Positions 1 to 64,000 of a stretch of 64,000 bases of DNA are shown here, piece after piece. The stretch lies in contig OX344752.2 in NCBI GenBank assembly GCA_947034885.2, forward strand, positions 6,820,001 to 6,884,000, given 5' to 3'. How positions within the stretch are numbered: position 1 is the stretch's first letter; each line of letters begins with the position of its first letter. The notes under the pieces were generated by a model that was not told where the DNA came from, did no database searches, and saw nothing but the letters and a program-made list of their open reading frames with translations. The translations under genes and the position numbers were made by a program. Source of the stretch: Thuidium tamariscinum (taxonomy: Eukaryota; Streptophyta; Bryopsida; Hypnales; Thuidiaceae).

Positions 1-842
1 GTTAAAACTACAAAATTTATCTAAAGTTTTTCTATTGTCTTTTCACAAGTCAAATCTAAAAAGTTGGTGACCAGAAAATATGAGGTTAAAGGGCTTAACA
101 TGCATAACTCCAATCAATTTATGGCTTCTCAAAATCTACTCTACAATTTTTGTAAGTGAATTTTGAATGTGATTTTTTTGCCAAGATCTAGTGTATTTGA
201 GGCTCATTTTCAAGAGCTCTCGCCACCACAGAAGTCAATATTGCAATGGGTACCCTTGCACAAAATCTTGAATAGAAAAATCACCATCATTCATTTTCTG
301 ATTTATATTTTTGGCACTTAAACTAGACTTCATAAAGAACTTTCCCAAAATATAAACTGCTCAAAATAGCAACTTAGTCAGGTTTTATTTAACCCTAGAA
401 TGACATTGAAGAGGACAAAATTTGTCCTCAAGCATTTTTAGAAGCTAAATAAAACCTATCCAAATTATTATTTTTAGAAGTTTATATTTTTGGAAGATTC
501 CTTTATAAGTCTAATTTTAGCATCAAAAATCCAATTTTGAAAGTGAATGATCATGGTTTTTTAATTCAAGATTTTGTACAAGGCTGTTCATTGCAATCTT
601 GACTTTTTGTAATGTTGAGGGCTCTTGGAAATGAGTCTCAAATACACTAGATCTTGGAGAAAAAATCACATTCAAAATTCATTTAAGAAAATTGTAGAGT
701 AGATTTTGAGAGGCCATAAATTGATTGGGTTGTGCATGTTAGGCCGTTTAACCTTGTATTTTTTTGGTGACCAAATTTTTTTAGATTTGACATGTGAAAA
801 GAGGACTGAAAGACTTCAAATCATTTTAATTTACTGTTTTAA
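1..842. repeat. Long fold-back element, about 0.84 kb
   Basis: The two halves are imperfect inverted copies of each other. GTTAAAAC at the left edge pairs with GTTTTAAC near 835-842. Blocks around 60-250 (ATGCATAACTCCAATCAATT, CAAGATCTAGTGTATTTGAG) recur in reverse complement at about 600-740. The centre is the palindrome GAGGACAAAATTTGTCCTC near 412-430. No coding frame is convincing. I read it as a non-autonomous DNA element made almost wholly of its own inverted repeats. The left edge coincides with the window start, so it may extend further, and no target duplication can be tested. Confidence 0.7.
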
Positions 843-1743
843 CACCTCCGTAATCAAACATTGTAATCTTTCAATCTATAATTGATATTGTTGTATTTTC
901 TTTTCCTATGTAATCTCTAACACGTCTAGTTTGAATTTGTACGGTTACAATTCAAAAAAAATTGGAACAACTTATCAAAACGTTGACATTTTATTCAATG
1001 TAGAGTAAATTCCTTAAAGCTAAAGAAAACTCAAGGTCACTCTAGGGTTAACTTTAAAGTTTTGCAAACACTAGATTTTGGGTGCCCAAAGCATTTAGAG
1101 AATAATTTTGCACACAACTGACCAAATATAATTCAAAATTACGAAAACAATTCTAAAAAGTCTGGCCATGCATGCTGTGCCACTCAAATCCCAATAAAAT
1201 TTTATGGTTTTGACCCCAGCAATTCCTAGTCAGTAAACACAAACTATCATGTCCAATTTTAGACCTCCCTGCAATCAATTTGCTCTAACTCAAAATGAGC
1301 CTATGACACAAACTATCATGTCCAATTTTAGACCTCCCTGCAATCAATTTGCTCTAACTCAAAATGAGCCTACGACCTTGAAATGCGGGACCTATAACCA
1401 CTAGTTTTGTCTCAATGCCCGTCATCAAGGTCATTGCCATTTTTGAAGTAGATATGTATGAAATTTTTTATATTTACTTTTCAGAGATTAAGCTATATGT
1501 CTTCTGTATTTTTTTTAAAAAAATTTTTAGAGGAAAATTGATTTTTTTGAAATTTTTTAAAGGAAATATGAAGAAAAAATCCACATCAAATAGAAAATTA
1601 TTCCAAAAAATCTGAAATTTTCACCACGTGTGGACATTATAGTGATAAACATCCCGGTGTAAATTCAATTTTCGTATCTATCTGTAATTGGTATACAATC
1701 GACATTGAAAATACATTCATAATTCAAATTGCAATACAATATT
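843..1743. repeat. AT-rich fragments of dispersed repeats R1 and R2
   Basis: No gene is visible. About 1115-1345 matches the R1 repeat seen at 16119-16290 and 40596-40760 (shared CATGTCC, GACCTCC and CTAACTCAAAATG blocks). About 1380-1743 matches the start of R2 at 19680-20040 and 42160-42530. The junction of the two families near 1375 is therefore a rearranged copy. The solo LTR at 1744 interrupts the R2 part. Confidence 0.6.
1238..1376. repeat. Tandem duplication of a 69-bp unit
   Basis: A block beginning ACAAACTATCATGTCC and ending at AATGAGCCTA occurs twice head to tail with a 69-base period. The copies differ only near the junction (CTATGAC against CTACGAC). It lies inside an R1 fragment and looks like a recent local duplication without coding content. 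Confidence 0.85.
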
Positions 1744-3081
1744 TGTAGAAGTATTTTTAATCTCTTCTAAAAATAAACCTTTTTATAAGATTCGAACGCT
1801 AGGAGGTAAACTATCCCAATTGATTTATAAAATTTAACCCAAAGGAAATTACCAATTGCAAGATTGTGAAAATAATTATAGTCCCTATCATATCAAAATC
1901 CAATCGGTTAAGTCCCGCTTATCTTAGTCAATCGGTTTTATATCTTTCTGCTTTTCCAATTGGCTTCCAGCTTTGCTCCCTTTCTCCCGATTGGTCTTCT
2001 TTGCAGCACTCCAGCATCACCGATTGGCTCCAGCACCATAGACACAGGCTCATTATTTTTAACAATCGGTTTCTCTCATTCTTCATCACTCAACATAGTT
2101 TCGAATTAAATCCCTATCGTTTTCTATTTAATTATTTCAATTGCACCATTTATAATTCCAATTGTTCTCTCTAATTTTACAATTCCACTCTAGTTCTTTA
2201 CAACATTCTCAATTGGTATTCAATTTAATTCATAGTTTCCTCCAATCGGTTATTCATACATAACATTCACAATCGGTTTTCTATTTAAAATACATGCTCT
2301 CAATTATGCTTTTATAATTATTATTAATTTTCTCTCCATTATTAAAGCTATTCCAATTGCTCAAATTATCTCAGTCTATCACAATTGGTAATCACACAAA
2401 TTACCCACTCATTGGTTATATATTCAATACACACTATTTCTCCAATTGGTATTCTATAACAGTCTATCCATTAAACTCCAATCGGTATTCTTCATCACAG
2501 ATCAACTTCATATCCAATTGGTATTGCTGATTTTACAAGTCAATTTTCCAATCGATATTGTATTCAACTCATACACATATAATCAATTAAAATCCAATCG
2601 GCCATTATCCACACACAGCACACAGAACCTCATACAACACCCAATCGGTATACAATCATAGAACACACACACAGAAACTCCAATTGGACTCACACACACA
2701 CAGTACACACAATCACACATAAACACACACAATTGGCAAATCCATTCACTAAATTACTTCAGCTCCGAAAATACAAAAATTCACAATTGTTTTACTTCCA
2801 CCGATTGGAAGGAGCGCCTGTCTCTCTCAAGGTCAACTGAAAAACCAATTGTAAAAACGGGCTACATAACCACCAGCTGGCCTACCAGCTAGAACCGCCA
2901 ATCGGAATCATTGAGAAAATGCCTCTCTGAATCACATTGGAAATACCCAATTGGCAAATACACCGTATAGTTCTAGAGTCGATCTGTATAGCCTCTATAA
3001 GTATGCTACCAATTGGCAAACTACAAGAATAACCTCAAAAACTACCAATTGGTCAAAATGAAAAATATAATTCAGTCCACA
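1744..3081. mobile_element. Solo LTR (1338 bp) with ATATT target duplication
   Basis: The segment begins TGTAGAAG and ends AGTCCACA, the TG...CA ends of an LTR. It is flanked on both sides by ATATT (1739-1743 and 3082-3086). The related uninterrupted sequence at about 20025-20040 and 42510-42525 has one ATATT and no insert, so the boundaries are supported independently. There is no internal gag-pol and no second LTR, hence a solo LTR. Its body holds nearly 30 copies of a (C)CAAT(T/C)GG motif on either strand at irregular spacing. Several short ORFs inside it are not genes. Confidence 0.8.
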
Positions 3082-3226
3082 ATATTCAACATTATGAATT
3101 TTTCAAATATTCCAATTGGATTAGAAACTAGAGTACATGGCCTTCATTTTGTTAGTTGGGCTCACGAGAAGACAAAGACAGTCAACAAGCTAAAAAAGAA
3201 TGAAACAACGCTTTTAGTCTCTTTTA

Positions 3227-3422
3227 TACTATAAGAAACTCATGTTTTAGAAGACGGATTTTAGGTGACATCTAATGTAGCAACTCATGTTTTTATGTCA
3301 AGAATGATGTCCGCCATAACATTAAGATGTTATAGCGGACATCATTCTTGACATAAAAACATGAGTTGCTACATTAGATGTCACCTAAAATCCGTCATCT
3401 AAAACATGAGTTTCTTATAGTA
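3227..3422. mobile_element. CACTA-type hairpin MITE (196 bp), TTA duplication
   Basis: This is a near-perfect palindrome. The ends are TACTATAAGAAAC and GTTTCTTATAGTA (first C of CACTA changed to T). The centre lies at about 3325 in GTTATAGCGGACATC and its mirror. TTA flanks both ends (3224-3226, 3423-3425), matching the 3-bp duplication of CACTA transposons. It is the same length as, and closely related to, the element at 4496-4691. Confidence 0.85.
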
Positions 3423-4495
3423 TTAGAGACTCTTGTGGTCATCCAAATGCTAGAGAATGGTGCTAGTGGCCTTTAGGAATTAACATTTATTCTAAATGAA
3501 CAGTGCCTTGGAAATTGAAGGACTACATTCCACTGTAGGGCATCTGAAATCCATCACAAAGGCCCAACAGTCTTAAAGTGTCGCTTTTAGAGCCATCTAC
3601 CTTATGGTTTCCTTTGCAATATCAATTTAAAATTTGTTTTGCAATCATATTGATAGCAATATTTTTATTGGGTTTTCATTTCTAATCACCCTTTTGAAGT
3701 CCTCCAACACAGATCCACTTGAATTAAGTTACCATCTTCTTCTTTTTCTTCTTTTCTAAAATGATCCATGTGTAGACTTGCATGCAAAATGCCACGTAAA
3801 GAATGGACAGAATTATAATGGAAAGGATGAGTGGTGGAGATGTGATGTGAGGAAATTATGGGAACCCACAAATCATTGTTGTACAAAACATCTGGCATGT
3901 CACTGTATGAGCAACAACAAAGGAATGCCCCCATAACTTACAATAAGTTAGCCCAGAAGCTCAAGCACTGTGTGGCGTGAGTGGGTTGGGGGGAGTATTT
4001 ATTTTTTACTAGTCTTTTCAATATTTTCTTAAAAATAATTTTCTTCTTGATGGAAGAATACATTGTATAGTAATTGAGTGAATTTTTGCAAACTTCATGA
4101 TGTCATGCAGGCGTGGAAATGTCAGTTTGGGTGATGCTAGCTTTCATGAGTGACACTCAATTTGTGAGTGGGGGTGGAAAAACACTTTTTGCATGCTTTC
4201 AAAGGAGACCAGGGATCTTAAAACTAGCTAAATTGCGCCAAAAATCAACAAAAAAAAATGGAGAGCTAAATCTTTGTTTTAAAAAAAAATTCAATTTGAA
4301 GATTTGAGCCAAAATGTCTCGGCAAAATTTCAGTTGCTAGCAAAAAAAAAATTTCACCCAAGGGGGGGAGCATTCATGTGCTAGGGTTTGTCATCCGTGG
4401 TGGCATGGCAGCTCCACGACCGTCTAGATCGTAGCCCTGCGGCCACATCCCAGCCGTCGAAATCGCAGTCAGGGTTTTGGTGTCTTCTCCACCAA
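3423..4495. repeat. Non-coding dispersed repeat DNA
   Basis: No gene is visible. About 3600-4240 is a dispersed repeat also seen near 17930-18300 plus 19290-19400, and in part at 41210-41325. Shared blocks include CCTTTGCAATATCAATTT, TTTCTAATCACCC and GGATGATGCTAGC-like text. A minus-strand ORF over 3686-3934 recurs in altered form at 18001-18279. It follows repeat homology and shows no domain, so I do not call a gene. Confidence 0.55.
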
Positions 4496-4691
4496 CACTA
4501 TAAGAAACCTATGTTTTAAATGACGGATTTTAGGTGACATCCAATTACACAACCCATGTTTTTATGTCCAAACTAATGTCCGCCATAACATCTTGATGTT
4601 ATGGCGGACATTAATTTGGATATAAAAACACGGGTTGCATCATTGAATGTCACCTAAAATTCATCATCTAAAACACAAGTTTCTTATAGTG
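4496..4691. mobile_element. CACTA-type hairpin MITE (196 bp), CAA duplication
   Basis: The ends are CACTATAAGAAACC and GTTTCTTATAGTG, and the whole length folds back on itself. CAA is duplicated at 4493-4495 and 4692-4694. Sequence and length match the MITE at 3227-3422, so the two are sister copies. The terminal motif resembles En/Spm (CACTA) termini. Confidence 0.88.
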
Positions 4692-5027
4692 CAAGCACGC
4701 TCCTATAGCTTGTGCTTCTCCTCCCTGCAAGACGCATTTGCAACCTGCAGTCCTGCACTTGCTCAGGTTTTTCAGCATTTGGCAGCTGGTGCGCTCTAGC
4801 AAATTGGCACTTGTTCTCTCTGGCTTGGGCCTTGCAATTGGGTTCTTCAATGTGGCAATTCCGATCACTAATGTTTTTTGAAAACGGCATATTTGCCTCG
4901 TTTGATTTTGGGGTTTTGGCGCCTTCAGCCGAATGTACGCGTCACCACTTCCAATCTCCAGTGAAAATTTTGGAGGCGCTTCTTGATTGTCTCCCTTGCA
5001 TTCACTGCAATTGGAAAATGGTGGATT

Positions 5028-5244
5028 CACTAGAAGAACCCCTTGTTTATCTAGACATGGGTTGTCTAACTTGACGATGTTTACCTAGACGTTCAATGTA
5101 GAAACCTCATGTTTTTTTGTCATTGAAGATGTTACAGTGGACGTCAATGTTGACAAAAAAACATGAAGTTGCTACATTGAACATCTAGGTAAATAGCGTG
5201 AAGTTAGACAACCCATGTCTAGATAAACAAAGGATTCTACTAGT
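5028..5244. mobile_element. CACTA-type hairpin MITE (217 bp), ATT duplication
   Basis: Ends are CACTAGAAGAA and TTCTACTAGTG, flanked by ATT at 5025-5027 and 5245-5247. The arms pair across the centre near 5130 (AGATGTTACAGTGGACGTC). It is a different subfamily from the 196-bp pair because its arm sequence differs, though the terminal motif is kept. Confidence 0.83.
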
Positions 5245-5695
5245 GATTGATGGCTGTGCCAGAAGTCCAAAATTGGCACGAGCAGGGAGCTGTTGGCAAT
5301 TTGGCATTTCTTCGCGATTCAGGAAGTACGAGACATCGACGGCAAGATGGCAATTGTTCCACAATATAATCTCCCCCTTACTCCTTCTTGCATCGCGTTA
5401 ATTTCAATTGCCTTGTTTGCTTGCTCCTGATCGTTCTTACTTGTTTCTAATCGCTCTGTTTCCTTCTGAGTTCCGATCGGTCATGCTTGCTCCTGATCGC
5501 TCTTGTGACCTCTCAATTGCTCCCAATTGCCTGATTGCCCAATTGCTCTTGATTGCTCCTAAATTCCGAGTTGAGTCTTCATCTCTCCAACAGCTAACTC
5601 CTGTTTTTCGGGTGGGGTTTTGTCCCGGGGAGGACACTTCTTGTATATTTGGGGGATCCACGTGCGGCGGTGGGGTATTTTTAGGGGGGTTATCA
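5245..5695. other. Non-coding spacer, no gene supported
   Basis: Moderately GC-rich spacer between two CACTA-type elements. It contains a short imperfect repetition of TTGCTCCTGATCG-like blocks (5415-5560). Open frames on both strands (for example 5408-5791) lack recognisable domains and run into the neighbouring transposon. I see no supportable gene. Confidence 0.5.
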
Positions 5696-6932
5696 CACTA
5701 TAAGAAAACATCGAATTTTGGGACGTCCAAAAAAATGCGATTTTTGTGTCAAACACAATATCTCCTAAAATCCGTCAAAATGGACAAGTAAAAAACATGG
5801 TGGAAAAAACGGAAAACACGTTCTTTTTTTTTTGGACATCCTTCAAGACATGTTAATTTGAGGGATCCAAATAGTGCCATTTGGCAGTGCGGAAAGGTCG
5901 ACATCAACAATTTTTTGGCGGGCAGTGCCACCTATGATTTTTTTTCATCCATTGCCTCATCCATGTTTTTTGTGACGTGGACCCCCAAATTATGCTGACG
6001 TGGACTCCAAATTATGCTGACGTGGACCCCAAATTATGCTGATGTGGACTCCAAATTATGTTGATGTGGCATGCTTTGTCAGCACACTTTTGGGTCACCT
6101 GAAAATTGTAATGGTGTTTCTTAAGACGTCAAATTAAACGTTAGTTAGTACATTGTATCTACAAATCCAAGTTAGAAAATAAATAATATTAAAATAAAAA
6201 ATAAAACAAAACAAAAAAATTAAATTATAAAATTAAAAAAATTAAAAAACTTACCACTTACCTTTTTGAGAATTTTTGATGGTGAAATGAAAAGATTACT
6301 TCATTTAAAGTTAATGAAAATGAAGGAAGAAAAGCCTATACTTATATCCTTTCTCAGCCTTAGGTGAGACAAAAGATATGGGATTTGAGAAAATGGCAAC
6401 TTGACAATTGAATATGTTGATGTCATTTGAGACATGTCACGTCATTTCAAACATCAAGATGTTTTCTTGAACATCTCAACATTATTTTTGCATATCCCAT
6501 ATCGATTGTCTCTCCTCCCACCACTGAACTAGTATAAAGACCACTTGTTTTCATTCATATTATGCATCCAAATCATCCATCCATTCCCCTTTTTTTTGCA
6601 AAACATGCCACGTGGGTGCCCTTTTTCTAAATTTTTCACTTGTGATCAATTTTTACTATAGACCATAAATTTTTTAATTAATTTAAAAAAATTAGAATGA
6701 ACTCTTTGCTGACGTGGCCATCTATGTTTTTTTGGATGTTTGAAAAAATCTTACCATGTTCTATGTGATGTCCAAAAAAACATCCCTGTCTCAGTGGACA
6801 TATCCATATTGCACGAAAAACATGCAATATTTCCAGTGACATCTAATAAAATCCTGCGAGTGCTGTTGCGTTTTTTAAAAACATGACATGTTTTTGTTTT
6901 GACGACACAGAATACACGAGTTTCTTATAGTG
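5696..6932. mobile_element. Non-autonomous CACTA element (1237 bp), TCA duplication
   Basis: It begins CACTATAAGAAAAC and ends GTTTCTTATAGTG, flanked by TCA at 5693-5695 and 6933-6935. The size and lack of a transposase frame indicate a deletion derivative. Its left part has four short head-to-tail repeats of GACGTGGACYCCAAATTATG (about 5970-6065), resembling the subterminal repeat clusters of CACTA elements. Terminal kinship with the three hairpin MITEs nearby suggests a shared transposase source. Confidence 0.82.
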
Positions 6933-6935
6933 TCA

Positions 6936-7400
6936 ATTACTTGTAATTATTACTTGGCAACATTAAAAGAGCCCCTATTTTACCATAAAGCGAAAAAATC
7001 AGCCATATTATCATCCCTATTTTATTTTAAAAACACTTTGCCTTTTTAATGTCCCCTATTTTATATATAAATTTCTTATAAATTTTACCTAAGATTATTT
7101 AAATGTACCCTATATTCTGCCGCACGTAGGTTATTAAAAAACCGGAAGTGTCCTCCCCTAGGATTTTGTGCAGGGCTCCTGATCTATTGGAGCGCTTTGA
7201 ACTTCTGTTGTTTTTGTTTTTTGTGGTACGTGTGGAAGGGGGGGTTCTGTGTTTGTGCAGGATTGTGTTCTATGGCGCCATGACTTAAGCTCCCTGAGAA
7301 TTTCAGGGTGCATTGCTTCGATTCGAGCCGAAATTCAAATGGTGTTGGGAAATACGTCGCTCCTGGACCTTCTGCTTTGATCCCTCTAGAGAATTGTTTG
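6936..7400. other. AT-rich spacer upstream of the hAT pseudogene
   Basis: Contains a CCCCTATTTTA motif repeated three times with variation (about 6973-7065), possibly belonging to the terminal region of the hAT element that follows. I could not identify terminal inverted repeats or an 8-bp duplication that would fix the hAT boundary. Confidence 0.4.
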
Positions 7401-7438
7401 GTGGAGGATGAGCGCTAGTTGACCCATGTTTCTGAAAC

Positions 7439-10246
7439 TTGCCTCTTGTAGTCGTTGTCTCGTATTGTGATCCGCGAGCCACCTACATTGTGACATCCCC
7501 GCTGCGTCCTAATGTGGTTGTCATTCCATTTGAGAGTGATGAGGAGGTTGGGGGCATGGGGAAGAGGAGCAAACGGCAAGCCCCCGTCATGCAGAAGCGG
7601 CGAAAGCTTGATGCGCCTTCCCTTACCCAGAAGTGGCAGGAGAAGTGGGCTTGTAAGTTTGCATGGGCGGAGGGCGAGTTCAATTCCGACAGTCACCTCA
7701 TTGGTGTTATCAGCCAAAGTTGCACCACGATAATGGGGAGGAAGAAGGTGATTGTTCCTAAACTTGACAATCTGGAAAAGCATGAAGGGAAGCGCCTGTA
7801 TTTGGAAGATGGTGTACCGCTGCCGGATCTGAAGAAAGGCAATACATACTACTCACTTGACTGCAAGCATGCCAAGCACTGCAAACTTTGGGCTTCTCGC
7901 AAGCTTGCGTCGACTGTGGCTCAACAATTGACGGCTGGGGAGGAGGGCGAGTGTAAGAGGAAGGGAGTACAATTTTCAACCTTGTTCCAACTTCTCTCCC
8001 ATGGTCGTCCAATGGTGGATTTTCAAAGTCAGTAGTACTTGTTTAGGCATTTGAAATTGAAGAATATGCCTTCAAAGCACTGGTCGAAGTCTACTAGCTG
8101 GGAGATGTCCGAGCATTTGCATGCTGTTGTGCTTGCCGCTTTGAAGCAGGTAGTGCAGTCAGCTCGCTTTATTTCGATTAGTGCTGACGAGGTGACTGCG
8201 ATTGATTCCACGAGTTGGGTCGGTGTTCACGTTTACGTGGTGGACAATTGGTCCAGAGCACTGCACTTGTTACATTTGTCTTACATAGTTGATGGAGCTA
8301 CATCTGATAATCTCACTAACATTATAATGCATGCTCTCATTGAAGAGGGAGGTCTCACTCATGCTGAGATTGCTAGTAAGCTCGTCAGTTTTGGTTCTGA
8401 TGGTGTCAATGCTTTCTAGGGATCCAAAATGGGTGTAGTAACCCAAATCTGAGACAAATGGGCACCATTTTCACTTGGATCTAGTTGTGTCAGTCACAGG
8501 GTGAACCTTGTGGTTGAGACAATGTCCAAGTATCCCATGGTGTCCAAGCTTGAGAGGCTTTTTCAGTCTCTGTACTCGTTCTTTTGCCGCAGCAACAAGA
8601 GACATGTTGAGTTGGTTAAGTTTGCAAATCTCATGGAAACTAAGGGCAACAAGATGTTGCGCAATGTGGAAACTAGGTGGATTTCTATGAGAAGTCCTGC
8701 ACTGCGAGTTTTGTCTGAATACAAGGCTCTCCTTGTGAAAGTGGGAGTTGATCTCACTTCTGGTCCTGGGCAGAAAGCCGTGCTTGGGGCTGCCGATTTG
8801 TTTGAGTGCCTCTCTGACATAGAAGTGTTGTTGTCCACTTGTCCCTGGCATGTTTCACTCCACTATTGAATACAGTCCACAACTTGATGAAGTTGTCTCA
8901 AGAACGAGACATTTTTATTTGCGATTTCTTGCAGGCAGTTAAACTTTGCCAATCAGAGCTTGCCTGGATGTTCATTGAGCCGGCTACTTCTTTTCAAAAG
9001 AAGGATTTCCCTCTCTACAGCGATTTGGTGGCTCTCCAGTCCAACGACCTTCTATTGTAGTGGAAGGAGATCCTTGGAGGCTCCGGAATCTGTAACTTGT
9101 GCTTCGATTTGAATGTGACTATGGTGTTTGCTTGCAATCATGACAAGCAAACTGGAATGCACACCTTTGTTACACAAGAAGTTTTCAATCGGGTTTAGGA
9201 TAGTGTGGAGCGCCAATTCTCAAGTATTGCTCTTCAATCCATTTCCATTTTTTTTTGTTATTGTTTTCAGTTTTCAGATTCAGCTTATCAACTCCCAATT
9301 TTTTTTGTCTTTAAATTATGTTTTGTAAGTTTGGGACTTGTACTGGTATTCATATAGTTTCCTATTTTTTTTTGAAGTCTTTTGTAAGTGTAGAGCTTCT
9401 TTGAGGGCGTTTTGCTTCCATTTTTTTTGGGTCATTTCTGTTCTCCAGATGTGTGGTTTAGTCTTCTCATTTCATGTTAAATTTTGTAAATTTGTTTGGT
9501 GGGAATGTGGGAGTGTGGGACTGCCTGCTGAACGAGGCAGCGGCAAGCCGGCAACGGTAAATTGGTTTCATTTCGGATTACTGTTTTGATGCTATGTTTT
9601 GATCTTCAAATCAGAGCGATGGCTGATCTTTTGGGTGATTGCAGACATTGCGCAGTCCTTGTGCCAGGAATTTGATCGCCGATTTCCACAACATGAGCTT
9701 TTAGATGCCTTCGGGATTATTTACCCGCAATACTGGCATCAACAAGATGCCGAGGCCAGTTTTGCCCACCACCTAGGTGTTTTGAAAGCATTTTATGGTC
9801 ACGCTAAAAACGCGAACAATCCTGGGCAGTCTTTTGTTGCCTCCGAGATGCTTTCAGCCTCTAAATTAGATTTGCAACAGGGTTTGTTCAAAGTGACCAT
9901 GCAGGCCAACTGTGATGCAACATGTGGGGCCATTTCTAATGTGAATTCTGTGATACAGCTCTAGCGGAAGCTTTCCCAGTCACGGCACTTGACTTTCTTG
10001 ATTCCAGAGTACTTTAAACTAGAAGAAATAGGCTGTTGTTTGGTCTTGGGCTCTATTGAGGACGAGCGTTGTTTCTCTAACCTTAAGTTCCTGAAATCAT
10101 GCCATAGGAATAGATTAGGAAAGCATCTTCCGCTTGTTGTGCACATATTTGGTCAGAGCTTCTTTTCCCTTGAGAATTTTCCTTACAAGGAAGCTATAAA
10201 TTCTTGGAAATCAGCTTGCAAGGCCAGCCGACAAGGCGATTTGTGA
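7439..10246 (+). pseudogene. Decayed hAT-superfamily transposase
   Basis: A broken transposase reading mainly on the plus strand. The first block (7439-8035) carries a basic stretch and a Cys/His-rich segment (DCKHAKHC) typical of the N-terminal DNA-binding part. The next (8039-8419) has the SADEVTAID catalytic-core start. The third (8501-8869) has the CVSHRVNLVV and TRWISM signatures of the plant ZNF862-like hAT group. The last (9989-10246) has the C-terminal dimerisation motif (DERCFSNLKFLKS). Breaks are TAG at 8033, 8417, 9058 and 9962, a TGA near 8450 and a frame change near 8840-8860. A possible intron ends at TTGCAG near 9644. The order of blocks is intact, so decay is by point changes. 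Element ends were not found. Confidence 0.8.
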
Positions 10247-10249
10247 TTC

Positions 10250-11049
10250 CAGCTTAGTAGTATCCTCAATTTGCACTTGCCAATTCATTTATTCTTAGTT
10301 TTCATGAGATTTTGCCATCTTAGCCGCTCAAATTAGATTCCTTGATACCTGGATAGGCTGCTAGAGGTGTGTCACAGTGAAGTTCACGATTTCATGGCAG
10401 TTCGAGTGCTAGTGGGAGTGGTGGGCCTACGAGAGTTTTCTGCCAAGTCTTTTTCGGCTTGGAAAGCACTGAAGTGGTGCATTTGCGAGCTGCGGAAGTG
10501 GACAACGGAGCTTACTTTTTTGGGTGGGGAATTGAAAATTTTTTAATCTAATGTGGCTTGTTTGGTGGTGTGCAGGGATACTAACACTGCATTTTGGGCA
10601 GTCTTGCAAATGCAAGAAGGGTTCAACTCCCTTGTTAGTGAATTACTTTGTCAATTGTGCACTTGTTTTGTCTAAGTTTACTCTTGAGTCTTCATATTAA
10701 TTTTTCCAAAGAATGTTTGATTTCATAATGTACAGCATTGTTATTCCAAAGTTGCAAAATTTAAGACATTTGCTGCAGGCACTTAGCAAGTGAAGCACTT
10801 GTAGAACACCTCATATAGCCAATAATGCACTCCCAAAATTATTGAAGAATTGCAACTTGTGCAATACAACAAAAAAAAGTTGTAGTGAAAAAGCAACTTT
10901 CATATAATGAATTTATCCCTCTGTTTTTTCCAAAAAAATAAAATATTCGTGGGTATAGCTCCCTTTTTACACAGGAAAAGCTTTCAAGCGAATTCCTCTA
11001 AAACCGTTTTGGGATCGCTGAAGGAAACTGACCCCTGTAATCATATATT
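10250..11049. other. Spacer, probably 3' part of the hAT element then unrelated DNA
   Basis: No gene is visible. The segment starts moderately GC-rich right after the hAT C-terminal block and becomes AT-rich after about 10660. A minus ORF at 10427-10615 shows no domain. Confidence 0.4.
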
Positions 11050-11319
11050 CACTATAAGAAACCCCTGTCTTTGGTGGTGAGCCTTAATTTTTTATAACGG
11101 ATTTTAGGTGATGTCAATGCTGACAACTCAAAAACTTTATGTCAACAAAAATGTCTAATGTAACATCAATGTTAACATAAAAACATTGGACTATCAACAT
11201 TGATGTTACATTGGACATTTTTGTTGACATAAAGTTTTTGAGTTGTCAGCATTGACATCACCTAAAATCCGTCATAAAAAATTAGGGCTCGTCACCTAAA
11301 ACAGGGGTTTCTTCTAGTG
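11050..11319. mobile_element. CACTA-type hairpin MITE (270 bp), ATT duplication
   Basis: Ends are CACTATAAGAAACCCC and GGGGTTTCTTCTAGTG, flanked by ATT at 11047-11049 and 11320-11322. The interior is a long palindrome; GTCAACAAAAATGTC near 11140 mirrors GACATTTTTGTTGAC near 11215. The internal ATTTTAGGTGA blocks are shared with the 196-bp MITEs, linking the families. Confidence 0.85.
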
Positions 11320-13727
11320 ATTATAACTTAGTCTTGGAAGTAAGAACTAAGAAGAAGAGTAATGCTAGTCATAATTGAGCAGTGTGAATGAAGAGTCTGT
11401 TTGGGATAGTTCCTGGATGTAACTAACTATTATTCTTCATCTTCCAGAAAGCATGACGTTAAATCAGTCCCACGAAGTCCTTGAGTTTACCACAAGGAAA
11501 ACGGTGAAATTTTTATTTTTTGCATAAATTCTTTTGTTCAAATCTGAGTTCATATTTGGCATTAGAGACCCTAAATTAACCTAGGGTGTCCCCAACACAA
11601 CCAAAAAAACCAAAAAAAATATAAACCCCAAACTTCAATCATCCCCTAGTAAAATGAGTTTTACCCTCCTGGAGCCACATTTTGCCCCTCTGTCACGCTT
11701 TTATAGGACTGATTTAACGTCTTGCTTCTAGAAATGCTCAAGCACAATTCACACAATGAAGCGCTTGGAGAAAACATTTGTAAAGGTCATCAACCCTTAC
11801 AAAGCATGTGTGGAGATTCTCTATATTGATACCAATAAACTATATTTAGCCTAATAAGTCTTCAATTGTGATTTGAATATATGAATTGTGATACATTTTC
11901 ATTTACATACTATCATGATCATTAATTTATTTTGTATTGAAAAGTGTTTGGTTCATGTTTTTTCTGATCAAATGCCAATGTATTCATGATCATTAGAGGG
12001 GATTCAAGGCCAATAGGAGACTGCAAAAGCCTTGTTCCTAGAATTGTTCCCAATACTGTCAGGTCAACAATTAATTTTCTTTTTTTTTTCAAAAAAAGAA
12101 TTTGTCCTGAAATGCAAAAATTAGTCCCAAAATTTTTTTTAAAAAAAAATTGGTAATGTGGCACACTCTCGACCACGTCAGCAGAAGCCAGTTTTGCATT
12201 TCTACGGCAAATTCCTGTATTCATTGCATTGGGAACTCATAGTCTCATGTTGGCCTCAAATCCCCTCTAATGATACTATATAGCCACTAAAGGCTTTCAA
12301 GTCCTTCTTGGGTCAAGGTGTAAACACCCAATACCATCCCTACTATATCCACTCATGTACAATAGACTTCCCTTAACCCCTAAAGGACCATTGTCCTTTG
12401 GATGATCAAATATAAATTTCTTCAAAACTTAAAATTAAATTGAATTGAATTATTTTACTTATAGACTATATTTTTGTCTACATGTGAAAGTTTGATTCAT
12501 TTCTTTTGGATTACTAATGTCAAAGTTATGAACAATCTTATTTTAAGGGCAATCTAAGCATCTTTTTGAAAGCTTTTTTTTAAAGGATTCATTTCTAAGT
12601 GCAATTTTCATAATTTTTCTAAGAAAAATGTTTGATAAGTAGAATTTGGTTTTCTAGAATAATCTCACCATTTGGAGATTATTGTGTTTTAATCCCATCT
12701 TTGAGCTACAAACAATTTAGTTTTTCTTTTAATCTTGAACCTACTATTCTACTTAACAATTTTCTAAATAATAAAAATCTATTTGTTTGTCTAGTTGTGA
12801 GTGTTTTTTGATGCAAAAAAAATGGCTTTGGTTCTTTCAAGACTATCAAAGAGTCCTCTAGTAGTGTCATTAAGTGGCCCCAATACTTTAGTGTTGTTTG
12901 TTGAGTATTAATTTTCTAAAGATTAGTTTTAGAATAAAACCAATTTATCTAAGTGCGGTAAAAAGGGTTATAGGGAATTAAACGTTGAAATTCATAGATT
13001 CTTTATCCAAAAATTCTAATTGCTTATAAAATTTGCACTCTTCAATGATAATACTACAAAAATATTTTTGTAAAAAAAGGTGCCTCCAACTATATTCAAT
13101 TGCTCATTTTAACAAGTTTAGGTATCTCTACTTGAGCTCAAATGGGAGACATGTCCAATGAAATGTTCAAAGTGAAGGTTTGTCTACTTCAACCACCAAG
13201 TCACCAACCAATGTAACCAACCCAACAAATAAGATGCAAAAGTTGTAGGACTTGCCCAAGGGGTGACTTAGAGGACAAATATTTACTATTGGAAGCACAT
13301 CCCAAAGTACTTTGAATAAATTCAAGAAATTTTACATTTGAACATTTAACAATGAAATAAAGCTCTTCAAAGCTAGCCAAGAGACAAAAAATTATACTAG
13401 AGATGGCAAATCATGGTTATCAAAGCAAATTCCACTCTACATTTGGGCGCAATTTCTATTCCAACCTCTTGAATACAAATGAATGATAAATGGATTTTGA
13501 TTCCCTCATTTATTTATAGAGGCCTTTAGAACATTTCAACCAAGTTAGAAACTCAATTTGACCACCATCTAGTAGATGATTAGTCAATATCATGACAAGA
13601 ACCTAACATTTCAATATTGTGTGTGCAATAATTATAAATTGTCATGCTTCAAAAATTGGCTAGGAAGAGAAATTTCAAAATTTGAAGTTCAATAGACATG
13701 GAGAGAAAACTAGGTTGAATTCAAAAA
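11320..13727. repeat. Old, broken copy of dispersed repeat R2
   Basis: No gene is visible. Stretches around 11400-11470 and 11800-12990 match the R2 copies at 19410-21730 and 41890-44170 (shared TGGATGTAACTAA, CTCTATATTGATACCAA, GTGTAAACACCCAATA and TTTTGTCTACATGTGAA blocks). The copy has lost segments and carries a MITE at 11991. The TTAACCCCTAAAGGACC end motif also occurs here (from 12373). Confidence 0.6.
11991..12272. mobile_element. MITE (282 bp) with CATTAGAGGGGATT termini
   Basis: The first 23 bases (CATTAGAGGGGATT, then AAGGCCAA) and the last 23 are near-perfect inverted repeats. The matching R2 sequence at 20618-20635 runs uninterrupted from CATTCATGAT to ATACTAT, the two sequences that flank this insert, so its limits are well supported. 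A target duplication is not clear (at most AT), which leaves the superfamily open. A minus ORF across it reads through a poly-A tract and is not a gene. Confidence 0.75.
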
Positions 13728-14535
13728 TAGTTAATGACATCATTCACTAACTTAGAAACTTTGGAAACTAGTCGTGGTGATCATCATGTTATACAATACT
13801 TAGCAAAATGGAGAACTAGTCATGTCATAATTGGTACAAGGTGGAACCAACAATAAGAAATTCAATATTGTCACTAGATATGCATTAAATTAACTATCCA
13901 AATAATTGACCAAATAAGCATTTGAGCATGATTGGTCCTATTGTTACATTTCCTAAATTTTTATTGAATCTTGTTCGAAGTAAAATAGGGTATTCAAGAC
14001 TCTATTTCCATGCTTCTTTTGTATACATTATTAGTTTCTTAAAATAATTGATAGCAAATGTATTCAAAATAAAGGCTCTCATGCTTTATCAGAGATCAAG
14101 CATAAATATAGATGGAAAGTTTTATAAACATGTCACTCATGATTTGGTACAATTGCTAGTATGCCATGTGTTGTTGCCACAACCATTGGTATGTCATTTG
14201 TAATTGTCACAAATCTCATGGTGTTGCCCTTCTTAAATCTCTTTTCATGTCCATTTTTTTGTTCTTTGATGATCCATATTTTGATGAAAATCTATTGTTT
14301 TCGACACTTCTTTTCTTTTTTAAAAAAACAATCTTATACTTTCATCTCCATTCTTCAAAACAAATTTTTAAAATTCAAGTCTATAAGAATAGACGGATTT
14401 GAAGGTGTTGCCTCTAGAGAAAAACACTAGTAGTGACCAAAGAAGCTCTAAAGTATTGACCGGTTGTGTAGATTGGCTAAATCACATGTAGTTGATAACT
14501 ATCAAGGTGGGTGGGGACTAAATTTTGCACACAAC

Positions 14536-16113
14536 TGTTGAAGAAGGATAATGACATTTTCGGAAATTACCCTATTAGTATAATAAGTTCGTTCCAAGGG
14601 AGATGGTCAAGTAGGAAATCTATGCTAATAGATTAATCCAATTTGAAACTCTATCACCAAAAACATTATTACAACGACACACTAAATCCAATGAGGCCTA
14701 CAAATTTTGCACCCTTATATTTCATAACTTAATTTCACCACATCAGGTACACACGTTTATACAAATTGGTGTGTAATTTCTCTTCTTATTTTTTTTTTAT
14801 TAATTAAATTTTTTTCACTCATTCTTCTCAGATCAACTCGATCTTAATCCTAATCGGTAATTGATTTCAGCTTAAACCCGATTAGGAAGTCAGCCTTCCC
14901 ATTAAATCCAAGTTGATTTTTCTTTCAATTGTAATCACTCAACACTCTGCATTTCACCAACTTGGTACTCTCAGCTACCATAACCAACCAGCATCACTCC
15001 AAATTATTTTTCCATCACATCAGATTAATTCCCATTTGATATTCATGCCATAACATTCCTACATACATACACAACATCCAAATTGTTTCTCCAAACAACT
15101 GTCACATAAATTTCCCAAATTGAATTTCATTCACAACATTCAGCTTTATAACCCAATTGGAAATTAATTCAGCATACATTCATACACAGGAACTCAAATC
15201 ACTTCCCATTAGCTTCAAATTAGCTCCATATAGCGTGATATTAATTCCGATTTGGTGACAAATCACCATTAACATTATCATTGTTTCCAACTATTGTTTT
15301 CTTTCTCATCAACTAAACTCCTGATTTCTCAATCTCCTATTTGGAATCATGTTACAAATTTAACTTCCTCATATATCACTGATTCCCTAATTGCTTCCAT
15401 CATAGTCAATAAACCGAATTGTGGACTCAAAATTCTACAATGCACTCCTGTCCCCCAATTCCTATACAGTTTCCTAATTGGTAATAATTCTTTTGATTAT
15501 TCCAAAATAGGAATCACTTCCACCACCTGCTCCAATTCCCCGACTTGGACATAGACTCACACACACATTAACACACAATTTTTCACTTGGAAAAACACAC
15601 AAACAAACACAAATACGCAGCACGATAGGCTAGGACTCGCAGCGGACACATTCAACACTGGGTGACAACCAAATTGAAAATCACAAACAAATAGGAATTT
15701 AAAAATAGTTACCAAAACTGCCCCGACTTGAAGCCTAACCACCCAACACTAACCGAATTGGAAACACAACCTAATTGCCAGCTAAATAAACCCAGTTGGA
15801 ACTGACAAGTGGCCTTGCCTCCAACTTCTCCGATTAGACAAATGAAAATCCGACTTGGACACAAAAGAAATTCACCAACTGGGTTCTGACCTGACCCACA
15901 ATAACCTCGAATTATCCCACTCGGCAGACTCTATCACATTCAAATAGAATTTACACAACAAAATTGGTTCAAAATCTACACTCCCAATTGGTAAAAAAGA
16001 TACAAAATCATCCAATTAGTGCATAAATTCCCTAAAAATCCTTCAAAAACACAAAATTAACCCCAAAAATCCGCACAAAAAACTAAAGAAAAAATCCTAT
16101 TAGGTTATCTACA
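14536..16113. mobile_element. Solo LTR (1578 bp) with ACAAC target duplication
   Basis: Begins TGTTGAAGAAGG and ends TTATCTACA (TG...CA), flanked by ACAAC at 14531-14535 and 16114-16118. The paralogous locus has GCACACAACCAACC (40587-40600) with one ACAAC and no insert. Like the LTR at 1744 it is rich in dispersed CCAATTGG, CGATTAGG and CGACTTGG motifs and has a CA-rich stretch near 15560-15610. The similar TGTWGAAG start suggests the same broad family, but the bodies are diverged. No internal domain is present. Confidence 0.85.
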
Positions 16114-16716
16114 ACAACCAACCAAATATACTATAATTCAAAATTACAAAAACAATTCTAAAAAGTCTAGCCATGCATAATGTGCCACTCAAATCCCAAC
16201 AAAATTTTATGCTTTGACACCAACAATCCCAAATTACCAACCACAAACTATCATGTCCGATTTTGGACCTCCTTGTTATCAATTTGCTCTAACTCAAAAT
16301 GTGCTTGCAATGGAAGCACCTAAAATCGTCAAAAATAAGTTGGAGGCAATTTTTTCTAAAAATAATATTTTTCTAATATTAGCAAGTGAAAATCATGTAT
16401 ATTAAAAAAATTAGATTTTTCGGATGTTGTATGTAATTTCTCTAATTTTTCAAAGTGTTGGCTCCCTAGACCACTAAAATTGTGCAATAGGTGCACCCAA
16501 AACTAAACCTCCTAAAATGAGCAGTGAGCCAATCAAATATTTATATGTGTCCTTGAAATGAGCCAGCCAATTAGAATCAAGCATGTGGCAAACACATTAA
16601 GGAAACTCTAATGACGCAATTGGATGAGTCTACAATTCACTACAAGGGACATGTCCGAGAATGGATGTTTCTCCCTTATGACAAACCATCAGAAATGCCA
16701 CACTTGCATCCCTTAA

Positions 16717-17899
16717 CCCCCAAAGGCCCAAGGCCATTTTTCTATCAAAAACCACTCAAAACTGCCATTTTTCCTGCGTTCATCCAAAAGAACAAAAAAA
16801 AATATTTTTATAGAATCTGACCATATGATCTTCTACTTTGTTTGTCTAAAATCATGTGGTAAAAATTTCATGAAGTTTGACCATATAGATTGGAAGATAT
16901 GAGCATTTAAAGTTGGAAAACATAATTTTTTTAAAACACTATCCTATAATTTCAGATGACTTTGATTGCCATTTAAAATTTTTTCTCACACTATAGACTT
17001 TGAATTTTCTTAAAATTGTATTTAAGAATTGAGTTGAAATTCTAGGAAAATTTTTTTTAAGAAAAATGCTTGATTTCATTCCTTAAAAAATTATTAAGTA
17101 GAGGTAGGTCCAAGATTGAAAGAAAAACTAAATCATTAATAGCTCTAGGATGGAATTGAAACACAACAATTCCAATGGTAAGATTGTTCTAGTAAGAAAA
17201 TTTAACCTTGTCAAGAATTTTTTTTTTGAAAAATTCTGAAAATTGCATTCAGAAATGAACCCTATAAGTTATTTTTTCAAAAACTGCCCAAAAACAAGAT
17301 TGTTCATAACTTTCACATAACTAATCCAAATGGAATGAATCAAAGCTTCACATGTAGACAAAAATATAATCTATAAGATAAAAAATAAATAAAAAATTTC
17401 AAGTTTTTGTGGATTTATTTTTCTGCCTGCCGAGTTAAAATCCATGCTTTTTGTGGTATAACTTTTGCTCCTGGGCACCAATTGAAATAAAAATTGTATT
17501 CCCACAAAGCTAAAGTGGGTACACCTAAAAGTGCCACTTTTTGGTACTGTGCCTAGTAACTATTACTGGTCTAATCAAATTTTCATATAGTCTTCTTGAC
17601 AAGTGAAAGCACGTTCCAATGCACTAAAGAATGCAGCATTTGGATATAGTATGCAAAAGTTATTAAGGTTCAAAGTCTGTTTTTAAAAGCGCTCCAGCCA
17701 AATAGGTACATAATGGAATTCAGAAATGTATAGTAACTATAGATGACACTTTTAGATGAGGTGCAATTTTAGGAGTACCCACCTTAATCAGTTTTCCTAT
17801 TTTATGAGAAAATTTTAGGAAGATTCATTAAAAATTGAAGTCTATGAAACCTGCCCGAACTCCAAATTGTCCCCCAAGGGAACAATGGGATATTAGGGG
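16717..17899. mobile_element. TTAA-flanked non-autonomous DNA element (1183 bp including a nested MITE)
   Basis: Begins CCCCCAAAGGCCC, ends ATATTAGGGG, and is flanked by TTAA (16713-16716, 17900-17903). The related locus reads GCATCCC-TTAA-GTTCAACAAATGC at 41184-41205 with one TTAA, which proves insertion with a TTAA duplication. Removing the nested 272-bp MITE (17513-17784) leaves about 0.91 kb, matching the other family members. There is no transposase frame. TTAA plus CCC ends are typical of piggyBac-type elements; Kolobok also uses TTAA. Confidence 0.83.
17513..17784. mobile_element. TA-flanked MITE (272 bp), copy 1
   Basis: Begins AAGTGGGTACACCT and ends GGAGTACCCACCT, flanked by TA (17511-17512, 17785-17786). 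It is the inverted counterpart of 26263-26534 and exactly the same length. A TA duplication suggests the Tc1/mariner (Stowaway-like) group, though the termini are not the classical Stowaway sequence. It is nested in the TTAA element and therefore younger. Confidence 0.82.
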
Positions 17900-18035
17900 T
17901 TAATTCAACAAATGCTTTCAATATGATTCCCTTTGCAATATCAATTTGAAATATATTTTGCAATCATATTGATAGCAATATTTTTATTGAGTTTTCATTT
18001 CTAATCACCCTTTTGAATTCCCCAACATGGATCCA

Positions 18036-19399
18036 CTTGAAGTACCATCTTCTTCTTCTTCTTCTTTAATTTCTGAAATGATCCATGTGTAGACTTGCAT
18101 GCCCGTGCAGGATGGACAAAATGATGGAAAGGATGGTGGAGACATGATGTGAGGTAGAGATAGGAATGGGAAGTTATGGGAACCCCAAAATCATTGTTGT
18201 ACAAAATGTCTGGCATGTCACTGTATGAGCAACAATGTACTATATCGTAGCCCAGAAGCTCAAGTTCTTTGTAACCCAACTTAATGTTTAATTTGTGTTA
18301 GTGTATGGGGTATTCATTTTTTACTACTTTTTTTACTAAGGTAAGAGGCTCAAAAAGTGACCATCTAAGCGGTGGTGTGCCTTTTTTGAGTATTTCCTTA
18401 TATGAAAATATTTCTAGTTTATTTTTCAGTGAAAGAAAAATAGACGAGGAATCTAACACAAATTGTTTCACATTTTTTGAAGCATTATTGAATTAGTTAT
18501 GAATTTTTGAACACAATCTGGTCTAGGTCCTTACATGTGATCATAGGCCCTTGGAAACCCATCCATGCATAGTTTGAAAAAAAATTAGGCCTTGTTCAAA
18601 AACTAGCATTGCAGCATATGTAAAGTAATTGAAATGGATTCTGAAAGTGTCCCTTTCTAAATCTGAAATGAATGCTTGATTTAATCATTATTTCAGATTT
18701 TTCAATACATGTAACAAGATAGTTGAACAATGAATCCTTTTTTTGAATTAAATTAGTAGACACCTAGCCACTTAGTTAGGAATGAACCAAGTGTGATTCT
18801 TAAACCATCTATTGAAGAAGTAAAAACGAATCTCATCAACCTCCATTGTAATTCAGAGTTCATTTTTCAAAGTTCACACTATCCATTTTAGAGCCCCTAC
18901 TGGATGGTTGAAAATGCCCGCTTGGTTTAGAGCCCTCTCCTAATGTTTTTTTCAATAACTTTTATTTTGATGAAAGGGTACATTATATAATTTAGTGTAT
19001 TTCTCCAAACTTAATGTCATGTTGCTCTTTTTTCTTACTTTTTGAGAAAGTGCCAAGATGGCAATCACTTCAAATTTGGTGAAGCAATGTATTTCTAAAT
19101 TAATTTGTCTTTTGGACTTAAAAAATACTTTTTCATCATATTCATACATTTTTTCATCCAAATTTGGCAACTTCATCCATATTTTAAAGAGAATTGAAAA
19201 ACTTCTGGTGAAAAAAGATTATTTTGATTTGGCGAAAAAAAGACATTTATTTTGAAATGGTGCAATCTAGCCCCATGGTGCCGGAAAAAAAAGGTTGATG
19301 TCATGCAACCATGGAAATGTCAGTTTGGGTGATGCTAGCTTTCATTAGAGCCGGTTTGTGAGTGGGGGTGGAAAAACACATTTTGCATGCTTTCCAAGG
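18036..19399. other. AT-rich non-coding DNA
   Basis: Contains the remainder of the repeat also seen at 3680-3960 and, near 19300-19400, a block shared with 4100-4200 (GTCAGTTTGGGTGATGCTAG). Nothing else resembles a gene or a bounded element. Confidence 0.5.
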
Positions 19400-21777
19400 A
19401 GATCTTTGTAGTCTTGGATGTAACTAATTATTATTCTTCATCTTCTAGAAATGCTTAGGCACAATTCACACAATGAAGTGCTTCATAACATTGAGTAGCA
19501 AGGTTGGCATTGCCTTGGCTCTACAGTGATGGTGATGAATATGCCACATCCAACAGTGTTCATCAATAACTAATTGGTTGGGTGTGGAATATGCCTCACC
19601 ATCACTGAAGAGGCATGACATGCTACTAAATGTTATGTTGGAGAGAATAATTGTAAATGTTATTAACCCTTAAAGGATGGGCCTATAACCATTGATTTTA
19701 AGCCTCAATGCTATCACTCAATTTGTTGCCATTTTTGAACTATATATGTATGAAATTTTATATATTTATTTTTCAAAGATGAAGCTACATATCTTCTTTA
19801 CTTCACAAGAAATTTAGATTTTTTTGACAAAAAGTGATCTCTATGAGAATTTTTAAAGAAAAATTGGAAAAAATATCATACCAAATAAAAAATTATTTCA
19901 AAAAATCTGAAAACTACAACATGGGTGAAAATTATAGGGACAAGCATCATGGTGTAAACTTAAATCTTGTGTCATTCCATAATTAGAGTTTAGAAGACAT
20001 CATCAATATATCCAAAGTTCAAATTGTAATAAAATATTCAATATTACAATTTTTTGCAAAATCCCAATTGGATCTGAAACTAGAATATATGACCTTCTTT
20101 TTCTTAGTTGGGCTCAAATTCAAAAAATATCACGTTTGTAAGGAAATTTTAGATTAACAATAAGGAGACACAACTTTCCAAAATACACTCAAAATAGCAT
20201 ATATATATATATATATATATTTTATGATCCATTTTTTTACTAATTTCTCATTCACATGAAAACAAACAATCATAACACTACAAAGTGAATTAGTTACTCT
20301 TTATAATCCTTCATGGGAGGTCAAGGGAAAAGAAATGGATGAAAAATTGCTTTCAATGCCCGTCCTTACCGCCAGGAAATGAAGTCATCCAACCGCCAAG
20401 AAATGACATTGCCGGTGCTATTAGGTTCATCCTTAGAAGTCCTTTGGAGTCTTTCTATATTGATACCAACAACCTGTATTTAGCCTTATAATTCTTCAAT
20501 TATAATTCAAATATATGAATTGTAATACATTGTTATTTACATACTATCATGATCATTATTTTATTTTGAATTGAAAATATTTGTTTAATGTTTTTTTGAA
20601 TCAAATACCAATACATTCATGATATACTATATTGCCACAAAGGATTTTTGAGGCCCTTCTTGAATCAAGGTGTAAACACCCAATATCACCCCTACTATAT
20701 CTATTTGTGTCCAATAGACTATCCTTAACCCCTAAAGGACCATTTTCTTCTAGATGATAAAATAAATTTTGGTAAGCTTCTATAACCTCAATTCTTTTAT
20801 GAAACTACTTTCAACTTTCTTAAACATACAAAATTTCATTAGCTTTGTAGAAGTGTAGTTTATATTTTAATTAGTGCACAAAAAAAATTTATACTACAAA
20901 AGGCCAAATTTTATTTGGTGTACAAGTATAAGTTTTCTCATAATTTGAAATTAATACTCATAGACTATATTTTTGTCTACATGTGAAGCTTTGATTCGTT
21001 TCATTTAGATTATTGATGTGAAAGTTATGAATAATCTTGTTTTAAGGGCAATCTAAGTATCTTTTTAAGAAAATAACTCATCGGATTGGCATTTCTAAAT
21101 GCAATTTTCATACTTCTCTAGAAAAAAATATTTGAAAATTTGATGTTTTGTTTTCCAGAACAATCTCACCACTTGGAAATGATTTGTATTTCAATCCCAT
21201 CTTAGAGCTATAAACAATTTAGTTTTTGTTTTAATCTTGATTCTACTACTTTACTTCACCATTTTTTAAATAATGAAAATTTTTTGTCAATTTTTTTTCT
21301 CTCATTTATTTTTTCAAAATATAACACTTTCAACTGAATTCTTCAAAACAAAATTTCTCAATTCAAGTCTCTAGTGCAAACATTTTCCATAAATGGTGGT
21401 CAAAGTCAATTGAAATTGCAAGCTAGTGTTAAAAAATTCTTTTTCTTCTAAATTTGAATGCTGATAATTTCTTATCTATATAGTCAAACTTCATGAAGTT
21501 TTGATCATCCAATCTCATACCAATAAAGTCTATATCCTACATATAGGTTTATAAAAAAAATGATTTAAAATGTGAATGCAATAAAAATGGAAGTTTTGAG
21601 TGTTTTTTGACGTAAAGAAAATGGCTTTGGTTCTTTGAAGACTATTAAAGTGTCCTCCAATAGTGTCATTAAGTCACCCCAACACTTAAGTGTTCTTTGT
21701 TGAGTATTGATTTCCTAAATTTTGGTTTTAGAAAAAAACGATTTATCTAAATGTGGTGTCATGCTGCAAATGCAGAC

Positions 21778-21781
21778 ATTA

Positions 21782-21848
<67 letters not shown>
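21778..21848. repeat. (AT)n microsatellite
   Basis: About 70 bases of alternating A and T with one ATACAT interruption. The shorter equivalent in R2 copy B is at 44223-44240, so the run has expanded in copy A. The ORF reading YIYIYI through it is an artefact. Confidence 0.95.
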
Positions 21849-21851
<3 letters not shown>

Positions 21852-22146
21852 ATTTAAAAAAAATTGATTATTGTAAAGTAGTAAGAGAAATGACATTATT
21901 CAAAGTGGCTTCACGGTGACTCCTTTTCATTGCCATGACAAACAAACTATAAAGGGGGTCCATTCAAGAGCTTCATTGTTTTTCATGTTGTTTTTATTTG
22001 TTTTACATTTAGATTATAGTTTGTTAGACTAGAGGGTTTTTTCAAGTTTTAAGATGAAGAATGTCAATTGAGCATGAATTTGAGTTTTTGTTGTTGCAAC
22101 TACTAGAACAACTTCTATTACCGTTGGATCTTTCATTGCCACTTAA

Positions 22147-23065
22147 CCCCTAAAGGACCGCAACTATGTTTTCACCAAAATTGTTCCAAAACTGTCATTT
22201 CTAGGACAACTACCAAATTTTAGAAAAAAACATTTTTTGACACATATAACTATAGGATCTTTTAGTGCACTAGTTTGGGAAGATGTAGAAAAAATTTCAA
22301 AAATTTCCGCCATGTAGATTGCAAGATATTAGTGTTTGAAGTTACAAAGATCATTTTTTTTCCACTGCAAAAATCCGGGCAACTACACTTCAAAAGGCCA
22401 CATTTGTATGAAAAAATGTCCAAAATGGTTGCAATTCTTTGAATTCATTTTCCAATTCAAGTTGGCTACATGCTTGAAAATTTTCATATCATTTGGAATT
22501 GTACATGTACAAAAAAATAGTAAGTAGAAAGAAGTAGAGAATGATTCAAAATACAAAAATGATAACAGTTTATTTATTAAATTGAAAAATGCCAATCCCA
22601 ATGGTTCAAATGTTGTAATAAATAATATGCACCCAATGTTTGTTTGTTTTTTCAAAAATATTAAAAATTGAATAAAATAAAGGACTTCAAAGTTTATTTT
22701 AGAGGAGATGATCTATAACTACTTGCAAACTAAAATTCTTCATAACTTTTGACTCATTAATCCAAATGGAATGATTCAAATCTTTCCATATATATATAAA
22801 TCTATAAAACCAATTTCAAATTTTTATTTCCCAAGAAAGTGATTTTTTTAATCTGCCCAAACTGCCTGAGTTGAGAAACAAACAACATTTTATGCGATAA
22901 CTTTTCAACCATGTAGTCAAAAGTCACGAAAATTGTTGGACTTTGAAGATACTCCTTGTCTACACCTTCTATTAAAGTTTGGTTCCAAAATATGGAAATC
23001 TCTAGCCACATGTACTTGCCTAAAATCGCTATGTTGCCAAAAAAGGCATGTTGGTCCTTTAGGGG
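22147..23065. mobile_element. TTAA-flanked non-autonomous DNA element (919 bp)
   Basis: Inverted ends CCCCTAAAGGACC and GGTCCTTTAGGGG are perfect. TTAA flanks both sides (22143-22146, 23066-23069). R2 copy B carries the empty site TTGCCAC-TTAA-GGGGGGTTG with one TTAA at 44518-44521. The interior is AT-rich and resembles 36454-37393 in the opposite orientation (shared TTTGTAGATTGCAAGA-type blocks). No transposase frame exists, so it depends on an enzyme supplied elsewhere. Confidence 0.9.
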
Positions 23066-23503
23066 TTAAGGGGAGTTGCAGTCACCAATGGTAGTTTAAA
23101 GAGTCAATCAATCTTTTAATAAAAGCAAATCATGTACATTATGTCACAGCTAACATCAAATGCATTCTTATATTCTTGTAAATAGAATGATATTTGGATT
23201 GAAGCTCTATTTTTTACCTCTATTAGGCATAAATAAGTTCCTAGTGTTTTTTATTCTATATTTGAAGTATTTCCTTCTTTAATTTGTATGTAAAAAGTTG
23301 TAGAACGGAGATATACAAATAGTTTACCTTCTAATAACTTTGGGGTGATTTATCTTCTAGCTAAGGATATAAAATTAGTTTAATGGTGAAAATATAAGAC
23401 GAATGGAAGATAGAAGAGCCATATGGTCAAAATATGGAGAAATTACTACTTAACTTGTGTGATTAATGTAGGACGTAAGGTGGAAGGAAAAAAGAGGCAA
23501 TAT

Positions 23504-24226
23504 GGGTGAATTCACGAAACACTTGTACTATTTGTTGCGTTTTGCTGATTTTCTTTGGGAGTACTTCAAAATTAGATAAATAATTTTAAATTTAAGAAAA
23601 AAATATGATTAATGTAAAAACCTTTAAGATGAAGAAAACCACCAAAAGAAATTTGTTAAAAAAATCTCTAAGTAGGAGAACTTGAGATTTGCCAAACCTC
23701 AAGAAAATACATACTTTGATGTTTTAATTAGTAAAAAATAGGAATATTTTTTTAAAAATAAAATAAAAATTGTCCATTTGAAAAAACTTTATGGAGATGG
23801 TTATTCATCAAAAAAATCACCAAAATCGTTTTTTACATGTTTCCAAAAAAACATAGAAGAAGGTCCACTTTGCGGACTTGTACACCACACAAAAATAACT
23901 TCTTCAAAAATCCCTTTTGTAGAAAGCTAGAAGTCTAATAGAAGACCAATTCGTCCAAATTTGAGCTCAAAATCATGAAAAAAAGGTACTCCTTAGTGAC
24001 TAAAAACCCCTAAACTGCCAAATGTGACATTCAATCACTAGTACTGTTTTAATCTTTAAATATTTTTGAAAATTATGAAAAAATTATGTAAGGTGTATAA
24101 CAGTCATGAGTACCTTCTCTATGAATTTCGAGTCATTTTGAGTCAAAACACAAAAGTTATGGCCAAAAACCAGATCAGCACATGCCGTGTGACAGAAAAT
24201 AGTTCAAGTGTTTCGTGAATTCACCC
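23504..24226. mobile_element. Inverted-repeat DNA element (723 bp), ATAT flanks
   Basis: Begins GGGTGAATTCACGAAACACT and ends with its reverse complement, an inverted repeat of at least 22 bp. ATAT borders both ends (23500-23503, 24227-24230). R2 copy B shows an uninterrupted ATATATATA stretch at the same place (44954-44963). No coding frame is supported. A second copy begins at 45399 and is itself split by the Mutator-like element. Confidence 0.82.
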
Positions 24227-24760
24227 ATATTCATTTCTTTTTTAAAGATGTTGTTGAGAAGGTCAAATGTTTGAAAGGCTATTATGTATTGTATTATGAG
24301 AATTTGATAATGAAAATTTAAAAATTGTGTATCATGGAATTCTAATTCTAATTTTTTTTCACTTATTTGATTCAAAATTGGCATTTAAGAATTGTGCTAG
24401 TTTGAATAGAAGAAAGTTTGTCTCCTTCTATGAGAAAAGGATGAGACTTCGACTAAACATGCAAAATGGATAGTTCTTTTATTTGCAATGAAACTTTGAA
24501 AAATTGCGTGAAACATTTCTAACTTTCCATAAAACTATAATTTGTCTTGTATTCCTATTTACAGTCCATATGAGTGAGTTGTGACTGTTGAAGTAAAGAA
24601 GAATCTCTTGCCTTCAATTCTAAAGATTGAAACTTTAGGAGGTCATATATAGAATTTGGATAGAGTTATATAATGAATTGAAATAAATTTAAAAAAATCC
24701 TAGAAGTTTGAGTGAACTTTAAAAAAAAACTATCACTCATTTCAATTTGACTTTTGAAGC

Positions 24761-26260
24761 AACAATGGCATCAATTCAAAATTTACGCAAGGGATTGGAG
24801 TTGGAGTTGGAGTGAAAGAAGCTTTGAAGACTTATATGTTGATGTCTAGACTTGAAGTTTCAATTTTTCTCCTCAATCCATTTTCAAATTTTAGTTGCCT
24901 ATTAAGATTTTGGATTTCAATATTTTGCTTTACCAATTCGAATGCTACATAATTTATTATCGACCCGCACCCTTATTAAGGTTTTTTTTATGGTGTTGCA
25001 GAGTTGTGTATGTAGGTTTGGAATAGCATGGATTTAGACCTTCCTGTGAAAATGATTTACATATATTACTCTTTTAATATCCTTCTTGCCTCTAAATGAT
25101 CCTAAATCTATTTTCAAATTCTATTATCTCAAATGTCTATTGTATAATTCTCACCACAATATAAAAATTGTCGTAGCTAGCTTTGACCTATCATAAATGA
25201 TGGATACTCATCCTAAATGTCTTGAAACTTTGCTAATATGTAGACAAGTGAATCAAATATTCACATATCAATATTCAATCCAATAAATCCAAGTATTACT
25301 TTGGAAAACATTTTTGTACTATTGACTTTTTGTCAAGTCACAACCTCCATACTTAGGTGTATTTTGTGTATAACTCATAAGTCCCATATTTATAAAATAT
25401 TCATAAATAATATCTATGGGGTTAGATCTATCACGAAAATCAATATTTACTAATAAACTATGAAATTACAAAGTGTTAAAAGTTTGTATATCTAAAATTA
25501 AGGATGAATAAGAGCTGTGCATTTAGGCAAGACTATACTTACTTTGGTTGATTAGAATAATGACAAAGAAGATTGAAATCATATGACTTGAATTGAAATA
25601 TCTAATTAAGAAATAATTGCAAAACATCTTGGTAGCAAGTTGGACAAACACTTGTGTAATTGCATTTCATAACTCATTTGGTTTGTATCAAGGAATTAAT
25701 TCTTAGTTCTATAAAGTAGTTTAACTTACACTTTCACTAGGTTGGCACAACTTTGTTCACCAAAGAACATATGTATTAGTTAAAATATCAGAAATTTATC
25801 CAAATATGTTGAATCACCCAACCTAAGCAATGTCATCCTATTTCTTTTTTAAATGGGGATTTGTAAAGATTGCATCCATTAAAAATCAAAGATTATTTTA
25901 TGCAAAATATTCCAAATATTTTGTCTCAAAGCCATTACTCTATAGATAAGTAAAGAAACTTAGCCCATGAATCTATAATAGGCACAAATTTGGACAAGGC
26001 TAAATGTAGTCCCACATCATCTTGTGTAGTATGCTTTACAAAACAAATGTATACCGCAAGAATTTTTGGAATTGCAATAGGCATGTCTAGGAATGTGCTT
26101 GTCATAGGTTGGGTTACCTTATACTAAATATTGGAATTAGGTTGCCCTTCACTAATTTCTTGACATTTTACCTTAGCAAATATGATGAGCGTTTGTCCAA
26201 CATTCCTTGTTCTCACAGGTTTTGTGATAGGTTCTCTGTTAAGAAGATTTGTGTATGGAT
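24761..26260. other. AT-rich spacer, no gene supported
   Basis: No ORF above background, no terminal repeats recognised, no shared block with other parts of the window that I could detect. Confidence 0.5.
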
Positions 26261-26262
26261 TA

Positions 26263-26534
26263 AGGTGGGTACACCCAAAATTGCACCTCACCTAAAAGCG
26301 CCATCTATAGTTGCTGTACATTTCTGAATTCCATTATATACCTATTTGATTGGAGCGCTTTTAGAAACAGACTTTGAACCTTAATAACTTTTGGATATTG
26401 TATCCAAATGCTGCATTTTTTGGTGCATTGGAACAAGCTTTCACTTGCCAAGAAGACTATATAAAAATTTGATCAGACCAGTAATAGTTCCTAGGCACAA
26501 TATCCAAAAGTGGCGGTTTTAGGTGTACCCACCT
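26263..26534. mobile_element. TA-flanked MITE (272 bp), copy 2, at the edge of the gene island
   Basis: Begins AGGTGGGTACACCC and ends GGTGTACCCACCT, flanked by TA (26261-26262, 26535-26536). It matches 17513-17784 in inverse orientation along its whole length. Base composition changes abruptly from AT-rich to gene-like right after it, so it lies in the upstream region of the LOTUS-RING gene. Confidence 0.85.
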
Positions 26535-26536
26535 TA

Positions 26537-27538
26537 TACCGCCGGCCACTGTGAGATTTTTGAAGCGGCGTTCGGCGATTACAGAGAGCGGCTCTTGCGA
26601 TTGCGTAGTAGCAACCCTAGCGTAGGAGAGAAGAAAATCACCAGGTTCTGCTTCTTGCATTTCAAACAATCTCATGCTCCGCTACTCAATGATCAATCGA
26701 TGATTCATTTCTGTTTTAGTCTCTGGAGCGATTCCACATCGCGTGAATGGCTGTCTGCACTTTATTAGAGAATCCTTAATTCGGCTCTCACTCGCATTAC
26801 GCGCCTGTGGAAATTCTTTGTTCTGCATCGTATATCCGTCACAATACAATGTCCATCATGCATGCTAAGAATTTCTCGTGAACGAGGAGGTCATCCTGTC
26901 CTGCTTCGTAGTTAGCCTCTTAAATCTATTCGTCCACGGCTTCTATGGTATGGACAAATCTTCCGAAGCATCCATTTCGTTCATCAAATGACGTCTCATT
27001 TCTTGATTGAAATTTACTTGAGCAATTCTTGAGCGCTTGAATAGCTGCGTAAACTTCGGTTATCGTTCTTTTCTTGGAAATCACGGCATGCAGGTTAGCT
27101 GGTCGCAAACAAGCACGACCTCTTCTTCCTGCGAATTCTACTTAGGATTCTCGAGTGGACAGTTCACCTCATTATTTTCTGACTTTCCGTTGGTCTTCTG
27201 GTGGTCCTAAGCTAGCAAGAAGAAGCGAGACGCGAGAAAGCATCGATAGGAAACAGAGGTTTCAGGCTCAGCTCAGCTGCTTCGCCCCTGTATGTATATC
27301 ATCTTGCCATCGTTGCGAGCCGCAGTTGCTGACGATCACTAGGATCTGCGCAGATCCAGTGCACTCCTCAATAGATCGCATGCGCTCACTTTTCCAGTAT
27401 GACGCGGACGGACACGCCAGCAACCTGAGGTTTCATTCTCATTCCTAGACCTGCAATTCCCTACGCTAACTACTCTTTATGCATTAAAATGTTACTGTAT
27501 TATAAATTACACTCATCCTGTAGAAAACTCTGTGGTAT
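26537..27538 (+). promoter_or_regulatory. Upstream / 5' transcribed region of the LOTUS-RING gene
   Basis: Base composition matches the gene rather than the AT-rich flank, but open frames are short and lack domains. It probably holds the promoter and a 5' UTR, possibly with an intron. No TATA box or transcription start can be fixed from sequence alone. A minus ORF at 26926-27108 is not convincing. Confidence 0.4.
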
Positions 27539-29384
27539 TTGAGCATGCATAGTAACAGTATGCTTAACTGTCTTCTCACAATGACAGCATCTTCGTTTGG
27601 ATGCCCTTCAGCAAATGTATCCAGCGTCTCTCGTGATCGCTCTGTTTCACAATCCGTCATGCGAGGGGCCTCATCCAATACTGTGCTCGGAAGAAAGCCG
27701 ACGTGGTTGAACACTTTCAAGGAGTGGCTTCCGCAATTCCTGTCGAGAGTCTATGCGACTGAAGGATGGAAAGTGGTATCCACTATCTTCTCTCAAAGGA
27801 GATTACAGAGCAATCTGCGGTTTCGAGTTCGATCGTGCCTCATTAGGAATCGAGAAGCTCAACGACTTTGTTCGATCATTCCCAGAGCTCTGCAGAATGA
27901 AGATTGTCCCTGTGGGCAGAGGACCTGCCACTCATATGGTTCTACTTCCGCCTATAAATCGAAACATCCCCTCAGCAGCTGGTCGGCGAAACCTTCCAAA
28001 CATTACAACCCGTTCCTTAGTGGACGGTACACGCTCATACGCAGAGGTCGCCTGCCACGGTTCAGCTGCTAGACTGGGCAGGTCTGATGCGGCACCGCCC
28101 TCTAACGCTGCTTTCTGTACAAGCGGTTCGAATCTTGTTCATCAAGGAAAGCATGCAGGAGCTCCAGCACCACCAGGAGGAATGACCTCTTCGACTGACC
28201 ATCAGCCAGCTTTCTCTTATGGCCTTCATCAGGGCCTGTCGTTGAGGGGACACGGACCCAGTGCTGCAGTAGCAGGCGACAATGCAGACCTGAAAGCAAC
28301 GTGTGACGGGCCACCGAAAACTTCGTCGACCTATTGTGACGCACATAGCCGGAGTGGATTGAGCAGCGGAACCCCAATGACCTCTCACTCGAGCTCCTCC
28401 AGTAGATGCCGATCAGCCAGTGAGGATCCATTGGTGCGAGCAGATGACACGGAAACCCTGTGTATTGGTGAGACGAGTTCTTCGGACATCAATTCTGGAC
28501 TAGCCAAAGAGGACGTGGCTCTGTTACTAGAGCTGATATCACGGCTGAAGATGACGGGAAAAGAACATGCGCCGCCTGCCCATCACGCAGCAACAGGCTC
28601 CTGGCCTGCTCCTGTGACGATGCACGAAGCACCACCAGGGCAGTATTCACAGAAGTCGTCTATGAATGTGGACATCGAAAGGGAGAGATCCATCTACTCC
28701 CCATTGATCGAGAAGGAACCAAAGACACCGACGCGCGAAAGCAGTCCTCCTCCTACCCCTTTTAATCATCCTTTCGCTGGATTTCTTTCAGAAATCCTCC
28801 CCCCTTCAGGCATGTGGGGACAAGACCCAAAGAGGACGAAGGTGGGTGGCTATGGCGTTCAGGGCAGCGGAACTGAGACTTACAACTCCGCATGTCAGCT
28901 TTACGAGGTATAACGTCAGCCCCGAACACGATTTCCCCTGAATCTGTATAAGCTGTTTAGTGGGTGATGTTTCACCTGACTCGGAGATTTGGATGCTTGC
29001 TAGTCACGAATGGCTTGCAAGTAACAGGGAGTATTCTGTCATGCACTGAGCATTAGTTTTTCATTTCCGAGTATTAATTGAGGCGCCTGTGATTACCTTG
29101 CTCCAAAGCCAAACGTTCTCAGTTGTTCTACCGTCTGTTTGGCCAGGATTTTCCTCAGAGTAACGAATCGAATTACGGCACACCCAGTGGATACTTCTCT
29201 TAATTCAAAGATGGTTGGAAGATGTGAGATGTGCTTTGAGAGACAAGCTTTGTGGGTTGCGGTTCCATGCGGTCACCACAACATGTGCTCCTTTTGCAAG
29301 ATTAAGCTGCGGCAAGGAAATGAAGACAATGCCCAGTGCTTCGTCTGCAACGGATCTGTGGAGCGTTGGATTGCGCTTCACTAA
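27539..29384 (+). CDS. LOTUS (OST-HTH) domain plus C-terminal C3HC4 RING protein
   Basis: The open frame starting at 27539 leads into helix 1 of a LOTUS domain (LNTFKEWLPQFL). It continues in the next frame with YPLSSLKGDY, LGIEKLNDF and MVLLPP, the rest of that fold. LOTUS domains bind RNA (notably G-rich or G4 RNA) or helicases in germ-granule and MARF1-type proteins. A long Ser/Pro-rich, probably disordered middle runs to QLYE. A donor (GAG|GTATAA, 28907/28908) and an acceptor (TTCAAAG|ATG, 29210/29211) join in phase 0 to the final exon. That exon carries a full C3HC4 RING (CEMC, then CGH, then C-x2-C and CFVC) ending at 29384. The RING implies E3 ubiquitin-ligase activity. The frames on either side of about 27750 differ by one base, so the LOTUS domain is interrupted unless there is a sequence error or unusual splicing. 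Start codon and upstream exons are uncertain. Confidence 0.65.
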
Positions 29385-30682
29385 TGTAGAGAAGACAATC
29401 CTCACGGTCCGTTCCCCATTGGAAGTCATCAAGGAGAAGGAATGCCCATTCGAAGACTCTTATCACCGCACTTTGGGGTAGTTACTAGTGAATGTCCGCA
29501 AGCAGCACTTTAGATTTTTTCCGGGTGGCTTGCATGAGATGTCCGCCGCGATAAATTCACAGCTGCACCAACATTGTCACCAGTTGCTTCGATAGTTTGT
29601 TGGACTCTTGCTGAATGTGGAGTAGCGCTTTCTAGCCTCGAACAATGGTTCAGGCTGGTAGTTTTGGAGCTCAGAGTTCCAGCTCGCAAGCCAAAAGCAG
29701 TTTTGATATGGAGTTCGATCAATCGACTCCTTGCATTTAGGTGGCAATAGACGTGGTACTTTCGGAAAGTAGGAATTAGTGTCACTCAGCATCGTTCGTG
29801 ACTGTTTTCAAGTTTTTCTCGTCTCCCAATGACAGTCTAGATGAAGTCTATAAACTGAAGACCCCTTTTTGAAACTTAATTAGTAGGTGTACTGGGAAGC
29901 ATGGCGTTCAAATAAGTTGAGGTGGTTACAAACTTCGTAGCTTTTTCTCTGTTCTGGTGTTGCCCATGGTAGCTGGAAGATACACTGAGTGTCAGCTGGA
30001 CCAATGAATCGGCAATTTCAATTGTTTGCTCTGCGATGAAGGTTGGTCTAGTATGATTTGTCTGTTTCTGCAGTTGACTACAGGAATCCCTCGACTTGAC
30101 TTAAGCCAGTGTATGGCAATCCTGAGCATCAGTTCAATCTCTCTGTCTGGAAGTTGTCGATGCCACTGGAGAGAAGAGCCGGCTTAAGCTAGTATTAGGA
30201 AAGCATGTTTCTTCAAAGGACGAGGTAGATTTGTCTCCCTAGCTCACACAATTTGTTTGCTTTAAGACTCTACTCTTGGACCTTGGTCCTTCAACAATCA
30301 TAAGACAGACCATCACTAGCTCACTACAGTTGTACAGTACAGAAAAAGGAAGAATTGTGATGCAACAAACAGCATTAGAAATAATGTCGACTTGAAATTT
30401 TATGAGCTTCAATCTCGTCTAACTTTATGGCGTGCTTGGGATTCGTATTGAAAAGAGACAGAGAAACGACCAGATAACAAATAAAAAAACGAAAGGCACC
30501 CACGACAGGGTCAACATCGACATGTGAGAAAGAAACAATGTATAAAGCGATTTAAAGACTCATTGATGTCCATACAACTATATTACAAGAACCCATTGAG
30601 AAACATGCTGGCATGTCCATAAAACTCAATAGGTCATTACATAATAAATTCTCTGGAACCGCAGGAAGTATATTAGGAAATG
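29385..30682. other. Spacer between tail-to-tail genes, duplicated elsewhere in inverted form
   Basis: Lies between the 3' ends of two convergent genes and should hold their 3' UTRs. About 29680-30520 has an inverted, partly deleted copy at 60004-60640. No domain-bearing frame is present on either strand. The repeated ORF containing SDTNSYFPKVP occurs in both copies but has no recognisable function. Confidence 0.6.
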
Positions 30683-33600
30683 TCAAATCCTTGTTGATCG
30701 CTTCATGTCTTTCGTTGGAGTCCGCAAAGTTCCTTCTCCTGTTAATGAGGAAACCATGTGAGGTGAAAAAACAAGTTAGCGTAGAGAAAAATGTTCATCT
30801 GAACAAATGATAATCTGAACACCCCAATAAACAGTGAAATTATTTCGATAGTGTAATGTCTACACACGATATTACCTTGCCACTCCCACACCACGCGGGA
30901 ATCTCCATTCACAAGCTTCGGGTACTGGTCGATTCGAGAATCTTCTTGCACCAATCTCTCCACCTGAACAAGTCAAACAAGGAAAGTCTAAGTCACACTC
31001 TTCAATAGTGGATCGACATTTACGACTTCGTCAAGCGGATAGACACGACACCATTGGCATTACGTGCGTACTGTACCTCCTTCCAAAGTGCTGTTACTTT
31101 TCGCTCGCTTGGAAGAAGTAAGTGATCTCTTAACCTGGAAGACACTACCCACTTCGTTTCTCCCGAAGCCCCCCCAGCCCTCTCTTCAAGAACCTCACAG
31201 ACCTGCGTTGGCACAGCAAGAATCCTGGTTTACGTACTGACATGAGCACGAAAAGGTTTCATTGAAGATGCAACACAAAAAGGTCCAGATCATCACCTTA
31301 GAAGTCTTTTTCTGGTGCATCATTTCATAACAATCATTAACCGATGGGTAAAGAAACAGAAAAGCGATGTAAAGTGCAAGCATCCAGCAAACTGTACTTA
31401 CCAACAGCCTATAAACGCCATCAACGAACAACCACGGCGGAAACTGATCTCCAGTGTAAATGGCTCGGACAATCCCATGAACAACCGCACAAACCTAAGG
31501 GAGACCTGAGGCCAATAACTATGGTAGACAGGAGAAATGACGCACAGAAAGGGTTCGTCACCTGTATATAGAGCTCTTCAGCTCGAGTCGCAAGCGTTCT
31601 GTACTCCAGGTTTCTGAGAATATAAACCACTGCAAAAACCACCTGCATGAACCAAGACATCACACAGCAACAAAAATAAGTTGCCAAAATTTGAAAATCT
31701 GCCTCACATTCGAATAATAGGATCAATGATTCAAAACCCCAATCCATCCTGTTTGTAAGTAGCTCAATGGTATACCCTAGAACAGAACAAGCTTCTGCTA
31801 AACTGACTAAGAGGTGCGAGGAGGACACATACAATAAAAGTACTCAGAAGTATGCCATATATGTTGGCTTTGATGCCCTTCCTGAGCCGACATCCAATAG
31901 GCTGATACGTCACTGCCAGTGCAAACGGACATTCAAACTCTTTCAACCTGTAGCAACCCGCCGTATTCCCTGCTCAGTTCGGCCATGCTACGTGTTCCAT
32001 GGACTAAACAAGAGTCCTGACAATGCCTTTTACCAGATAAATGAATCGCACTGCACTCCGAAGATTACTTGCACTCTGAGCAAGTCCACAAAAAGGATTG
32101 AAAACTAATAGGAAAAGACCGTAATCATCGCGAACAGTAACAGGAACACTGCAGTAACATGATCAACAGTTCAACACAAAGAAACTACAGAAAAAATGAA
32201 CCCTTCAGAGCTACTGCTGCTAGTGAAGCTATCAGGGCAGCAGTTCAAACCCAAAATCATCTATGCGGATGTTGAGTTTGTCACGCACAAGTTGCAATGC
32301 CTTCTCGCGAACCAACCACACACTCTCAGCATCTAGCCCCAAGTCGTCTTCCTTGGAAGTATCCCAGAGTTCTTGTTCTTGCACCTGTCATGTTCAAAAT
32401 AGTCAGCGCTCCTAGCTTCATCCTGGAAGAATCAGAACATCTAGGAAGACCTAGCATCACTTTGACAAGAAAATGAGGCGTGGGATACATCTAGGTCAAT
32501 AAACAAGTACTTCCCTAAATCTCCGTGACCTACTCCACAGCTGATAAAATAGAAAACAGTCTTTTCAAGAGTTAGGTTTTTCAGGATTACCCATGTGGTT
32601 ACATCCGATCTACAAAGGGACTCGCCTGAAATCCCGCACACTTTGCTCTGCACAAATTCTGCCTACATAATAGCAGCATACTCTCATTAGTTTCTCGTGT
32701 TCACTTACTTCCAAACGCCAATCAAAGATTTGCGAACATATCTGTGTGTACAAAGCATGCAGAGCCTAAAACTCCCATACTGGCAGGGTTGCAGACAGTA
32801 CACGAGAGGGGTTACCAGATTTTGGGCATTTCGATCAATCTGTTTGTCAGGGACACATCGAGCGCCTTGGCGACGAAAACCTGGAATGCAGCGAAAGTCT
32901 CCATCCCGACAAATTCCATTCTCAGGGCAAAGTCTGCAGTTATCTGCACTCGAGACCATCTATGTGAGGAAACATCACAAAGGAGGTCAGCCTCTGTTCA
33001 CTCACTTAAAACTTCATTTTTCTCCCGGGCTGTGAGAAAACGAAAGGCCAGAGCCGTGATGAACAGAATCCCCTTCCATGAACTCAGAAATGGTGAATTT
33101 TCTCCCGGACAAATTAGAACAGTGATAAGTGTCGAAATCGGCATTAATGTTACCGTTTCTCATACAACGTCCTAAAATTCCGTAGTCCTCTACTTCATCC
33201 GAAATATTGTCGGTAGAACTATGGATCAGTGCAGTTGAAATGCAAAACTACAACATTCCGTCGGTTATCATGCACTTCAAAACGGGAAACTGGACACTCT
33301 GAAGTCAGTACAGGAAGTATGAATGCTCCGATGGTTCCAGACCAAGGGAGATAGTGATAAATGTTAAAGATCAAAGCGAAGCAAGGCTTAACAAAACAAT
33401 TACTGCAATTCACGCCACCGTTGCTAAAGGGTTAGCAGAACTTGTTCCCAAAGTGCCGTCAAGAAGCCCTTAGATGTGACGATCGAAAGCAGGTCAAATA
33501 CGTCAATTCCTCTCAAAACAAAGTCACAGCCATATACAAGACACAAGTGCCAGAGTCTATGCCACATAGAAACGAAAAGCAACATTATTATTTCTCAAAG

Positions 33601-34102
33601 TCCTCGTCTGCTGCAAATTTGCGGTGATCAGAATGAAGTCAACGCACGCAAACCCTAAATCTTGCTAGTCCCCTTAGTAAAATTTAAAACGCAAAGAAAG
33701 TCCCTGGTATCGAACTGAGCGAATACTCGGAGTATAATATGATCAACCGCTACTTAGAAAAAAGGCTCAAAGAGGACATAAGCGCTCACCTCGCACGGGA
33801 TCCTGCAGGTCATCACAGAATGGCCGGCGAGTCTCCTCCAGCCATCTCACACCAGTAAGAGTCAATTTGTACACGACCACAGCAGTGAGGAAGATTGCAG
33901 CGACCTGAAAGAGCTTCTCTTTCCACGTCAACGGAGTTTCAGACCGTTGCTTTCCCGAAGAGTGCTGATGCTTCTTCTTGTGCCGCCGCTCCTTCTTACT
34001 GCTGCTCGGCGGGGGCGAGGACGCTGTTCCTCTCGAATTTGTCTCAAGCTTGACCGGTGATGCGTAATGAGAGGGTTTGGGGGAAGACGTCGGGAGTGGC
34101 AT
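30683..34102 (-). CDS. Man1/Src1 C-terminal (MSC) domain protein of the inner nuclear membrane
   Basis: Exon 1 (34102-33790) encodes a basic Ser/Pro-rich nucleoplasmic N-terminus and a transmembrane helix (VAAIFLTAVVVYKLTLTGV). Exon 2 (about 32940-32812) has the cysteine signature of the MSC lumenal domain (CRLCPENGIC, then CIPGF, then CVPD). Exon 3 (about 32669-32609) and exon 4 (about 32384-32264) continue it (KVCGISGESLC; ALQLVRDKLNIRI). Later exons give a second membrane segment (VVFAVVYILRNLEYR, about 31650-31565), then 31490-31395, 31198-31079, 30966-30875 (ending VVWEWQ) and a short last exon 30738-30683. Most junctions show GT-AG. One or two exons near 32.1-31.7 kb are not resolved. 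Plants have a single-family MSC protein without the LEM domain of animal MAN1, which fits. It probably anchors chromatin at the nuclear envelope. No stop interrupts the resolved exons, so the gene looks intact. Confidence 0.8.
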
Positions 34103-34616
34103 CCTTAACTCACAGCAACTTGAGCAGCGTTCTCATTTCCCTACTCAATCCGGTCTTCTCCCACACTCAAATCATGTAAAAAATAGATATGCACAAAGGC
34201 TCCGACCACAGATACACCGACTGCCGCTCGCTCTCACTCGTGTAACTTGAAACTTCCTTCGAAGAGAATTACCCCCAGGAAAAGAAAATTCGAAAAAAAC
34301 TCCGAAAAAAAACCCCGAAAAAACGAAAGTCGATCTGCTGCGTCGCGAATGTTCTACCGACCTGAAAGCAGCGAAATAACCTGTAGCAGAAAATTCTGCG
34401 AGGAAATCAAACTCAGCATACGAGAAGCTGGCAGCAAAGGAACTGAAACCCACGAAGCGAGCATCTGAAGACCAGTTCCAATGCGGGGACTCCGCCAGCT
34501 CATCTCGCCCAGGTGGACTGAGCCCTACCCAGGTGGATTGAGCGGGCCCCATCAAGTAACCTTCATTCACCGGTATGGGAACGAGGGCCGCAATGGGAGA
34601 AGTGAAAGAGCAGACC
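34103..34616 (-). promoter_or_regulatory. Promoter and 5' region of the MSC gene
   Basis: Gene-like composition persists from the start codon at 34102 to about 34600, then drops sharply to AT-rich DNA at the small hairpin element. It presumably contains the promoter and 5' UTR. Open frames on both strands here (34172-34570 minus, 34247-34468 plus) show no domains. No core promoter motif is certain. Confidence 0.4.
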
Positions 34617-34699
34617 CACTGTAAACATTTTGCACCATTGATCTCCCTTGTCAGAGGAAGATCAATGGTGCAAAATTTTTACAATGTTGTTTCACAGTG
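34617..34699. mobile_element. Short hairpin element with CACTGT ends
   Basis: CACTGTAAACATTTTGCACC at the left pairs with GGTGCAAAA...TTTCACAGTG at the right across a short loop (CCCTTGTCAGAGG). The right arm has about 10 extra bases. Flanking triplets differ, so a target duplication is not seen. It may be a degenerate CACTA-type MITE. It marks the right edge of the gene island. Confidence 0.55.
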
Positions 34700-36449
34700 T
34701 AGCTAAAGAGTTGTTCTTAGAGGAGCTTTAGAGCAACATGTTATAATTGTCCTCTAAATGTTCTATATCATTGATTTTCTAAGTCAAAGGAATCTTTTTC
34801 ATTGGTTTGCTTCACTATGATTTTGTGCAATTACCTTTAGTATAGAGTTTAGTATTCTTTGTGTGATCTCTTATATATTAAATGCAAACTATGTCACAAT
34901 TTTATATATCACACATTGGCATCTACATTTTTTTTGTTCATTTTATTCTTGTCTATAGGAGGCCACCCATTCTTAACCATCCTCCATTTTAGTCGACTAG
35001 GGTGGTCTATATTTTATTAGTTTTGATACTTTATAATTGTAAACAACATTCTTGCTTGGTAAGGTGGTATATGGCAACAAAGCACTCTTGATTGGTGATA
35101 CAATTTTTCTACCATATAAATAAAGCACAATCACTTTTACAATCAATCTTTAACTGGAAATAGGATGACCTATATGATTAGTATGGAATGAATAGAATCT
35201 TCACTTAGAAAATTCATCATAATTTTATTTTGAAAGATGAAATCCTAAGAAAATATAGAATGTTTCAAATCTATTTCTATGCATAAATTTTTTTTCCATT
35301 CAACATATTTGCATTGTAGGTATAATCAATTGCTTAAGCGGTCAAAATGGTTTGCCTCCCTTAACCCTAATGGCACTTATACATTTTCTCCATGAAACTT
35401 TGAAATTTGATTTATTCTTTTGATGTTCTTGGAATTTTTTCATTTGTTTATTTTTGTCCAACCTTAATGGCATCCACAAATTTCTCCATGAAATCTTGAA
35501 GTTTGATTTACTCTTTTGATGTTTATGCATTGCAACAAGATCCATCCTAGTTTGTAGTAGAAGTATGTAGTAATTATTGACTACATTTGAACCAAAATTA
35601 TGTGGTTATGATGATGGTCCTTTTGAGGAATATTTTTAAAAATCATCAAAATTAGCATTTAGATTTTCAAAATAGTGGAACATCAAATCTTATAAAAATC
35701 ACTTACATCAAAATGGCAATAATTTTTTTTTGATATTAAACTTCATTGATGACTATTGATTGATGCAATAGAGGATCCAACTATCTATTTAATTGCATTC
35801 TATATCTTCACAATTTCATAAACTTTTCCAGATTAATAATAGCCTATTTGAAAATTACAACTACTAATCCAAACCCTCGTCAAACCTTCAAGCCCTATGA
35901 AGATACAATGTATCCTCTTCAAATTTTAAATGGCAAATACATAATAAGGTGAAACAAATCTCTACATTTTATAAAGGCAGATCTTATAGTGATTAATGAA
36001 TTGACATACTTGTTGTCTTTTCAATTTTCAAAATTTCAATGTAAGAAGTATTTAAACTTAAAATTTTTATATTGAAAATGTAGTCTTACAAAAAAAGGGA
36101 GCAAGCATAATCATTCTCCTATGAAAGGAATAGTAGGGATTGAAAAAAAGCATTCTCTTTGACATTTCTAGTTTTTATTCTACACAAACAAATGAGGGCT
36201 CAAGAATTTTTTTCAAATGTTTATTTTTAGCAATTTTAAGAATACAAGGTTCAATATAGTGTAATTAAGAACATAATATGATTAGAATGAGTTCTAACTT
36301 TTTTGAAGATGTTTCCAAACAGTATGCTAATGATATGAATTGTTAAATTTCAAAACTTGATGCACGTATACATTTTTTAATATTTTGTACAATCTAATTT
36401 GTTTAGTTTTGGCTTTCTAGTTGTTTTTTATTTGAAAATATACACAAAT
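34700..36449. other. AT-rich spacer, no gene supported
   Basis: Contains a 110-base direct repetition around 35370-35530 (two similar blocks with TTTCTCCATGAAA and TTTGATTTA-CTCTTTTGATGTT), which gives rise to a minus ORF with internal repeats. Nothing else is recognisable. Confidence 0.5.
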
Positions 36450-36453
36450 TTAA

Positions 36454-37393
36454 CCCCTAAAGGACCAAACTGCTTTTTTTGGCAACATAGCAATTTTGGG
36501 CAGCTCATTACACAAGGAGTTTTTGATTTTTTTTCTTTGAAATTCTTACACAAGATGTGCCTAAAGAGTAGCTTTAAGGCCCAACAATTTTCATAACTTT
36601 TGACTACATAGTGAAAAAGTTATTGGCTAATATGTAATTTTTCTACTCGGTGGGCAACCTAGGCAACAAAAAAACTTCTTCAAAAATTACTTTTTTAAGA
36701 AATTAAAATTTGAAATTGATTTATTTAATTTTTATCTAAGTGGAAATATTTGAACCATTCCATTTTGATTAATGAGTCAAAAGTTGTGAAGATTTTTAGT
36801 TTGAGGTAGTTTTGGCTAGTTATAAAATCTCTACACTACAAAAAAAGTTTGAAATTTTTTATTTAATTCAATTTTTAATATTTTTGAAAAAAATAAAAAC
36901 ATTGGGTGTATATTGCTTAACACAACATTACAACCATTGGGGTTGTCTTTTTTTAACTCTATAAATAAATTGTTAATAATTTAGTATTTTGGCTCATTTT
37001 CTACTTCTTTCTACTTACTATTTTTCCTATATGTTGTACAATTTCAAATGATCTGAAAATTTTCAAGAATGTAGAAAACTTCACTTAAAAAATTAATTCA
37101 AAGAGTTACAATCATTTTGGACATTTTTCCACACAAATATGGTCTTCTGAAGTGTAGCTGCCCAAATTTTCGTAGTGGTCAAAATATGATTTTTGTCACT
37201 TCAAACACTAATGTCTTGCAATCTACTCAGTGGAAATTGGTGAAATTTTTTCCACATCTTCTTAAATTTGTGCTGTAAGAGATCCTACACTTACTTTTGT
37301 TAAAAAATGTTTTTTTCTAAAAATTCGATAGTTGTCTAAAAATGACATTTTTGAAGCTGTTTCGGTAAAAATATAGTCAAAAACCTTTAGGGG
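36454..37393. mobile_element. TTAA-flanked non-autonomous DNA element (940 bp)
   Basis: Begins CCCCTAAAGGACC, ends CCTTTAGGGG, and is flanked by TTAA (36450-36453, 37394-37397). Internally collinear with 38844-39789 and, in reverse, with 22147-23065. No coding frame. The target locus has no paralogue in this window, so only the flanking TTAA and family similarity support the call. Confidence 0.85.
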
Positions 37394-37397
37394 TTAA

Positions 37398-38839
37398 GAG
37401 AGTTTTTAATCTATCTTCTTTTAATTTTTCTTTCATCAATCTCCACTTTTTGCCTATATTGCTAATCATCCAAAATTTTTATAATTTAAAAAATATTTTT
37501 AAAAATTAATTTGATCCATATTAGACAAAGTAGTATACTTTTATAGAGACACCATGTGCAAAACAACATCAAAGTTTGACAATTCATTGAAAACTTCTAT
37601 TTTGAACAGTTACTATTGTAGGCCGTAAAGGATTAGAGGTATGCAACATCTTATTTTAAAATGAATTAGATTTCAAGAACTATATTGGGCAAGGTTAACT
37701 CATTTGAGTGATAAACATTTTCTTATTTATACTTTATAGAATTGGCATACAAATATGCTAACAAGTGACATCTTTAATATACATAACACTTTACAATACT
37801 TATAACAAAAATAGTTTTGACATCCAATATCCTTCTTTGTGTAGGTTGAACATGTGTCATTGCAACCACTATAACCCCAATGTCCACAAGAGAGGGATAA
37901 AGCAATTTAGAATCACTTGAAGAAAATGTAGAAGTTAGCTTCCAAATTTTTGTTGGAAAGTGATAAAATAAAATAGAATTGTCTAAAAAAAATGTAGAAG
38001 TTGACTTACAAATTTTTGTTAGCAAAACGTAAACTTGGCTTAGAAATTTTTGTTGGACAATGATAAAACAAATTAGAGTCATTTGGAGAGAATGAGAAAG
38101 TTGGCTTATAAATTTTTGTTAGCAAAAGTAGTAAGGTAAATCTATCTTACAAATTTTTATTAGAAAGTGATAAAGGAAATTAGAACTGTCTAAAGAGAAT
38201 GTAGAAGTTGGCTTACAAATTTTTTTAGCCATGCAATAAAGTAAATTTGGCTTATAAATTTTTGTTGGAGACTAATAAACAAATTATAATTGTTTGTTAA
38301 AGAGTCAAAAATCTCTGATGGAGAATAATAAAAAAAATTAAAAATCATTTGTAGGGAGATTGAAAGCAACATAGTAAACCTACAATCCACCTGTTACAAT
38401 TTTTTAAGCCACATGCCCCATGATAGGCATTTAGGAATGGCTAAAAGGTAAACCACCTATAACAAACAAACCACTTATAGCAAGTACTTAGGAAATGTCC
38501 CAATAGAGTCTTACATCAAACTATGACAAACTTTTTAAAGTAAATGAGATTTGGATTACATTAGGTTCAATTTGATTAGTGGCTAGAATCAATGTCTTTA
38601 GTAATAATGACCTTTGGTGATAATGATGGAATAATTAGTGACAACTTGGGAAACTTCTAACTTTTAGTGTAGATTCATTAGAAGAAGTGATTTTTCAAAT
38701 TCTATCATGTTGTGGGCATATTAATAAATGATGTAGCCATGTTAAGAAATATTGTGATTCTTTTAATTGGTAGGATGACCATTATACATACACTTTTTAA
38801 AATTTTTTGGGGCGTAATCTAGAGACTCATTTGGGCCAA
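37398..38839. repeat. AT-rich DNA with a degenerate tandem repeat (about 37905-38340)
   Basis: About seven imperfect units, each around 60-70 bases, follow the pattern GTAGAAGTTGGCTTACAAAT then TTTTGTTAGAAAGTGATAAA and AATTAGAATTGTCTAAAGA. Unit length and sequence vary strongly, indicating an old array. It gives rise to minus-strand ORFs at 37774-38082 and 38190-38390, which I do not call genes. Confidence 0.7.
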
Positions 38840-38843
38840 TTAA

Positions 38844-39789
38844 CCCCTAAAGCCCTGAATAGTGTTTTTTGAGATTATAAATTTTTTGGGCAGCTCACTA
38901 CGGATGGAGTTTTTATTTTTATTTTCTTTGAAATTTTGATACAATGTGTTCCCAAGGAGTAGCTTTAAGGCCCAACAATTTTCATAACTTTTGACTTCAT
39001 GGTTAAAAAGTTATGTCATGATATGTTGTTTTCTTTATTTGGTGGGCACCCCAGGCAGCTGAAAAAACTTCTTCAAATTTTTTTTTTTCTAAACTGAAAT
39101 TTCAAATTGGTTCTTTAGGTTTATATAGACATGTGAAGCTTTGAATCAATCCATTCTGATCAATGAGTCAAAAGTTATAAAGATTTTGAGTTTGGGGTAG
39201 TTTGCGGCTAGGTATAGAATCTCTACACTACAAAAAAAAGTTTGAAATTCTTCATTTAATTCAATTTTTCATATTTTTGGAAAAAAATAAAAATAGAAGG
39301 TATAGATTGTTTATTACAACATTTTAGCCATTGGGATTGAAAATTTTCAATTCCATGAATAAAATGTCCAAAATTTAGTATTTTGGCTCATTTTTTACTT
39401 CTTTCTACTTACTTATTTTTTCCTATATGTTGTACAATTCCAAATGGTTTGAATTTTCTTGAGAATGTATCCAACTTGCATTGAAGTATGAATTCAAAGA
39501 GTAACCACCATTTTGAATTTTTTTTCACACAAATGTGACCTTGTGAAGTACAACTGCCCGGATTTTTGCAGGGATAAAAAAACAATTTTTGTCAATTCAA
39601 ATGCTTATATCTTGCAATCTACACGGTGGAAATTTCTGAAATTTTTTCCACATGTTTACAAACCACCTTACTACAAGATCCTATAGTTACATGAGTTAAA
39701 ATGTGTTTTCAAAAAAAGAGTTGCACTTGTATTAGAAATGGCAGTTTTGGAGCATTTTTGGTGAAAACATAGTCAAAAACCTTTAGGGG
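38844..39789. mobile_element. TTAA-flanked non-autonomous DNA element (946 bp)
   Basis: Begins CCCCTAAAGCCC, ends CCTTTAGGGG, and is flanked by TTAA (38840-38843, 39790-39793). It lies in the same orientation as 36454-37393 and is collinear with it throughout. The right flank (TGATATCATTCACTAAC) is the start of R1 copy 2, where R1 copy 1 has a single TTAA (13732-13735 region). The left flank is not R1. Confidence 0.85.
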
Positions 39790-41320
39790 TTAATGATATC
39801 ATTCACTAACTTAGAAACTTTGGAAACTAGTTGTGGTGATCATCATGTTTTACAATACTTAGCAAAATGGAGAATTAGTCATGTCATAATTGATACAAGG
39901 TGGAACCAACAATAAGAAATTCAATATTGTCACTAGATATGCATTAAGTTAACTATCCAAATAATTGACCAAATAATTTGAACATGATTGGTCCTATTGT
40001 TACATTTTCTAAATCTTTATTGAATCTTGTTGGAAGTAAAATAGGATATTCAAGACTCTATTTCCATGCTTCTTTTGTATACATTATTAGTTTCTTAAAA
40101 TAATTGATAGCAAATGTATTCAAAATAAAGGCTCTCATGCTTTACGAGACATCAAGCTTAAATATAGATGGAAAGTTTCATAAACATGTCACTTATGATT
40201 TGGTACAATTGCTAGTATGCCATGTATTGTTGCCACAACCATTGGTATGTCATTTGTAATTGTTACAAATCTCATGGTGTTGCCCTTCTTAAATCTCCTT
40301 TCATGTCTATTTTTTTGTTTTTTGATAATTCATATTTTGATGAAAATCTATTGTTTTTGACACTTCTTTTCTTTTTAAAAAAAAGCAATCTTACACTTTC
40401 AACTCCATTCTTCAAAACAAATTTTTAAAATTCAAGTCTATAAGAATAGCCGGATTTGAAGGTGTTGCCTTTAGAGAAAAATATTAGTAGTGACCAAAGA
40501 AGCTCTAAAGTATTTACTGGTTGTGTAGATTGGCTAAATCACATGTAGTTGATAACTATCAAGTTTGGGGGGGTGGACTAAATTTTGCACACAACCAACC
40601 AAATATACTATAATTCAAAATTACAAAAACAATTCTAAAAAATCTAGCCATGCATAATGTGCCACTCAAATCCCAACAAAATTTTACGGTTTGACACCAA
40701 CAATCCCAAGTTACCAACCGCAAACTACCATGTCCGATTTTAGACCTCCTTGTTATCAATTTGCTATAACTCAAAATGTGCTTGCAATGGAAGCACCTAA
40801 AATCTTCAAAAATAAGTTGGAGCCAATTTTTTCTAAAAATAATATTTTTCTAATATTAGCAAGTAAAAATCATGAGTATTAAAAAAATTGGATTTTTCGG
40901 ATGTTGTATGTAATTTCTCTAATTTTCCAAAGTGTTGGCTCTCTAGACCACTAAAACTGTATAATAGATGCACCCAAAACTAAAACTTACTAAAATGAGT
41001 AGCGAACCAATCAGATATTTATATGTGTAATTGAAATGAGCTAGCCAATTAGAATCAAGCATGTGGCGAATACATTAAGGAAACTCTAATGACGCAATTG
41101 GATGAGTCTACAGTTTACTGCAAGGGACATGTCCGTGAATGGGTGTTTCTCCCTTATGACAAACCATCAGAAATGCCACACTTGCATCCCTTAAGTTCAA
41201 CAAATGCTTTCAATATGGTTCCCTTTGCAATATCAATTTAAAATTTGTTTTCCAATCATATTGACAACAATATTTTTATTGGGTTTTCATTTCTAATCAC
41301 CCTTTTGAAGTCCCCAACAC
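39790..41320. repeat. Dispersed repeat R1, copy 2 (uninterrupted)
   Basis: Matches 13728-18035 with the insertions missing. It preserves the empty target sites of the solo LTR (ACAAC, 40591-40595) and of a TTAA element (TTAA, 41191-41194). Recurrent short ORFs at 40222-40428 and 40691-40882 have no domains. Confidence 0.82.
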
Positions 41321-41581
41321 TATCCTCTGAAAAGATGTGACCCACTCTAGTTTGCATTTGCACACCCTCCCCCTCCCCCTCCCCTTCTCCAAAAATTTAT
41401 AGGTTGTTGATAGTTTAAAAAAAAATGGTGACCTTCAAAATCACCGTCAATTTCTCAAAAAAACAGAAGCCACTGATCTTGTGAGATTTAATCTTAGACA
41501 TCCAAATATAGATACAGATACAAATACAAATATTGAATATATATATAATATTGAAATATTAGATATGGATACATATATAGT

Positions 41582-41635
<54 letters not shown>

Positions 41636-41666
41636 CTTATATAATACAAAATATATATATAATACA

Positions 41667-41698
<32 letters not shown>

Positions 41699-41849
41699 AT
41701 ATATATACTGAGTAAGGATACGAGTAAAATCCCATATGGATTGTCAATCACATTGGCTTTTGAGGATTAGAAGAGGTGAGGAGATGCAAATTTTAAAAAT
41801 TAAATTTTTGTTTGTTTGGAAAGGAAGTGAGGAGAGGGAGTTAATAATT
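41321..41849. repeat. Spacer with (AT)n microsatellites
   Basis: Alternating AT runs occupy about 41586-41632 and 41652-41700, preceded by a GATACAAATA-like stretch and a CCCTCCCC run (41367-41388). The ORF at 41481-41711 is a product of the microsatellite. Confidence 0.85.
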
Positions 41850-44800
41850 TCTTTAGGTGGGTAAAAAACACATTTTGCATGCTTTCAAAGGAGACCTTTG
41901 TAGTCCTGGATGTAACTAATTATTATTCCTCATCTTCTAGAAATGTTTAGGTACAATTCACACAATGTAACATTGAGTAGCAAGGTTGGCATTGCCTTGG
42001 CACTCCAGTGATGGTGATGAATATGCCACACCCAACAGTATTCATCAATAGCTGATTGGTTGGGTGTAGAATATGCCTCACCATCATTGAAGAGGCATGA
42101 CATGCTACTGAATGTTATGTTGGAGAGAATACTTGTAAATGTCATTAACCCTTAAAGGACGGGCCTATAACCACTGATTTTAAGCTTCAATGCTATCCCT
42201 CAATTTGTTGCTATTTTTGAACTATACATGTATGAAATTTTATATATTTATTTTTCAAAGATGAAACTACATATCTTCTTTACTTTACAAAAAATTTAGA
42301 TTTTTTTGACAAAAAGTGATCTCTACGAGAATTTTAAAAGAAAAAGTGAAAAAAATCACATCAAATAGAAAATTATTTCAAAAAATCTAAAAACTACAAT
42401 ATGGGTGAAAATTATTCGGACAAGGATCATGGTATAAACTTAAATCTTGTGTCATTCCATAATTAGAATTCAGAAGACATCAAAAATATATCAAAAGTTC
42501 AAATTGCAATAAAATACTCAATATTACAATTTTTTGCAAAATTTCAATTGGATTTGAAAGTAGAATATATAACCTTCTTTTTTTAGTTGGGCTCAAATTC
42601 AAAAAAATATCATGTTTGTGAAGAAACTTTAGATTAACAATAAGGAGCCACAACTTTCCAAAATACACTCAAAATAGCATATATATTTTATGATCCGTTT
42701 TTTACTAATTTCTTGTTCACATGAAAACAAATACTCATAAAACTACAAAGTGAATTAGGTACACTTTATAATCCTTCATAGGAGGTCAAGGAAAAAAAAA
42801 TGGATGAAAAATTGCTTTCAATGTCCATCCTTACCATTTGATGCAAAGTCATCAAACCACCAAGAAATGGCATCATACTATTAGGTTCATCCTTAGAAGG
42901 CCTTTGGGGTCTCTCTATATTGATACCAAAAACCTATATATAGCCTTATAATTCTTCAATTGTAATTCAAATATATGAATTGTAATACATTATTATTTAT
43001 ATACTATCATAATCATTATTTTATTTTGAATTGAAAATATTGTTTAATGTTTTTTTGAATCAAATCCAATATATTCATGATATATTATATTACCACAAGA
43101 TATTTTTGAGGCCCTTCTTGAATCAAGATGTAAACACCCGATACCATCCTTGCTATATCTACTTGTGTCCAATAGACTTTCCTTAACCCCTAAAGGACCA
43201 TTTTCCTCTAGATGATAAAATAAATTTTGGTAAGCTCCTATAACCTCAATCCTTTTATGAAACTACTTGCAACTTTCTTAAACATATAAAATTTCATTAT
43301 CTTCGTAGGAGTGTAGTTTATATTTTAATTAGTGCACAAAAAAAAATTAATACTACAAAAGGCCAAATTTTATTTGGTGTACAAATATAAGTTTTCTCAT
43401 AATTTGAAATTAATACTTGTAGACTATATTTTTGTCTACATGTGAAGCTTTGATTCATTTCATTTAGATTATTGATGTGAAAGTTATGAATAATCTTGTT
43501 TTAAGGGCAATCTAAGTATCTTTTAAAAATAATAACTCATCGGATTGGCATTTCTAAATGCAATTTTCATACTTTTCTAGAAAAAAGTGTTTGAGAATTT
43601 GATGTTTTGTTTTCCAAAACGATCTCACCACTTGGAAATTATTTGTATTCCAATCCCATCTTAGAGCTATAAACAATTTAGTTTTTGTTTGAATCTCAAT
43701 TCTACTACTTTACTTCACAATTTTTTAAATAATGAAAATTTATTGTCAATTCTTTTTTTCATTTTTTTTTCAAAATCTTACACTTTCAACTCAATTCTTC
43801 AAAACAAAATTTTTCCATTCAAGTCTATAGTGCAAACATTTCCCACAAATGGCGGTCAAAGTCAATTGAAATTGCAAATTAGTGTTAAATTTTTTTTTCC
43901 TCACTTTGAATGCTAATAATTTCTTATCTATATGGTCAAACTTCATGAAATTTTAATCATCCAATCTTACACCAATAAAGTCCATATCCTACAAATAGAT
44001 GTATAAAAAAATGATTTTAAATGTGATTGCAATAAAAATGGTAGTTTTGAGTGTTTTTTGACGTAAAGAAATGACTTTGGTTCTTTGAAGACTATTAAAG
44101 TGTCTTCCAATAGTGTCAATTAGTCACCCCAACATTTAAGTGATGTTTGTTGAGTATTGATTTCCTAAATTTTGGTTTTAGAATTTTTTTTTTACCTAAA
44201 TGTGGTGTCGTGCCGCAGATGTGTATATATATATATATACATGATTTTTTTTAAAATCGATTATTGTAAAGTAGTAGGAGAAATGACATTATTTGAAGTG
44301 GCTTCACGGTGACCCCTTTTCATTGCCATGACAAACAAACTATGAAGAAGAGGTTTCATTCAAGAGCTTCATTGTTTTTCATGTTGTTTTTATTCATTTT
44401 TCATTTTAGATTATAGTATGTTAGACTAGAGGGTTTTTCCAATTGAGCGTGAATTTGAATTTTTGTTGTTGCAACCACCGGAACAACTTCTATTGCCGTT
44501 GGATCTTTCATTGCCACTTAAGGGGGGTTGTAGTCACCAATGATAGCTTAAAGAACCAATCATTCTTTTAATAAAAGCAAATCTTATACATTATGTCGCA
44601 GCTAACATCAAATGCATTCTTAAGTTCTTGTAAATGGAATGATACATGGATTGAAGCTCTATTTTTTTACCTCTACTAGGCATAAATAAGTTCCTAGTGT
44701 TTTTTATTCTATATTTGAAGTATTTCCTTCTTTAATTTGTATGTAAAAAGTTGTAGAACGGAAATATACAAATAGTTTACCTTCTAATAACTTTTGGGTG

Positions 44801-45398
44801 ATTTATCTTCTAGCTAAGGATATAAAATTAGTTTAATGGTGAAAACATAAGACAAATGAAAAATGAAAGAGCCCTATGGTCAAAATATGGAGAAATTAGT
44901 ACTTAACTTGTATGATTAAGGTAGGAGGTAAGGTGGAGGGAAAAAAGAGGCAATATATATATTTTTTTAAATGTTGTTGAAAAGGTCAAATGTTTGAGAG
45001 GCCATTGCCATTGTGTATTGTATTATGAGAATTTGATAATGAAAATTAGAAAAATTGTGTATCATGGAATTCTATTTCTAAATTTTTTTCACTTGTTTAA
45101 TTCAAAATTGACATTTAAAAATTGTGCTAGTTTGAATAGAAGAAAGTTTATCTTCTTCTATGAGAAAAGGCTAAGACTTCAATTGAACATGCAAAATAGA
45201 TAGTCTTTTATTTGCAATGAAAATTTGAAAAATTGCTTGAAACATTTCTAACTTTCCATAAAACTATAATTTGTCTTGTATTCCTATTTACAGTCCATAT
45301 GAGTGAGTTGTGACTGTTGAAGTAAAGAAGAATCTCTTGCCTTCAATTCTAAAGATTGAAACTTTAGGAGGTCATATATAGAATTTGGATAGGGTTAT
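41850..45398. repeat. Dispersed repeat R2, copy B
   Basis: Collinear with 19400-24660. It lacks the TTAA insertion (empty TTAA at 44518-44521) and the 723-bp inverted-repeat insertion (uninterrupted AT stretch near 44954) that copy A carries, but has its own copy of the latter element starting at 45399. No gene is visible. Confidence 0.8.
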
Positions 45399-45841
45399 GG
45401 GTGATTGCAAGAAACACCTGTCCTATTTGTTGCGTTTGGCTGATTTTTTCGGGAGTACTTTAAAATTAGAAAACTAATTTTAAAAAAATTTGAAAAATAT
45501 GAATAGCGTATATACCTCTACAATGAAGGTTTTTGCGGAAGGAAATGGATATAAACATTCTCTAAGTAGGAGAACTTGAAAAGTGCCAAACCTCCAAAAA
45601 ATACATACCTTCATGTTTTAATTAGGTAAAAATAGTAAAAGTAGATATTTTCAAAAAATAAAAAGTGTCCATTTGCAACAACTTTATGGAGATGTTTATT
45701 CACAAAAAAACCCACCGAAATAATATTTTATATGTTTCAAAATACAAGCAGAAGGGAACTCACTGTGTAGACTTCCACACCTCACAAAATTAACTTGTTT
45801 TTAAAATCATTCCCTAGAGAGCTAGAAGTCTACTAGAAGAG
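45399..45841. mobile_element. Left part of a second inverted-repeat element, split by the Mutator-like element
   Basis: Begins GGGTGATTGCAAGAAACACC, a diverged version of the end seen at 23504, and follows that element's sequence up to CTAGAAGTCTACTAGAAGAG, where the 12.9-kb element is inserted. The sequence resumes after it at 58780 (CATCTCATCCAAATTTCATG, then ACCCCTAAACTACC near 58846-58860) before becoming unrelated. It was present before the Mutator-like insertion. Confidence 0.72.
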
Positions 45842-45905
45842 CGGGGTTGCTATATTGCAAGCTCGGGAGCATGAGCCCAAGAGCCTAAGAGCTTGCGAGC
45901 CTAGG
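45842..45905. repeat. Left terminal inverted repeat of the Mutator-like element
   Basis: Contains four to five AGC/GAGC motifs spaced 6-11 bases (AGCTC, GGAGC, TGAGCC, AGAGCC, AGAGC, CGAGCC) after GCTATATTG. The right-hand partner (about 58718-58779) keeps GCTAAATTG and the GAGC series in reverse complement. Repeated motifs of this kind could be transposase contact sites (inference). Confidence 0.75.
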
Positions 45906-48900
45906 AATTTCTCAACTTTTTTTGGAATTTTTAAAAGTGGGGCCTAAGACCGTGGAAAAAGTTTTAGGGTGGTTTATAAATAGGAAACAAATGAATTTAG
46001 AACACCAAAGTCCAACAAAGGGCATAGAAAGGGTTTAGAAGTAAGAAAATAGTAGATATACATTCAGTACAGTGATGGCTGATAGAAGCAAGTAGATACC
46101 AACACAAAATATCATATACGAGTATAGTGGGTTCAAAATCAGAGAGTCTAGGTGGGTCTAGGTACTACTAGAAGACCCTGATGTAGAGCTCTCACCACTC
46201 ATCGATAGCTCACTGTCTGACTCTATAGCAGACTCATCTACAAACAATGATACTCGTGGATCCGTTCTACGAGATTTAAAAGATGGTTGAGTATCTATGG
46301 TCTGAGAGTGCGTGGCTACTGCCTCAACATACACGGGTAACAAAAAAGGTTTAGGAGGGCTAGGGAAAAACGTCGGTTTAGCAAAGAATGGTCGGGATGT
46401 CTGCATCTTCATTTCGGCTGCCTGCCTACAAAATCATGACACCAAATGTCAGATACAAAACACTGGAAACTCACATTCTCAAAGTATTGAAAAAAAAGAA
46501 CTTACTTACTGAAGCGCGAAGTCTTCTGCAACTGACGAATTGGTACCACGTCCTCATCGTCAGCAATTGGGATAGGTGTAGAGCTTTGTGGAGTTGGCTC
46601 TGGAGCTGAAATGGGGCGTATGAGTGGAGCTAAAACTGCATCAAAAATGCTCTTATCCTCCTCCAACGCTACAATGTGGCGGCCAGTAGCTCGACAAGCG
46701 TAGATGCTTGCTCCTGCAAAAGCCCAAACACATTAAAAGAAATGAGACATGAAGTTCAAAGTTCAAATGCCAAAGACATGTGTTAAAACACTAAATCAAG
46801 TGATAAAGAGTAAAGAATAAAACCTGTAGAGGCTGTGCAATCCATGATGATGTTACTAGGCGAGGTAGTTCCCTCAATGATCATTTGCATGAATGATCGT
46901 GCCTTTTCACGAGAACCACGCCATGGAATGGTACCATTCATTGCCAAATCCTCTTTCTCACAACAATTTAGAACAAGATCATCTCTGCCAATGTCAAGGT
47001 CGATGGCCTAGTGCGCTGGAACATGATGAAATGCAAAGCGGGACTTCTCAGACTTCACATACAAGTTCATTTTGAAGCGCACAGTCTGCAAATCCAATTC
47101 AGTACATTAGAATCAATGTAACATTTTCAAGATGGAAAAAAAAATCAATTTGAAAAGACCAGAAGAACATATCGTGGAAGAATGGTCTAGTGGATTGGTA
47201 AGACGTAGTCTGTTCCACACCATCCACTCCATTTTCGATGTAAATCCATACTTTTGAGAGAAATCCAAAATATAAGATCGAATCTCACGACTTAGAGAGT
47301 ACATGAGAACAAGGCCACCACCATCATGGAGGTAGTTCTATGCGAAATCAAAGATTGTCTGTAGCCACTCTTCTGAAAAGCTGTTCCAATTTGGAACAGA
47401 GGATGGCGGAATAGAGATGTTAGGGACAGGTAAGCCCTCAAGAACATCTACTATAATGAGATCAACTAAGGCCTGCTTAGTAACAACACCATCGAAGAAA
47501 CGATCCTTGTCCAAAGCATGCTGCAGATAAGAGAAAACAAGGGACACTTTTATTAATAAATTCATACAAGTTCAAGACCAACACAAAGAATTTTTCCACA
47601 CTCACCCTTATACTATAAAGAAACAACATGTTCATATTTCAAAGCATTGACTACATAGAGAATTACCTTTTCCAGAAGGGAGAGAACCGTCGTGAATGAA
47701 GCGGGGATAGGGCCATCATCTGAACCAAGCAAATTGGTGAGAGATTCATTTAGAATGCATTCATCCACATTGGCATCCACAACCGCAACCGGAGCCAAAG
47801 TCAAATTGCCCTGTTTCATCTGAGATTTTGTAAGCGAGAATCCCGAGGAAGTGGGATTAGCGGCCCCATCACTTGTCACATGCTCCACTGGAGTAGCCTC
47901 TGCCTTGCGTTTCTTCCCCTTCCTCTTCTCCTTAGTGTCGCTCTTCGCTTTCTCAGACAATCTCTCTCTCTTTCGCACCTCGGTGTCTTCTAGCTTCTTC
48001 TTGGCCGCCTCCCACTGCTCCCCTTTCTTCTTATTCTCCAACTCCCGCTTCTTGATGGCCTTGTCACGAGCCTCACCTTCCAATCTAGAGAACTCATCAA
48101 CCTCCGACACCACAACAATAGAATCCTTGATATTTTGGAAGAGCGCTAGTTCTTCAGGTGCTGTAAATCCCTTGCTACAATCCAAGTACCACGCACCAAG
48201 TTGAAGATGGCCAACTGGCCAAAACTTCAATTGAGTGGGTGAAAACATACAATCGGATGATGTCGAGTCACGCCACGTGCGTAAGAATGGGGGCAAATCT
48301 GACTTGGAGATAGCTTGCTTCCCATATAATTCAAATGTAAAGTATCTGAAGAAGTAAAACACAACACAAGTGAATACCAAAGAAAAATACAAATCATGAA
48401 ATTAACAACCATATTATGCTCATACTAAATCTTGGTGAAGGTAAAAAAAAATGAGACATCAATGAGAACACGTGATGGAAGCAATAAAGAATGATGCTTT
48501 TGTGATCATGAGTTATGTCAATATGTACATTACATTCCAAAGTCATTGCCGACATTCCAAATTCCTCCTAAGAACTAAGGTAAATAACCGAAGGTGCAAA
48601 TCAAAAGGAAGTGAAAGAACTACCTATATAAGACCCGTCTCACGACAAGAAGGGAGCCCTTATAGTCTTTAAAGGACTTAGATTTCTTGAATGCCTCAGC
48701 ACCTTTGAAAACTCCGGGATATGAGTGCTCCCACAACTTCATCCTCCAAGACTTGATGTAGTCAGAAAGAGACATTGGCTCAACGGGCACGTCCATGTTA
48801 ACTTGGATGTTGTCAGACTTGAGGATGGTGTCATACAACTCAAGAGCTGCATCCTCCAACTACACACAAATGGGAATCATATCAGCACATCTAGGCAAGT

Positions 48901-50610
48901 CATCCTTACTAAGCGTTTTAAATAAAAGCATAAGAAATGAAATGCACATCCATACTTACCCCTGCAAACCATACCGCCTTCGATAAGAAAGATCCAATCT
49001 TATCGTCATTAGCTGGTCGGGGTGGAACTCGACGAGCTTCACAAGTAGGAGCGGATGAGTTTATCCACTTCAGCCACTTCACCTTGTGTTGTGGGCTAGC
49101 ATTGGCAGTAGCAATAAGTTGAAGCTTGTCAAGCGTCAACTCCTGGACACTATACAAACTCTAGTGCCTCTCAATCTGCAAGCATAAAACAAGACATAAG
49201 AGAGTAGAATTGAACATAAGGTAGCAAAGATGATGACAAGAATTGTAAAGCTATAATGACGCACCTCTTTCAACCAGTCATCTCCCAATGCTGGATTAGC
49301 AACGGACACAATCTTAGAAAGTTTTTTATAAAGCTTGTCTGTGGCATCCTTAGTAGCACTCCTCATAGCATTTGTAATACCAGCACTACATACATCTTCT
49401 GGGGCAGTCTCCTCTTGATACTTGCGAACTGCAGCATCTGATGCAAGAGATATTTCTTGTTGCCAAAACAAGAAAGAGTTCATGAGCAATTCGAATGTTA
49501 TGACAAAATCAACAAATAAAACAAAATATCCTTCGAAACTGAATTACAAACCAAGAGGACAAAGTTTACATTGTCAAACCTGAAAAATGAATGTGGTGAA
49601 TACATCCAGGGGCATCGTATACCAAGTCTTCCTTTGGGCGTGGCCGCCGCAAAGTTTAACTTCCTCTGGGCTCAAGAGCTCCGCAAACTTCTCAATGGAC
49701 ATGGTTCCATACTTACGAACACGATAGAGTGTGTGGACAAGGTTTGTCTTCACAAATGAATTCTTCGTGTGCCTTCACAAACAAACACACTATAAGCATT
49801 CCAAAAGGTCAAAAGATATCTCCATACAAACAAGTGGTAATTAGAAAAGAGAACTCACTTGTTCACATCATGCATGACTTGCATTGCTGTCCCAAGCCTA
49901 TCCTTCGTGTCCAAGACGATTGAGTCCACTCGAACGTGCCACTTTGCTTCTCCACCGTGAAGCCTTTTGATATGCCGCATCCAAGCAGCATACCTACGGT
50001 TGCCATTGCAAATGTAGAACTTGGCATCGACCAAGTGCTGCAACTCAATGTAACTGCGGAGCTCCTTGTTGAATTCAGCATTCACTGAATTCCAAATCGG
50101 TCCCCATTGAAGCTTCTCATCCTCAGAAAATACACCAACCTCACCCTCGTCGTTTGAGACAGAAACATAAAATACTCTTGCTCCATCTTCGTACCCGTGA
50201 ACATACTTTGTCTCCAACTCATCCACATCACAATTCAAGGTGGGCCGAACCATTGGCATGGGGACCATACGACATAAAGGAATTGCCATTCGGGAGAGAT
50301 GATGATGAAAAATTCTCATACTAGCAATTGTTGATATTGAATCAACGTTCTGGGATCTTCGAATTTGGTCTTCATCCTCCGAGGTGGTGACCGGTAGTGA
50401 ACTCGAAGGAACGCCCTGCCCATGAGAATCTCCTACGACAGCCTCAGGATTCGGTATTGAAAGAATTGGAACACTATGGTCCTTAGTAACTTCAACTACC
50501 ACGTCGGAAGAGGACGGATGTAGGGATGTAACACGCATATCATCCACCTGATCAGGCAGTAGGAATATAGATGGATTTTAGCACAATTCGAATACATATA
50601 AAGACCTTCT

Positions 50611-52042
50611 TGGGATGGGGTGTGATTGCCCACCCCGAACAAGAACAGGAATACAGTTTTTATAAAAAATCATAGCCGCGGCCCCTCTCAAGCGGGCTCT
50701 CGGTGGCGAGAGAGCCCGGGGGCGCGCGGCCGTGTGGGGGTGGGGTGTGATTGCCCACCCCAAAACAGGAACAGGAATACAGTTTTTCAAAGAAAATCTT
50801 TGGCCGCGGCCCCCCTCACGTGGGCTCTCGGTGGCGAGAGAGCCCGGGGGCGCGCGGCCGAGTGGGGATGGGGTGTGATTGCCCACCCCGAAACAGGAAC
50901 AGGAATACAGTTTTTCAAAAAATATCTTTGGCCGTGGCCCCCCTCAGGCGGGCTCTCGGTGGCGAGAGAGCCCGGGGGTGCGCGGCCGTATGGGGGTGGG
51001 GTGTGATTGCCCACCCCAAAACGAAGATTAGGTACTCAGTTTTGAAAAAAAAAACTTGGCCGCGGCCCCCCTGTCATGGGCTCTCAGTGGCGAGAGAGCC
51101 CGGGGGTGCGCGGCAGTCTGGGGGTGGGGTGTGATTGCCCACCCCGAAACAGGAACAGGAATACAGTTTTTCAAAAAAAATTCTTTGGCAGCGGCCCCCC
51201 TCACGCGGGCTCTCGGTGGCGAGAGAGCCCGGGGGTGCGCGGCAGTCTGGGGGTGGGGTGTGATTGTCCACCCCGAACAAGAACAGGAATACAGTTTTAT
51301 AAAAAAATTCTCTTGCCGCGGCCCCCCTATCATGGGCTCTCGGTGGCGAGAGAGCCCGGGGGCGCGCGGCAGTCTGGGGGTGGGGTGTGATTGCCCACCC
51401 CGAACAAGAACAGGAATACAGTTTTATAAAAAATTCTCTTGCCGCGGCCCCCCTCAGGTGGGCTCTCAGTGGCGAGAGAGCCCGGGGGCGCGCGACAGTC
51501 TGGGGGGTGGGGTGTGATTGCCCACCCCAAAACGAGAACAGGTATTCAGTTTTGAAAAAAAAATCTTGGCCGCGGCCCCCCTTAGGTGGGCTCTCAGTGG
51601 CGAGAGAGCCCGGGGGCGCGCGGCAGTCTGGGGGGTGGGGTGTGATTGCCCACCCCAAATCAAGAACAGGTACTCAGTTTTGAAAAAAAAATCTTGGCCG
51701 CGGCCCCCCTCAGGTGGGCTCTCGGTGGCGAGAGAGCCCGAGGGCGCGCGGCAGTCTGGGGGGTGGGGTGTGATTGCCCACCCCAAAACGAGAACAGGTA
51801 CTCAGTTTTGAAAAAAAAATCTTGGCCGCGGCCCCCCTCAGGTGGGCTCTCGGTGGCGAGAGAGCCCGGGGGCGCGCGGTAGTCTGGAGGGTGGGGTGTG
51901 ATTGCCCACCCCAAATCGAGAACAGGTACTCAGTTTTGAAAAAAAAATCTTGGCCGCGGCCCCCCTCAGGTGGGCTCTCGGTGGCGAGAGAGCCCGGGGG
52001 CGTGCGGCCATCTGGGGGTGGGGTGTGATTGCCCACCCCAAA
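50611..52042. repeat. GC-rich tandem array, about 11 units of 127-130 bp, inside an intron
   Basis: Each unit starts near GGGGTGTGATTGCCCACCCC and contains an A-rich stretch (ACAGTTTTTCAAAAAA-like), CCGCGGCCCCCCTCA, then GGGCTCTCGGTGGCGAGAGA and CGCGCGGC. Two hairpins per unit are evident: GGGTG/CCCACCC and GGGCTCTC/GAGAGCCC. Unit starts fall at about 50615, 50740, 50868, 50996, 51125, 51255, 51383, 51509, 51636, 51763, 51890 and 52017. The array fills most of the intron 52090-50548 of the cargo gene, bounded by GAG|GTACGA and CAG|GTGGAT in phase 0. Long ORFs on both strands follow from the stop-free GC-rich sequence and are not genes. Confidence 0.9.
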
Positions 52043-52369
52043 TGCAAGAAACAAACCAAACATTCAAGAGTATAGGTCTCATTTTCGTACCTCGAGATCA
52101 AGTGGATCATTCTCTTTGTGGCGCACGGCGGTGGCTTCCGTCCTCACAATCGCCCCGCTTCGAGTCTCCATTGATTCTACCCGAACAATCTGAAACCACG
52201 AGATTGTTTCATTAGAAGAATTTGCAACAAAACCAGTAAAATGAAATCCAAATCGGAGGAATGCAATCACAAATGAGGAATCAGTATTTTGAGAAGTAAA
52301 TTGATTGTGGGAATGCAGAGGTCTATACAATCAAAATTCACACCAAGAGGACAATGAGATCACGCGAAG

Positions 52370-52535
52370 GAGATTCGAAATCTCGAGCTGGGTAGCAACA
52401 ACCTCTCCAGAGGGTGCACGCAAAGTGCCGCGGTGGGAGGGAGAGAGGTTCGTCGGGGGCCTGTTCGCGCCGGCCTCTGCCAAGGAAACCTTAATCGAGA
52501 TCCTGCTGGGCTCAGGCCGGCGGGGGTCATTTTTT
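52370..52535. other. GC-rich island in the first intron of the cargo gene
   Basis: About 160 bases much richer in G and C than the surroundings (GGTTCGTCGGGGGCCTGTTC, GGCTCAGGCCGGCGGGGGTC), ending in a run of about 18 T. No repeat copy elsewhere in the window was seen. It could be a small retroposed sequence, a captured gene fragment or a regulatory island. The frames (52305-52613 plus, 52331-52594 minus) give no domain. Confidence 0.45.
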
Positions 52536-53037
52536 TTTTTTTTTTTTAATTTCAAAAAAAATAAATATTCTCGAATATTAAAAAAGAATATCATAGTATT
52601 TGAATTGATTTGAAGATAGTTTTAACACCTATGTAATTGGAAATTTGGAAGATATATTGAATTGAATCGGTGTGCAATAGAATGAAACAAACCTTGCATA
52701 CATGGAATACCATGCATTGGGTTTGGTGAGTACAGGAACTTACATTGCATGGTTGAGTTCTGTTGACGTTCTTCTCCTGGATGTGCGCAAGTAATTTTGT
52801 GTCAATACTTGGGCGAGGTAGTCCACCATTCTCATTGACTCCATCTGTATAAGTATCTTCCGGCATCCTATTCATATCTTCTCCCTCATTCGGTGATGAC
52901 TGAGCAATTTCAAAATGTCTGCGTCGGTTTTCACGAGACATTCTCAAGGACTTCAAACTACTAAAGCATCGACTCATCCCCCTCTTTCTTTTCTTACTTA
53001 CAGACTTCCTACTACATTCGGGAATGGATTCAACCAT

Positions 53038-53906
53038 AATTTGGCGTCTCTATGAAAACTGAATTCACCCAAGTATTGAATAACTCCTGACTTATAGATG
53101 GATACATGTCTACTCTAACGCTTACCTCCTATCTCAAAAATGAATTATTCCATAGTGTGAAATCATAATTTATATGTCTACAGGTTGACGTTGTCCGTTA
53201 GTATCTTAGTATCTCTGGTTTCAATTTTTGAACTTCCGATTTCATTTGATCCTATATTTACGCTAGAAGTGGATTTGGGTGTAGATTCGAAAGTCACCAT
53301 TGTTATGGTATTTCACAAATGAATTTATTGGTCATTCCTTTAAAAAAGGACTGATGTTCATGGATTTCTGATTCTTAATTCCTGAGCACTTTGCAACGGA
53401 TTAGTCTATCCATTATGATCATACTATATATATTTCAGTTACTTATATGTTGTACTTCTGAATTTCTAGGTGGCAAAATATTATCAGATTCTTCTCTGCA
53501 TTTGTATTTACTATGGATTTACAAGATGTGATTTTGTCCTAGGTAAATCAAATTGTCTATACAGGTACCTGTGTCCATTATGAAAAGTTAGGTTGCCTAC
53601 TGGAAGTTGAAACTCAAAAAGATTATGTGGACTGTAAGCACATCTTGGACTGACAAGCGCAATATAACAAGATTTCGAAACATGATATTATTCCGTTCTT
53701 TAGTACTCATCAATGTTTTTTTCATGGGAATTTGATCCACTTAACGTCATTTTTACCTGATTTCCTTATTGGCGTTCTACAATTGAATTATTTTTAAAAA
53801 TACTACAATTTCATGACTTCTAAACAAGACAGCGTCTGCTTAAAGTCATGATGCATCACAACGGAGACAGCTTTCACTTTTCATTTTCCAATACTGTGTT
53901 CATGCG
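53038..53906. promoter_or_regulatory. Divergent intergenic region of the Mutator-like element
   Basis: About 0.87 kb separates the start codons of the two divergent genes. It is AT-rich with no long frame and must carry both promoters if the element was transcribed as annotated. A TATATATA-like stretch occurs near 53427-53433. Nothing more specific can be assigned. Confidence 0.5.
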
Positions 53907-56900
53907 ATGGCCTCAATCAGAGCAAATGGGCACGAGGTCCCTCTTCTTCTTTGTCTTGACTCCTCTGGTCTAGCAGAAGTTTCAAGTCACCTGCTTCATG
54001 TGCGATATGGTTTTGTTGAGTCTTCTATCTATGTGGAGGAAGAGATACTTTCTGAATCTGGGACGCTTATCCACTCGATTCTTATCCGCAGAATTAGAAA
54101 TGATGACGGACCTTTTTGGAGCTTAGGTGCAGGTCGTTATAGGGCATATGGATTAGCATCAGATGTCATGGTTGCTTCAACAGAAGTTTTGACGCCAGTG
54201 TCTGTGCCCGACGCAGCCTCTATTACTACGTTGCGAGCCGTCAAGATAGAGCCCAATGGACTCTTGCCCTCTTCTCTTCATTACGGTCTTCCTTCATCAA
54301 AGGATGATGAAGGAAGTTTCTCTTGTCCTGTTGTTGAGTTGTCTAGTGATTCAGAGGAAGTCCCAAAGAAGTATAACAGCCCTGCATCTGAATCAGAAAC
54401 GGTTGGGACTTCTGTCCACCTTGGCACATCTCAATCCGTTGGTATGCGAGATAGTAGTGCTGGTAGTTCAGTATTTTCTCGGCCGCCGTTGTATCCACAA
54501 GAGCAAGGCAGTTCTAGTGTTATAGAATCTCTGAAAAAGCTACGTAATATTCGAGGGTGCAAAAACGAGCTAGCTCAGATAGATTTTGATTCGATTGAGC
54601 GTAAGGCAATTCCATTTCTTCCTACATCATTTGACGGTGATATTGTTCTAGAATTGCCACCTTGTCGTTCATTACCCTTGTCCAGCTCTTCTAAGAGTAT
54701 GACTGGCATGGACAAACGATATGATGGTCATACGTGGTGTCGCACGATGACCTCAAACATTCACAACAACCTTGGACTAAAATTTAGGAAGTCTTCATGC
54801 GTTGGTCACCTTATTTGTACAAACACATCTTGCGATTACATATCTAGGTGTTCAAAGAAAAACGAGACTGAGTGGATGGGTAATACTAGTACTCCGTTTC
54901 TCGTAGGGTCAATACCACCACGAGATTCTACATTAGTGTGTAGAATTTGTAAAGCTTCACCTACCTGTGTCAGTTTCTGTGACGCTAGGATCTACTATGT
55001 CATAGGATCATCTCATATGACCCGGGCTTGCATTCACCTAGGCAATCATAACCACCCGGTTCCAGATGGTCTTTGTCGAGATTCAGTAGACACCATTTCT
55101 GGCCTTCTAGAAAAGGAAGTCGCAAAAACTCCTACAGCTAAATCCTCCGCAATAGCTTTAGCTGCTAGCAAGGAATTCCTGGATACGTTTTTGGTTCATT
55201 CAGGTGATTCTCCGAAAGAAATGTTGAAGGGGCCTGACTTGGATGCAGTGATGGACAAGTTCCAGGTCTTAAGTTCTCCAAACGTTCGGAACATCATTGC
55301 CTCCTTTCGAAGCAATGGCAGCGGGGGAGGTGAGATCGACCGCTTACTTGCAATGAAGAAGCAGGCCAAGATCGAGTTCATTCATGACAGTGTATTTCTC
55401 GGACAAGGACAAGAGAAAGTTTACCTCTTCAAGATGCTAGTGGATGGCCCTGGCAGTGGAGTCGATCTTGTGAAGCGCATGCAAGCAAGTGGGGATCTAG
55501 CAAATTGTTGGCTTATGTTTGACCATGTTAAGCGTATCAAAGGATGGACCACAATCACTTGCCATGTTTATGATTTGATTTATTGCAAGGTGATGACTAT
55601 AGCGGTTTGCGACATGCAATCCGAGGACACGGAGGGCTAGGCCATTATGTGGAGATGCTTAAATCAAGTTATGGAGAAAAATGGCTTGGACAATCCCAAC
55701 TTCAAAGGCTTCATGGCAGATAGTGCTCAAGCAAATTGGAATGCTGTTAGGATCGTTTATGGGTCTGGTGATGCATCCATCAAAATGGTTGATAGAGAAC
55801 GCACATGTCTTTTCCACTGGGCAACTTCTTTGAAACAACACACGGAGCGACTCATCAAGAGAGATATGCAAGTGCAACACGTGAGGCTTTGTAGAGATTA
55901 CAAAGATGCAAAGACTCTAGACAAAGCGGAGAGCAAGTATCTTCAAATCAAGGCATGGTGGTATTCGTCCGATGCAGCCTCTGAAGAGTCCCTGAGAGAG
56001 CTAGAGCTATGGTTAGCTTTTTGGCACTTCCGTTATCGCCAATGGGGTGGATTCATGGAGACAGTAAGTATTTTCATTTTTTTATTTCTTCTTTTACAAA
56101 GTCCATGTTGTCTTCATCACAGCCTTAGTTTCAAGATTTTCACATATGAACTATTCCTACTGAGTGAACTTACCCCTCAGTTGCAACTGGGATCGTCCTC
56201 TGAATCCTATCTCGCCACCGAGAGGCCTTCACTGTAGGATTGCGGTTTCCCATTTCGTAGCCAATATACAACCTCTCATCTTATGGAAAGGGTCCGTGAT
56301 CCACTGGTGATTGATTGATGTCGCGGCCTTGGCCCCCACTTAAACCACAGGTCTAAATGAAAACACTTGTATGTCCTAGCCGGATTTGGTTCTTTCTGTA
56401 TTAATAGTCAAAAGTATCTTGGATATCTTAGGACAGTTCTTTCATGGTATTTGGTGAATGACTGTCCCTTCTTTAAAATGGCTATTGAGGATTTGTTATA
56501 TTATTCTCATTTCTCACTTTTATTAACATATCCTATCACTGTACTTCCAGAGTTTGTCAGCAGACGAAGAAGCGGATATTCCATCCTGCAACCTATCGGA
56601 AACAATACACAACAAGTGGCTTCAAGCATCTGGGAAACGTGGTACCGACTTATATGTTGCCACTTGTGACGACTGGATTCGAGTATTTATGCAAATGACT
56701 AATTATCGCGTGTACCTGAATGGTGGACCTTCTGGAATTGGACCGTCCCGACATGATCTGAAGTTAAAGCGAGCAGTAGCATCAATGGACGGGAAGAAGA
56801 TTACTGATGCGTTGTGCAGTATGCCTGGTGTGGAGGAACTGTGTACACGTATACCCCATTTAGAAGGAGAGGAAGTCTTTGGCTCCACAAAGCGCAAGCA

Positions 56901-57924
56901 TGATGAGCCTATTGGGGCTGAAGGTGATTCTCACCACCCAGATAAGGTCAATTTCTCTCACCCTAGAGTACAATTGAAATCTGGCACTGCTCTGAATGCA
57001 TCTACAAATGAAGGAGATCCAGCATTTCTTCATGTCATGCACGTTTTGGAGACGGATTGTGACCCTTCACAGTGGCACATTGCTCGCATTTCTGTAAAGT
57101 CCAAGAGGAAGTGCCATGCCATTCAAGCGCAGACGGAGGTGAAGTGCAAGATGTCCATAGTTCGAGGTTCTAAAGCTGTAGCAGCACCAATGTATACAGG
57201 CCAGATACGCGAGTACAAAGGTATGAATGTTGAAACAGATGAGTTCTGGTTTTGCCCAGATGACATTCAACGTTGCGTTATGGGACCTAGGAGGTCTCAT
57301 GTCCTTAGTCGCCTTCAACTCCCTGAAATCTGGCCTGTGATGTTGGGTACAAGTCTGACTTCTCATGAGATTATACTTTTTCAAGAAGCTGGATTTCGCC
57401 TTCAGGAGCGCCCATCACTGTCTCCGCGTTGCTTGTTCACATCTTCCAAACTTTTCGAGGTTTTGGAATGGAACTACTCAAAGGCAGCTCACTGCGACAA
57501 GCCTCCATGTATTCAAAATGGAAAAAACATTCGGAGGAATGACAAGGCACCCACTAATGATCATCAAAATCAATGGGAGAGTGCAAGAAATGTCACGGGC
57601 AATATCCTTGGAGTGAACATCCTCCCTTATCCAGGACTTGGAGTTGTTATCACTTTACAGTCTGGTGTAGAACCTCATCACATGGTATATCGTGTTACTA
57701 TTTCAAATTTCCCAGCTTGCACTTGCTTGTACTTCATTGGTATGTTGTCTGCATCCATCGGCAAGAGAGGGAAGTATGTTAACTGCAAACATTTATATTA
57801 TATTTTCCGTTATTTGTGCAAGGTTGACCCAAAGAAGGACAAGTTCATTCATGCCCCTAGCTTTAGCATGGATGAGATTATGACACTACTAGAGAAAGCA
57901 AGAATGATAAAAATAAAGGCCTAA
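53907..57924 (+). pseudogene. Mutator-like transposase (DDE core, SWIM finger), one in-frame TAG
   Basis: Exon 1 (53907-56063) starts MASIRANGHEV. Residues 1-280 are acidic and Ser-rich. About residues 295-390 form a Cys/His-rich zinc-binding-like region (CTNTSCDY, CRICKASPTC, HLGNHNHPV). The RNase-H-like core follows: VCDMQSED, then FMADSAQANWNAVR (second Asp, about residue 603) and CLFHWATSL. The intron 56064-56550 has GTAAGT and TTCCAG and is phase 0. Exon 2 (56551-57924) begins SLSADEEADIP and supplies the third acidic residue in NLSETIHNKW. It ends with a SWIM-type finger (CTC, then CKHLYYIF), typical of MULE and FAR1 proteins. TAG at 55638-55640 interrupts exon 1 between EDTEG and AIMWRC in unchanged frame; a CAG-to-TAG change explains it. 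The 9-bp duplication at the element ends fits this enzyme family. The protein would be nuclear and bind the terminal repeats. Confidence 0.82.
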
Positions 57925-58779
57925 TTCAGTAGTACTAGCATTCAGCACATCTATACCGGATTATTAGATAACTCTACGCCATCCATGATTGTATGTAGCA
58001 CCCACTACACCTATTGAGGATGACTATTTGTTCCTCATGAAGTCTTTGTAGGCCTTCATTTGTACTGAATCTTCAAGGAATATATCTTTCTCTGCAGTGA
58101 CTACCTTTATTTTTCTAAAACTCTTATGCCATTTTGTTGTAACCTCCTAACCCTAATCCTTGACCTCAAATTGTATGATAAATTTATAATGAATTGTTTT
58201 GAACCACAGATTACTGTATCAATTATGTACTTGCTTTCAAATCGCTCAAGAACCCTAAACCAATATATGTCAATCTCCTATTCTCCGTATTTTATGCCAT
58301 ACGAATCCAACAATTTATGATTAGTTAATGAGGCCATCAACCTGAAATCGAGGGTCACTCTTTCATAGAAGCAAAAACAGTGCTTGGGAGCTTTTTTAAA
58401 TCCAGTCTTATATTCAATCAACGTACTGTTTGACATTGCAATCGCCCCACATTCTTCGTCTTCAATTCTAAATCATAGGAAAAAATCTTAAATAAAAGGT
58501 GTACATGAAGTAGTATATGTTAATAAACCCTAAACCCTAAACCCATGGTTCAAAGTCCACGGTTATAGGTCCACGGTTATAGGATCTTTGTCACACCCTA
58601 AACCAGTGAACTGGGGGTACATGTATACTACTTGGGTCACCTTAGATCAGAAGTCCATTGAATTTTTTTTGGAATATTGAAAAAAATTACTATTTACTTC
58701 AACTAAATATCTGGGCTTGCATAATGTACGCTCACAGCTCTCAGGCTCACGCTTTTAGGCTCACAATTTAGCGTCATTG
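57925..58779. other. Right subterminal region of the Mutator-like element
   Basis: AT-rich, no domain-bearing frame. Contains three units of the plant telomere repeat (AAACCCTAAACCCTAAACCC, 58525-58544). The right terminal inverted repeat occupies about 58718-58779, with AGCTCTCAGGCTCACGC and TAGGCTCACAATTTAGC. Confidence 0.65.
58525..58544. repeat. Short interstitial telomere-type repeat
   Basis: Twenty bases consisting of nearly three CCCTAAA units. This is the Arabidopsis-type telomere sequence also found as telo-box elements in plant promoters. Too short to be a telomere remnant with confidence. Confidence 0.8.
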
Positions 58780-58788
58780 CTAGAAGAG

Positions 58789-60003
58789 CATCTCATCCAA
58801 ATTTCATGTTAAAATCATTAAAAAAAAGGTATAGCTCATGTACTAAAACCCCTAAACTACCAAGCAAGGGAGTATAATATAAAAATCTTCAATTACATGT
58901 ACCTATCTAAAGTTGATATGTTTGTAAATATAGCAACACGATCCTTTAGGGGTTAATATTTTGTTTCTTAATTCTTTCAATTGCACTATTTGTCTAACTT
59001 TTCTAATTTCTTTCTTTTTATTAGCACTTTTTCATTTATCCATTTAATTCCACATCATTGTCCTAAAATTCTCACTATTGCCTATTCCAAAATCCACTAC
59101 TTTATTGTCAAGAGTTGATTCTTTTTGTTATAGATGAGTTGCTAACTTCCAACCTTTTATAGCTATTATTTTAAATATCTTTAGAATTAGTTCATAAACC
59201 ATTGTGGCACTTGGCTCACACACTTGGAACTTGGAGACTTTAGGGATTAAGACTTCATTAATCCAAATCTTTAACACCTTAGGATTTTGAAGCCCATATT
59301 CAAGATTGTGAATAGAGTGATTTTTCAATATTGTTTTGTCCAAATAACTCCTCATTCATTCAAAGTGATGCATTAACTTCTAAAATAGAACTTATTTTGT
59401 GATTTGGTTGATCAATTTGAGGTCTATAATATATTTGTTCAATAATATAAGCAAAATTATGTGTAAATATGAGAAGGAATTTGGATATTATTTCTTTGAA
59501 GATTAAGGATATACAAGTTTTAAATGACCATTTTGATGATTATGTGGTGCATAATTTTTAAAAAAAATTCCTACTACTTTGAATGAAGTATACTACATAA
59601 ATTGGTTAGGGTAATTTTTTCAAAACAAATATAGATGAATCCCTATGTGAAATCTTCATAAATTTCTAACATTAACCCCTAAACACTCAAACTATATTTT
59701 TTGGCAACATTGCAATTTTGGGCAATTCACTACAAACAGATATTTTATTTTATATTTTAAAAATTTTCACTTAATATGCGCCCAAGGAATAGCTTCAAGT
59801 CCTGATAATTTTCATAGCTTTTGACTATATGGTAAAAAAGTTATGGCATAGTATGTCACTTTCTTTACTTAGCGGGCAATTTGGGTAGCAAAGAAGGCTT
59901 CCTTAAAAATTAATTCTTTCAGTGCATTGTACAACTCATAAGTGCTAAGCTCAAGCTCACTGAGTGGCGTGAGTGGATTGGGGAGTGGGTTGGGGTGAGT
60001 CGA
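58789..60003. repeat. Repeat fragments right of the Mutator-like element
   Basis: 58789 to about 58865 continues the split inverted-repeat element. A TTAA-family right end (CCTTTAGGGGTTAA) lies at 58943-58956. A TTAA-family left end begins at 59676 (TTAA at 59672-59675, then CCCCTAAACAC) and runs about 260 bases before being cut off. The last 80 bases resemble the GGCGTGAGTGGGTTGGGG text of 3975. No gene is supported. Confidence 0.6.
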
Positions 60004-60640
60004 TGTTGACCCTGTCGTGGGTGCCTTTCGTTTTTTTATTTGTTATCTAGTCGTTTCTCTGTTTCTTTTCAATACGAATCCCAAGCACGCCATAAAGTTA
60101 GACGGGATTGAAGCTCATAAAATTTAAAGTCGCCATTATTTCTAATGCTGTCCTAATACTAGCTTAAGCCAGCTCTTCTCTCCAGTGGCATCGACAACTT
60201 CTAGACAGAGAGATTGAAGTGATGCTCAGGATTGCCATACACTGGCTTAAGTCAAGTCGAGGGATTCCTGTAGTCAACTGCAGAAACAGACAAATCCTAC
60301 TAGACCAACCTTCATCGCAGAGCAAACAATTGGAATTGCCGATTCATTGGTCTAGCTGACACTCAGTGTATCACCAGAACAGAGAAAAAGCAACGAAGTT
60401 TACAACTTATTTGAACACCATGCTTCCCAATACATCTACTAATTAAGTTTCAAAAAGGGGTCTTCAATTCAGAGACTTCATCTAGACTATCATTGGGAGC
60501 CGAGAAAAACTTGAAAACAGTCACGAACGATGCTGAGTGACACTAATTCCTACTTTCCGAAAGTACCACGGGCACTGTTGTATGTCCAGGCCACTCGAAC
60601 TGCTTTTGGCTTGCGAGCTGGAACTCTAAGCTCCAAAACT
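60004..60640. repeat. Inverted, edited copy of the inter-gene spacer at 29680-30520
   Basis: Begins GTTGACCCTGTCGTGGGTGC, the reverse complement of about 30496-30515, and follows that region backwards to about 29680 (GCTTTTGGCTTGCGAGC). Compared with the other copy it lacks about 160 bases (between two AGCAT repeats near 30207 and 30375) and about 20 bases near 29970. The island copy is longer and adjoins two genes, so this is more likely the derived copy, but direction is not proven. Confidence 0.8.
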
Positions 60641-61026
60641 GCGAAAAGAGTCGGGGTAGAAAACGCGCAAGGTGGGCTTGATGAAGCAAATCCACTCGAT
60701 GGTGCATCTTCCAAGGAGTACACTCGGAGGTGATCCATGCCCTAACAAATCTCCGATACCTGCTAGTCAAGCGGTATTTATCAAGCAATACAACAGGAAC
60801 CTCCGTCCAAGCACTAGATATATGTACAAAGCCTCAGTAAGCTCAGTAAGATCGGTAAGTTGAGCAATCGACATATGTTTCTCGTCAGTTATCAACGACA
60901 CGGACTGGAGAATTTTAATGAAGTTCACGCAGCAGCTATTCAAGAAGGGAGATCAGCATACAGAATTTCAGAGGTAAACGAGGTAGGACATAATAACCTA
61001 CTCGTCCACGAAAATTCTAAGCATGC
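60641..61026. other. Spacer between duplicated fragment and LINE
   Basis: Gene-like composition but no recognisable domain in any frame. It may be a further part of a captured host sequence whose source is outside the window. Confidence 0.35.
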
Positions 61027-63874
61027 ATGCAGCATAACATAAAGATCCCCACAGATTTTTACAAGAACTGTTCGGAAGAGATCGAAGCGGACCTGCTGGC
61101 AGCCACTAGGGAGGTTCTGAAGACGGGAGTACTCTCAAAGTCGCACAACAGAGGTATCATAGCTCTGATCCCAAAAGGGGGGGATGCCACGTTAATTAAA
61201 AACTTCAGACCGATTACTCTATTATCCTCGTTTTACAAACTAGTGGCCAAGATACTGGCAAGGAGAATTCAAAAAATACTTCCAGACATAATTAGACCTT
61301 CACAGACAGGATTTGTGAGGGGACGCTGCATAATAGATAACATTTTTTAAGCCCAAGAGGCCATACATTATGCGGAAGAGTCGGGACAGGACTTAGTTCT
61401 TTTATTGTTAGATTTTGAGAAAGCCTATGATAGAATTTCATGGCCCTTTTTGAAGGCAGTCTTAGAAAAAAGGGGATTTGATCCGACCTTTATTAAGGGA
61501 GTGATGTCGATGTATTAGAATCCCTCTTCGACAGTAGTGGTTAATGGAGAATTGGGAGAGGAGTTTGATCTGCAAAGGTCGGTGCGACAGGGCTGTCCCC
61601 TCGCACCGTATTTATTCATATTAGCCTTCGATACACTCGGCTTTATGCTTGAGGATTCGCATTACGGAGTTCAGGGATTCAGACTCCCGAATGGAAAAAC
61701 CGTACGGGATGCGTCATTTGCAGATGATGCTTCCTTTTATCTGATCGGGATAGAGAGCAACCTGAGTCGGGTTGCCAGAGTTTTAGATTTATTTTGCTTG
61801 GCTTTGGGTTCACGGGTCAGTTGGGAGAAAACGGCCGCAATTTGGGCTTCTAAAAAGAAAAGGAACTTCGAGTGGGGTAAGGAAATGGGTCTCAAATGGG
61901 TCCCAGAGGGAATAGGTGTCAGATATTTAGGTCCTATGGTGGGTTTTCACCTGCCCAAGGACGCAAATACGGTCCCATTATTGGACTCGCTTAAGGCAAA
62001 GCTCCGTTCATGGGCAGCCAAAACAGTTTCACAGGCCGGGAGAGTGCTGATTTGCAATCAGGTCCTCCTTGCGACTTGCTAGTATATAGCAGCATGCTGC
62101 AGTATCACACCCAGAATGTGTGACAAAATTCGCTCGCTCATCACCCAATATTTGTGGACGGGGAAAGAAAACGGTAGGACAGCAGCTAGAGTCAGATGGT
62201 CCACGTGCATACTCCCGGTGGAAGAGGGAGGATTAGGTCTGATAGATCCCTTTTTACAAACACAAGCTTTATTGGCTAAATTAACGGTGAGATGTTTAGC
62301 CCCGGGAGAGGAACCTTGGAAGAGTCTTTTGCGTCATCGTTTAGAACAGGGTAAGCCATTAGGTGATGCCAAATGGCACAGATCTTATGCCTGGCTGCTA
62401 TTCAGCAAAGGCATCAAACGAGAAAATCACTCAACGTTAGTCCAGGCCTGTATCAAGGCATTCATAGCGATTCGGGGGAATCTGATTCAGAAAAACCCCG
62501 AAATACTCAGTGAGGTCTTTAGACAGCCATTGTTTGGCAATCCAATGCTGTTGGAAGACGAAAACATGCCGTTGGGGAGAGGCCCGAATAAAGGATTACA
62601 CCTTTGGGCCAGAAGCGGGATAAATAAAGTAGGAGATTTGTGGGATCTCGAAGGGGAGGACTGGATTTCGGTAGAAAGGATCCAGGCCAGACTGCCTAGA
62701 GCAGGAGCAGTCACGGAGAAGAGGGCCGAGAAAAGGAGAATAGCCATTTCACACATCCCATGGGAGCCTAGGGCATTCCCAAAACAAAGAGAAGTAGAAT
62801 GGGTTATGATAGAAAACGACGCTCGGGTTTTTCTTAAAAAGAAGACAGGCCAAAACCAGGCTCACTACTGTAGTTTTTATAAAAAAACCCGGTTCTGAGA
62901 GACTCTACAGGAGCGAAGGTCAGGACCAGCCACCAGACGGGGAGCAGATTGAGATTAGGGTGGTTCAGTGGGACTCAGGGAAGTGATCCTTTTATGATTG
63001 CAACCCCCAAACCCCACTGGAGAATCCAGATACAGTGTGGCATTTTCAAAACGAGCAGTTGAGAAACCTGCAGTGGGACCCAGGAGAATGGAGCTAGGGG
63101 AAAACTGGTAGAATTAATCAAGCTCCTTTCTTTGGGTATACGGTCAGGAGAGGATATACGGTTGGGTTACAAGGGAAAGAGGAGACATCTACTGGGATGC
63201 AGGAGCTCATTAGACAGGGTTTAAATCGGGAGCAGAGAAGAAATATTTACAGGCTAATGTAGCATGCATCGAGACCCAGGAAACCAGCCATGTTGATGTG
63301 GCAGACTCTGAATCGGGGTATTGTTACGGGAGAGTGGCTGTCGTGGAGAGTCCAGATGGCTGCGCACAGTTGTCCGAGTTGCGGACACCATATGGAAACT
63401 GCTGCTCACTTATTTTGGGAATGCAAATTCGCCAAGGAGTTGTGGGGGAGAATTGATAGATTGGGCACGGTTTGGGACATTCCAAGAATCAGGAGCTTCC
63501 AGGACGCTCTTTTGGGGAGAATTAGCAAGAGCAGCTCTTTCAAACTTGACAAGTATGTATACGACTTTCAGCCCTGGGACCTGCTAAGGTCTTTCGTCAT
63601 GTGGCATATCTGGATCGAGAGGTGTAATGCGAAGTATTGCACCCTGGACTTCAGCGCGAAGAGGGTTATTCAAGCCGCGTGGATCTCAGTGATTCACGCC
63701 AGGATGGTGATTAGACAGGACTTCAGCGCTAGGATTAGGAATAGAGAGAAACTTAAATCTGTTAAGAAGCGATTTGAGGCCTTATGGGCCCCCGTCTTCT
63801 GTCACCCTGGAGCTTATGTTTGGAAGTTTAATCTTCCTGATTCTTTAATGTCATTCGTTTTTGCTTTTATGTGA
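61027..63874 (+). pseudogene. 5'-truncated L1-like LINE: reverse transcriptase and C-terminal zinc-binding region
   Basis: The copy starts within the RT fingers (IPTDFYKNC). It continues with IALIPKGG, NFRPITLLSS, RPSQTGFVRGR, LLLDFEKAYDRISWPFL, RQGCPLAP and the catalytic FADDASF, all diagnostic of plant L1-type ORF2. After the thumb region the frame runs to 62898. A frame-disrupted gap follows, then 63290-63874 encodes the zf-RVT region (CPSCGHHMETAAHLFWEC) and a C-terminal tail. No upstream AP endonuclease remains, as expected from incomplete reverse transcription. In-frame stops occur at 61348-61350 (TAA), 61516-61518 (TAG) and 62080-62082 (TAG). Higher GC than the surrounding DNA suggests a fairly young insertion. 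No poly-A tail is seen before the window ends. Confidence 0.88.
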
Positions 63875-64000
63875 AGGGGCTTCGCGCCCCCGCCCTGCCT
63901 CTCTTGGCATTCACAGCATAGCATAAAGAAATCTGAGCATAAATGCAGCACCGAGATGTACATGGAATCGCTCTAATGAGAGAATTATCCGCACACCTAG
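63875..64000 (+). other. Probable 3' UTR of the LINE
   Basis: Directly follows the ORF2 stop and contains a small hairpin (GGGGCTTCGCGCCCC, 63878-63892). The window ends before any poly-A or repeat tail that would mark the end of the element. Confidence 0.5.

Follow-up and report, generated by a model that had tools for sequence, protein, structure and literature searches.

The element and its two genes

The window, the 64,000-nucleotide stretch of Thuidium tamariscinum DNA that was analysed, carries two divergently oriented genes: a transposase gene on the plus strand and, on the minus strand, an accessory gene of about 12 exons that spans 53037 to 46158 in a model placed by hand. Both genes lie between sequences that match the ends of a much shorter relative, copy A (23501-24229), a 729-bp internally deleted element recognized by sequence comparison, whose inverted ends differ by one mismatch over the 35 bp compared, flanking AA included. 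The left 445 bp of copy A correspond to 45396-45840 (76.7% identity, E 3.8e-91), the left end of the large element, which starts with TATGGGTGATTGC, and its right part (23939-24021) corresponds to a right subterminal stretch at 58781-58863 (77.4% identity, E 2.4e-11). Judged from these alignments, the accessory gene resides within a cut-and-paste DNA transposon of about 13.5 kb or more. No right terminus of the large copy could be located between 58863 and 64000, and the last 230 bp of copy A aligned to 58860-59400 with a score of 25, a value reached by 37 of 200 shuffles. An end of another repeat family, TTTAGGGGTTAA, occurs at 58945.

The first part of the transposase gene (53844-56063, plus strand), which runs from a putative start to a GTAAGT donor, encodes a Cys/His-rich stretch followed by LMFDH (55512), FMADSAQANW (55710), and CLFHW (55806), and is interrupted by an in-frame TAG at 55638-55640. 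The second part (56551-57924, plus strand) encodes CNLSETIH (56587) and a C-terminal CxC..CxH pattern resembling SWIM (57712-57807). By eye, the D..D..E-like series with CLFHW after the second D, the Cys/His-rich N-terminal part, and the C-terminal CxC..CxH give the protein the look of a MULE transposase, a resemblance short of a superfamily assignment. Pfam searches with three pieces of the transposase gave no transposase-family or SWIM match; one piece matched Smr below the cut-off (E 0.0081).

Mutator-like elements generate target site duplications of 8-11 bp, and Sola1 elements of 4 bp. Copy A is flanked on both sides by ATAT, or by AT, depending on where its end is set, and inspection by eye of this one copy revealed neither a 9-bp repeat nor any 8-11 bp duplication, which speaks against Mutator. 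The ATAT flanks would fit the 4-bp rule of Sola1, with the caveat that they are AT-rich, that a 2-bp duplication is equally possible, and that this is a single case. The initial annotation had described the locus as a Mutator-like transposon; the gene does lie within a DNA transposon, whereas the absence of a Pfam transposase family match and of an 8-11 bp duplication at copy A leaves the more specific label unproven.

Copy A itself is situated in a duplicate of 44518-45398, where the corresponding empty site falls at about 44957-44962. A pair of long collinear duplicates occupies 13730-24669 and 39789-45398; compared piece by piece they share about 88-95% identity, and the insertions nested within them differ. 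Fragments of a third copy, weaker for the most part, lie between 1104 and 12959. Other repeats in the window include a family with TTAACCCCTAAA ends (22143-23069, 36450-37397, 38840-39793, and 59672 onward), of which the first three have TTAA at both borders and the fourth shows the left end only, as well as palindromic repeats at 1-843, 3220-3429, 4496-4691, 5027-5246, and 11044-11325 that match their own reverse complements at 79-94%. Also present are a decayed LINE at 61519-63871 (plus strand; RVT_1, E 4e-8, and zf-RVT, E 4e-9, in separate open frames) and a 400-aa open frame at 27711-28910 (plus strand), which encodes an OST-HTH/LOTUS domain (E 1e-8) and may be part of a host gene. The zf-RVT domain of the LINE, like the style of the genes, fits a plant host.

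Exons, relatives, and decay of the accessory gene

Within the hand-placed 12-exon model, GT starts 10 of the 11 introns, AG ends all 11, and the reading frame is kept at 9 of the 11 junctions. Exon borders were chosen to fit GT-AG, such that these counts alone constitute little proof. The gene nevertheless exceeds what chance would produce because exon 3 and exon 9 match relatives at very low E values, and with the exception of exons 1 and 2 we regard this multi-exon gene as real on the basis of those matches. Exon 1 (52744-53037), taken over from the initial annotation, and exon 2 (52091-52189), which offers a possible start at METRSG, were placed from splice signals only, with the relatives giving exon 1 no support. 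Between exons 2 and 3, intron 2 contains a 128-bp minisatellite (50608-52050; 11.3 copies, 90% matches). Its unit and the start of the large element both contain GTGATTGC, possibly by chance.

Exon 3 (49859-50547) carries the ParB-like core, FYICNGNRRYAAW, together with a downstream VMHDVNK, and is represented in 21 relatives. The gene model continues past this core with exon 4 (49580-49772), followed by exons 5 (49265-49455), 6 (48960-49175), 7 (48624-48859), and 8 (47667-48345), the last of these partly charged and of low complexity. Exon 9 (47173-47520) includes the slot for methyltransferase motif IV, which reads DVLE, along with LHDGGGLVLMYS and W-x-x-W. Exon 10 (46824-47085) contains KSEKS and the motif X-I block (EKARSFMQMII..IIMDCTASTG), exon 11 (46506-46713) completes the methyltransferase motif I region with GRHIVALEED, and exon 12 (46158-46425), the last, encodes a serine-rich tail and the stop. 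Counted from the ATG of exon 2, with X at internal stops, the spliced protein comprises 1117 aa. The peptide strings quoted in the initial annotation (GNRRYAAW and VMHDVNK in exon 3, LHDGGGLVLMYS in exon 9, KSEKS and IIMDCTASTG in exon 10, and GRHIVALEED in exon 11) were all recovered on the minus strand where they had been placed, apart from a reported W-x-W that proves to be W-x-x-W (WMVW).

The copy in the window is a broken pseudogene: an in-frame TAG interrupts each of exons 6, 9, and 10, the exon 5 acceptor does not match the phase of exon 4, and no GT donor in phase is available to exon 9. Ending exon 9 at 47173, as comparison with the relative P0001 indicates, preserves the frame and leaves AT as the next bases. 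Good GT-AG sites had been claimed; that description holds for 9 of the 11 junctions and fails at two faulty splice sites, the exon 5 acceptor and the exon 9 donor.

A search of 5.77 billion sequences with exon 3 alone yielded 395 candidates, of which 21 matched at E<=10; all of these lie at E<=8e-32 (E 6e-81 to 8e-32, identity 44-63%). Some of the clusters to which they belong hold many sequences (21 for P0017, 15 for P0010, and 11 for P0015), as a repeat family would. The C-terminal query returned one relative, P0001, among 124 candidates (58% identity, E 2.9e-36), in an alignment that spans 49% of the query and includes exon 9. When the window sequence and the 21 exon 3 relatives are aligned, the core G-N-[HR]-[RQ] is found in 20 of the 22 rows, the exceptions being P0020, which reads DDNHR, and P0022, which ends before the core. 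DGNHR is present in 16 rows, GNRR being a variant of the window copy, and MHD[VI]NK in 20. The alignment ends exactly in NK in 17 rows (the window and 16 of the 21 relatives), which is where exon 3 in the window meets its donor, and this shared end suggests a conserved splice point.

ParB-like and methyltransferase-like parts of the protein

By motif, the exon 3 core and the downstream VMHDVNK resemble ParB, making a ParB fold plausible for this part of the protein. PF02195 was not among the Pfam matches (E<=10) of the 22 aligned members or of the whole protein. The family matched by most members, the ParB-like phrog_1033, was hit weakly by 5 of the 22 (best E 0.18), in the window at residues 186-213 of exon 3. 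Structure prediction from the 22-row alignment gave a mean pLDDT of 57, with the best blocks (pLDDT 83-89) in residues 141-190, most of which precede the core motif, and values of 67-71 at residues 191-220; the order of strands and helices in this low-confidence model fits, by eye, that expected of ParB/Srx. Fold searches with the model (Foldseek, VIA-align) produced no significant match, PDB sequence searches turned up no chains other than those of CTR9 or KMP-11 (best E values of 0.28 and 0.045), and hhalign to the ParB proteins of P1 and N15 performed no better than shuffles. Of the earlier ParB/Srx-like assignment, what stands is the core motif; Pfam, PDB, fold, and hhalign searches added no significant match.

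The C-terminal 231 aa gave clearer results. Among PDB entries they match 5hfj (E 2.2e-5) and 5hek (E 2.4e-5), both titled 'Adenine specific DNA methyltransferase (DpnA)' and which we take to be M1.HpyAVI, and more weakly CcrMI (6pbd; E 0.016) and MboIIA (E 0.071); the whole protein matches 5hfj at E 2.7e-4. The nine distinct C-terminal PDB matches at E<=10 comprise four DNA methylases, four mitochondrial dimethyladenosine transferase 2 entries, and one VirB9. Methyltransferases account for four of the five PHROG matches (best E 8.9e-4), the fifth having no known function, and 17 of the 20 listed records, from 79 found at E<=10, are annotated as methylase or methyltransferase under the match (best listed E 1e-2). 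In hhalign, the window sequence alone scored 38.8 against a profile built from 81 phage methylases (E 3e-5, 59 columns), compared with at most 23.6 for 60 shuffles; the score falls to 37.2 once P0001 is added. These comparisons identify the C-terminal block as a homolog of permuted amino-methyltransferases, in agreement with the ancestry first proposed for it. The proposed profile check itself, using PF02195 and PF01555, was less favorable: the former is absent and the latter (N6_N4_Mtase) remains below the Pfam cut-off for the whole protein (11.9 bits versus 26.7, E 0.22), whereas the PDB and hhalign searches support the methyltransferase homology.

The automatic alignments from the PDB and hhalign span the X-I block and stop short of motif IV, and the permuted order also put forward initially, in which motif IV precedes X and I, depends on a placement of motif IV by eye. 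At that slot, the window reads VDLIIVDVLEG, P0001 reads VDLIIVDVPEG, and the phage consensus is VDMILCDLPYG. The canonical catalytic (D/N/S)PPY is absent at this position, being replaced by DVLE in the window and DVPE in P0001, and the missing DPPY noted earlier is thereby borne out. Motif I reads MDCTASTGA in the window versus LDNCAGSGTT in the phage consensus; it lacks FxGxG (DCTASTGA) and, on this comparison, is degenerate. These readings come from two sequences covering the motif IV slot and one covering motif I, the window copy among them being a pseudogene. The block is akin to phage and bacterial permuted amino-methyltransferases (PF01555; 5hfj; CcrMI, 6pbd) in its aligned X-I portion (E 2e-5), and unlike them in having DVLE in the DPPY slot, an altered motif I, and a score below the Pfam cut-off. 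Catalysis by the methyltransferase-like block appears doubtful because the motif IV slot reads DVLE or DVPE and motif I is degenerate. In the rotifer methyltransferase N4CMT, changing SPPY to APPA, which replaces Ser and Tyr, abolishes 4mC methylation (PMC8885841).

Known systems and possible roles

The closest described counterpart is Sola1-1_Ec32 of Ectocarpus, whose published description includes a 1104-aa protein with ParB and N4/N6-methyltransferase domains encoded opposite the transposase, and mentions similar proteins from green and red algal transposons (PMC12477816, 2025). In both systems a large DNA transposon encodes, opposite its transposase, a protein of about 1100 aa with a methyltransferase-derived domain and a ParB-like part, the latter recognized in the window by motif; they differ in host, in the altered motifs IV and I of the window copy, and perhaps in transposase class, and the likeness is one of description rather than of sequence alignment. 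ParB-methyltransferase cargo as such is already known from algal transposons; among the matches listed from the open-licence literature, there was no land-plant case. The earlier view that no plant element of this kind had been described is consistent with that search, but the same architecture is in print for the brown-algal Sola1. To these cases the window adds another family, rich in introns, in which the catalytic motifs are altered and the transposase has different features. Bdelloid rotifer N4CMT is likewise a bacterial-type amino-methyltransferase in a eukaryote that is tied to transposons, although it is a host gene that marks them, with a chromodomain instead of ParB and with SPPY intact (PMC8885841).

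We favor, at a probability of roughly 0.45, a DNA-binding accessory protein without catalytic activity, directed at its own transposon family in a manner analogous to VANC anti-silencing. The protein, encoded by an accessory gene divergent from the transposase gene of a cut-and-paste element, would derive from an amino-methyltransferase of prokaryotic type linked to a ParB-like domain, and would most likely now be mainly DNA-binding. Its ParB-like part would recognize the element's own DNA, candidate sites being repeats such as the 128-bp array, and the methyltransferase fold, with its altered catalytic and cofactor motifs, would serve as a binding or scaffold module. The protein might then shield or un-silence its own family, as proposed by analogy with VANC of Arabidopsis VANDAL elements. 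VANC proteins bind noncoding tandem-repeat regions of their own family and induce the loss of silent marks, and the parallel extends to an extra plant-transposon gene, the action on its own family proposed here, and tandem repeats (PMC10398659); unlike the window protein, VANC is not known to have ParB or methyltransferase ancestry. The array in intron 2 may be a binding site of this kind or an ordinary minisatellite. Copy A lacks it; if copy A moved, the array is therefore not needed in cis.

That intact copies encode a working DNA methyltransferase which marks the element itself with 6mA or 4mC, a possibility raised in the initial annotation, seems unlikely to us: the permuted block is recognizable in the PDB and hhalign comparisons, but PPY is missing from the motif IV slot of both sequences available there and motif I reads DCTASTGA against the phage DNCAGSGTT, such that marking of its own DNA is unsupported here. 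For their Ectocarpus protein, the authors do suggest marking, with a predicted N4C or N6A activity (PMC12477816). We hold it similarly improbable that the protein is a second transposition factor, which would bind or pair the transposon ends and aid the transposase with no relation to silencing. The divergent layout of two genes within one element would suit such a factor, as would the fact that ParB proteins bridge and cluster DNA; set against this, an unsystematic look noticed no repeated site at the ends, and the methyltransferase part would have no obvious role in end binding. Least probable, and in our estimation very unlikely, is a captured passenger or an older piece nested inside the transposon and without function for it. 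The decay of the window copy is what such a passenger might show, but the exon 3 relatives retain long, open, and conserved exons across the 22-row alignment, and a matching layout is described for an algal transposon (PMC12477816).

Extending the favored reading, that of a non-catalytic DNA-binding protein, one could imagine that a prokaryote-derived ParB plus amino-methyltransferase module for binding and marking moves among transposon superfamilies that are unrelated to one another, in algae as well as in plants, and that in plants it has become a dead reader that protects the element from silencing; we consider this broader scenario doubtful on present evidence. If intact copies exist, they would provide a testable system for how a transposon can turn a bacterial scaffold of DNA modification to use within host silencing or against it, and the catalytic question could be decided by long-read methylation calls. 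The accessory gene would also widen the range of a cargo already described in algal transposons, possibly so as to include land plants and a different class of transposase.
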